A stretch of DNA of 64,000 bases from the NCBI RefSeq assembly GCF_037975245.1, contig NC_092562.1:28843554-28907553 (forward strand), written 5' to 3'. Numbering within the stretch: the first letter of the stretch is position 1; each line of letters starts with the position of its first letter. Both the position numbers and the translations under genes were made by a program. Positions 1 to 64,000 of the stretch are shown here, in pieces. Source of the stretch: Apostichopus japonicus (Eukaryota > Echinodermata > Holothuroidea > Aspidochirotida > Stichopodidae). The notes beneath the pieces are model-generated. The model was not told the DNA's origin, did not search any database, and worked only from the letters and a program-made list of their open reading frames with translations.

Positions 1-1257
1 ACAGTGTGCACAAATGTACAGTAGTAACAGTAACATATGTATAGTACATCAATATAGCCTGTATAAGTTTGTGTTGATCAAACTTGTTACCTACTGTGCT
101 TTGCTGACAGTACTGAACAGTACTATGTACTGTACTGACTGTACTGTCATGTACTGCACTGTACCTCCCTCCTCATCATCCTCCTAATCCTCCTCCTCCT
201 CCTCTCCTCTCCCATCTTCAATTACAACCATTCTCACCTCCTCCAAATTTTGAAGGATTTTGCAATATATAGATCTCTAACAAAGCCACAGTGTTTGTCC
301 TTGCATAATTTATATACCTGTACTTTAAAAATAAATTTGCACACTATCAAGAAGTGTTGGAATTATTGAGTACTTCTGAAAACTGTTCAAACAGACATGT
401 TTACACCGATCGATTGACAACTATGTATGTACAGGTAGATTGTAAACAGGAAACAGTATTGATAAATAAATGAGTAAATATGATCTACCACACAAGCTAG
501 ACAATTATAAAATGGCAGTCGCCAATTAACAGAAACAAAGAAACCATTTTCAATATACACTACTGTACATATATACATGTACTATGTATATGGGCAGTAA
601 CTGTAATATTAGCACTGTACTGCATTACTATCGCTACTGCCTGTATACAGTAGTGTATACATGGAACAAGTACAAATAATGTGCGACATCAAATTCAGGA
701 TAGAATGCAATCAATTTGAGACAACATTCAAGGGCGACAGATACACTGTACATCTATGCAACCTTATGGACTGTGCATTGTATGAAAGTCAATAGAGAAG
801 TTATAAATTCATTAATTTTGAACCAAAAATGCACTTATGTCTACAGTGATACTGATGATGGTTATCTCTCATCCATCCAATAGGGATGTTGCAGCCTACA
901 TTTGTGGGGATATAAGGCTGCCCTTGTTCCACGGATATCTCTGGCACTGAATTTCATTTGCCTTTAGGGTATCCCAACAAAGATTTATAAACAACATGTA
1001 GTACATCAAGATGAAGCCAAATGAGCTGTGAGATGCACAGTACAGTAAGTCTATATATATTAAATGAAGCCAAGAGATACATAGTAAGTCACACATACTT
1101 TTAATAATATGAACATTGTTTTTTTCATTTCATGAATGCTGAATACTTATTTAACCTATTCAGCACTCAGACTAAACATTTTGGAATACCATGGGAATAC
1201 CTGTAGCTAGATGCCCATCGGACCTGAACGAAAAGAAAAAAAATTCCCCAAACTTAC
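1..1257. other. Intron of the PDZ gene with simple sequence; no exon seen
   Basis: This lies downstream (minus strand) of the PDZ-gene donor at 1257/1258, so it should be intron 1 of that gene. The first 240 bases are low-complexity: GTAC/AGTACTGT-like words at about 105-165, then a CCT-rich pyrimidine tract at about 165-240. I found no convincing open exon with splice sites in the rest. The short open frames at 387-578 and 896-1096 have no recognisable composition or domain. Confidence 0.5.
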
Positions 1258-2548
1258 CTCTGTCTGAACCTTTCCCAGAGTGCTTGCCATCTTTCCGTAT
1301 GTCGTCTGATGACGACACGTGTCGTAGATTTAGTTCTGCTTCTTCCTCTTGCCTAGACTCTTCCAGTAAGGTTTGATCTGGAGGAATTACAGTCGACTTG
1401 GGGCGCGGCTGCTGCGTGAGTTTGCGGAGAACCGAGCTCCCCGCCGGTGCGCTGTTACGTAGTCCATCAAAGTCATTGAAAGAGCCGTTCTTTGCATCTG
1501 TTTCTTCATCGACGAACACCACAGAGTCACTGTCATCGTCAGGGGCGATGCATATCTCTGGTCCAAATGTTGGAGATAAATCCCTTTCCCAGGTGCTTGT
1601 ATCCCGAGGGGACAGCTCAGACGAGGATCCACCTGAAAGTACTTCACTCGCTGTTGCACTCCTAAACCGAGACCTGGAAGCTGCCTTTGCACCATCTTGT
1701 GGAGGTTGTGCATTGTTGACACTACAGTTGTTGTTATGGTAATCCTGTGAATCCTGCCTGGCGGTTGAAGAAACCTTACCCCCACTCGCATCACGATGCT
1801 TCTGAGCTGAAGATGGCCTTGGAATTGTTTTGCTTTTGTAATCACCGAGCATGAGTTCAGATCTTCTACCAGATTGGAATCTTCTTGGACTGCTAGAGGC
1901 TGACCTACTTTCTCTAGTTCGGTACGCACATTTTCCCACTTGCCTAATTTTAAGTGTGATGAGTAAACGTGATGGAATCTTCAGCAAAAGTGTAACTTCA
2001 TCGAGATCTTTCCCACTTATGTCAACACCATTTACATACAAGATCTCATCCCCAAGTTTAATCAAACCGGAAGTTTCGACCATACTACCCAAGACCAGCT
2101 GGGATATGAAGACTCCATCCCATCTATCCAACTCGTTACCAAGACGAATGATAATTCCAATGTTTTCATCACTATGTTTTATGATTTCAACAGTCCGTAA
2201 CAGAAATGCACCGCCATGCATCTCACGTTCCTGTACAACAGTTAGCCTAGGCTTATTACCGTTCAAGCTCTGACCTAATAAATCCATGGCGTCTTCGAGA
2301 CTTTCTTGTGAGTGTGACATACCTACGAAAAGGTCTTTCTCTGCTGATTTTATGGCTAAAAATGTCTCGTTTGAGATTCCTATAACATGCTTGAAATCTG
2401 TCGGACTTTCAATTCGTAGATCCTCCCCGTTAGCAAAGCCTTCACATGGATTCGAATTTGTTAAATATGGTGAATATTGAGTTGTCGAATGAGATGGATG
2501 TGATCTGCTCGGTGCCTCTTTGAAATATCTTCCAGCTTTCCTTGACAT
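1258..2548 (-). CDS. PDZ-domain protein, first coding exon (SYD-1/RhoGAP100F-like), partial
   Basis: The exon is open from an ATG at 2548 to a consensus donor (GAG|GTAAGT, read on the minus strand) at 1258. It gives about 430 codons and ends one base into a codon, so the gene continues off the left edge. Residues about 118-202 form a PDZ domain: the carboxylate-binding loop is NIGIIIRL, followed by DGVFIS, GDEILYVNGVD and IPSRLLITLK. A stretch at about 51-70 (DFKHVIGISNETF) precedes it. The rest is Ser/Arg/Asp-rich and probably disordered. From memory, the DR-x-x-GVFIS, DEIL-VN-VD and IP-RLL pattern is closest to the PDZ of synapse-defective 1/RhoGAP100F, which carries C2 and RhoGAP domains downstream. 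Those domains would lie outside this window, so the family call is inference. Reading past the donor adds only a short phenylalanine-rich tail before a stop at 1172, which looks like intron read-through. No other gene shares this strand nearby; SASS6 is divergent. Confidence 0.75.
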
Positions 2549-5500
2549 AATTCAGTCATTGGTCTGTATCTTCACAGAATAAATGACGGCCATTTTCAGC
2601 TCTCGGAAATATTTGGAAACATATAACATCGTCTAAACTATCCTTGATATTGACAAAGTTCCTGTATGACAAGAGTACTCCGTGTGGATCCGATGAGAAT
2701 TTACTCTCCTCGGCTCTGTAAGCCTTCCACATTATCAAATATGCTGAGAGATTCAGTATGTATCTCACTACTGTGTGTGTTTTGATATGATATTATGTCT
2801 GGAGCAGTTGCAGGTCAAAGGTCAATTCTTCTAATTAGTCAGTATAGTCAGGGATCTTCTTCACCAAGATGAATAATGCTGGGTGTTGCCGCAAAATTCA
2901 CATTTTGTCTTCAGTTACATGAAAACTTGTGGCGAGCCACACTAGTATGTCGCCGAATACTGCAATGTGTAGTACGCTAAGATGGGTGATGAAGTGCAAG
3001 TTCATCGAGATCACAATATTCCATCGTAAAGGAGGGGTAATTTATAAGTGAAATTTTCAGTGGAGAATATTAACAGTAAATTATATAAGATATATCTTAT
3101 ATATATTATATAACGTATACGTTATAGTCATATACGTGACCTACAGAGAAATAAACAAAGTCACCAACAAATAGTAATGTAAAACCCATCACTGATGTCA
3201 ATAAAATGCCATTTGTTTCATTTATTTGCTGCATGAGTTTACTGGATATGTTACATCCTACGAAAACTGTACTCTTTTCCTTTACCAAAACAAAATTGTT
3301 GTAGTTGGAACTATTTATGACGGCCACAAAGGAACTTTCACTCTCTCTCTCTCTCTTGTTCATTTAAATAATAACCTGCTTCCCCATACAATCCATTCAA
3401 AGCGCCCGCACACTGTAGGTCATATAGGCTATAACCTTTTTTTCAATACAAATTATAGCCTATACCAGTAATAGGATTTTTAATTCATCTTACGGGGGCA
3501 TAATCTTCAATCCCACGCCCTGGCCCACCTCGAAGCATTACACTCAGACTTCATGTCAGCTACAGTCCTCCTCCCCACCCCCACCCAACCGCCCACTTTG
3601 GGAAGCACTATATCAACGCCTATGGTTTAGTGTAAATTCACTGTGTGATGGAACTGCTACCAAGGGGCGTTAGTATACGGATTAACTTTACGTGCATGTG
3701 GGCCCTCTCCTTGAAAGTATCATGTTAACGCATGGTGAAGATCAGCAACACGTGATTGCTTCATGAACACGGCGTTGCCCGGGGGGGGGGGGGGGGCTAA
3801 CGTATTTCTTACCCAAAGTAATAATATATAGACATAGGCCTATAATCCTACTTTAGGGAACTACTGTAGTACGCTAAATCATGTCAGGTTCCACGGGTAG
3901 AAAATGATAAATTCTCTACAAATAATGAAATCACGACCATGTACTAGTAGGCAATAAGGCATGCACTCCCATATGCCATCAAAGTTACATACATATTAAC
4001 CACATTTCAGATAATTATATCTAATTATCGGGATACTTTATATTAATATACGCATATTTACTCCGCAATTTCATGTGTATATTAATCATGTTCTTAAAAT
4101 ATGTTGAAAAAATTGAGTCATAAATGAATTTATTCTGCATTTCCGACGGGGCTACAAATTCCACTTCTTCTTATATTGCCACGAAAGGGTGCACCTTTAA
4201 ATTATTGTTAGTACACCTTTTATAGCTTGAACTGGAAAAGGTATTTTATATTACTGAAAGGACACTTCTAAATATGGAAACGAGCCCTTTTGGTGTTTTT
4301 TTTTTTTTTTTTTTTGCGCCCGCACGATGCATTTTTCACCTAATATATGAATTGTGGATGCCTTTAAGTTGTTCTCGGTTTAATTGTTACCAACTTTACA
4401 CGGTTTCTACTAGTATATATATACAAGCACAAACTTATTAAGCATAGGCCCAATAGGTCTAAATGTTTTAATAATTAAACTTTCACGCTTTCATTATTGT
4501 TATTGGCTTTAAAAGCCCAAAGGCCCACTGAGCGACCCACTCGCTGCGATTTTTTTTTCAGGCGGCTTACGTGAAAATTCAAACCCTATAGCGAGGTAAG
4601 CATGGATATGCGAGAGTTTGCCTACATGGGACCGAACTTGTCATAGGATATTGGCAACGTATAGTAGCTGGACCATATAGGCTGATACGCTTGTTAAACT
4701 TTCTGATCAAGTTAACATATATGTAAGTGTACCCCCAGAGTGTGAAAACCCTGGCCCAAAATAGACTCTTTCCTTGGATAAACAACAATAGATCATTTTA
4801 GTAAATGGTATATATACATATTTTTTTCGTGTTTGTAAATAAAAAGTGTCCTTTTGTTAATTAAAAAGTGCTTTCTCCTTGAAATCGTGAAAAAAAATGT
4901 AATTAAACGTGCTCGGTTGTTCAAATTTCATTCAAATTTGTAAAATGGAATGGATAAATTGTCCACCTCACTTTGCTGGAAAGTTTTCAGAAACTCTGTG
5001 ATTTATGCGGGTATGTTGGCCCTTAATTCGTTATATGCTTGAGCATCCTACTAGCCTACTGAATAAACATTACTTAATCTATAGGTATCGCGAGATTTTG
5101 GTTTTTCTCTGTGGCCTTTGGTCCAAATTGACCAATGTTTAAGTCCCGGACTTTGGTAGAGTATTACATAGTCCATTACAATATATAGTAATGATAGTAA
5201 TGCATGAACCTCGTAAATAAAATTGCCCCACAAAAGAAAAAAAAACAAAACAAAACAAACAGCACTGCTTCTCGTGTAATTTATATAATCGCTTAATCCA
5301 TTCTACAATCTTAATTTGTGTTTTCTGGGACAAGAAATGTGCATAATCAATCATTCAATGTCTGTGACTCACCGAAATTAAACAGCTAGGTAAAAGGGCG
5401 TTAAGAATTTTATTGAGGGCGTACTTTCAGTTCACATTTTACCAATATTATCGACGTTTACATACATTGTACAGGTGACGCCTATCTGTGGCTCCGGTGA

Positions 5501-7100
5501 TCTGGAATCGTGTCCTTAATTTAATATTATAACCTACGGAAATTATGCTGTAAATTAAATTCATGAAATCTCTTTTTACGACAATACAAGAAGACAAACT
5601 GATTTTTCTGTTTAGCTTTTAGCAAAGTGCTAGAATTCTTTGATAGAAGTGTGAACCAGGTTTAATGAATGTACACAGGCAATAAGAGAGTAAGAGAGGA
5701 GGGGGGGGGGGGGGTTGGGAGACAGGGTATCATTTCGAAATCCAGGCAACTTAAAGGTATAAGTGCAACTAGCACTGCAGTTTATTCAAAGCTGAGATGA
5801 TTTCCAAGTTTGATGTAGCAATTAGAATTAAACTTTGAAGAAAAGGATCATATACACGTTTGTCAGTGTTCTCACATATGTTTGTTCCAAATTAACTTCT
5901 GCTGCAGCATGCATGGATTTCAAATGTTTTTATCTCAAGTAGGGTGCACTGATATTGATTGCAACTGTTCACCAGGATGCTGAGAGCAGTTTTCCTTTAG
6001 GTTATCCTCTAAGGAATTAATATTTTGCACATACACCACTTTACTGATCGTGTTAACTTTCATTGACACTCACTACTCTTACATTGATGGTTGACAAATT
6101 TGTAGTGCATTGTAAACATGTTATTGGAATACATTGCATTGTTATGTTTTCCTATTGAGATTTATATTGCATCTGAGAAACTGACCTAATGGTCTATATT
6201 ATACTAACCTGTCCACACACTTTAAGTTATAAGGCTCGATCAGATTTTAAATTAATTGCATAGGAATACAACATGGAGTGATAACAGTTTTTTCAATGGT
6301 ATGCAATGTTCAACACACTGTCATGCTAATTTCTGACTATATATAGATAGTACGATGGTAACATCAAAGCACATTTACCACTTTTGAGAAATCTGGTGAG
6401 AACCGATAAATGAAGGTTAAAATATATAGAACCGTCTGTTCGATTGTGTTATTGCTAAAACTTGGATGGTTTTATATATTTCGCGTACGACATAGTATTT
6501 ATGCTAAAATAGCACTTTTACTGAGCAATGTAATGGTTACATTGTAAACCTCGTAATGGCGGAAAAATTGAATAATTGAACTAACGTTACATACGTTAAA
6601 TAGACCTATGCTCGGAGTCGCTTGGAGACCTGAGTTCGAGTGAACAAAACCAACGGTTATTTTCCTACATCAGTAAGTTTGCATCTAATATTTGATTATC
6701 ATGTTCTGATCAGATAGTCTTAAGAGTTTCTAAAAAGGTCAATCGGCTAGGACCAATCAATATATTATTGAAGATGTCCTATGCTTTTGCAAGCCTAACT
6801 TAAGTTGTACAGTACTCAGTAGCCTAACATTACAAAGAACACCATAGCCTGGCAATACACAGGACTTGGGTAAGGGTAAGTAAGATTTAATCTAGCGATA
6901 CCAATTTCACGACACAAGTTGTCGTTCGTTTTTTGCACTCATGTCATTGAACTGCAATACACTTAAACCTACAGTAGTCCTATTTCATTGTTGTTTTTAT
7001 TATCTAACCAGAACTTATTTTCTTTTCTTTCTGGTCCATGTTTTTCGTACACAGTAAAACAGCCTTCACATGATATGATAAAAGGCTTCTAATTATCAGT
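2549..7100. other. Divergent intergenic region between the PDZ gene and SASS6
   Basis: About 4.5 kb separate the two divergently oriented start codons. The region holds AT-rich sequence, a palindromic AT cluster at about 3080-3135, a CT microsatellite at about 3340-3358, and G runs at about 3780-3796 and 5700-5714. I see no conserved coding exon. The 5' leader of each gene should lie at its ends; for SASS6 a plausible non-coding first exon is annotated separately. Confidence 0.5.
6600..6672 (+). other. Possible SASS6 5' UTR exon
   Basis: A donor-like CA|GTAAGT lies at 6672/6673, and a strong acceptor (pyrimidine tract then TACACAG) ends at 7054, 46 bases before the SASS6 ATG. This suggests a non-coding first exon ending at 6672, spliced to an exon starting at 7055. 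The 5' boundary is arbitrary because no promoter element was identified. Confidence 0.35.
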
Positions 7101-10100
7101 ATGGATGGGGTATTATTTGACAAAACGTTATCAGTTTTGGTCAAATCTGAAGAACAAGATGACAGGTGAGAGCACATTCTTCTCTTTTTTATACTTCACA
7201 ATTAATTTGGGTAAAGTGTAAACTTGTAACAGAAGTAGGAAATTTGAATAAATTGTCAGACAGTAAGAAATAACAGTGAAAGTGTATGCATCACAATGAT
7301 ACTGTTTGTAGAGCTCTACTGTACATATAGAGCATTGAGAGAGCAGTGAACAATGCTTGGTCTGCAGATGAAAGAGTTGTACAGCTTATATATACCTACT
7401 TTTCACCTCAGAAGTCCCAAACCTCAACATATGGGTTTACACTATTCCAACTGTTGGTCTTTCAGTTTCAGTTAGCCACAGCTTCCATTGAAATGAATCA
7501 TATGAAAGAATTTGAAGGTACAGGAACTATTCCCACTTTCATAGGAAACCAAAAGTGAATATATTTAGGGTATCATTTAACCGGTATGGAATCGCATAAG
7601 GCTATGCAAAGTGGGAAATTGCTATACAATTGAGAAGACGTATAGCAGCTTTTCAACACTGAAACCATAGTATTTTATCAGGGGCAAAGCTCAGACCCTT
7701 CAAAATGCTATGCAAAAGTGGAACACTAAATTATTCCCAGATATTCTTTTTGCCACAATCAAGGTTTTTTCCATTTAATTTGCAATTTTGTCTCCTTTCT
7801 TTTTTGCCAAGTAGATCAGTATCCATTCAAGTCACTTTGGAGAAGTGCACCTCAGCAGCTCCTCTACATCGAAAGGTAGGAAGACTTCACAACATAAAAA
7901 TGTATATATCTCCACGCTGATCTGTCATTGAAATATTGCTAATTTCCTTAAGTTTTCTACCTTGTTAAATTTATTAGGAACATGAAAAGTTAAAAAAAAA
8001 AAACCTAAAGATTTGAAAAGTTAGTTCATTAAAGATATATATGATTTTTCATATCTTTTTCTCTAAAGGAACTTCATGTCAGGTTAACTGATGACTTGGA
8101 TTCATTCTTCCTATATACACTTGCTCTCGGAGAAGATGATTTCCAGTAGTAAGTTAATGAATATTCATTAAATTCACCTGTCTGGTTTGCACCATTATAC
8201 TTTAAAGTAAAGAATTACTGACATTATCCTGAGAGTGTCATTTGAGAAATTATGTTGTTCCACTGGGTAAATTACACTTGGAGAGAGCATATTTGAAATA
8301 TTATTATAATAAACACGGTGATTTAGTTTCTACATCTACAAATGAAGTCAGGCTTGAGTGTAGTTAATGTGGTGACCATTTCCAGTACAAGTTATCAGTC
8401 GCATCGATACTGGACATTGTAAGACCAACTTGCTAAGTTTATGTGTTTTGCTGTTGTCATTGTGAAATAAACAGTCTGTTGTAGAATAGTGAGGTGGAAA
8501 CCTGCAGCATTCTCTTCTTTTTGTTACTATTGCAATTCTTAAGTGTTTCATTTTCAGGACAAATCTTAAAAGCATTTTTCTTCTGGTTGTCCTCTGTTTT
8601 TGTAACAGTTGGTGACTACAGGTAACCAGGAAGTTCAATTTCCATTTCCAAAACAGTATTAGAGCCGTGGCCTTTTGTGGGCCAAAGCTTTGGAACTCTG
8701 TTCCTATCCCCATATCCGCATGATCGATAATGTTCAGTGATAGACTCAAGGGTCATTTCAAGCACTTGTTCTTTTCTAATAGGGTTGAATTTTATAATAA
8801 GGTTAATATGTAAGTTCCTGTCTTCTTCGTATATTTACATGTTCCTCACCAGCCCACCTGTAAATGCCTATGTCATCTAGGCATAGATAGAAGGTGGGCT
8901 ATACAAATACTTTACAGTATCTATCTTTCTAATTATGTGTTTATACCTTTTCTGGACAATTTATGATGGAGAATGCTCATTTTCTTCTTTCAGCCTTAAA
9001 AATCAGCAGGGTTTATTGATTGATTTTACTGCCTTTCCGCACAAACTGATGGAGCTGCTGGAACTCTGCTTAGAGCAGCAAGGAAAAGAGTCACCAAAGT
9101 GAGTAAATTACAGTAAGATTAATTGATATGAAAGTAAAAAGTTGTATCTGCTAATTCTGCAGTAATACAAGAAAACCAGATGTTTGTGGGTGTACTTAAT
9201 ATTCAGAAAACAATAGGAAAATGTTACCTTATTGGCCAGGTGTGGAAAGTCCTTGGTGTAATATTGTGTGACTAGAAGGTACACAAACATTCAAGGACCA
9301 GTAAAATAATGAACATTGTTTGTGTACATGGCAAGTTAATAATAAGTGTCAGTACAGCTTTACCAGACACGTTGAAGAAAATGAGATACCACTTTGGTCT
9401 ACCGTGTATAATAAAATACACACCAAATTTGCATATATGAATATTCATGACACAATGTAATAATTAGATTTGAAACCTACAGTATCTTCAGCTGTATGGA
9501 AACTCTTTTTAGTTCGCTTTCATGATTTAATCGGCCCGATATTATAGTTTACAAGACAGCAAATAAGACAAATACCTTGTTTTTTTTTAAGCTGTTTACA
9601 TCCAAAATTTGAACCTTGATTGAATATCCCAAACTGTTCAGACAATCTGGCTACATAACAAATATGTTTAACTCACAAACTGATTGAGCATAATCATCTA
9701 CATATTGACATGCGTTGCTTGTTTGTTCTCCATTTCTCAGGTTTATTTTACAACTATCTAAAGTTGATCAATCCGAGCAGAGCCTTGCAGAACTAGCTAT
9801 CATTGAAACTAATCCCTTCAAACATCTCACTCATCTGACCCTCAAGGTCAAACCAGGGTCAGACACAGAGGTCAAACGGTTCTTGGCAAAATGCTTGAAG
9901 CAATTACAGGTATGTTTTTTTTTAATAACGTAGTCTAGATAATTATTCTAACAAATTGACCATGGATTTGTGGAAAATGTTTGAAAAGATCATAAAAAGC
10001 ATGCTGAAGTACCACCAAAAGAAATGTAAAAACACAAACATTGCATGTAAAGGACACTGGTGGATGTTTTGAGTTTTTTTTTTTAGAGGCTGGTGGATGG

Positions 10101-13100
10101 GCTGGGAAGGGGTTTCTTTCAATATATCAACTACATTTCTAACAGTAGTTTACCTATGTCTGTGCTTTTTCAGGAGGAGCATCGACAGGTTCAGTCTCAC
10201 CTACAAATGACCGAATCTTCTTTGAAAAGACAACTGCAACAAAACCAGGAGGTAATGTTTCTTTTACTTTTGTAAATTTCATTTCTCATTTCTAAAAGAT
10301 ACTAGCATATTCTATCTTTAGACAGTGCAAAGTTGGTTGGTTTTACAGAGTCAGACAGGATATAAAAACCTTATTTATACTTCCTAATAGCATATGGACT
10401 CATAAGATGGTGGAATTTTTTCTGCCTTACTGACTGAAACTATCCTGGTCCAGGATTCCTGGATAGGATCTTTAGGACAATTTCAATTTAATTCTTTCCA
10501 CTTATGCACTTCAATCTACATTGTGTATAAAATCAGTACCATTTCAAATTTTCAATACTGTGTCCCTATCGACTTACTGGTTAATGCCCATTAACCATGA
10601 AAATGCCTTTTCCTTCAAAATCGACCATTCTGTAGTTTTATCTGCTTCTCTTGTGTGTTGTCATCTAAACAAGTCTTGCTGGTTTAATCTCTCAGGGTAA
10701 AAGTTACTTTCTTCCAGAAAACCCTATTCTAGTATTTTTTCACAAAGTTCAAGCACTCTCTAAGTATCCATCTCGTTTTCATCTTTTACCTGTCTTGTAT
10801 TTTTTCCCAGTTAAACTCTCCTTACCCCTCCCCTCTCTTACCTCATGTTTGACTTGCTATATACTGGCACCAATTGCTGTGTGTTGCTATTTTACAGTTG
10901 TTAGGAGTATTTTGGGGTTACATTTGGAAGCAGATAAAGGACAAAATTGATTTTCCCTCTGTGTATCATTCTTAAAAATTCTTATCATATATTCTGTTTG
11001 TCTTCAGGCATTAGCTGACAAAAGTCAGGAGTTAGAGAAGCTGAAGGGTCAATGGCAGAGTCATACAGATAGCATCACAGCTCGGCATAACCAGCAGCTG
11101 GCAGAGGAGAGGGAAAGAGCCACCAAGGTGACCAATTGGAGACTCTTTTATTTAAAGCAGCTTCATGAGTTGATATCTGGTCAATTTCTTGACGATAATA
11201 AAACCCCATCGCAATATAGGTTCTCGGTTTCATCATTCATTGTCACAGCGAGAATCTAAACTTATTAAATTTTTCAATTTTACAATTTGCATGTGATTAA
11301 TACTATTATGACAAAGTGTCTTGGCTAGAAACGCTGAGATTCATTTTGAATCCAGTTGTTTTTACTGATTCATTAATCTTCATTCGGTGAAAAAATGTCA
11401 AGGAAGGTGTCTTAGGGAGTTTGTACAGAACTTTGCAGTTTTAGTTTGGTGTAACATTGGTGATTTTATTCCATATTTTATGGAACCTGTTAACCTTTTA
11501 GTGAAATACCAGAGTGATTTTCAATCAATTTCAATTTCTTTATTCCAGTATAAATTACAAAATTTATAAATAGGACACATAATAATGATACACAAAAGAC
11601 GTAAAAATGTACAATCATGAAAGCATGAACAAATAAGAAATAAGATGGAGGATTAGAAGTTTGAAAGATTAAAAGGATTATAACAGAGATTCTAAGATCC
11701 CATATTGAATATAAATGGCTGCTCTGTAGACAAATGAGTTCCTTAAAAAGCATAATTCTGAAATCGTTTGTCATCAACTTACTCATATATAGATGCAGCG
11801 AGATCTTGATCAATCCCACCTTCGTCAGAAGCAGGAGATGGAGAACAGAAGTGGCAAGCAGGTAGAACAGATGGAAGTCCACACCAGAGAGCTACAGAAA
11901 GCAAACAGGGTAAGATAGTAGGCCCAGTCTGTTAAGGCATTAGATTTAGAGGGAACCACAGCCCACTGAAAAAGATCAGACCACATCTGGACTTTTGGAT
12001 GAGACCTGAATATTTGAGGAACTCTCGTTACTAAACCAATCATCTCTTTCAAAACCAAGCATGTTGACTCTCCCAGTTTTGTACGGTCAGTAATAGCAAA
12101 ATCTGGCTTCTATGTTTCCAGCAGATATTCATGATTATCTTTTTTGACATGATAAGGCACACAATAGTGTTGCTGGATGGCTTTCCAATTGAAAACGATT
12201 GATTGATTTATCTCTTGTAACTTAAAATTTTTGTTGTTGTTATTTGCAGGATTTTCATGACCAGAAGCAGAGATTGGAGTCACTGGTTAAGGAATTAAGA
12301 GGAAAGCTGTCCAATCTAGAGGAGGTTTGTCAACAGTGACCCAATTTTCCTCCCCCTTGCTCAAGTTGTTATTTGGAATTCAATGCAATCATGCTAAATT
12401 ATCGGTGCATTGCACTAAAGTCTTGGGAATGGAAGAATCAATGCTGCGTAGTATCCATATAAAACAAGACACTAGTTACGTGACAAACAGGTTGATTGGA
12501 TCTGGTGGCAGCAGTACCGGGGTTATAAGGTTTGTTTTAACGACCTGAACCTACACTGTGAAGAAAGTGTCTCATGCTTGGTCTATCTATTAATGTTTCT
12601 TTGATAGGACTATCAAAGAGTTCAACACGATGCTGAGAACGGTAAGAGGCGTACGGAGAGCCTGGAAACAGAACATCATAGTCGAGAGCAGCTACTCAGC
12701 CAACTCAAGACCAGAGTAGCTGTCCTGGAGCAAGAATCTAGAGACAAAGAGGCATTAATTACAAAGAGTAACGAGCTATTGGAAGCAGCCTATCGCCAGA
12801 AGGTATTTGAGATTGAGACAGCCAAATAATATTTACATCCCCAAAATAGGGAAGGGAGAGGTGTCAGTAAATTGACAGTATCATGACCTTTGACATGGAG
12901 AAATAGATCCAGCATCTGTCTAGTTTTGTAGAAATACATAGATCTTAAGAGGTTGTACTACTGCTATATTTGTTGTTCTGCTGCAATAATTATTTGTGTT
13001 AGTGCTTTATCTAGTTTTGGAAAAGAACAATGGGATACTTTTGGGTTCTATTCCTGAGTTTTCATAATATAATATTTTCCTGCAATTTTGTATCATGTTT

Positions 13101-16100
13101 CGGTTGAATTCATGTGGTAAATAGTAGGTACAAACAATAACACAGATATGGGACTAAGGTGAGTTAGAATCTCCATTTGTCCAAATGCTAAACTGACATA
13201 TCTCAGCAATATATTACAGTTTCTTTGCTATAACAGACAATGTAAGATATCATTTTCATCGTGTTTTCCTTCATTATTTCTATGACCTTTGAACCTTTGA
13301 ACAGGATAACTTTGAAGACAGTTTACAGCAGAAACAGGCATTTGTAAGGAAATTAGAAGCAACGGTTAAGAGCTCATCAGCTGAAGTCATGAAGGTACTT
13401 CTACCACTTGAAGACTAAATCTTAAAGCAGCCGGTGTTACTGCCAACTGGTCTTGCTTTCACATTAAATACCTATATACAAATGAGAATAGTATGACACA
13501 TGAGTGACAGAGAAGATTTATAGTATCTGAAGAAAGTTGGTCATTCATTAAAAGCTGTTCTAGGCCTAACCAATTTGTATCAGAAATATGCGAGAGGAAT
13601 TAGTTTCAGTCATTATTTAAGTGTCAAAATAAAATAAAACTGTTAGCAAACTGCTTATCCACTAGAGAGCCTGTGTAAGAGAATGTGTTAAAGTAAGTTG
13701 GCCTGACGGATCGAAACGTCAGGCCAACTTACTTTTACACATTATTTAAGTGTAGAAGGTAATTGCAACCTATTGTGTCACAGTAACATTTTAGTTATAT
13801 GTTTTTCATTTGTGATACTTTATATGTTTTATACTCTTTTTCATCACACATATATGAAATAAATATAGGAAATCACTTGTGGAAAACACTGCACTGAAAC
13901 TATATCCAACTGATGTAGAAGTGAAATACAATTGAGCTCAAGTGAATTTTCAGTAATTAAGAGTACCGTTTCATCAAGTTATCGTACCATGTCAAAGCTC
14001 AAAGCTAGGGTGTTTGGGAATATACCTTTGCTTGGTCATATCTTTGTACAGCTTGTTTGCCTTTTTTTGAAAATGGTCACTTTGTTTTCATTGCCTCCGT
14101 GAGGATTTGTTATTACCAACTTTCTCTCTTTAAACTCCCTTAGGGCAATGAGATCATTAAAAAGTTGCAAGGGGAACTTAAAGCCAACCTGGCTAAGGTG
14201 AGTCATAAGGATTCTTATTTGAGCTATATACATCTGATTCACAGTAATCAATTATATCTGTTGTATTGCCTGTAGGGTAGGGGGGGGAGGGAGTTGGGGG
14301 GGGGCTGGCTTCAATCTGGGCTCCCCTGCCCAAAACTCATAGCACTCCCTTATCTCTCAGCATAGCCAACAATTAAAAAGTCCTTGATGCCTCTCCTACA
14401 AGAAAGTGTCCAGATTTAGCCCACTTCTGGAACATACATGGATAAGGACCACAATACTGGAACAAAAGTTTTACCCAAGCTTCACTAAACACTCGATTTG
14501 ATTAGAGGGCTATGGAGGCTAGTGGGCCACCTATTAATGTTAATCAATGTTAATATTTGACGAGTTTGTTGTCTAAAATTCTGATTATCTAGTTGCACTG
14601 GCTGCATGGCAAAATGATCTCAAAAAACATTTTTAATTTGAATTAAACTTTCCTCTGACGTTTCTCGTTGCAGCTGAAGTTGAAAAATGCGGTAACCAGC
14701 AAACAGGAGAAGGTCATCGAAGAAAAGGCCGAATCAATACAGAAATTAGAGGAAGAAAGAAATAATCTGAGAACAAGACTTCAACAGTCCGAACAAGAGG
14801 TACTAAACATAGAACTTATTGGAAAAGTAACTTAAATAATCTTAAACAGTCGGAACAAGAGGTACTAAACATAGAACTTACTGCAAAAGTAACTTAAATG
14901 ATCTTAAAGGCATTGAAGACTTGCCCCAAACCGTGTGCTGCCTTGTTAAAAAGTTAACTTTACGTCGCTTGCAAGTGAAGTTTATTTCTTATTGCTACAA
15001 AACGCAGACAGTAATGAAACGTGATACCTTTTTATCTTTTATCTGAACCTGAGATCAAGGAGTTCCATAACAACTCCCTGCTGAGATGTCCATCGCTGCT
15101 CTTTACACTGTGTTATGGGTATTGACCGTAGCTGCTTGTAGTGACTGTACACTAGTTTCTAATTACCGACGGTAGCAAGCTGTGTGTGTAATTTCTGGGA
15201 TCGATGGTGGTGTCTTACACTTCTGTTTCACCTCAGTCGAAACTAGGTCAGATTACCGGCATGAGACGTTTCTTTTTGCGCGAGTCTTCACACCCTTTAA
15301 AGGAAACTAGCACAAAAAAACATGTTGTGAAGATTAGTTAGGTAGCAGAGCATTTTATTCAGTGACGACCTCAAGATAACAAGGAATGTGCTCTAGCAAG
15401 TGGGCTAATGAGTCTTAATTTAAGGCTGACCCATTTGTAACAACTCCTTTGTCAGGGCTACTAGACATCTTTCCTGATACCTATGTATGCTCTGTGATTA
15501 AACCTCAGAGGCAGTGATGTCACATGACTCAACCTGGTAGGAAGTAAAAGGAAATAACAATTCAAACTTTCTTTTATGGTTTATGCTAAACGACACAGAT
15601 GCAGGATTCATTGCACCAGCTGGCATTTCACTGCACAAGGTTTTTACCAATTTAGCATATTTGGTTTCTTCGCTTATTTTCAGAATAAAAGTCTGACCGA
15701 AAGTACGGAGAATTTAAGAGGAAAACTTGAAGAGAGCAAACAACTATTAAAAACCAATGAAAACGGTGAGTTGAAACACTCAAGTTTTATGCCAAATGCA
15801 GTTTAATACGAGGTACTTCCCCTGACCTCATCAGCACTCTTGTTATTTCATCTCTTTCTCAGTTATCAACTGGCTTAACAAACAAGTGAATGAAGCTCAG
15901 CTGTCTCATCGTCAAGGCATGACAGATCTGGGCAAGGCACCGCCGACCTTCAGACCAACCTTTCCTGCGGTAATATCTTTAAATATCCTTCCTCTATATA
16001 CATTTCATATTAAATTGAGATTTGGTACGGGTGGTATATATTTTGACATGAGAGATCGGGTCATCCCTGTTATGAGGTAACAAAATTTCTTCTTCACAAA

Positions 16101-17943
16101 AATGTTGGAGATCATGTAGCTGTGAAGTTTATCTGATGGTTTGATTGTACAGTGGGGAAGAGGGTAGTGGGTAAGTAGGTAGTGGGTAAGAGAATGTTTT
16201 CTGAGAGCTGTGTCATCATGTCCCTTACAGTATCATCTCCATAATAATAATTGCAGGTATATTTACTCCTTGTGTTCAGATGTTTCAACCATTTCCTTTC
16301 ATACATTCAGTGAGTTTATGGTCTTTCAATAAGGATAACAAAAACAAATGATAATAATAATAATAATATTAATAATCATAATAATAGTGAACATTTCTAT
16401 TGAGCCATATATTTTCAAATATCGATTAAATACCAGATTATGACAAAGGAAATTCCCAGATTTTAATATCAAGCCAGACTTTTCATGAAACATACTGTAA
16501 GGCGAAAGTATGCAAACTATGGGGTGTAATCGAATATTGGATTGCACAAAATCTTGAAGGTTCGCGGCCTTTGTGGGGATATTTCCAGACACAGGAAAAA
16601 TTTATCTACAGTTTAGCTTGCCAATTGGGATTGATTAAGTGATTTGTTTAACATCAATTCCATCATCTAAGCTGCTTTCGTGTAGTCTGAGCATTGCTTC
16701 TGAAGGGGTAGGGCTCTGGTGGCTTGTGGCTCAGTCCCCATGAAAGATCTTAACGGTATGCAGACAGCTGTTAACAATATTTCAAAATGAGACAGATTTT
16801 GGATCCATAAATGACAAGTGTTGATTGGTTTTATTAGAGGGGAGGTTTGTGTTTATTCATGTTTTCCCTCTCTACTATGATGTCAACAGAACCATGTGCA
16901 GTACCAATCGTCAAGGATGGTGCTGCCATCATCATTGCAGAGTGCCTCAGGAGTGGCGCCATTCCCAGGTGCACCCGTCTCATCCCGTTTCTCCTCTGCC
17001 CCGGCCATGACCTCCACCCCAGCGTCTCTCTCAGCTATCCCAGAATCAACAACCTTTGAGGCCTTACAAAGAGGATCTAGACCAGTAACAGGAATGAGGT
17101 AAGTTAGGTGTTCTTATAGGTTCCTTTGAAATCATCACAGGTTGACCGTTCGGTGATAAATTAACTCTGATATTAAATTGTTCTGAAACATTGCCATCAT
17201 CCCTGATTGTATTTCCGATCCACTTTCACTTCATGAGAAGTGTTTCTTTAGGCAGCCTAGGCCCATCAATTAGAAGTAGCTGAAGTCCCCATTTCAGCAA
17301 CACCTTAACCATTTAGATTATCTCTTCAATAGTAAAATGCAAATTACAAATTTGTCATGGACAATAATTGGATCTGGATACATCCTTGGTTGTATCATTG
17401 TTTATGCGATATGAACAGAAGATTTCTGGGTAAAATGATTATATTGTATAAACAAAATCAATATATATTACTATTGAGGTCCAAGCTTAATTGGCAATGT
17501 CATCACATATTTAGTATTAAATGGGAGTATTCCACATTTGAAGCACATTTTACGGATGGATATGTTTTAAAAAAACTGGGAATTGTTATTCGTGAACATT
17601 ATGGTTTTAATATTTTTGCTTTTGATTGGATTATGACTTGTCAACAGTAGAATTCTTTCTCAAGTCATGTTTTAATGAAGAAAGAAAATAGCTAAAGTCC
17701 ACCAAATTTGCGTTCCGTTAGATCTATATTTGACAACATACAAATTCTCCCGATTTCAGTCCAGCGTTAGATCCCAAGTACCTGCAAAGTGTCAATGACA
17801 TTCCGGGCAAGACCCACTTCCAGGCAACTGGGCCAGGTAGATTGCCTCTCAGACCAGTTCAACCACAGGCTCAGCCAAGACCTCCTCTAGTGAGTGCTTA
17901 CTTCCCTCTGGGAATGAAGGAGAATGGATCTAAGACTGTCTGA
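7101..17943 (+). CDS. SASS6: Spindle assembly abnormal protein 6 homologue (SAS-6), 17 coding exons
   Basis: SAS-6 builds the nine-fold centriole cartwheel by N-terminal head-head contacts and a coiled-coil dimer. Exons, all GT-AG with matching phase: 7101-7165, 7815-7875, 8069-8148, 8994-9098, 9741-9909, 10174-10251, 11008-11127, 11793-11909, 12250-12324, 12608-12802, 13305-13394, 14144-14197, 14674-14799, 15684-15765, 15863-15969, 16890-17098, 17760-17943. The sum is 639 codons with the stop (638 aa), close to vertebrate SAS-6 length. The start [10 protein letters not shown] matches the family. The head includes [11 protein letters not shown] and the PISA motif [12 protein letters not shown]; Phe130 sits where the oligomerising Phe of zebrafish SAS-6 (131) is expected. 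Exons 6-15 (about residues 161-508) are coiled coil, ending near [12 protein letters not shown]. The tail is Ser/Pro-rich. The last exon either reads through to TGA at 17941-17943 or is spliced at a GTGAGT at 17890. Several exon ends lie inside tandem duplications. Confidence 0.93.
13682..13743. repeat. Near-perfect 27-bp inverted repeat (hairpin), SASS6 intron 11
   Basis: The arms 13682-13708 and 13717-13743 are reverse complements with one mismatch, around the 8-base spacer GATCGAAA. Each arm contains AAGTAAGTTGGCCTGACG. The same word, without the palindrome, recurs at about 34531-34555, so this looks like the fused inverted end of a dispersed repeat rather than a chance palindrome. Confidence 0.85.
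14784..14907 (+). repeat. Two-copy tandem duplication across the SASS6 exon 13 donor
   Basis: About 62 bases, comprising the last 16 bases of exon 13 (to 14799), the donor GTACTA and the adjacent intron, are repeated directly downstream (second copy from about 14846) with few differences. The second copy carries the same donor word and the same GAACAAGAG exon end, so it is a potential duplicate splice donor inside intron 13. Confidence 0.85.
14908..15296 (+). mobile_element. MITE-like element copy 1, TTAA target site, SASS6 intron 13
   Basis: The element is bounded by TTAA at 14904-14907 and 15297-15300. Its ends are imperfect inverted repeats: AGGCATTGAAGACTTGCC at the left, and AGGGTGTGAAGACTCGCG when the right end is read in reverse. 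A diverged copy in the opposite orientation lies at 22687-23029. There is no coding capacity. TTAA targets are typical of piggyBac and Kolobok families; which one applies cannot be told from two copies. Confidence 0.75.
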
Positions 17944-18600
17944 ATACAGTAGACAGTAGGGAGAGGTGTCAGTTAGTGGACCTAAAGTATCACCTCTCAG
18001 ATCAGTGCAACTGTGTAGGCTCAGCCAAGACCACCTTTTGTGAGTGCTTACTTCCCTCTGGGAATGAAGGAGAATGGATCTAAGACTGTCTGAATAGACA
18101 GTAGGGAGAGGTGTCAGTTAGTGGACCTAAAGTATCACCTCTCAGATCAGTGCAACTGTGTAGGCTCAGCCAAGACCCCCTCTTGTCAGTGCTTACTTCC
18201 CTCTGGGAATGAAGGAGAATGGATCTAAGACTGTCTGAACAGATATAGAACAGATCTGCTTACACACTCAATTACCAGATAAGTGAACCAAATGTGTCAC
18301 CTCTCAGATCAGTGCCACTGTTTTGGCTCCCTAACCAAGACCTCCACTCACGAGTCGTCTATTCCCCTGGGAATGAAGGATAACAGGTCCAACACTGTCC
18401 TAGTAAGAGTCCGGTTAGCTACTCTGTTGTCACATAACGGGAGTAGGCGACTAATATGTCACCTCTCAGACTTGTAACCACCTGCTGAGTCAATACCTCT
18501 CACCTGTGAGTACATACTTCCCCTTCAGGATGATATAGAATGGATCCATAAACTTGTTAGTATGAATCTGCTTGACCAAGTTGTGCTGCCTCTCAGACCA
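17845..18600 (+). repeat. Degenerate tandem array spanning the SASS6 last-exon end
   Basis: There are about six copies of a unit of roughly 127-162 bases, each starting with CCTCTCAGAYCAG (copies near 17845, 17993, 18138, 18300, 18462 and 18589). The first copy includes the 3' part of SASS6 exon 17, the candidate donor at 17890 and the in-frame TGA at 17941. The later copies are less conserved. Confidence 0.85.
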
Positions 18601-20140
18601 CTGCAGCTTCCTGTTTAATGAAGATGAAAACCCCCCCCCCCCCCCCTGATCGAAACTAAGATATTGTCTGTTTCAAGCAGATGTTGCTAGGTTTGTTGCC
18701 ATAATGATAATAATGTCCAATAGCAATGCAGTTCAGTATGCCTGAATTGTCGAAAGTCAATTCAACGATGGAGAGAAAAAACGACACATTTGAAATTTTT
18801 GCAATTGAGACCTACAAACTACTCAATTCAATCTTACAATGTTAAAAGTGCACATAGCAACAATTGGCAGTTGATGAGGATGTTGTGTTCACTTTCAAAT
18901 ATCTGCTTTTGGTGAGTTTTGCTAGGAGCAAGGTAAACATTACAAGTCATGATATTAGCTCTTTGAATAAATATTTCAAATGTTTCCTATAAGAAACGAA
19001 TATTTATTAATGCAAGTTTATTTATGTAAATCTTTTGTTTCTTGCATCTATTATGATGCACATGTGGATTGAAGTGGGGTTCAGAGGGGGTGAGGGGGGA
19101 GAGGGGAGGGGTGCATCTAGCCTTACAAGATTCCTTGTGTGTTAAGGTGTTCATGGTTTAGTGCTTTCTTTGACAAAACCAGAAGAATCAGAAACCAGTC
19201 ATGTTCTTTGTATCCACTGTTTATGATCCTGTTATATTTATTCATATTACCTGTTTGGCTAGTACTTGAGCTGTTTCTTATAAAGGAAAAAGGTGAGATC
19301 TTCATTTTCACTGGAGCAAAGCTGTGGTGAACAAACTTGTAACATCACTGATTAACACAAAGATGCAAAGCTTATTTTCCCACTTTCAATGTTCAAAATT
19401 CAGTTCTGCCTGTCTGTATTTCATTAAAGTAAGTTTGAATGTGCCACCCAAGCACTGCTGTGGTATTTCTGTTATGTTTCTGTTAATGTGGAACCTTTTA
19501 CATGTGGGGTGGATCTTCTACTGTTTTATGTCTGATACAAACGCTCCAGCCATTGTGTTTTTTCTTCAAGATCTTAGGATATTTGATTTGAAGAGTTAAA
19601 TTTGATTGAGATGTTATTGTAGCATTCTTGGGTGGAATTGTTGGAGATCGCACATAGTATAATAGGTCCAATAGTGAACCCATATGAATTCATTGCATTT
19701 GAATGTCTAATGGGCCTTTCCTTAGTAACACTCAGGAGTAAATTTGTATATGCATTCCTCTGTTTTCTCATATGAGACATTTTGTATGTATCTATATATA
19801 TGTATATAAATGTGTAAAAAATATGTAAATGTAGAAAATGATTTTTTCCTTTTTCCTCTGACATTATGACTGGATCATCAAGGAAATAAAAAAGAGTGTA
19901 GCTAGAATCATAAATTTGTTGGTCTCTTTTATTCATATTATCTGACAATTTTGAAAACTAAATCCACTTCCAAGATTTGGTAATGGGGAAGTTACATATT
20001 TGAGGGGAAAGAAGGAAAAAGAAATTTAAGTTCAACTTATATGATAACATTTCACTCATCCCAACTCATATGGAACCTGGAGAAGCAGACTCATAAAGTG
20101 GAGGAGATTTGAAGAAAATAAAAGTATGGCTAAAATTTCC
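18601..20140. other. SASS6 3' flank, non-coding
   Basis: A C run at about 18632-18648 is followed by AT-rich sequence and a G-rich tract at about 19080-19115. An AATAAA word at about 18965 could serve as a SASS6 poly(A) signal if the 3' UTR crosses the tandem array. I see no exon on either strand. Confidence 0.4.
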
Positions 20141-20146
20141 AGTATA

Positions 20147-20455
20147 TGAGAGAACCGAACCAATGCAATAAGTACCGGAACAGTGTTCCAGTACATGAGA
20201 GACCGAACCAATGCAACAAGTACCGGAACAGTGTTCCAGTACATGAGAGACCGAACCAAAGCAACAAGTACCTGAACAGTGTTCCAGTACATGACAGACC
20301 GAACCAAAGCAACAAGTACCGGAACAGTGTTCTTGAGGAGACCGAACCAAAGCAACAAGTACCGGAACAGTGTTCTTGAGGAGACCGAACCAAAGCAACA
20401 AGTACCTGAACAGTGTTCCAGTACATGAGAGAACGCACCAAAGCAACAAGTACTC
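20147..20455. repeat. Minisatellite, 43-48 bp unit, about 7 copies
   Basis: The core word GAGACCGAACCAAAGCAACAA is followed in each copy by AGTACCGGAACAGTGTTCC. Two middle copies are shortened (TTCTTGAG instead of TTCCAGTACATGAG). The long open frames read across it on either strand are artefacts of the repeat. It lies between SASS6 and PPWD1. Confidence 0.9.
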
Positions 20456-22686
20456 AAATTAATTTGGATTACAAATGAATAAATGACTGGCATTATGCTA
20501 CACTTCTGTTTCTAACACTTGTTATCATCAAACTGGAGAGAGAAAACATAAAAAGAAGTTATTATCTGTAAACAAAGATAATAGTTCGTAAATATAATAC
20601 TTGTGAGCTTTTCATAACTAAAGACGATCCATATCGAGACCACCGCAGTGAGCTTCTTCAAGGAAAGCGCGATTTCATTGATGTCCGAACAGCTTTAATT
20701 ACCAAAAGAGCGCTTACTTATTTCATGATTATATTTAGGAAATTATGATGCTTGGATATGCTTTGCATTTCATTAAAGAAAAGACAACATAAACACACAG
20801 AAATGAAAATGGGGGTGATGGAAAAATTACTTCCTTCCTTGAGCGTGATACATTTGGAATATTTGTAAGACAGTTGTTGCATAGCTCAACACTGATTAAG
20901 ATCTGGTTTGGTATGAGGCTTTTGTTGTTTACTGACAGGATCACTGGTATTTGCATGATAAAGGATAACACACATTTCTTATTTGTGAGCTTCATGCTCA
21001 GCAATTATGCCATTCATCAAAACTACTATCATAATTTAATATTTTAAAAATTCACAACTGGAAGGAACATGTAAAACTGTATGAATGACCATTTCAACTT
21101 TCCTTAATGATCCACTTTCTTAAGTTCTTACTTATAATACTTATGCTAAATTATTAGCATGGACGCTTGCAATTTCTACTTGCAGTTGCGTACATCTCTC
21201 TCCCTCTGACAGAGAGAGAGAGGTTGTAGTGAGCATTAATAATGAAGGAATACAACTTTCTAACATAATAACAAACTATATGTCTGCTCAGTAGGAGCAT
21301 AAGACAAGCAAAACCAGAGATGACCAGAAGGGAAATGATTCCATCATCCTGCCTGTCATATATTTTATGCACAAACAAAATGGATAAACTGCTCAGAAGT
21401 GTTGCCAATCAAAACGAATTTCTCAAATAGAAGCTTAGCTGAGCTTCTGCAGTGTTGCTGCTCTTGTGAAGATGGAACGAAGTGGTCAAAATGGTTATTT
21501 TATGATTTCTAATCCTTTTGCACAGAAAGTGCATCAACAACTAGTAGAACAACATCTAAACATTGAATATCAGTGAATTGATTGATATCAATATTGATTG
21601 ATATCAATTTCGATTGAATGTCACTCTTAAAGTAGTATCGAGTCCACTATGTGAAGTCTGCCATGATAAGTCAAGCAAGTTACAGGAATTCAGCATCGAA
21701 CATCTAAAAGCTGAATATCGAGATCTAATGGAAATCTGCTTTAACTGCGACAGATAATAGTATTGGAAAAGAACTTGGCAGGATTTATAAAGACTACCTA
21801 CCTATGAATACGATTATTATTATACGTCAAGAAGGTAATCTGTCATGTTCAAAGCGTGTAGGTTTGTTGTGTAGGTTTGTTGTGTGGTTTGTTGTGTGGT
21901 TTATTGTGTGATTTAATGCATGCAATTAAGTTACCATGAAGAGCTCTTCAACACGGTTTCCATTGATTTTGTAAAATAAGACAAGAAATCAGTGATTACA
22001 GATTAAATTTATTACAAATTCATTGTATTGTACAGTATGTATTAGTTACTTTACAGATGGTCCTGCAAATAACTATCTTAAACTAAAATGATAGTTCCTG
22101 TACAGTTAACAAACACAAAGATGTTGGACAAAGTTAATGTCATAAACATGTCAAGTTTGTATGATCTTTGTTCTTATCAAATAGAATTTCGTCAGATGAA
22201 ACAGTAATAGAAACTGCTAAAACAAAGTTGCTGTTTTATGCGAACATTTGATGAAAGTGTTCTCCTTTTCAATGTTAGTATCAATACATTGAGGTAAACA
22301 TGTGATCAAGTTACACTGGATCTTACACATATATTCATACATTCTGAGATTGATGCACTTAGGATATGACAGTAACACGCATATATGCTGAGACAAATCC
22401 ACACACAGCCAGCCAGAGACATATGCAAACATTTCATGGAGTTACAGCATACATAGTTTGCCTTAAGAATCTTAGTACGTTATTTCTGGGCTTGACAGTA
22501 ATTCAGAAAGATCATGTGATGTGAGCAATCATAGGTATTTGATAGCAAATGGTATGTCACCATCCAGTTCTAAGCTGTCCACCACTTGAGCAGGTTAAAC
22601 ACATCAGATTGCTTGATAATTAAGCTTAGAGCTAGAATCTCCTTGATGTGTACATCCTTCTTCATATCTTCATTGATTCCATTTAA
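20456..22686. other. Intergenic region, non-coding
   Basis: AT-rich sequence between SASS6 and the 3' end of PPWD1 (minus strand). It includes a GA/CT microsatellite at about 21197-21223, an inverted ATTGATATCAAT cluster at about 21575-21615, and a short TTGTGTGG-type repeat at about 21850-21910. Part may be PPWD1 3' UTR. I see no exon with splice sites. Confidence 0.5.
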
Positions 22687-23029
22687 AGGGTGTGAAGACT
22701 CGCACAAAAAGAAACGTCTGATGCCGGTAATCTGACCTAGTTTCGAATGAGGTGTAACAGAAATGTTAGACACCACCATCGATCCCAGAAAATACACACA
22801 CACAGCTTGCTAACATCGGTAACTAGACACTAGTGTACAGTCAGTACTGTACGTACAGCTGCGGTCAATACCCACAGCACAGTGTACAAACGTTACAACT
22901 TTGGACATCTCAGGTCCAGCTAAAGATAACAAGGTATCACATTTCATTACTGTCTGCATTTTGTAGTGACAAGCAGAAAACTTCACTTGCAAGCAATGGA
23001 AAGTGGTTTGGGGCGAGTCTTCAATGCCT
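22687..23029 (-). mobile_element. MITE-like element copy 2, TTAA target site
   Basis: The element is flanked by TTAA at 22683-22686 and 23030-23033. In this orientation it begins AGGGTGTGAAGACTCGC and ends GGCGAGTCTTCAATGCCT. Internal words match copy 1 (14908-15296) in reverse complement, for example the GATCGATGGTGGTGTC and TAGTGTACAGTC regions. It is non-coding. It lies just downstream of PPWD1 and directly abuts a 28-bp minisatellite. Confidence 0.75.
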
Positions 23030-23030
23030 T

Positions 23031-23286
23031 TAATAGTCACATCTCTGCTGGTTCTATTAAATAGTCACATCTCCGCTGGTTCTATTAAATAGTCACATCT
23101 CCATTGAATCTATTTAATAGTCACATCTCCATTGACTCTATTTAATAGTCACATCTCCATTGACTCTATTTAATAGTCACATCTCCATTGACTCTATTTA
23201 ATAGTCACATCTCCATTGACTCTATTTAATAGTCACATCTCCATTGACTATTTAATAGTCACATCTCCATCAGTTCTATTCAATAG
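23031..23286. repeat. 28-bp minisatellite downstream of PPWD1
   Basis: About nine units, each beginning TAGTCACATCTCC, followed by ATTGACTCTATTTAA or variants. Every unit contains TTAATAGTC, and the first unit uses the TTAA that flanks the MITE. It ends about 45 bases from the PPWD1 stop codon, so it is probably transcribed in the 3' UTR. Confidence 0.9.
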
Positions 23287-23331
23287 TCTCTGAGAGCATG
23301 AATCTGTCCTCCTGCTATCTTTCCTCTGATT

Positions 23332-23785
23332 CTACTTGACAGTGATACTGATAATCCTGATGTCATCATAAGGCTTCTCTGTCTTTGGACTGACCTTCAC
23401 CATACCTATCTTCTGGACGGCCTCCATGCCTTTAGTACAACGACCAAATACTGTGTGTTTGTTGTCTAGCCATGGCTAAAGATGGACGGACAAGAAAAGA
23501 GAAATTTGTTAAGCTTTATTGATGACTGGAGAGTTGTCATCTAAGTGCATTTAGTTAAAATGGTAATATGCCATAGCAAACTGATCACTAATGGGGAAAA
23601 GTTCACTGACTCCAACAAATTAAGTAGAGCAGAACTGAGCAATGAGACTAAATAGACTTAGCTTGATGAAGAAAATTATACAAGCAGTGAAGTGATGTTT
23701 GCAACTACAGCATTTAAAGCAGAAGAAAGGCTTATTGGACAAACATAAACCATAACATACATTACATATTGAATTAACGTATCTA

Positions 23786-23818
<33 letters not shown>

Positions 23819-26800
23819 TCCTTAAGGATCTGCATATAAATAATTAAAATATCATTTTGCTCCAAAGAAACCGAAAAACAGAAAGAGCAATAAATCTAAA
23901 CCAAATTGAAATACTAAATTGCAAAAGTTGTGAAAAGTTTCCAAGTATATTCCTTGTTCTGACTCTCAAATTTTTTGCCAGCTGATAATGAAGTGATTAT
24001 ATCAGAAATTGAAATATCTGAGTGTAGGGCAAAACAATTTTAAGCCCAGCAGTGAATCTGTACTGAAGTCAGTGATTAGCAGTGACCATTCTCTGAATTT
24101 CTAGCATATATCTGGAGGGCAGTAATGGTTATGTACTCACACAAGGCACCAATGTGATGAAGAACTGAGAGCCATTTGTGTTAGGTCCTGCATTGGCCAT
24201 GCTGACAGTGTAGGGTCTGTCATGTTTTAACTTTGGGGAGAACTCATCTTCAAACTCACCACCCCAGATAGATTCACCTCCAGTACCATTACCTGAATGA
24301 AACAAAACACATGCATTCTTGAAGACGGACAATGTGAGCCAAAAAATGGTATAGGTCTATGGAATAGGTATGGTATAGTCTATGGTATAGGTCTATGGTA
24401 TGGTATAGGTCTATGTATAGGTCTATGGTATAGGTCTATGGTATGGTATAGGTCTATGTATAGGTCTATGTTATAGGTCTAGGTCTATGGTATGGTATAG
24501 GTCTATGGTATAGGTCTATGGTATAGGTCTATGTCTAGGTCTATGGTATGGTATAGGTCTATGGTATAGGTCTATGGTATAGGTCTATGGTATAGGTCTA
24601 TGGTATGGTATAGGTCTATGGTATAGGTCTATGTATGGTATAGGTCTACACAATGGTAGTTAAATTTGGTTTTCTGGTAACTGACAGCTAAAGAGGAAAT
24701 GGTGCTTACCAACTTTACATTTAAAAAGTCAAATTTAAAGGTTTAAAGGTCAAATTCAAAAGGTCAAGGTTTAAATTGCTCCTTTTAAGTGTATATTTAG
24801 CTGGCTACACAGCTGAGTATGAATTGGATAATGAAAAGAAGTGAAAATAACACAAAATACATAAATGATTTACGTACAGAAAACAGTCTTTCATCATTCC
24901 CCCAATTTTAATATTCCCACTATTCTATTTAGGTATTGATAAAAAATACCTAAATTAACACCTGTCATAGCTTGGGATTTATTTAAGTCTACGTATCACT
25001 TGGTGCCCTTTGGCCCCTCCTACATTTACATATAACACTGAAAGAAATATGAAGGAAAACCAAGCACAAATTCTCCTGCTTCTTACCATCAGGGTCGCCT
25101 GTCTGTACCATGAAACTCTTGATAACTCTGTGAAATATGTGACCATTATAGTAACCATTCTTGCTGTGCACACAAAAGTTCTCCACAGTCCTTGGACAAC
25201 TGAAGAGGAAAACAGACTAACATTTCAGAAGGATGTTATGCAACATATGTAGTGAAACTTGTGCAAAACCATCAACCACTACAGAATAGTCACACTTGCA
25301 TTTATTGGTAGAATAAGGGTATGTATGCAGCAATAAGTAAAAACAAAACACTATAAACTACTTGTGTGGTCATTAGCACTATTAACAATAAGTAACACTA
25401 TGAACTGCTTGTGTGGTCATTAGCACTATCAGCAATAAGTCAACACTATGAACTGCTTGTGTGGTCATTAGCACTATCAGCAATAAGTCAACACTATGAA
25501 CTGCTTGTGTGGTCATTAGCACTATCAGCAATAAGTCAACACTATGAACTGCTTGTGTGGTCATTAGCACTATCAGCAATAAGTCAACACTATGAACTGC
25601 TTGTGTGGTCATTAGCACTATCAGCAATAAGTCAACACTATGAACTGCTTGTGTGGTCATTAGCACTATCAGCAATAAGTCAACACTATGAACTGCTTGT
25701 GTGGTCATTAGCACTATTAGCAATAAGTCAACACTATGAACTGCTTGTGTGGTCATTAGCACTATCAGCAATAAGTCAACACTATGAACAGCTTGTGTGG
25801 TCATTAGCACTATCAGCAATAAGTCAACACTATGAACTGCTTGTGTGGTCATTAGCACTATCAGCAATAAGTCAACACTATGAACTGCTTGTGTGGTCAT
25901 TAGCACTATCAGCAATAAGTCAACACTATGAACTGCTTGTGTGGTCATTAGCACTATCAGCAATAAGTCAACACTATGAACTGCTTGTGTGGTCATTAGC
26001 ACTATCAGCAATAAGTCAACACTATGAACTGCTTGTGTGGTCATTAGCACTATCAACAAAAAGTCAACACTATGAACTGCTTGTGTGGTCATTAGCACTA
26101 TCAGCAATAAGTCAACACTATGAACTGCTTGTGTGGTCATTAGCACTATCAGCAATAAGTCAACACTATGAACTGCTTGTGTGGTCATTAGCACTATCAG
26201 CAATAAGTCAACACTATGAACTGCTTGTGTGGTCATTAGCACTATCAGCAATAAGTCAACAATATGAACTGCTTGTGTGGTCATTAGCACTATCAGCAAT
26301 AAGTCAACACTATGAACTGCTTGTGTGGTCATTAGCACTATCAACAAAAAGTCAACACTATGAACTGCTTGTGTGGTCATTAGCACTATCAGCAATAAGT
26401 CAACACTATGAACTGCTTGTGTGGTCATTAGAGCTATCAACAATAAGTCAACACGATGAACTGCTTGTAAATATTAAATAATGGAGAGATAAAGTATAAT
26501 CTAACTTTACTTACTCTGTAGGGAAGAGCTGTATTTGGACATCACCCATTGTAGTGTGTATAGTAGCTTGGGTTGACACCCTTGAACTTCCACCCTGTCA
26601 GATATAAGGAGTACATTAAAAATTTAAATATGTCTTCCGACAGGACACAAACCTAAATAAAAATGCTTCTTCGATACCACAGTAATGTATAAGTCAATTG
26701 AGACAATGATACACATTTATACATGGGGTCTATAGTTCCCAATGGCACAGAAAACCCTTTTATATTCCTTCAGACCACAACTTGTGTGAGCTGAGATGAA

Positions 26801-29800
26801 GGCTTGGTGTAGCATGTTGCTCTGCGTTACTGGATAAAGTACTCTTCACTGTTTTATGTATTTTAATAACCTAACATAATTGTGTAATTAATGAATCATG
26901 GAAAAATGACTGAGAAATTTTAGACATGTGGAAAAGCAGCTAAGAAGTTTATGGTTATAATGGGATTCGTAACCTAAGATACTTGTGAGTAGGTATTTTA
27001 TTCCTCACCTGCGTGGCTGCCATTTGTTCTTCTTTACTCGGTTTTTCATTGAACACATCCCTGTCTGCATCAGCACTGTTCAGCAAAAACAAAGTAAAAT
27101 TGATTGATTTATTAAACATTGACAAAGGCTACATAAATGTATGTTGCAAAGGATAATAATGTAAGGGTACAGTCTATTATACAAAATATTAGCATTGTCC
27201 TAAGTTATGAATGAAACGTTTTACAGATCTAGTAAAAATAATTAAATATAAGAGCAGTGAAAAATGGGGAAACTGATGCAGATATGATGAACCAGGGAAA
27301 AGAGCGAAGACATTATGACTCGAATGGGATTCGAACCAGGAAACTCAGGGTTATAAAATCCTGTGGGATCAAATTTTTTTATTGAAAGTCATATTTTGCA
27401 CAATCTGCAACATGTTGTCTCTCATCTAAATATCCTTATAAGTATGTTAACAATATCCTATACAGTTATGGTAAAAATATTAAAATTGCCAAAAATGGTA
27501 GAAATTTAAGTTGAAGTGATCTGAACCTTCACTTTAAGCTTAAAGTCCAGACATCATTTTGTTGAGGAAATTGAAAGCTTGTGAACCCAGTACACACTAT
27601 AGAGCACAAACAGGTATGACAAGGGACAAAGAGTTAAACATCCTCTCCAATACTGGTTCCTTGAGATTCTGGATGAACATGGGCTCTATTTGCGATAACA
27701 ATGTCCCTTCAGACCGTGAATATCAAAACTGAGACAATAGGACTAATTGATGATGATGATCCATGGGTGATCATAACCATTGACATCCACATACTACAGA
27801 GCAAAAGCATATTTAACTTGCATGTTACTTTTACTGAGGCTAACTTCAAAGATAATTGTAAATTTTGGAGGATATCAAAACCAAACTTCATCAGCTTAGA
27901 AAGTGGCTTTTGGACGTGAACACCAAACAAAGAATAATGGCATGAATTCTCTAACCTCTTAACATCGTCCGGCTCCCTCCTGGTGAACATGTAGAATCTA
28001 TTCTTCTTGAACGCACTGCAAATCAACGTCGGGTCCGTGTCTATGGACTGAAGACTCGGATTATCAGAGGCGTGCATCTCCAAAGTGAGGGCAGCAGACT
28101 TCTTATTCAATTTACCTTGGAACAGGCTCAGGTTCAGGAAGCGAACATTTTCAGGCTGAATGTTAATCAAATTGGGAGAAAATATAACGGGTGCCTTTTG
28201 ATAATCGTGTACATGTCAAATTTTCTTAAAGTTTGCACTATATATTAAAAGAAAAAACTGTGATATTTCTATGATATTTGGAATAAAAGGTAAATTAAAA
28301 TGTAAATTAAATGAAAGCAGAGTGTACAATATCTTGACAGTTAAAAGTGCATAAATGTTTTACATGAATGCACAGCCAGGTGTCCTTAATGTATAAAAGA
28401 GATTTGAGTATGATTTCATTGCCCAAACCATCTTGCAGGTGACACAAGTGCAGAACGTTGCCAATTCTGCTTGACCTCACATAAAAACCTTCTCATTAAA
28501 AAAAATCAGATCTGAAGAGTAACAGTAGCCTCACCTTACCAATCAGCCGGTTACATTTGTTAGTGTGTAGATTAAGAACCTTTATACCCAACATGGTGGC
28601 ATACAGGACAAAGTGACCACTAGCATCATAGACTGGAAAATAAGACAAAACAAAGAATGTTTCTAGTCAAAATATTTCAAAATCAGATTAGTACTTGAAT
28701 GTTACATGTAGGGTCGGGAATTGCTCAATACAAGTGTTGCAGCTTGTAACAATTGTGTGGTGTAGGGGGCATAACAGTCTTTGAAAACAAGGCAAGAAAT
28801 TCTGGCTGTTTGTAAAAATTACAGTATAAAGTACAAAATGTGGTTTAAAAATCAGGTAAGTTTGCAAAAATTGTATCAAAAATCAAGATTGCAGTACTTC
28901 AAACTTCAAATGACGATAAAAAGATGCAAACAACAGGTCTGAATTTTCTACGTTTTATACGTTTTTTCATTACTTGTTTGTAGTATAGAACTATGTACAA
29001 AATTAATCAAGAACTGGCCAAAAAAAGGGGGGGGGGCGAGGAGGAATGGAGAGGGGAATAAAAATTAAAATAAGTTTCATGTGTGTTTGCTTTGTTTTAT
29101 AACTTACTGATACTTGCAGTTGAGAATAGTTCTGATTTTTGTAAGTCTCTCTCAGCGGCTAGCCGTCTTCCAAACTCCATATCTGGCAACTGCTGCCTCA
29201 TCTGTTGCAATTCCGTAAATGTCTTTAAAGACTCATCAAAGACTTTTGTCAACTTGCCCGTTAGAAACCGGAATGTCCTTATCTGGAACGGGAACATTAA
29301 ATTTATAGCAGTATGACAGATAGGTCAGGTCAACAAGCTGTATAATATATGCACAGGATATATATATCATCTTAGTCTTTACAGTGCCATAGATATAGCT
29401 CTGATTCCTAACATGCATGATCTATCCTCTTCACAGATCTCAAAAGATGTTTGTTAAGCACTGTGACATATCTCAATCTGTGTGCTTGTGGTGAAAAATA
29501 TGTTTAAGTAGACCTCTTCCTTTAGGAGAATTACCAGTAGAACAGCAGGTATAAGTCCAGAATATTTCATTTTAATAGGAGACTTGGATACAATTTACGG
29601 GTGAAAAATGCTTAATCTCAGTTAAGCGAAAGTGATTGAAAATACAGCAAAGAAGTTTTCTGATTGGATGACGACCAGACCTGTGTTAAGGTGTGTTAAG
29701 GAATCCTAAGATACCGTTCCTAATGAAGTCTGTCAGAAAAATTCAAATCGAAAAACATATGATGCTGGCACTTTGGATGGTAGAAAGAGAAGGGAGGTCA

Positions 29801-32800
29801 TTGACCTAAGGAGCCGGTCACTGAGGGTGCACAGTGTTAAAGGGTAACCAGTTCATTCTAGACACGGTAGAATGAGAGTGCTAAGGTTGTGGGGAGATAG
29901 GTAAGCGAGGAGCAAAGTAAATTCCTCAAAGGGATTCTCAGGCATTTCAGAGACTGCAGATTATCAAGTGTTGCAGAACTATGTCAACTATGTAAGGGTT
30001 GCAGACTTATAGATAGATAGATATTTATTCAGCCAATCATATAAACATACAATGGAAATTGGTTGATAACAAGAGCTCAAAACATTAAAAATTGTAAACA
30101 ACATATAAGACGTACTATACATAGATAGGAAAACATTCCTATAAAATGTAGAAAAAAAAGAAAATGTACTCACAATATAAATATGAACAAAATATAAAAT
30201 GTACCTACAAAATATTTAAGCGTACAAAAATATATAAATGCCCTCATATCCAATATAAAGTCTACAAAGTATGTAATTGTCCATAAAATATTAAAATAAT
30301 GGATTATAAAATTATTTAACGGTTTTGCAGCCCACTGAATATCTTAACAGCAGAAGGATAAAAACTGTCAGTAAATCTTAGGCAAAGTAGTGATGTTTTC
30401 TTGAATATAAAACAGAGACTTTCTCCAGTTTCAGTTGTCTTCTTGACATATACTGCATAATACTTATACTATAGCTTGAGTTCAAAGCAATTCTCAGGAG
30501 GTCAGAGGTCATGCTGGGAAGACAATCCATCCCGTTTTCAAACCAAAGATTTACTTTTAACAAGAAGAATATTAATAAGTCCAATGTATAAACAAAGTGC
30601 GATGAGCAATGATTTACATGAGCTACAGCTGAAATACTTACCTTCCTATCTTTGGAAATAGTTGAGAACTGTTTGCCGTTTGGTGACACAGCGAGGCCAG
30701 TCGGTACTGTTTTACACTGACAGAAAAGAATTGAAATAAGTTGCAATTGGGATTCAGCCATATAAACATGAAGATTGAAGTTTACCACATTTCTGCTAAA
30801 TATGGTAGCAGAGTATCATGTTGCAAATATTGCAAAACTCATCACTATTTAATTTTCTCAGGCTCCCAGGTGCAAAAAAACAAACTGAAATCCTTTGTGA
30901 AATCCTCTGAAATCCAGGTGGTAAAAGGTCACATGTAACAGTTGCAAGTGAACTGTACAAAGTCTGTATGTGCTGAGGTGAGGGGGGTGGGGGGAGGGTT
31001 GGAGCATTGATGAAGATTCTGTCCATGAACTATCATTCTAGTGCCAGTACTCTCACAAAGGATGAAGATAATTTCACGTTCAATTAGACTAATTGTGATT
31101 TGAAGGGCAAGCCTATAAAGTACAAGGCCCAAGGAGGTTACATTTAGAGTCAAGATATAATTCTCTTGAGGATGGCATTTTGTTTTGCCCTTGAATTAAA
31201 TTAATTTCAAAGAAGAAGTCAGTTGTTCTATTGTACATGCCAGTCGTTGCCCTTATGAACTTTGATAATATAAGGCTATGAGGATGTTCAACCTCCTTGT
31301 ATTGAAACTGCTAAACAAGTTTTCATGTGTCTAGAAACCTAGCCAAACATTGCGTTATATTATATATTATGTTAATACCAACGGAAGTACAGCCTGAATT
31401 TACCTTGACAAACTCATAGAGATCTGTATCTGTTTTATACTTGAAGGCTACGTTGGATGGCAGCTTGTAGTCCGTCTTAGGCCCAGTCCAATATTCCATT
31501 ATACCCTGAGCATCTACAGAGATCACAGCCTCAAATACTGGATTGTACTAAAAGCGAATAAACAAAATGAAATAATCATGAAGAAATATGAAGGATCTAC
31601 AATCTATGAGGTTGTAGAGATTGAAAAGTTACATAATGCAAAGAAGTGATAAACAAAAATCAATTAAACTATTCACAGTAATTTTATAGTGGCATATCCA
31701 GGACATATTAATATTAATAGACAAAGTTTCATGATGGAGAATCTACAATCTGAGCAAACTTGACAATAGTTAGCTATCGATCCATAAAAATTGGATGTGT
31801 CATTATGAATTCATGATTTGCGCGATAGGTATCAATTGCAATAACACGTAAAGGTAGTATGTATAGACCCCAAATTATAGCACGCCATAATTGCTACAAG
31901 TTTTCAAAAAGTACTTTACTGGGGATCTGTGTTCTCCAAATTGTTCCCAGACATTCTAAATGAACACACAAGATGACTGAATGTCTCAGTGAGGTACATT
32001 TCTGCCAAGGTGGTATTAAAGACAGTTTAAGAATTTTGACCAAATGTGACCATATTTAAATGTCTGGCATATTTTGGACCAATACAGCATAACTTTAATG
32101 GTGAGAACTAACAGCTATGATGCAATACCTATAGTAGGCTTCACACAACTGATTGCTGTAAACACCAGTGTTGAAATACTTGTACGGTAATGAGAGGTGT
32201 CATCAACAATATCACTTTGCCACTGAGACTGCTCGGGCACAAACTGTCAGGGAACATCATTACTTTTTGCTTGAAGACTGTGTTGGTTGGGTGCCAATTT
32301 TGTGTAGATGAGAAAGGTCTGTAACTGTAACTACCTGTCTCTGCACATACCATCTTTTCAAAAGAACACAATCAATGAGAGGTCCCTTCTGATTGGTTCT
32401 TCTTGCTTACCTTCATAGCAACCACAGGTGCCGAGTGTAGTTTGTCAAGACAATGAATTGCTTCATTACTTCCCTTTCCATCGTAAATATAAATCTTACC
32501 GGAGCCTTTTTCTGATCTGTAAAGCAGCAAAAAGTGAAAAATAAAAAATCTTTAAAAGGGGCATTGCAAAGACAGACAATGTGACACATGTAAGGTGATA
32601 GTAAGTTGTAGCCATGTTTGTTCCTTGCTCAAAATATCTTAACTTATGGTAGTTTACACTTGTAAGGTGATAGTAAGATAGTCCACAGTACAAGCTGTAA
32701 ACAATCGCCCCATGTTTCATTCCTTGCTCTAAATATGTTAACTTATGGTAGTTTACACTTGTAAGGTGATAATAAGATAGTACCAGTAAAAGCTGTTAAC

Positions 32801-35800
32801 CATATAGCCATGTTTCATTCCTTGCTGTACATATGTTAACTGATCGCAGTTTACACTTGTAAGGTGACAGTAAGATAGTCCTCCAGTACAAGCTGTTAAC
32901 CATATAGCCATGTTTCATTCATTGCTCTAAATATGTTAGCTTATGGTAGTTTACATTTGTAAGGTGATAGTAAGATAGTCCTCAGTACAAGCTGTTAACC
33001 ATATAGCCATGTTTCATTCATTGCTCTAAATATGTTAACTTATGGCAGTTTACACTTGTAAGGTGATAGTAAGATAGTCCTCAGTACAAGCTGTAAACCA
33101 TATAGCCATGTTTCCTTCCTAGCTATTGATATGTTCAGGCATGGTCTTTTAAGTCAGCTGAATAAATATATAAATTCTGACATAACTTCAGCACAGTGAG
33201 AACATAGTGGATGACCTGTGATATATTCCCATTCAAAGAATTTAATTTCCTCTAATGACTTTTCTAGTTTCCTTTTTCCATATTGATTGTGATATATTGA
33301 GATACCGGGTTGGCTGCCACTGTGCTCTAAATTCAATGATTCATACAGATGCATTTATTTCTAATAAAATAGTTCAGACATGGTATATTCATGAAAGCAT
33401 AAGACAAGTTTGAACCAAATTCTGTGTCTGGAATATCCTCAGACAACTTACTTCAAAAAAGATTGCTTAACAAATAAAACATACTTGCGTCTTCTAATCT
33501 TATCCTTGCTCTATCGAGCGGCATACATAACTTACAGGTTGGAATGAAATCACTCTCACACTTCCACTTGAGAGAATACTCAATAATTAAGCAGGATTTG
33601 CTTTTTGTAAAGATGGCAACTTTGCTTTCTAAGTCTGTTTCATTTTGGATGGGGGGTGGGGGGAGGAAGGGAAAGGAGGAGGGATGGTGTTGTACTCACA
33701 CAGCCATGGCGGAGACAGCATCTCCGGCTCTGTAAATCCACTCACATCTTCCTGGATGGTAACCCAACTTCATCATATTGATCATGTCTGTGCAGAAAGG
33801 TAAGATACGGTAACAAACATATCATGAGGTCGGCAGTAATGAAGTTAGTTATTTAATGTAAGTTCTATAAATTCATATTCCCCTCCAGCATAGAAAGGAG
33901 GACTGAAGGAAGAAGTCAATGACGAATGAAGAATCAAACAAGATAACATAATTTATTCAGGCATGGGTGCTTCTCTGGAAACTGCCACACACTCTTGACA
34001 TGGTACATACGAGAATGAGCGTTAACCATCCTTCCGTGAGATCCAAATTATTGAGACGGTGCTATCTCAGACAGTAAAAAACTCTTGACATTGAACGTAA
34101 GAGAATTAGCATAAACCATCCTTCCGTGAGATCCACATTATAGAGATGGCATCACTCAGACAGTCAAAAACTCTTGACATGGTACGTAAGAGAATTAGCA
34201 TAAACCATCCTTCCGTGAGATCCACATGATAGAGATGACATCACTCAGACAGTCATTAATGCAGAAACACTTCATGCTCTCTTCTGCTTAAGGATAATGA
34301 TTGATAGAAAGAAGACATGCTAAACAACCAGGTAGAATAAAATTCATGGGTCACATCAATTTCTTACCAAAGTTGACAACATCAAATATCTTGGCTGCTT
34401 TATCTTCAGCTACAGTGCACATCAGGCTTCCATCTGTACTAGTTGACATGTCCTCAATTTTACCTAGATGCACAAAAAACCCCAAAACAAAGAGTTAGAA
34501 TGGAAATATAAATAACAGAAAATCTTGTTGTGTAAAAGTAAGTTGGCCTGACCTTTCCATCCGAGCAGGATCTTCTTCAAAAGCTAATTGACAAGTAACA
34601 GTAACAGAAGGGACACAACTCGCACAGAATACAGAAAGGTTAATGAGCATGGTGAACACAAAGAGATGGATGTCAGAAAAGCTTTTTGGTAGGGATATTG
34701 GATAAATAATTCTCTAATGATTCATCCTCCTTCCACTGCTCACTCCACTACGAGAAAGGAAAAGTCATTTTGGCCTAGGGGAAGAGTCATAAGTTTAGGA
34801 TTATTTCCTACTCCTTTGTGGAGCAAAAAAACGAAAACATCCTCAGGTTATCTACATGAAACCGGTACCAAATCTGAAGTTAAATATGCTCATTCTAGCA
34901 TACATAGTAAATACAATAATTCCAACTGATGTGAGCAAATCACTGTCAACTAACACAGTTGTTTAAGGTTTGTTTAATCCGTCGAGATGCTCCCATCAGC
35001 TGGCAACAATACAGATGTAGCAGTAAATCTAGATGTATGGTGATTATAGTTTCCCCGATTCCTTCCACACCCGAGTACCAAGTGTACTCTTTGAATCCAA
35101 TTGGGATATTCAGCATTTCTGCAGAGGGAACTGTCGTATTGGTTCTAACAACGCTGTAGATACGACTCTGGGTCCCAATGCACGTTATCTATCCTGTTTA
35201 CAGATTTCTAAAGATTTTTGACAGCACTGTAATATATCTCTATCTATGGGCTAGTGGTGAAACTTTGTGGAAATTCATCTTGCCTTCAATATTTACAAGA
35301 AGAATTGCAGGTCTTAGGCGCGGATATTTTTTTTTTGCAGACTTGTGATACAATTTCGTAAACCCAGTTTAGCAGACTTGATCGAAAATCCCTCTAAGGA
35401 GCTTTCTGATTGGTTTACAACCAGATGAGTGTAAAGTTGTCAAACTATACGGTGGGCAACATTTCGTTGTTAAAATGTGCTAGTTATGAGTAGTGAAAAC
35501 TGTACAGCATGTCAATTGGAACATGCTAAACTATGTGTGATTTAGGAAATGTGCAGGTACTGTTGCCCAGAAGTGTCCTTGAGATTCCTCAAAGGAATAC
35601 CCAGTGATTTCAGAGACCGCAACTTGTCAAGATTAGTGGAACTAAAAAGGACCATTTTGACAACACCCCTCTGTTAATTTAGTGTGTGACTGGAGATCCC
35701 TATTAGTATAACAATAAATAAATAACTTGTAATTCAAGGGTACTTTCTGTTCTGCTTGCCCTTACCTAAGTGAGCTCGAAAGTGTTTCACAAATTCTATT

Positions 35801-38800
35801 CCACCCTCCTCTTTCTTCCAGAACTTGACATGTCCATCACAGCTAGCTGTCATTACAAAATCAGACCTGGTGGAACAAGAAAAAAAAGTTATTGAGCAAT
35901 TAGTTTCAAGGTTGAATTAAGTTTTCATTCTCTAGGTTCCATAGGTGGGGGCTGTATCTGGACCTGAAGGAAATTCTTCCTATCAAACTTACTGCTAACA
36001 ACCAGACCAGCAATCACTTAGAAAGTCTCAATCAACATTCAATACACAATATTAAACTTATTTGATATAAAAAATATCAAAATATTAAAATGGATAATTT
36101 TCTCATATTTTGGATCTAAATATTGATGAAAATGGGATAAAGATCTTATGAATGTTTATTGTTTGTGCGAATATGAACATGTCTGATCAGCCTCAGTTAA
36201 TCGCACGTTTCAAGGGCAAATGACTACACTTGCATCGAAGTGGCATCTTGTGTTACCCATACATGGGTTACCAGATATCCCATTTTTGCAACAAAATATT
36301 TTGTTTCTCCGGCAAACTAAATTGTCCCGATTCTTTATAAAAGCTCTTTGTGATGTTAGAAAAGTAATTTTCATTTAATGATAGGCAAACTCAAAAAAGT
36401 ATGTATGCTGTATGCATCATTATACGTGACCGTTTCGGAAGCTGTATATTTCTTTCAAATTCAAATATGATTGATGAGTCCCCTTATCAACACCACAAAC
36501 TTATGAAAAAGCTTTGTTGCCCTTTTTAAAATCATAATTTTTTTCAAACGGGACGGAGGGATGCATTGTCACACTTTTCAACAAATAAAATATGACTATA
36601 CGTCTGTATATTGATGGTTTAAAAAAGATGGTTTCTAGGATTTTTTAGATTTTATGATGTTCTGTCGTGTTGGTTTTTAGGTTCTAACTTCAATTGGAAT
36701 TTTCACTTTTTGGCATTCAAATTGTAGATTTTGTAATTAATCTGTTTTATCGCTTTACTCTTCACCAGTGCTTTTAATCGTTTTTCGATCTCATATTCCT
36801 GTATATATATGTAGATGGTATATGTATTTACTGTTTTTTGTATTTAATGTTTAATGTCATTGTATTTTCTAGATTGTTTGTAAAGCGCACAGATGCATCG
36901 TGCGTAGTGCGCTATATAAGATTTTATTTACATTACATTTACATTACATATTCTGTGTACTTACTTTGCTACAGCCACATGAGTTACAAAGTCTCTATGC
37001 ATGTAACTCTTCTCATAGCATTCAGCGGAGGGTAGATTCTCCAAGTAAACAGCTTCAAATTCTAAGACTACAGGTGAAACAGAAAATACAATGAATTAAT
37101 AAGTTATGTCTCAATAAATACTTTGTAAAGCAACATATTAACAATCAGGATTGAAGTGTTATAATGTCAAAAGCTGTTTATTCTTTGGTTAGCAGAATAT
37201 TAGCAATTTGCACAGACTTTACACAGAATGTTGCAGTTTATTCGTTGGTTTCAGAATATTGGAAAAAAACTTGATAAATAACTCTGAAGTCAGTTAACAT
37301 ACAAAATTTGAAACTTGCTCACACAGGTTTGCTGTACTCAACTGTTAAAAGTAGGCAGATGACACATGAAGGTTAGGCTAAGATAAAGTGATGTTAGGAT
37401 ACCACTCCCCTCTGTATCAGCAAGAATTACATATTAGGTTGCCTGGTTACGCTACCTTAAACAATATAGCAGCATCTGTAAATGCCATCCTACTTGGACC
37501 AATAGCTTGCATGACAAACAGGTACGGAATCTGATCAGATACGTTATAACATAATGCACCGACTGGTTATGTTACCTTAATACCCTGTCCTTTCAGGTAT
37601 GTAGCGAATGGACCGATAGCTTGCATGACAAACAGGTAGGGTAAGGCATGATGAACCATCTAATCACGGAATCTGATCAGATACGTTATAACGTAGTGCA
37701 CCGACTGGTTATGTTACCTTAACACCCTGTCCTTTCAGGTATATAGCGATTGCACCGTCTGTAGCTGCCATCCTACTTGGACCGATAGCTTGCAGGACAA
37801 ACAGGTACATTGAAGCACAGTATACTAGCTAGTTACGCCACCTGTTCTGATACTCTTTCACGACTGTTGCAACATATACCGTGATGCACCATCTGGTATC
37901 GCTACACCACTATTTCCTCTCCTGAGACAACGAAGTACATAACGAAGCACCATCTTAAATGCCACCTTCAGGATGATCACCGTAACGCACCGTAAACCAG
38001 CTAGTTCTGTAAACTGCACTGTAAACAGCTAACTGTAAACCAGAACTGTAAACCAAGATTTGCAAGATTTGGCACTCTACCACGGTGATCAGATACGGTA
38101 TAACGCAAAGCAACATGTGTTAATGCTATCTCACTTGTCTTCTTCTGGGACAACGAAGTACATAACGATGCACCATCTTAAATGCCACCTTCGGGATGAT
38201 CAGTTACCGTAACGCTTCGTAAACCAGATAGTGCTATGAACTGCACTGTAATCAGCGTTCTGTAAACCAGCTAGTTTTGCTGCAAGATGTGGGGGTCTAC
38301 CCAGCGATCAGGTACGGTATAACGTAATGTGTTTATGCTATCTCACTTTTCTCTTCTTCTGGGACAATGAAGTATATGGTCAAGCATCATCTGTAAATGC
38401 CACCTCACTTAATGCTCTACCCAGTTATCAGGTATGGTACAGTGTAATACACTACATGGAAATAAATGTCATCTCATTTATTCCTCTCCAACCATAAATC
38501 CAGCAAAACTCCTAAAAGACAATTGAAACTAAATTGTTATTTATATTTAAAAAGTTGAAGTTTTCCCATGGGGGGTGTATACCTTAGAGACAAAACATTT
38601 ACATATCCAAGAAATATGTACACACTCCAACAGAATTCAATTTTGAGATTTTTGGACCTCAGAACATTTCCTTGCCATAAACTGAATTTCATGGATGGTT
38701 TCATATTTAATGAGATAAGAAAAGGGTGAGAGGTTGGATGGATGGTACCTCATAAAGAGCGTCAATAAACCATGTTGTCTGGTGATCTATGATATTTTTC

Positions 38801-41800
38801 TTTTATCGGATTCAAATTGATGTAAGTACTACTGCATTTTTTGTTTGTTTCATTGAAAACAAACTTGATCTAACCAGTAGACAAATAAAAACACAACACA
38901 GTTGGGATAACTCCATATTTTGATGCAATATCAGATCATATATTGATTACATTTTGCTTGGTAGATATTCATTGAATTAGGCTCGCATGGCAGATGTTTA
39001 AAACTGCCTGTATAACATGCAAACTGGTATTCACCTTTCTCATTTCCTATATCGGAAGCAGGTGATACAATAACTTCTGTAATTTAAAGTTTCTTTATGT
39101 TTCGATACACAAGTTCCTTTACATCACTTAATAAAGACAAGTCATCAGTAGTATTTATCACTTATCCGTGAAGCAGTTGTTTGCACTTTGTTGTTAAAAT
39201 TCTGCAGTTTTACAGACCCTTTAACGAATCGCTCCAAATACGACTGACCGATTAAAAGTCTTCAATTGATGTAATTTAATGCAACTTGACAAGCTAGAAA
39301 TCTCCATTATTACAGAATTATAGCATTGAAATAGCATTCAAATTTACAAAGTTCTCATTCATTATAACAGGATTATAGCATTCAAATAGCATTCAAACTT
39401 TCAAAATTCAAAATCAATCAAAACAACTACAACATTCAGGTAACTACTGTAGTTCATAGTTGCATGTCACTAAAATATTTCAAGCAAGACTTTCAAATTC
39501 CAATTTGGCATTGATTACAACATCTCCCTCCAAACCACAAGGCACTCATTGTCCATTCTGCAAGACATCTAACTTTGGATATGATATATTTTGGGTGGGT
39601 GGGGTTAGTGATTTGGGGGGGGGGGAGGGAGACACTATGGTGTCTAAGTCTAGATATGACTGCAACAGTGCCACCAGATATGACATTCCTTTTTAGTTCT
39701 ATTTTCACTTAGTAGAGTCAATGACATCACCAGCATACCTCAAGAACCTTAAAATTTAAAAAAAGGCATTCATCAAGAAGTTTCCAACTTTGAACAAATA
39801 TATGCGGAAGCCTATAAAATGTTGTGTTGACGTTACAGTTCATGCTGAACTGGTAAGATAGTATGTATGTTAGGAACAACGTACTCTTCACAATACAGTT
39901 ATCGATTTTACTACAAGCGATAGTTCAGAAAATGTTGCACATACAGGGATATCCCGTCACCCTCTTCCCCGAAGAACGAACAATGTAAAGATATTGCCGA
40001 TCGTTAGGGAAACATGAATGTCCTCTCTCTTAATTGATTAACTGATCTTCTCTGGTGTTTTGTTGTAAAGTTCTGAGCAGGATTCAAGAAGCTGAAGAGC
40101 AGTCATGTCTCCTGCATCATACTGCTGCCACAATAGAAATATAGACCGTTGTGTATTTAACCCTTCACTCTGTTTCAAGTTTGATTCAGAGACCAGATGA
40201 ATCCGTGGGGTGACATGTTGACTCTTCTGGCATAAAACCTTCACAAGTTTGTAGAAAGGGTATCCCCTCTGTTTGGTGGCTTTCCGGCCCACTGGGTGCC
40301 AGGATTCCAAGTCTTTGCTACTGCAGACACTGTGCTGGTAGACGCTCCACGTCTCTGGTGGCCAGAGCTTATCACAAAGCCAGGTACTGGATACGTGATC
40401 AAATAGCTGCAAATAAATTAATATAACAAACAAGAAAACAAAATTAAAGAAACACACAGAATTAAAGTACCAATGATAATCTAAGTACAGTATAGTGTTT
40501 TTTCATTAAAATTCCATTAATCATCCAAATACCAAATTAGAAAGGTTAGTGAAATTGATTGCTGCCATCTGGAATGTCTTTCTTAAGAATGGAAACATGT
40601 CAATCAAATATTGGTGGCAGCATTCTGTTTCTTTTTCAGGTTTCTGTGAGGATTATCCTATGGCCATTACATATAGAGTTTCTTTTCTTTCTCGGTTAGT
40701 CATCTATACTCTGGCTGGTGAGTGATGGTGGTTACTGTATGAGTTTTGTTCACATCTATGATACCCTAAACAGGACTGTTATTCTCCTAATTAAGAGACA
40801 CACATGTCAATGTTGACAAGCAAGTTGTTGAAACATTGGCTCTCACAGCTACTGACTCTACATGCTGTAGTATGTACACACTACAACACATTCTCTGAAA
40901 ACTGCCAGTCCAATGATCTGTTTCAAATAATGGACGGTACTGGAAGGGTATTGAATTAAATGTACCACAACCTAACATGGTGTAACCATGGCGATTGATG
41001 ACAGCTTCTCAACTGACTGCAGACTCTGGATCAAAATATTATCACTCGCATTAACAGATTCAGCATCACAGCAAATGTTAAAGAGAGATAAAGAGAGGGA
41101 GAGAGGTAAGGAGATGGAGGGATAGAGGGAGGTAAACTGATATGATTTACTCATTGTCGACAACAAAGACATTTCCAAATAGAAAATACACATACATGTC
41201 TATACTGTGGACGATACACATACATGTATATACTGTGGACAATACACATTCATGTGTATATTGTGGACAATACACATACATATATATACTGTAGATAAAC
41301 CAGATGAAACAACAACCACAGATACGTGTTCCTACCTTGATAACCTTTCCAGAGTCTGTCAAAGCCTTTAGTTCATGGAATGTGGCAGGAATCACCTCTG
41401 CAGGCAGGTAAGCCAGAGACATTAACTTGCTGAGTATACTATGGACCTTCTCCTCTTTTAGATAAGCCCACGTCAAATCAAACTTGGCTATTTTGGCCCA
41501 GACGGAGTGTTTCCACTGGTGAACGTACCCCTTTAACAAAACACCCTGAAACACCTGGCTGACGGACTTCCACAGGGCCTTATCATAGTCCAAGGTTATC
41601 TCTGAAAGGCTGACACTGTCGCCAACTAATGACTTTATCACTCGGAGGACCTCCTTATAGTCTTTGCTCTTCTTCCCTGACATCAGCACGAAGCAAAACG
41701 GTAAGAACTTGATCACCTTTCCCTTTTTGACGTAGCAGTTGATAGATAGCAGGTGTGTGAAGGGATGCCTGACCAGTCTGCTAGTTTCATGAATATACCA

Positions 41801-44800
41801 TCTATCTGCAGATGCTAGATTTACCAATTGGGAGTTGGTTGCCATGACGATGTGTCTCCTTCCTTTCACATGGACATCACCTCTAACAAAGTCTGAATGG
41901 TAGAAGAAACAGAATTGTTTGCCATAAAAAGTATAAACTTTATAAAAAGTATAAATGCAGAGCTGCCAAATGTCAAATGACCACTATTAGCCCTAATATG
42001 TCAAAACCTCACCCCCTCCTTAAAATAAAAAGAGTAAAAAGAAATAAAGAACATTAATCCAAAAATGGGTAACATGATGGAACATTAAAAGCACAAATAG
42101 CTCAACAAATCCTCTTTGATAGTAACAAGAACATAATATGACCATTCTGCAAGATACAATGAACCAGATGTTTGAGAGACTCATATTAGAAAAGAAAAGA
42201 AAAATGCAATCGTGGACTGGCTTTGGCATAACTGTATATCCAATGCAGATAAAGATTAGTATTTTAACATTCAGAGAAAAAGTCCTCTGGTACAGTATGG
42301 TGTAAAGTGCTATGTAAAACTGGTTAAAGTTCCTACACAAGGTACAGCAATTTTTATGTATACATTGCTGGAAACACTATTACCATATTGTGATGAATAA
42401 ACAATAATTTGTGAACTTTGAATTGTCATGCAACTTCTAAACAGTGAATTATCCCATCGTAATCTGATGAAGTGAGAGATTTTCCACAGACATATTTACC
42501 AAGGGTTAACATGATTCTTCATTTCCAAGTAGATGTTAGTGAAGTGTATAATTTGTAGCATAATTCTGCAACATTAAATGGCACAGTTCGCATATCGTGA
42601 TTGATAGAAGGATGTATTCACAACACACTGAAAAAACCTCTTCCATGAAAGTGAAGTTTCAAGACAATGTTCTAATCACATATTTTGTTTTACTAAGTGT
42701 TGATGGCTTTTCAAATTCTGTCAAAAGTAGCCAGTAGTTAGCATAATCAGTATTTAAAGAGGGACAACAGACTTTTCCAAGATTGTAAAGATCTGTTGCC
42801 ACATTAATGCAGAAAATTAACGATAAAAGTTTAAATCTAGTATAAAAGGGCTAACATAATTATGCTGCAGATGTGACCGGCTGCTGTAAATGACTGTAGG
42901 CTAGATACATACTGGTACTGCTAAAAGTTAAAATCTCTCACAGGACAAACCTACAACTTGTTAAACTGAGACCACCCCCACCCTCCCAATCCCACCTCCC
43001 CATCCCCCTCTCCCTACCATTTTCAAAATCAAAGAATACATCAATGGATACAACGTACCATTTGGTATGTACTCTGAGATGAGATCAAACTTTAAATTCT
43101 TCAGCTCGGCTGGGTACATTTTTTGTCGATGTCGATTGGCTTGTCTTACGAGAGATGACTTGGTGGGCAGTCCGGGGAAAATTCCGCTAGCACCGACCTC
43201 GTTCACTATGATCTCGGTGACTATTGAGCCGGGCGATCTCAGTATTTCAGTGGCAGCTCTCTCCTTGATCCTGGCTCTGAGCTGCATTATCAGATGATCA
43301 TCTTTCTTGCCCTCGTGGATGTGCTCCTTGGCTCCGAAAGTGAATACATCTCCCGTCTGCGTGACGGTGGCATAACAACGGAGGGTGTCGTTACGTATAG
43401 AACATCTGGTGAATAAAATTAAAAGGAGGGACGTAAAATTAAGGCAAGATAGAACTACTGTAATAATTGCATGCAAGGAATTTTTAGGGTTGCAAACATA
43501 TATTGCTAGAAACGCACGACCTCACTAAGTTTCAGATTGGAATATCTTTTCCGGTTAAAGGTTTGAATGGAAACAGCCTTGAATAAACCATTAAATTATT
43601 ACTGCTTAGTTGGGTTGGTACTGACAGGCTCAGAAACATACTGTTACTTGGTAATACTATGAGTCACACCCACATTTGTTAGATTTGTGCCACAATTTTC
43701 TTGGGATAAAACAAATACAGGATATCAATAAATTATACGTCATTTTAATACCACACAGGCACTCTCAGTGCCTGCCTCATTCTATCTGCTTGCTGTGGAT
43801 TAGGTTAAAGGACTACATGTGATATTGTGGGGGTTCAGGTTAACGTACCAAACCAACAAGATTTGATCATATTTAAAGCGAAATATCGAACAGTGTTATT
43901 ATTAAGCATTGTCATTCTGCAGTGTGTATGTTGTGCTCAAGCACATCAAATCAATTGAAAAACGTCACAAACTGGGACCTTATGTCAATATGGACTGACT
44001 CATGCACCACTGTTACAAGAAATCTCAGCCATCAACTTAATGGTGTTAAACTACCCTAGATTTGTAAGAATTGCTTCTTTATCTGGTCCTGTTACAGAGA
44101 GTACTTGCATCAGTGATCTGTCCCAGTGTTCCAACATATATATGATGTGAATGTGCTGGTGAATGTGGTATTAAACTGCCACTACTAAGGTCTACTCTAT
44201 ATGCAGCTAATGTACATGTCTTTTTCAATAATGTGGTATTAAACTGCCACTGCTATGGTACTCGATATGCAGCTACTGTACATGTCTTTTTCAATAATGT
44301 GGTAAACTGCCATTACTAAGGTAGTCTATATGCAGCTACATGTCTTTACCTCCAGGAGGTTCCTGTTTCGGTCTTTCTTCTCATGGTGTAACTATATCCT
44401 CTGGTGTCAATTAACTTAGGTCTCTGGCGCTGGGAAGAACCCTCCACGATACTGTAGCTGACATCCTCCTCACCACCGACTGCAGACTTACTACAGCCGG
44501 CATCCGGTGTTTTCTCGACAGTTTGGGCTTCGAGATAACTTAAGCTAGCTTGGTTACCCTCAACAGGAACCCCAGCCTCTACAAGAACTTCTGACATCCC
44601 CTCTGTAGGTGGGTCATCGTTTGTGATATCTGCTTCAGCTGTTGACGTGGTGATGACATCTTCACTAGATATCACTACCTGAAAGTCTTGAGGCTCTGAA
44701 AGAGCTTCAGTGACCTATTGAAAAGAACAGCAATATGTACAGTAGGTAAGTGCCATATACAGTGCATGATAAAAGTATTAATGCCTACTGTAGGTGAGCA

Positions 44801-47800
44801 CTGTGTAAGTGCCACATACAGTGCATGACCAAGGTATAAATGCCTACTGTAGGTGAACTGTGAGCACTGTGTACACAGTAGGTAAGTGTCAGATACAGTG
44901 CATGATAAAAGTATTAATGCCTACTGTAGGTGAGCACTGTGTAAGTGCCACATACAGTGCATGATAAAGGTATAAATGCCTACTGTAGGTGAGCTGTCAG
45001 CACTGTGTACAGAACAGTAGGTAAGTGCCACATACAGTGCATGATAAAAGTATGAATGCCTATTGTAGATGAGCACTGTGTATGTGCCATATACAGTGCA
45101 TGATAAAGGTATGAATGCCTACTGTAGGTGAGCTTTGAGCACTGTGTACACAGTAGGTAAGTGTCACATACAGTGCACGATAAAAGTAATAAATGCCTAC
45201 TGTAGGTGAGCAATGTAGCAGCCACGGTTTCTACATCTTTGGTTTATTCAGAATTTTTTTATGTTTAAACGAGAAATCCTGTTTTTTTAAATCATTGAAT
45301 TCCAATATTTTTGCTATTAAATGAAGATATGTATGACAATAAGTTAACTAAAACCTCACACTACCCGTTTGAAATTGAGCTTACATATGAAATTTAAAAT
45401 AAAATTTACTTTCTGAAATTTACTTAAAGACTGCACAATATTTATTCAAATGACAGAATATTACTATACCCCATTATCGTTTACACACACACACAAACAC
45501 ACAGTGATACATTAATTTTAAGCATTGAAACCAATTCTGTTAGAATTGTCTACAAAGTCTTCAAAGGAAAGCTCATCAAATTAAATAAGAACCTGAAGTA
45601 ATGAATGTACTCAGTTCTTCAACATACAATAGTAAAGTCTTTTGAATACATTTGGCAAAAGTTAAAATTTCAGCCAATTACCAAAGTTTAAAAGATTCTC
45701 CTACAGTGCATGTCACCAGTGAGATGCCTACAGTACTCTTGACGTGATAGTTTCAACTAGAAAGTGTCAAGCCAGTGAAGCAACAATAGAAGATGTGGAA
45801 ACGATGTCTACAACAGAGAGCGATCTAGCCAGCACGTAGTGAGCCAGAGGACTACCTTTACTACACACTGATCAACCATCGTCCTTACCACTTGGACAAC
45901 CAATCTCTGAAAAACGAGTCTGTTCTTTCTGAAGGAATCAATCACTTCTATTCCAACAAGATGTCAGCTATTTATCACAAAGCACATGTGTGCTTCGCAA
46001 ACTTGCAAAATACGTTTTCACTGACCGATTGAATGGGGAGTATCTAGTGTGCAGTGTGATTATACTTACTGGTAATCCAATGAAAGAAAGTGCAAAAGTT
46101 GTACTTGGAGAACAATTCTTGCATTTCCAAATGATGTTACAGCAAGACTTCATTGCTTCCTTGTACAAAGTTGAACTAATGCCTAAAGGAAAGATAAAAA
46201 AGTTAGCAGTATTAAAAAATACTAGGGTTGGGCGATATTTGCTTTTTAATGTCACGATAAATAGTTCAAAAATTATCGCGATATTTCGATAATTACGATA
46301 ATTTTTTCTTGTTGTTTTTAGTGTGTTCGCGAACACACTAAAAACAATTGCCGATTTCCCACCGGTGTTTTCGCGCAGCAAACACACCGAGCATAATGGC
46401 GTGGGGTTCAGGCCCGCCTTAGAGCCCCGTTGGGGTCAAGGGGTGGAACCCCTTGTGGAGGTCCAGGGGCGAAGGCCCCCGGAAAAGTTAAGTATTTTTG
46501 CGTGTCTGGCGATAAAAAATTCGCATTTGAGGATTCCAAATACTGACTAACTTTATGAATTTAAATTGTAACGAAACTGATGAAAGTTTTAAAATGACAA
46601 GTTAGAGTAGCTATATTATGTGATAAAATGAAAAGAGAATTAATCTGTCTTACAATCTTTATAAAGTTTAACTTACAAAACTGTCGAAATTATGAAAAAA
46701 ACTACGTTCGGCAAAGCCCCGTTTCTAGACTGCCTAACAATCAGTTTACAACTGCAGTGTTTAACCGTACTTAAATATCACGGTAGGCTACAATGTGCTT
46801 CAAATTTTCTCAGGTACCTCGCAAAACAACCCCCCTGTCTAACACCTGTTTGTTAACATTTTTGGCACGGTTCCAAAAAACTTTTCATGGAGTAAACTTT
46901 TTTGGCTCCACTGTAGAATTAATTAGGTAAGTCAGTAAAGGATCCGTAAAGTTATGCGAAATATTATCTTAGACGTTCAAGGAAAGTAGGTAAATATCCC
47001 CGTAACATTAAGGTAAGTAAAACACACCTCAAGCCAACCGACTCCTCCGCATGAACAAAACAATATTTTCCCAATGATACACGAGGCACAGTCTATACCA
47101 TACAGACATAGCACGATATCAAGGCCCCAATAGCTACAGTATGGCCATCTTTATGAAAGTAAACCTTGTAATTCCATGTTTTAGGCCACCAGGCGTGATT
47201 AATTATTGCTAAATATTGTTTCCATGTCCTTGTAGAAATCGTCAACTTCGAAAAATACAATTAGTTGTGTTTTTGTTGTTACGTGAGATCCGTAACCGAC
47301 GAAGTGGTTAGGCTATTTACTATACACTTAACTATGGTAGGATATTATTATTATTATTTTTTTTGGAAATTCTATAAAATACTTTCTTTCCCCCGCTTTA
47401 CACCAGATGTGGTCTTCTGGTTTATTCATAAATGGGTGTACTAGAGCCTTGTTTACATGACACTTGTTGCATTTAGCACGATATGCCAGTTTTGCGTGAA
47501 TTTTTCGAAAGTATTTTGCTCGATCTATCGTAAAATTAGAAAGGTGTACCAACTTACTTTTCGTACACAATTGGTAATTTCTCTACTGATTTTCAGAGTT
47601 TTGTTCTCTATACAGTCAATGTTGTAAAGAACGGGTTTTTACGAAGTTCAAAAGTCAGTAAATGAAGTTGATAAAATATTTCTTTTCAACTTTCTTAACC
47701 ATGGAATGCTAGAATAACATTTACACATAAAACGGAAATTTTTTTTCCTACATCTATTTCAAATTTCTTTCACAAGAAATTATCGTCATTTGTTCAATCC

Positions 47801-50712
47801 TCAAAAAATATCGTCTTGAAAAAAAATTATCGCGATAATAATAATTTTCGATATATCGCCCAACCCTAAAAAATACCCCCAAAAAATTAATAGTTAAACA
47901 GCTGTTATCACTTATTACTGAACATGAATATTGCATAGTTTATAATTGACGCAGAAACCCCTTGCACGAGATGGCTAAAGAATGTATAAGCCAAAAAGGG
48001 TTATGCACTACTTGCAAGCAACAATCTTTATGAATGAGACAAAAATGACACATCATTCTGAACTGGAGAGACCTGTTAGCTCAGACAATATATCAATTTG
48101 ATAACGTATACCAATTCTGTACACATGATAATACACAAGTCACTAAGTAGGTTAGTTTATAACTTTGTTTATGGTTCTTATTCTACAGTAATATTCACAT
48201 GAATCACATTGTTGAACTGGTACACTTTCATTGGAAATTTTGGGAAAAATTCAGCGTTCAAATTTGGTGTAGCAGTTTCGAACGCTCAGAAATTTATCAC
48301 TTATAAAATACTATGGATCCTGTATAAAATACTGCTATACATCTACAGTACAAGAGTAATGTGCATATAGCATTTGGGATGGGATACCAGATATATATGC
48401 AAATTATTCCCTAGAATTGTTATAAAGTAAGATGTTTTCACTTTTCTACTCGGTAGTGACTAGTTCTGTAGGAGACATGGTTTCAGTAAGTCACAAAAAC
48501 AGTCCAAAATCAACATTATTTGAAAAATAGTGTGATATATTTAATTTGCAATATAGTCAAGATATATATATTTATATAAATATTTTCAGTGTGACCTACA
48601 AACTGTAATTAAAAGTTCATAGTAAAAGTACAATATCCATAATTTTCTCAAAATGGAAAATCATGTTACTTTACCCGACATATATTTATGTTGTATATAT
48701 ACTTCAATATAAAGTGTTATGAATTTGTGTCATGAAAAGAAAGCTCACAGAAGAAAACTAGGAACAAAATTTATATATAAAAGAGTAAAAAAAAAAGAAA
48801 AAAAAGAGCGAGGCAATAATTGGAACTAACAGGATTCCAGTAAGTGCGAGTTGTTAAAGAATTGGGCAATAATGACATTCAAGGCCTCTGTACTGTACAT
48901 GGTACTTACCAGTCTCACATGCTATGTGCTGTCCATTCGAGCAAGATGCACAGTCCACCCACTCCTCGCTGCTTGTATCTATGTTCCTTCCACACGCAAT
49001 GCATGGAATGTCACCTGTGGAAGTAGATGCTGCCTGATTGGGACCTGGTTACATTTTTATGCAAACATAGGGACTGCACAATATGTACAGTATATATATA
49101 CAGTAAATCTTCCATCTAAGGAATTACCTTCAAGTTGGGTTGGCGCGAGCTCAGGTAAATGTGAATAAAACGCAACACAGCTTAGTATAGAAGAATGGCT
49201 CTGCACTGTACACTAAACCTATATCAATAAAAATTTATTTCATATTGAATAATTTAGCATCATGAAGAAAGCAGGATACTTTCCGACCATTGCCTAAGGT
49301 TAACACCATAAGTGCTCCCAACACTTACTTAAATTGTGGGTGACATGCACAACACTTTATGAGCCAAAGTAGTTACAGCTAAATCAGCCTACAAAATCAA
49401 TCTTACTTGCTGACATCAAATCAAGCTTTCTGTATGCAACGAGATTATCCTGTATTCTTGTTCAATTTTCCATATAAGCCAGGCAGACTTGGCAGGCACT
49501 TTTCTTTTTAAATGACAAAACACAGATAAAAGTACTGTAGCCTTAGTCAGGCCTAATTGTGGGGCCTAGCAATTAGACTTAGGCCTAACATTCAGCTTAC
49601 TGAGGCTAGACTTGGACCTAAGTTAGGCATAATCTTGGTTGTTTGCATTAACTGTGAGCTTTTGTAATAAAAACCTGTATTTATGGGGGAAAGAAATGGT
49701 GGCAGCTGTGTTGGAATGTACTGTTTCCCTACTACCTACACGACCTACTTTAGGGCACGTAAGGGGCCTAGGCTTAGTGGCTTGATCGTGCATAGTAATT
49801 TTACACTTCTAACTTCCAAGAGCTTCTAAGATCTTATAAGTTCACCACCAATTTTATTTTGCTTTGCTTTATCCTGTTACCATGTGATTCAATTGAAATT
49901 GATCAGAATTAGGCTATGCCAGAATGAAATTAATTTGCATTTGTACAGGTCCCATGTAAGAGCAATTACAAGAAACTGCTGGCAAATACAAAATTAATGT
50001 GTTCTCTTTGAATTCTAGCCTAGGCCTATTTGATTTCATGAAGGCTATATGCTAGAGATTAAAACTTGCATTAAGCAGTTGCTTCAATTTGATAATTAAT
50101 CATGGTAACTATAGTGTGCAAAGACGTATGAAGTATTAGCCTATGCAGTAGGCAAAGTTACGGAATTTTTATTTACTAAAATACTACTTCTAGTTCTAAC
50201 TGACGTTCTAGGTTGGTAATTAGTACCACGTTTGGACTTGTACTACAACAAGCTTCAACTATAACCTAGTACTACTGGGCTAACCTTACTGATTGTCTTT
50301 CAATCAAGTTCATATGTCGTACCTAGTACGGGTATGTCGGGACAGCCTACCCTAGACTTAATAACAAATAGTCTATAACTTACAACAAGTGCTACACCTA
50401 ACACTACAGTAGGCATATGTACCATAGCGCACATACTATACTGTAGGGCTTAGCAATAAAATAAGCAAAATATGCCTAGGCCCTAGCCTAATGTTAGGCC
50501 TAACCGTTACTTGTCACAGTACGAACGACTAGGTCCTAACTTTTTAAGACTCAAATGAGCCTGAACGGCGAACCTTTTCGCTTCTTTTCTTTCACAGCTT
50601 CTGTTGGCATTGGTCCTATCCATTCATCTTCTTCTTGGTTTGTTTCATCACCGGTAGGTTCACTATGTTGTCTTTTCCTATCACTGCTTTCGCTAGCCAT
50701 GGTAGCCGCCAT
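23332..50712 (-). CDS. PPWD1: Peptidylprolyl isomerase domain and WD repeat-containing protein 1, 16 coding exons
   Basis: PPWD1 is a nuclear cyclophilin associated with spliceosomal complexes. Exons in order: 50574-50712, 36965-37067, 35766-35866, 34368-34463, 33700-33787, 32411-32516, 31404-31547, 30642-30716, 29108-29282, 28535-28632, 27956-28155, 27009-27075, 26515-26594, 25087-25199, 24141-24292, 23332-23475. All phases match; the total is 627 codons with TAG (626 aa; human about 646). The start is MAAT at 50712, with A at -3. The N-terminus holds the acidic [12 protein letters not shown] motif and KKRKVLEFE, which is split by intron 1. WD40 repeats fill roughly residues 70-330, and [13 protein letters not shown] follows. 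The cyclophilin domain (about 472-626) keeps the catalytic set as in CypA: FHR, SFMVQ, MANAG, QFFIT, PWLDNKH. It should therefore be an active prolyl isomerase. Intron 1 (about 13.5 kb) starts with a weak donor (GTTCGC) and contains another gene on the same strand. Several introns hold minisatellites. Confidence 0.95.
23780..23818. repeat. TCTG/TCTA microsatellite, PPWD1 intron 15
   Basis: A run of CTGT/CTAT tetranucleotides in the last intron of PPWD1. Confidence 0.9.
24345..24655. repeat. TATGGTATAGGTC minisatellite, PPWD1 intron 14
   Basis: Short units TATGGTATAGGTC and TATGTATAGGTC alternate irregularly for about 300 bases, just upstream (minus strand) of the exon 15 acceptor at 24292. 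Confidence 0.95.
25346..26470. repeat. 48-bp minisatellite, about 23 copies, PPWD1 intron 13
   Basis: The copies are near-identical 48-base units, each containing CACTATGAACTGCTTGTG and GGTCATTAGCACTATC. Because 48 is divisible by three and the unit lacks stops in one frame on each strand, it yields a 353-codon frame on the minus strand (16-residue unit [16 protein letters not shown]) and a 356-codon frame on the plus strand ([16 protein letters not shown]). The array sits between PPWD1 exon 14 (25087-25199) and exon 13 (26515-26594), ending 45 bases from exon 13. I interpret it as non-coding intron sequence. The outer copies are the most diverged. Confidence 0.95.
29380..29985 (+). repeat. 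Old dispersed repeat, copy A (PPWD1 intron 8)
   Basis: Scattered but collinear similarity to 35150-35645 in the same orientation. Examples are TGTGGTGAAAAA/TAGTGGTGAAAC-type words, TTTCTGATTGG, and ATTTCAGAGAC near the end. The order of matches is preserved over about 500-600 bases. There is no coding potential and no class call is possible. Confidence 0.55.
29986..30360. other. AT-rich stretch in PPWD1 intron 8
   Basis: It begins with a short GATA microsatellite (about 30010-30025) and continues as A/T-rich sequence without exons. Confidence 0.5.
32580..33125. repeat. About 108-bp tandem repeat, about 5 copies, PPWD1 intron 5
   Basis: The units share TTTACACTTGTAAGGTGATA, GTAAGATAGTCC, CAAGCTGTTAACCATATAGC and CATGTTTCATTCCTTGCTC in the same order. 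Copies start near 32590, 32655, 32760, 32850, 32950 and 33050, with increasing regularity. They lie between exons 6 and 5. Confidence 0.9.
33985..34260. repeat. About 88-bp tandem repeat, 3 copies, PPWD1 intron 4
   Basis: Each copy contains ACTCTTGACAT, AACCATCCTTCCGTGAGATC and a TCAGACAGT word. The array lies between exon 5 (33700-33787) and exon 4 (34368-34463). Confidence 0.9.
34531..34595 (+). repeat. Dispersed-repeat fragment sharing the SASS6-intron hairpin word
   Basis: It reads AAAAGTAAGTTGGCCTGAC then CTTTCCATCC and AGCAGGATCTTCTTCAA. The first part matches the arms of the inverted repeat at 13682-13743, indicating a shared interspersed family in different gene introns. Confidence 0.55.
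35150..35645 (+). repeat. Old dispersed repeat, copy B (PPWD1 intron 3)
   Basis: Partner of 29380-29985. Collinear matching words include ACTCTGGG/CTCTGATT with AATGCA, CAGATTTC with AAAGAT, TTTCTGATTGG, and GATTTCAGAGACCGCA. It appears heavily diverged, so insertion is old. Confidence 0.55.
36845..36957 (+). repeat. Probable 3' tail of a degenerate LINE-like element
   Basis: TTTGTAAAGCGCACAGATG, then GTGCGCTATATAAGATTTTA, then a short TTACATTACAT-type repeat tail. The GCGCTATATAA-plus-simple-repeat ending is typical of many non-LTR element tails; this is from general knowledge, with no database match made. It abuts the PPWD1 exon 2 donor at 36964/36965. Confidence 0.45.
37440..38470. repeat. 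Degenerate tandem-repeat region in PPWD1 intron 1
   Basis: Repeated words ATGTTACCTTAA, CCCTGTCCTTTCAGGTAT, ATAGCTTGCATGACAAACAG and GATCAGATACGTTATAAC recur two to four times with irregular spacing. A second set, GACAACGAAGTACATAACGA and GTAACGC-GTAAACCAG, lies at about 37920-38350. No coding frame persists across it. Confidence 0.75.
38471..40037. other. 3' flank of the nested gene, non-coding
   Basis: AT-rich intron-1 sequence of PPWD1, downstream (minus strand) of the nested transposase-derived gene. It includes a short direct duplication around 39300-39400 (TTATAGCATT, AATAGCATTCAAA) and a G-rich tract at about 39595-39625. No exon seen. Confidence 0.45.
40038..49014 (-). CDS. PHD finger, FLYWCH and MULE transposase-derived protein nested in PPWD1 intron 1
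   Basis: Exons in order: 48910-49014, 46070-46182, 44350-44714, 43059-43405, 41336-41892, 40038-40406 (TAA at 40038). All junctions are GT-AG and phases match, giving 617 residues without the missing N-terminus. Exons 1-2 form a PHD-like C4HC3 finger: CIAC, WVDCASC, H-IAC, then WKCKNC. Residues about 173-220 form a FLYWCH-type finger split by intron 3: [23 protein letters not shown]. Exon 5 is a MULE transposase core: [39 protein letters not shown]. Exon 6 has WPPETWSVY and KDLESWH. At the first catalytic position, where MULE cores usually have a DGTF-like motif, it reads HETS. Loss of activity is therefore likely, and a domesticated DNA-binding role is my inference. An upstream exon probably ends at 49128 (donor GTAATT), with its 5' end unresolved. 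The gene could also be an old transposon remnant, but intact frames over six exons argue for constraint. Confidence 0.8.
41180..41300. repeat. Short tandem repeat near the nested-gene exon 5 donor
   Basis: About four copies of a 27-33-base unit containing ATACACATACATGT and ATACTGTGGACA, lying about 40-150 bases downstream (minus strand) of the donor at 41336. Confidence 0.85.
41893..43058. other. Intron 4 of the nested gene
   Basis: AT-rich sequence with a C-rich pyrimidine stretch at about 42970-43015 next to the exon 4 donor. I see no additional exon. Confidence 0.5.
44130..44349. repeat. About 66-bp tandem repeat ending at the nested-gene exon 3 donor
   Basis: Three units share GTGGTATTAAACTGCCACT, then ATATGCAGCTA and CATGTCTTT. 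The last unit runs directly into the exon 3 donor (TGTCTTTAC|CTCC on the plus strand), so the array includes the intron side of that splice site. Confidence 0.85.
44740..45215. repeat. Composite tandem repeat beside the nested-gene exon 3 acceptor
   Basis: Alternating blocks of ATACAGTGCATGATAAA, AATGCCTACTGTAGGTGAG and CACTGTGTA with AGTAGGTAAGTG, in about seven blocks. It starts roughly 25 bases upstream (minus strand) of the exon 3 acceptor at 44714. Confidence 0.9.
46223..47868. mobile_element. Non-autonomous hAT-like DNA transposon, 1.65 kb
   Basis: The terminal inverted repeats are TAGGGTTGGGCGATAT at both ends (16 of 16 bases), with subterminal ATTATCGCGATA words on both sides. The flanking 8-bp duplication AAAAATAC occurs at 46215-46222 and 47869-47876. 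An 8-bp target duplication plus a T/CAGGG-like terminus is characteristic of hAT elements. No transposase frame is present. Internally there is a 36-bp perfect palindrome (46312-46347) and a GC-rich block (about 46411-46487) with short GGGG/CCCC inverted words. It sits in intron 1 of the nested gene, 40 bases from the exon 2 acceptor at 46182. Confidence 0.85.
46312..46347. repeat. 36-bp perfect palindrome inside the hAT-like element
   Basis: The two 18-base halves are exact reverse complements with no spacer, centred on TTCGCGAA between 46329 and 46330. It could extrude as a cruciform or mark an internal element end. Confidence 0.95.
47877..48909. other. Intron 1 of the nested gene, AT-rich
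   Basis: No exon seen. It includes an A-rich tract with scattered G at about 48786-48810. Confidence 0.5.
49129..50573. other. 5' flank of the nested gene within PPWD1 intron 1
   Basis: The sequence is rich in TAGGCCTA-like words (about 49540-49620, 50010-50050 and 50450-50510). An upstream exon or exons and a promoter for the PHD-FLYWCH-MULE gene should lie here if it is transcribed independently of PPWD1. I could not delimit them. A frame open from about 49170 to the donor at 49128 is a weak candidate exon. Confidence 0.4.
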
Positions 50713-53173
50713 TTTCTGATTCTGCTGAAGTTTTGGATTGGTTAACTCGTCCACCCTGAAAGCAAAACAAGCACAACTCGCTCTTTACATTATAGTGTAG
50801 CTGAATGATAGGAGGCAAGCCGGTCGAATTAGTCCAGCTCCGTTTATGGCTCTCCCTAGAAGCTATGGCCGAGTAGGCAGTTTTCAGTAAAAGGTTTTGA
50901 ATTAGACGTTGTTGCAGTTCGTCGAAGATATTTTCGGACTCGATCGAATAAAATACAGATTTATCTAAGCAATGCAACAACATGCTATCATTAAACATAA
51001 TATTGATGTTATCTGCAGCAAAATTGAACATAAGAAGCAACTTTTATCGAAATATTTTGTATTGATGTTCATACAAACGTCTGCGAGAAACATGCTTATA
51101 TATGAATAAACATCAAGATACGTTATTATGTCTCATGATTATTCAGTTCAAAAGTTTCTGGTCAACTCGCTGAATCTACCTGCTGAAGACCCAAACAGAG
51201 GATTTTAAACCTGGTTAAATCTTTCGTAATCATAATTAATCTTTAAGACTTTTAACATGACAATATTCTGCTATCCTTTGTTAATCCATTCATAACATTA
51301 TTTCGGGTTTACAACACCAAGAAAAGAATTCGTAAGCAACATATTACTGGTATAACAATGCAACTACAGCTTGTCTCGTAACATACCAACAGAAGTTGTA
51401 CGCATACGAAGGAGGCAAGTATGAAATGAGAAATGTCATGTAAACAGTCTGTTGTGTTGTACTTGTATACTCATTGTTAGCATTGAGATTCAGCTATTCT
51501 ACGACAGTTTGCCAAAAGTTGAACATGTTCACTCTTTGCAGTACCATTTTAAAACTCGTTCGTAAACAGTGAGCTACTACTACTTGTACTACGATCAATA
51601 CACAATGTAAACCCTTAGCCAGCACTCCCATTGCCATGGCAAATAGCAGTGTAGGTACTGTAATTACTACTTCATATCCATAATCATACTGCATGCTGTC
51701 TGTTGATATCGGAGGAAGACAAAAATGGGCAAGATTGCAGCATAAAAATAGTACATTGCAAGCACCCGCCACAAATCGATCACAACATTGCAGCCTACAG
51801 ACCAAATTCCAGATTGTGTGGAAACTGATTTCCATTGTGACAGGTGCACTGTAACAAGTTATAATTTGTTGGCCTTCATTTACTAAAGATGGTTGAACCT
51901 AATAGATGACAAATTCTTCCAGTGATCCTCCCAATAGTATGAAAGATCTTAGATCTGTTTGTGTACCTCCTCCAAACAATATCAGAGAATGCTTCTTGCA
52001 TATACATACCTATGAGGCAGAGATGAACCATATCATTCCTATGGCTCCACAGACTTCAATGCAGGTTCATGACATAGATCTGGGGTGAGGGGGGATGGGT
52101 GTGAGATGGGGAGGGGTGGAGGCTAAGTCGCACTCCACCTACAACTGGCAGGCCTGATATTACAGAAAACCCAATTGTGCAGTGCATATATATAGAGTGT
52201 TCGTACATCAGGAAGCTCTGGTTCGAATCCGGTGGAGGCTGGAAATTTATTCATTGTTCTGGATTTTCCAACAGACTACATTTCAATATATTCAATTGCC
52301 TAAAGTTGTAGCTTATTTCCATTAACAGAGTCTGTTCAAAATATCTCTTTTTGAGATCCGGCTTTAGGAATCACAAATGAGTTCCAGTTATCATGTTTGA
52401 TTACTAGAGTAAGGCAAAATATATCACCAAAACAGAACTAGCATTGTTCAATACAGGTGACAGATGCCGACATTGAACTTTCTACCTTCCTCACCAGTTT
52501 CGAACCTCTGGACATACAATCAGCGGCAATAAAATGTATGAGCGGTACAATATAATCCAGGGAAATGGCTCAACATTCTTTCAAAAGTTGTAAAATGTAG
52601 CACCATTTTGCAGTGAAGGAGCCATCCCATTCCTGGACAAGATAACATCTTATCCCTCCCCCACCCCCCCCCTCTCATCCTCCAATACAAAAAGGTGTAT
52701 ATATATATATATGCCCTTGGTTGATGGTATGTATGCTGTAGATTATATAAAGAATTTGTCTCCTTGGGTTAATTGTTAAAATATATTTGAGGTCCAGATT
52801 GTGTGTGTTTTGAACCGCATGCTATCTACAACTTGATTTCTTAGAGCAATGAAGGATGCCTATTTGACCTTGTAATATGTTCTAGACATGTTAGTACTGT
52901 GACAATTGTATGAAAATTCTATAATGTCAATGGTAAGTTTGTGTATGTTTATTGTATATATTTTAATTTAATACAGTTAAGATATATACTGTACAGGACA
53001 TAGTTTTAAATCTTGTTCTTCATATTTACAATCATGACAATTGACCTTAAATCAAATTTTAGCCCTTGTTTTGCAAAATTTAATAATTACCTTGTATTTT
53101 AGTAAATTATGAATGACATACAGTAATAATAATTCTGAATTTAATGACACTTAATTTACGTATTGTTTTGCAG
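50713..53173. promoter_or_regulatory. Head-to-head intergenic region of PPWD1 (-) and RNF220 (+)
   Basis: About 2.5 kb lie between the PPWD1 start codon and the first recognised RNF220 exon. A pyrimidine-AG acceptor (GCTTTCAG on the minus strand, at about 50756) just upstream of the PPWD1 ATG suggests a spliced 5' leader. A minus-strand open stretch at about 50770-51040 (with DELQQRLIQNLL) might be that leader or a chance frame. RNF220 5' exons are expected here; an open frame at 51906-52088 does not join the next exon in phase. An AT dinucleotide run lies at about 52696-52712. No TATA box is called. Confidence 0.4.
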
Positions 53174-56100
53174 GTAATGTAGACCAACTGGCAGTTAGTT
53201 TCAATAACAAAGAAGATGAAACAATGACTGAAAAAGACCAGGAAAAGAAAAGCAGTAAGATACATCTTCAAAGCTTCCTTACATAGTGACCTGCAGCTGG
53301 ATATGTAGTGTCACACATAATTAAAATATCAATTTAACCAGTGACCTGCAAATGGCGGGTTAGACCTGCATACTAGCCAAAATCCCTCATCTGGCTATGT
53401 AGTGTCACACGTAATTAAAGAGGCAATTTAAAAGTTCACACATGACAGGTTTTATGTTCCAATCAGAAGCTACCATGAAGTTATGCATTATAACAGCAAT
53501 TTAAAACCTGTTCATGCCACCATTTTTTTCATGCTATGGGTCTCAAAATTCATTTTTATTTTTGAAGGTGAGGGGTGCCCCTATGCCCTTCCTCATTTTG
53601 TGGATCACATGTATGATGACCAGCATTTGCATCTGGCAAAAAGTTGGTTGCTATGCATCCTCTCTGCCTCAACAATCATTTATTAACTGGAATGAAGCCA
53701 TAAATTTTACAAAAGCAAATAAGCTTTTCCTTACAATGGAAGAAGTTGATCCAGTGACCTCAGGATTGCCACTTCCTATACTTAAATCCTTTCCTGTTTA
53801 ATTATGGTGGTATCACATGTATTTGGGTGTGATTGCTGGCTACACAGTATGTAACGTAGTACTAAAGTAGTTTTATTACTAACCCCCTCCCCAAACCCCA
53901 TCCTCTTCCCCTGACTGTCTCTAACATGAGGTCACTGATCTGAAACATGTTCTAGTAAAACATTCCATGCTTATTTTCAAATTATTTTTATTTTTATGTA
54001 CAGTCAGTGTTTTGAAAATATGCAGCTAGTAATGTGAGTCCCAGTGGAGGACATCAGTAACCCCTTCCTCCCCTTCCCTAGCTTCCCTTCGTTTTACCAT
54101 TCCCCTTCCACCACAAGCATTAACTTAACTCCTTAACTTCTTGATTACATCCACTGTGCGTGACTGCTAACTGACATATTGACACATTCAAGCAAGTTCA
54201 GTATTTAATCATTTATACTTAACAGGATATCAAAGACACTATAATGAAGGTAGGAAGACCTGCCCGGTCTGTGGTCTGACCATACGCAAACAGGAAGTAG
54301 AGTCACACTTCCACTCTGAACTCCAACAACTGGAAAAACTGACCAAGGATGGATCGAGAAGTCTACGGTATCCACAGAGGAGGAAGACGCAAGAAAATAA
54401 TGAGAGTAAAGATGGCAGGTCAGATGACAGGTTTGAGGAATATCTCCGTCTGAAGAGGAAACGGGAAACCAGACGAAGGCCTAAAGAGATGAGAGGATGT
54501 GACGAAGCTAGTACCAGTGGTTGCACAAACGATACAGAATGCCCAGTTTGTGGTATCACCTTGACTGGCACTGCAGAGCAGATGAATCAACATGCTGAGG
54601 CTTGTCTGATTCAGGTAAATTACCTACAGAGAGAGTGCTTGTAATAATTCAGAAGTGTGTGATGGTGTTCACCTGTATCAACATGCTGAGGCTTGTCTGA
54701 TTAAGGTAAATTACCTACAGAGAGTCCTTGTAATAATTCAGAAGTGTGTGATGGTGTTCACCTGTATCAAAATGCTGAGGCTTGTCTGATTAAGGTAAAT
54801 TATCTAGAGAGAGTGCTTGTAATAATTCAGAAGTGTGTGATGGTGTTCACCTGTATCAAAATGCTGAGGCTTGTCTGATTAAGGTAAATTATCTAGAGAG
54901 AGTGCTTGTAATAATTCACAGTGTGTGATGGTGTTCACCTGTTCTGAGGCTTGTCTGATTAAGGTAAATTATTTAGAGAGAGCGCTTGTAATAATTCACA
55001 GTGTGTGATGGTGTTCACCTGTATCAACATGCTGAGGCTTGTGTGATAAAGGTAAACTACCTACAGAGAGTGCTTGTAATAATTCACAGTGTGTGATGGT
55101 GTTCACCTGTTTCGACCTAGAGACGAGAGAGACCTAAACTTACATGTTACTGTACACTTTAATCAAAATGTGACATGATATCCTTAGTTAGAGCTCATGG
55201 ACTCAAATCATGGTTTGTTGTCAAATGTCCAAAGACATGGGCATTTTTTAATTTTTTTTTTTTATAAAAACATAACATAGGTTAAGATTGAAAGTTTGGA
55301 AATAATTGACAATAGGAGAAGGGTATATGATATCAAAAGAAGAATTTTTCCACTTCGACATATTTTTTGGATCCTCAACATTCAACACACTAGCATAGTA
55401 AACAACAATGTTGAACTTACTCTGTACTCTGTATTTACTGCAGTGTCATGTTACATGTATGGGTATGGCTTGTCTATCAGTATTTTTTGGGAATTTTTTC
55501 ATCAGCAATCTGGAGAGATTGAAAACAGTGAAGGAGATGTTAATGTAGATGAGGACGAGAGCTTCGAGGAGTATACCTGGGCCGGACAGACCAGAATACG
55601 AGCCACAACTTTACTCGAGGGAGGTCTTCAAGGTTTGTCAATGCTTCATCTAAGGAAGGCCAAAGTAGACTAAAGTTAATACAGTAGTCTTGTACAATCT
55701 TGCATACTGGTATTAGTAATTTGAGTAACCATGATAAATCTTGAGAGCAGCCTCTGTGCAGCTCTTTCTCTGTCTTATCCACAGTTTTGTCCCAATTTTA
55801 ACAAAAATATGGAGTACTGTTCAAAGCGTGAATCCAATTGATCGAACAAAGGAACCTTCATGGGATTATTTCCTTTAAATAGCGATATTGTTTGTGTCTG
55901 AGAAATTCTTTTGCCTTCCCATCTTGGGTAGGTTGATATAAATCACATGTAACCCCAACAGAAGAAACAAACATTGATGCGAGTTTAAATAAAATTGTAT
56001 GATTAGTTGGAAAATAAAAGTCCCGTCGTAACTGCAACGTGGCATAGAAAGCTATTCAGATTCAAATACTCCACAGAATTAACTATGAATGTAAAGCTGA

Positions 56101-59100
56101 CTGTTGTCAATCCTTCACTGTTGCTGGAGTCATCACTTAGGGACAATTATGTTTGGTATTCAGATTGGAGCAAACTCTCAGTAAATTTATTTCAATTGTG
56201 TTGTGTTGTTATATAGTTGATGCGCCTTAAACTTGCTATGCCTTTCCAGTATTCATGTGAATTCCATGTGTTTGGCTGGTGCTGACTTTATTAAGGCTAT
56301 TTATCTTGAAAGAAAAATATAATTGCATCATTTGGTTATGGCCAAATGATTGTCTTACATAAGTCTCACACAAATATTGCCTTGAAAGTTCATTCATGTG
56401 TTTTGATTTGTTGTGGGGAGTAAGTCCTCTTTACAGAACAGTCGGAATGCACTGCAAAAATTTTAGTTATCTCTCACGTTATGTATCAACAACAAAGATG
56501 GTGAAAATAATACTACTAACTTGACAGCTCTGTTGTATCTGAGTATCCTGTCATTGTTTATGGGGTTAATGCTTATTTGTTCATTTTATTCACAGGATGC
56601 GGTTACAAGACCGTCAAGACCTCCAAAGATGATAACGCCGTCGACGATGACGAACTGGATGTTGAGGGGGACGAAACAGCCGAGTTTGGCCCTCCTCAGT
56701 TCACGGAAGAGGATCTCATCCACCTGACAGATTCACCAGAACAGGATACACAGAGCAACGGGACGGGATCGTTAACGGAAGAGAGAAACTCAAATGTATA
56801 TCATGATAGAGGGCAGCAGACGAAAGGAGACTGTAGACAGAACCATAGTGCAATTGGTAGTGGATGCTCTGAACACTCCAGGTAAGGCGAATGGCATTGA
56901 TAAAGTATTGTATAATTTGACAAAAACATGGGCAGGAGGCGATTTGAAAAGTGGGGGGGGGAGTGGTGGGGGGTGGGCTAACATCTAGCCAGCGTCAGGT
57001 ATCGCATAATAGCCGTATTTAATAAAATTCAGTTTATGTTTCTTAATGTTGGAGGTGTTAGTACTGTTGGCAGGCTAATTAAACTAATGCATAGACTGTG
57101 CTTGAAGGGAACTCCATCCCCCCCCAACAAACAAAAAAAGGAAAAAAAAAAAAGGAAAAAAAGATATGAGTGTAATTGTGTGATAAAGCTAGCTTTATTC
57201 ATATGAATTTGTAAACATTTTCACACCAAGCAACTGGTGATCTTACAACAGCACATAATGCCCGAGACTGTTTGGTATGCTGTGTACTGCCTTGTTAAGT
57301 ACCTGCAGTAGATTAGCTCTCCCTGGTATATAAAATTATAGCAGCTGGTTGCATTGCAAAACATGTACTGTTCATACCAATAAGGTGCAAGTAATGAAAG
57401 GCTACACTGTTATGGTTTAATGAAGTAACTACAATGGGTCATAGGCTGTTCCTTTGTTGGTTTTATGACAGATGATTATTAACTAATGAATGTCTCAGAT
57501 GTTTCAAAGCAAACATCAACTCTTAGCTTGCCTTTTCTTCTTCCACAGAGGAAACTCAGGAACAGCAGATACGACAGAGTTGATCAAATCCTTGAAGATG
57601 GAGATTGTTAGCCTTACAGAAGAGCTGAAAGGCAAGGCCCCTCTGAGGTGTTTGGTTTGCTTGGTGAGTTTAGACCATTTCATTCATTTCACTAATGACT
57701 GGTTGATAAACCAAATCGTTATAAAATATTGTCAGTTTTATTGCTTCAAAGAAGTTCAGTGAATCATTTTCATTTTGTGCAGTAAAGTTGATGTCTTACT
57801 GTGCATATTTTTTGTTATAGAATATTCAAGATGCCAAATAATTCTGGATACAAAGACTGCCAAACATTCTTTGCATATTTGTGTACCTATTTGTTGTTGT
57901 AACAACATGCTAGCATTTCCTAGCTGAATGTGTTCCTCAGATGTTCTGTTTTTAGTAGTGCCTGGAATTTTCCTACTTACTGTGTTTTACCTTGAACATA
58001 GGATGTTGTAGGACTGTACAAGTTGTACTGTACACTTGCCAAGATTTGTACAGGTTTCTGGTGATGTTTACTTGTGTAGTCAGAGTTCAACTGAGTTCAT
58101 TTAACTTCATGTTGGGAGCATTTTTGTGTGCAGAAAAATCCCCAACTGCTTCATAAAAAGTTGAAAATGCACGCTGTTACTTTGTCCAAATTTCAGTAAA
58201 TTTTGTCTTCAGCTCAGTACATGGTAGACTAGAAAGTTCTGCTGGGCTTCATCAATTTGTTTATGCCAAGGCTATAGTTACCAACAATTAAACCCCCCCC
58301 CCAAAAAAAAAAAAACCATGTGATTATTTACAGTGTAGTCACCAATCAGAAAGGATTACTATGTAAACAGCCAGTGTTGGATTGCACGGCTTTAATATGG
58401 TCGACAGTTCTGGAAAAAGTTTTGTATTGATTAGTGAAATGTAAGGAAACTGGCAACACTAATTAGCAGGACAAAACGTTATCCTAACATAGCCACAATG
58501 AGGAATGCATGCTAATTGTAAGGTTTTACAGAGTTGTCTCTTTGTATCATAACAGTTGGGGTGATGGGTGGTTGGGGGGGGGGAGAGGGAGGGACATAAG
58601 TTGTGGCCAACTTCAGAAATTCACAGTAAATAAAGAAACCAGTCAAGATGTTTTTACTAGTCAATAAATGACACTACTGATATATGGCAATAATGACATG
58701 GTATAATAATGGCTGCATTGTTCAAACACCAGCTCATATGTTTCAAGTTTTCTAATTTGTTGTTTTCTTAACCCCTTGAAGGATGCGTACAAGAAGCCGG
58801 TGGTATCAGTTCAATGTTGGCATGTCTACTGTGAGGACTGTTGGATGAGAACTCTTGTAAGTACTATAGCGTGGTGGTGAGTTACAACGCTCACTTAACA
58901 CTTCGTAGTCATGTTTGCTTGTAAATGTTGTGTTTATTGATACAGGAGGGAGGTGGGCAGTGAAGGTTGTGGTAGACATCTGTAGTCTAGTACCTGAAAG
59001 TTTTTTGGGTAGAAAGAAGCACTTGAATTAAGTGGCCCAGGAATGTGGCTGAGATGAGTATAAGTTCAGGTCCAAGTCCTGTCGAGGCGTGTCTGAAGCA

Positions 59101-59545
59101 AGTCCAAAGAAGGCCCAGTCCAAGATAAGTCCCGGTCCAGAGCCTCTGATTTCTAGATCCCACACCAATTATGGGTTTGGTATTAAGACTGGATGTGGTA
59201 GGTAAATGTTTCTCAAGATTGGATGGTTCTGATGCTGGCCCTAATCTGGACAAACTTTACAATCTCCAAATTTGCTACACACTAGTTCAACATATGTGTC
59301 TAGAAAATTTCATGTTGCTATTAAGATAAGGAATAAGTTTTCGCTAACAATGTCTAAATATTGTGGTGTGTCTGTTTTATCATATATGAAATAATTAAGG
59401 TAACCTTGAAAATACATTTCTTGTTCACCTTGTAATTTGAAAAATTGTAATGTTCAATTTTTTATTGTTACAGGGAGCCAAGAAGCTTTGTCCACAGTGC
59501 CAGATGATCACCAACCCTGGCCAGTTACGTACTATTTATTTGTGA
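53174..59545 (+). CDS. RNF220: E3 ubiquitin-protein ligase RNF220 homologue, C-terminal seven coding exons
   Basis: RNF220 is a RING E3 ligase implicated in Wnt and Hedgehog signalling in vertebrates. Exons: 53174-53254, 54226-54614, 55506-55632, 56596-56881, 57549-57663, 58782-58856, 59474-59545 (TGA at 59543). All are GT-AG and in phase. The first recognised exon begins two bases into a codon, so either an upstream exon exists or translation starts at the in-frame ATG at 53224, giving about 364 aa (human 566). Exon 2 carries two zinc-finger-like units, CPVCGLTIRKQEVESHFH and CPVCGITLTGTAEQMNQH. Exon 3 has the diagnostic EEYTWAGQTR and RATTLLEGG. Exon 5 starts a predicted coiled coil leading into the RING: CLVCLDAYKKP, QCWHVYCEDCW, GAKKLCPQC. 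The C3HC4 ligands are complete and the protein ends LRTIYL, as in vertebrates. A tandem array starts at the exon 2 donor. It is divergent from PPWD1. Confidence 0.92.
54580..55125 (+). repeat. About 90-bp tandem array spanning the RNF220 exon 2 donor
   Basis: About six copies of a unit made of the last part of exon 2 (CATGCTGAGGCTTGTCTGAT), the donor AGGTAAATTA, and intron sequence containing TAATAATTCA and GTGTGATGGTGTTCACCTGT. The first copy is the real exon end (donor at 54614/54615). Later copies read GATTAAGGTAAATTA, so each keeps a possible donor. Confidence 0.92.
55126..55505. other. RNF220 intron 2, remainder
   Basis: A T-rich tract near 55244-55263 and otherwise AT-rich sequence. 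The open frame from 55296 is read-through into exon 3 and not separate coding sequence. Confidence 0.5.
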
Positions 59546-60720
59546 CCGTCAGCTGTGTGTGGCTTTGCCTATCTGATGAAAGAAATCTATGACACATTGC
59601 AGATCTATCTTTGATTTCTCAATGTCTGTGAGTGGATGTGATACCCAGAGAGAGTATCCGAAGAAAGACCACAAATAATGTTATCAAAGCTTTGGCCCAG
59701 TTGATCTGAAGACACACCTCATTTCCAGCCTTGATGTTTTCATGATACACACAGGCAAGGAATGACTCGTCAACTTTGTGGTGGCATTTAACCAGATTTA
59801 AATTTCTACAGCTGACTACTTTTTGGGAGAGTCAGGTTCTTAAAGATATGACTGACTAATATTGTTAAATTCTGACATTTGCGCAAAAAATTGATATCGA
59901 TAAGATTAATTTTCAGTTCACTTTTGAAACATTGCTGTCCATGCAGCAAGTTTTTTACATTTATATCTCCTGGTAAAGGAACCAAAGATTACTATACTAA
60001 AGCACTTGAATGCCATTTTATTCATTCCATAGTTTAGTATTGAGCCAAACTTCTGTATCTTATTTCATGTGAACCTGGTATGAATTGAAACAGTAGGCAT
60101 TCACAATGAGGGGAGGGGGAGGGGGAGCAACAGGGTTAAGCAGATAACAGTTGAGTAACAGTAAAGATTCTAAGCTATCCATGCATGAAAATATGAATTA
60201 ATTTGTCATCTTTTTGACATTTCTTTTTCTACTCTCAACTATCACCGCAAGAAGATATACTTGGAACTTATTACAGATATTGTTCTCTGAAACATAGGCT
60301 TCTTTAAAATTATGAGTTTTTGTAAGAATAGAATTTTCATCTTTGGATAAATGATTTGTACCTTTTTAAACTCAAAGAAATAATCCAAAGGCACTTTCAA
60401 TATGTTGTTGCCAGATGTCAAATACAGTTGTAACATTTCAACAACAGAGAAGAAGAAAGAAAGTCATGGCTTTACCTTTAAAATATGAAGTTGAAATGCT
60501 TTAAGTACTGATGCTTAGATACCTTTGAGCCATGTAGCCCATCATATCATGGAATACAGTAATATTGCATGTAGAGTGAACAAGTAAAATTAAAAGTTTT
60601 TGGCAATTTTTGCTCCTGTTTATCATTTGCAATAAAGTGCGTAAATTTGCTGAATTTGTGGAGTGTTCACTAACTCTGTAATGTCAATCACAACTCACAA
60701 TAAAGTACAGTGTATTTTGA
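59546..60720 (+). other. RNF220 3' UTR with poly(A) signals
   Basis: AATAAA hexamers occur at 60631-60636 and 60699-60704, the first followed by a GT-rich stretch. They would give a 3' UTR of about 1.1 kb. The G-rich run at about 60108-60128 lies inside it. Confidence 0.5.
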
Positions 60721-62373
60721 ACTGTTCAATTAAATCTCTTCATTTCAGTATGCTGTGACTTGATTGGAAGTACTTTAATTTATACTCACAGGTGCTTTGA
60801 CAAACTGTGAAATGAACATCGATTAGTTTGTCGATTATTGATAGCTCTTTTATTGGTTGGGTGAGGGTGTGGGGGGGGGGAGAGCAGGACCTCTTCGTTG
60901 AATGTAAAATAACGAGGAGAGAAAAGATCACCTTTCACAAGAGGTCATATTTTGTTTTATACTTGTTTCGAATTACGAGATTATTTGATGTATTATGCTG
61001 TTCGCTAACGGCGTGATCGGCTAACATGTGACAACTGGCAAATGCTCAAAATCTTGAATCAACAAATAAATTTCTTTCTTTTTAAGAAAATGTGAGCATG
61101 GAGTCTTAATAATTTTATGTTAAAGCTTTTATTAACTTTATTTCTGGCAAAGAGAATGGATTATAAAATAAACATAAATTGTCCTGTGTAAATAGTACTG
61201 AATAAGACAAGAATGGATTATTCAAAATTTGTCGACGATGAACAAACTAATACAGTAACTCGTCAATGAAATTTGTTAAAATTGCAGCTGGTTTGATTTT
61301 TCCTCGTCAATAAAATTAATAATTAAATGGAATATATGAAAACCATACCCATGATTCCATGGTTCTAGGGTTTAGCTAAGTGAGAGCGTTGGTGCATTTG
61401 AAGAACCTCATGGGTACAGAAGTTTGATATCTGTTTAGCCTAGACGATATTTTGCTCCAGGGAAAAGACTTCGTGGCTGTATATTTCAACCAATGTGGTT
61501 GGTTACTTTAGTGCTAGCTAAGGTATGACGTAAGAGGATATATAGTCAGGTGTTAAACATCTAATTGGATTAGGCATATCTCTGTAGAATGGATCATGTT
61601 CCTATGAAAGTAAATTTTAGAGATACTACACAAGATGGAATGACAACAGGCCATCAATCGACACTACTGCACATACCTAATATGACACTCTTTGAACTTA
61701 CTACCTATATATACTCATATATTATATATATAAATATAAATATATCGTTTAAGTTTTAGAGATGGACATGGCCTGATGGCAGTTGCTTTTGTTATACATA
61801 ATATATGGAAATTAATTTTATGACGTAATTCCTTCCGATACCCAACACCCGCGGTCAGTCCCAGAGCATTTTAATCAAGAAAATTTAATAAATCTGAACA
61901 CCAAAAATCATCTTGCAACAATGTCAGTACAAGACGACAAATTTAAGAGAAAAATAAGAATAATTTGATGAGATAAAAAAGATTAAATTTTGAAAGGCAA
62001 ATTGTGGTCATGGTTCGACAAGCATGTACTTACTATATACACTCTTGAATTGGCAGATAGAACACTCCTCATTGTGTGTTGCATAAATTCGAGAGTCGGT
62101 ACCTTCACGCATGTCCAGAATAATTTTGATTACTTCGAGCAATTTTTGGCTTACTACGATTTGGGTCCAATTGTAGAAAGACCTTTGGGATTGCTGATAT
62201 CATAAATGAATTCTAGTATATTATTGAACTTGAAGATACTAGCTGTTATACATTTCGTAGCCGTGAAAAGTATGAAATACTCTTCGTCGCCACCATTCTC
62301 TGAGTTCTTCATCAAAAGTCTCACTCTTCTGCTCCGTTCTAGAATACCCCCCCCCCCAATGTGATATGAATAT
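60721..62373. other. Convergent intergenic region between RNF220 and the PTP-like gene
   Basis: AT-rich sequence, with a G run at about 60869-60879, an AT-rich TATATA stretch at about 61708-61745 and a C run at about 62347-62357. Part should be 3' UTR of the minus-strand PTP-like gene. I see no exon. Confidence 0.45.
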
Positions 62374-63392
62374 TCATGTCATGTTGACATAAATTGATTG
62401 GTCTGCATCTTCGTCAGAGCTTTCCCCTCCTGGGACCGGTGGCGGATTTTCGATATAATACTTCACTGCTTCATTAATCTGCTGGTATTTATCCTAGAAC
62501 ATCGAAGAGACAAAATCAAAACAAAAACACATTTATAGCTTAAATTGCAAAGATATACAAAAGCCTTAGTTCTAGTTTCAACGAGTAAACCAAATCACTG
62601 TATATTCAAGTAAGTATTCTATAGTTAACACTAATCGTTTAAGTATAAGTAAACCCTGGAACAAACGAAGAGAAAGAAAAAGCACCTGTGGAATTATGAA
62701 CCAATTGTGCAGGAGCAAAGAAATGATTGACTAGAACGTGGTTTAAACCATCAGTGACTTCATGTTGTCAAGGTTCCAAGAACGTGCTTTAAACCATCAG
62801 TGACTTCATGTTGTCAAGGTTCCAAGAACGCGGTTTAAACCATCATGCAGTGACTTCATGTTGTCAAGGTTACAAGACTAATCTCTGTAATCTACCGACT
62901 AATCTATACCCATCCTCAGTAAATGTTGATCCCTCTTTATAACAATTACAGGAGATCCCAACCCAATTCGATGCAACCGGAATGCGATAGGGATGGGTTC
63001 AAATAGAAATTCAGGTATTTAATAAAGTGTTTAACTGAAACGGAATAATGCTTGTCGTAACGTTACCAAAAGCAGAATTACGGAATGGTAAAGGAGGGTG
63101 CTGGGGATGGTGGCGGCACCTTGGAATGGAGGGTAATTTAGACGAGGGGATTAATGCCACAGGACACCGAAAGGCTTTGTTTCAATAAGGATGATTGGAA
63201 TAGGAAATTGGGAATGAATGGAAAATAAAGAAAAAGATAATTCCAAGAAGACTTACGAATGTGTCTAACATGTTGTGCCTCCACATACGCATTTGCTTAA
63301 CAATGGTGAATACATCAACTTGGTTTTCTAATCCCAGCATGTCAATAGCTACGTAGAGAGCGATGAAAATCGCAGAAAGACCGACACCGAAC
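62374..63392 (-). CDS. Protein tyrosine phosphatase-like protein, C-terminal two exons (probable pseudophosphatase), partial
   Basis: Exons are 63257-63392 (acceptor CTACACAG, donor GTAAGT) and 62374-62493 (acceptor TTCTAG, TGA at 62374), in phase, giving 84 codons; the rest lies off the right edge. The first exon starts inside the PTP active-site loop. It reads FGVGLSAIFIAL where active enzymes have AGVGR-S/T-G-T-F, so the catalytic Arg of C-x5-R aligns with Leu. The following VDVFTIVKQMRMWR matches the VDV-x-x-IV-x-x-MR helix of PTP domains. DKYQQINEAVKYYIE matches the Q-loop helix, where the usual QTE-x-QY reads DTFDKY. The tail is acidic and ends DQSIYVNMT. The cysteine itself is in the preceding exon, which I could not identify. 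The domain is probably the membrane-distal D2 or a degenerate receptor PTP; inactivity is inference from the alignment. Confidence 0.75.
62733..62878. repeat. 46-bp tandem repeat, 3 copies, PTP-like gene intron
   Basis: The units contain AAACCATC, AGTGACTTCATGTTGTCAAG and GTTCCAAGAACG. The third copy carries a 4-base insertion. They lie between the two PTP-like exons. Confidence 0.95.
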
Positions 63393-64000
63393 CTGTGTAG
63401 ATATAAATATGTAATCATAGATATGTAATCATAGATATATGTAATCATTGTCAAGAATTGGTGAAATGACGCGAATCATAATAAAACAAATAACCCTATT
63501 GTTTTAGAGATAGGTCATTTTTGTTTTCGAAGGAAGGAGCCAAAATAAAATTCCAGAAAAAAGCTTCAGTACAAGGTATTTTCATCACATGGTCATTTTA
63601 TGTTTAAGTTTTTTTTTACCACATTTGATCGTCAATCTAGCAGGTTTGTTATCATTGATGCACATATACAAACACACACACACAGTCACCTAACTTGTAC
63701 ACAACCACGCACACATGTGTACTTTACAATCTGACTGAGGACACCATTGTCTTTCCCATTGTTCAAATCCATGTACCCTAACCTTGTCAGTATCACTGAA
63801 CAATAGAATTCCTCTGAGGAAGTGGTAATTCTTTTGAACTGACATCTGAGAACTTAATGTTCCTTTATTCAAGACATCAGTCAGAATACAAAACAAGTGC
63901 ACCCAACATACCAACAAGCAAGGGTATCTAATATTCACGCTGAGGACACCATTATTTTTACCATTGTTCGAATCCATATTTCCTGACCTTAGCAATATCC
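63393..64000. repeat. Intron of the PTP-like gene with a truncated direct duplication
   Basis: A block at about 63735-63800 (CTGAGGACACCATTGT, CCCATTGTTC, AATCCATGTA) recurs at about 63941-64000 with changes, so the period is about 206 bases and the second copy is cut by the window end. An AC microsatellite lies at about 63672-63685. I could not identify the preceding PTP exon here. Confidence 0.6.

Follow-up and report, generated by a model that had tools for sequence, protein, structure and literature searches.

Is the first intron of PPWD1 in Apostichopus japonicus home to a separate gene, descended from a transposase and retained by its host, or are the six exons found there on the host's strand an alternative product of PPWD1 itself? 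We addressed this question in a stretch of 64,000 nucleotides, called here the window (C2:28843554-28907553), and in the whole genome assembly, which comprises 671,581,487 bases in 35 contigs. Among these contigs is a second mitochondria-like one, C29 (31,219 bp), besides the 16,099-bp C35; it carries COX1 in shifted pieces and is perhaps a duplicated mitochondrial assembly or a nuclear copy. In C35, the COX1 codon for the invariant Asn of GGFGNWL is AAA, one of those by which the echinoderm mitochondrial code, which flatworms share, departs from others; this agrees with an echinoderm origin.

The host gene reads as follows.

50574..50712, minus strand, PPWD1 coding exon 1: 46 amino acids with a basic KEKKRK end, matching human PPWD1
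36965..37067, minus strand, PPWD1 coding exon 2, preceded by ctgtag at the splice site
23335..36964, minus strand, remainder of PPWD1: 14 more coding exons recognized by eye, with the WD40 and cyclophilin parts; boundaries approximate

The N-terminal segment, the start of the WD40 region, and the C-terminal cyclophilin domain all match human PPWD1. Searched against the PDB, the product of exons 1 to 3 finds human PPWD1 with an E value of 2.7e-41; that of the final three coding exons finds its cyclophilin domain (2a2n) with an E value of 3.5e-76. The joints between exons 2 and 3 and among exons 14 to 16 were placed by eye. Exon 1 ends in the donor AAG/GTTCGC (AAAAG/gttcgc; the slash marks the splice site) in phase 1, and joining it to exon 2 restores the family sequence in phase. 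A reading of the sequence alone had proposed that these exons rejoin in perfect phase some 13.5 kb apart, and the intron indeed measures 13,506 bp. The same reading had put the other PPWD1 introns at about 0.4 to 3.1 kb; the upper figure looks too high: we measured about 0.35 to 1.4 kb with approximate boundaries, and an exon had probably been missed. Another PPWD1 intron contains a 48-bp minisatellite (25250-26605) with 23 in-register copies, the central ones 98 to 100% identical, and one of its reading frames stays open for 363 codons.

Between the first two PPWD1 exons lies the gene referred to here as the guest.

48910..49014, minus strand, first identified guest exon (exon 1): first half of the PHD finger; no ATG; acceptor in phase 1
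46070..46182, minus strand, guest exon 2: second half of the PHD finger
44350..44714, minus strand, guest exon 3: linker and start of the FLYWCH finger
43059..43405, minus strand, guest exon 4: end of the FLYWCH finger and start of the transposase region
41336..41892, minus strand, guest exon 5: MULE-like core with altered catalytic motifs
40038..40406, minus strand, guest exon 6: C-terminal part with an acidic residue retained in DLESWH, and the stop codon

The earlier proposal of six same-strand exons at this place is borne out: all five introns are GT-AG, the phases are consistent, and the 618 codons contain no stop before the terminal one. The chain of exons tracks homology to a full-length transposase and so can hardly be due to chance. 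All of the exons lie on the host's strand within a single host intron, so the nesting that had been claimed holds by sequence; what had been called a nested PHD-FLYWCH-MULE gene may, however, be a host-transposase fusion isoform instead. Five AATAAA or ATTAAA signals occur on the guest strand between the guest stop codon and PPWD1 exon 2, a number that we judge close to the expectation from base composition, and they carry no weight as evidence.

The first guest intron has itself received an insertion.

46223..47868, no strand assigned, hAT-like nonautonomous insertion: 1646 bp, ends TAGGGTTGGGCGATA.../...CGCCCAACCCTA

It is flanked by an 8-bp target duplication, GTATTTTT, and lengthens PPWD1 intron 1. 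Out of 1268 first-look candidates, 40 genome places including this one were scored; the other copies are 94 to 98% identical, and the insertion therefore looks recent. Elsewhere in the window, two inverted repeat arms (14957-15306 and 22677-23004) are 86 to 93% complementary, lie about 7.4 to 7.9 kb apart, and are perhaps the ends of a mobile element. At 54583-55070, on the plus strand, the 3' end of an exon with its donor is followed by five near-copies spaced 80 to 91 bp apart, a tandem repeat of an exon end together with its 5' splice site; the exon is presumably RNF220-like.

The guest is a single-copy gene in its own genome. A tblastn search of the 671.6-Mb assembly with the guest protein returned 47 places, six of which belong to the guest itself. 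Of the remaining 41, the top match, on contig C17, has 39% identity across 235 residues; a place on C21 reaches the highest identity, 41%, but across just 49 residues. The C17 place is a relic of a PHD-FLYWCH-MULE transposon, intronless through its PHD-FLYWCH part, whose protein begins MTEQYICIDC. Guest and relic share 119 of 332 residues in the N-terminal part and 33 of 102 in the C-terminal part; the third bases of their shared fourfold codons are identical in 13 of 57 cases and are therefore saturated. The stretch of C17 from about 11 to 26 Mb holds 6 of the 11 FLYWCH and 13 of the 38 MULE matches in the genome; the contig makes up 37.2 of the 671.6 Mb.

Comparison with this relic clarifies what the guest encodes. 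Its FLYWCH finger exceeds the Pfam cutoff (24.5 versus 23.6 bits; E value of 3.2e-5). The PHD finger falls below its cutoff (17.5 versus 24 bits), with an E value of 0.0043 when the stretch is scanned alone; the relic's own PHD finger scores 28.5 bits alone and 23.3 in a longer frame against the same cutoff of 24. The MULE region is also below threshold (14.6 versus 27.6 bits; E value of 0.046), and its homology is seen only via relatives. Both the PHD and the MULE regions of the guest align with the relic transposon, as do all eight PHD and all four FLYWCH zinc ligands. The guest gave nothing significant in the PDB (best E value, 0.15), and a search of its exon 5 against viral contigs brought up no relative.

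The catalytic motifs have fared differently from the zinc ligands. The catalytic residues of MULE transposases are a first Asp, a second Asp, and an acidic residue, together with a C..H motif. The guest has neither a complete DDE triad nor the C..H motif: the first Asp has become His (WYIHET versus WYIDGT in the relic; codon 41791-41789), and the C..H motif is gone (GYVHQW at 41530-41513 versus GCAFHW). The acidic residue of the relic's DVEGWH is kept in the guest's DLESWH. Both Asp residues and C..H are present in all eight other MULE cores that we read, which are loci fetched from the 38 genome places above the cutoff and thus chosen by profile, a choice that favors intact motifs. Among seven relatives in which the first motif can be read, it has Asp in six (L047, L022, L031, L048, L032, and L036) and Lys in the seventh, L049. 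In L049 (C20:7573500-7581999, at about 4600-5397), the first motif reads RYAKATSK and the second LEFE, where the counterparts in L048 are RYADATFK and MDFE; L049 is perhaps a second catalytically dead lineage.

How does the guest begin? Its first identified exon takes one base from a predecessor; thus, a phase-1 donor must precede it. Whether that predecessor is a micro-exon of its own or PPWD1 exon 1 is, as read from the letters, about an even choice. The following features bear on it.

49407..49416, minus strand, candidate own first coding micro-exon ATGTCAGCAA: MSA plus the first base of the next codon; donor CAA/GTAAGA, phase 1, 10 nucleotides
50501..51600, no strand assigned, CpG-rich run spanning PPWD1 exon 1 and its presumed promoter

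With no ATG in its first identified exon, and with that exon phase compatible with PPWD1 exon 1, the guest may be a fusion isoform, a reading toward which the earlier remark on possible chimeric mRNAs already points. There would then be no independent nested gene: PPWD1 exon 1 would be alternatively spliced either to exon 2 or to the PHD exon at 49014, an arrangement that we consider plausible, if somewhat short of an even chance. The predicted product, a 664-amino-acid protein joining the PPWD1 N terminus with its KEKKRK to the PHD and FLYWCH fingers and the dead transposase, would come from a transcript polyadenylated inside intron 1, and to this too we give slightly less than even credence. 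The host donor, 1.56 kb upstream, and the transposase acceptor are on the same strand and in phase (1 to 1), although the phases would be expected to agree in about a third of cases by chance alone. There is a CpG-rich run at the presumed PPWD1 promoter and none upstream of the guest at 48301-50500; this test is weak, however, because the window has 14 such runs, one of them over the hAT-like insert, and they are not specific to promoters. Precedents point the same way: the acceptor just upstream of the transposase frame resembles that of CSB-PGBD3 (PMC3459987), and a human survey classed 22 of its 53 same-strand "nested" genes as splice variants of their hosts (PMC3192792).

The micro-exon argues for an independent nested gene, whose promoter would lie within PPWD1 intron 1 and whose coding start would be the MSA at 49416; this also stands a little on the doubtful side of even. 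The donor formed by ATGTCAGCAA followed by GTAAGA is strong (7.1 bits, at 49407) and in phase 1, and the N terminus that it predicts, MSASDIPCIAC, is nearly as long as the relic's MTEQYICIDC. The same human survey judged 31 of the 53 same-strand nested genes to be individual ones (PMC3192792). On the other hand, an equally good candidate appears in 11% of Markov shuffles of the 1.56-kb stretch when two to four codons are allowed and in 22% when one to eight are allowed; with up to 60 codons, 36% of the shuffles hold one and the real stretch holds four. The missing CpG-rich, promoter-like run upstream also speaks against a separate promoter.

The splice sites themselves fit either start. The donor of PPWD1 exon 1 is weak, at 2.2 bits against 3.65 to 9.13 (leave-one-out) for the 11 other window donors on which the matrix was built (six from PPWD1 and five from the guest). 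The acceptor of guest exon 1 has the poorest pyrimidine tract (12 of 20) among the 12 acceptors scored, which comprise the six of the guest and 6 of the 15 of PPWD1. By analogy with CSB-PGBD3, both an own start and a fusion to PPWD1 could be in use.

Whichever way it starts, the guest could in principle be a dead, intron-containing MULE relic that was inserted too recently for its frame to have broken and that never became a host gene. Its transposase origin would suit this, yet we consider it unlikely. The nearest relic family occupies four genome places, with DNA 87 to 89% alike in long pieces and 82% in one 124-base piece. Frame changes break the C17 copy, and stops break two others: C22 carries 11 across 334 aligned N-terminal positions, and C16 carries 5 and 6 in two aligned stretches. 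The C1 copy is a fragment. Of seven aligned C-terminal pieces, six are without a stop, yet one copy has its pieces in more than one frame. At the density of stops in C22, a decaying frame of 618 codons would be expected to hold about 20, and the guest, despite several changes in its catalytic motifs, has no stop or frameshift. It is also single copy, without a close relative in its own genome, and has introns where the nearest relic has none through the PHD-FLYWCH part.

MULE transposons are recognized by terminal inverted repeats and a duplication of about 9 bp; our search at E values up to 5 found no pair of inverted repeats whose arms bracket the guest. The C17 and C22 relic copies share about 4.5 kb, and the limits of this shared sequence show no obvious inverted repeat either. 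Finally, an assembly misjoin that placed the guest between the PPWD1 exons is very improbable, with PPWD1 exons 1 and 2 and the guest each found once in the whole 671.6-Mb genome and in order on the 32.6-Mb contig C2.

The guest in PPWD1 intron 1 is thus probably a transposase gene that is catalytically dead and has been domesticated: it is single copy, its frame is open, and its catalytic motifs are lost. We envisage that a copy of a PHD-FLYWCH-MULE transposon came to lie in this intron in sense orientation and then lost its ability to transpose and gained introns, although the order of these events may have differed. The host would have kept it as a single-copy gene for a nuclear protein, presumably transcribed and under selection, whose PHD and FLYWCH zinc fingers would bind chromatin and DNA. 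The PPWD1 mRNA would run from exon 1 to exon 2, skipping the whole 9-kb guest gene, and the guest mRNA would end at a poly(A) site inside the PPWD1 intron. Part of the divergence between guest and relic may be older than the insertion, the frame having then been kept by selection on an active transposon.

Neither domesticated transposases nor same-strand nested genes are new. What this locus adds is a clean test case for how host-transposase fusions begin outside vertebrates: a PHD-FLYWCH-MULE gene, catalytically dead but open in frame, that occupies intron 1 of a splicing-related host whose first exon is phase compatible. It is also a warning to annotators, since PPWD1 could be wrongly split or merged in gene models of this region. 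That the locus uses PPWD1 exon 1 to make a fusion of PPWD1 with the PHD-FLYWCH-dead-MULE protein, and so offers an echinoderm counterpart of the transposase capture in CSB-PGBD3, is a tentative proposal that we hold at not quite even strength. If it is true, a zinc-finger chromatin protein borrows the promoter and basic N terminus of a spliceosomal cyclophilin gene, and the relative amounts of PPWD1 and fusion depend on which acceptor is chosen.

We found no apparent description of a transposase nested in PPWD1 in the open-licence literature, so far as its available text extends. The closest parallel is the primate CSB-PGBD3, a piggyBac element on the sense strand of CSB intron 5 that alternative splicing attaches to the host exons; it has lost a catalytic Asp, its four other copies have decayed, and a cryptic promoter in host exon 5 additionally yields a solitary transposase (PMC3459987). 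The guest resembles it in being a sense-strand transposase in a host intron, with an acceptor just 5' of the frame, the Asp lost, and the other copies decayed. It differs in being of the MULE type with PHD and FLYWCH fingers, in lying in PPWD1 intron 1 of an echinoderm, and in having five introns of its own; moreover, for the guest a fusion transcript is at present a possibility. For tetrapods, a review reports 106 such host-transposase fusions, which arose through alternative splicing (PMC8616336).

Among human protein-coding nested genes, 53 of 158 are tandem, that is, on the same strand as the host, and these divide into the 31 individual genes and the 22 most likely splice variants cited above (PMC3192792). 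Like them, the guest is protein coding and lies inside a host intron on the same strand; unlike them, it is derived from a transposase, and it may depend on PPWD1 exon 1 for its start. The FLYWCH finger of Mutator-like transposases has been kept in host genes through independent recruitments reported in several phyla (PMC10027918), but the guest retains a whole transposase and a PHD finger and is nested in a named host gene. Among the transposons themselves, a PHD finger is reported for Rehavkus transposases, recorded there from insects and annelids only, and a FLYWCH finger for several MULE groups (PMC6446971). The guest has a FLYWCH finger as well, and its putative PHD finger scores 17.5 bits (cutoff, 24), with 8 of 8 ligands aligning with those of the relic; it departs from these transposons in having no intact DDE triad, flanking inverted repeats, or further copies.
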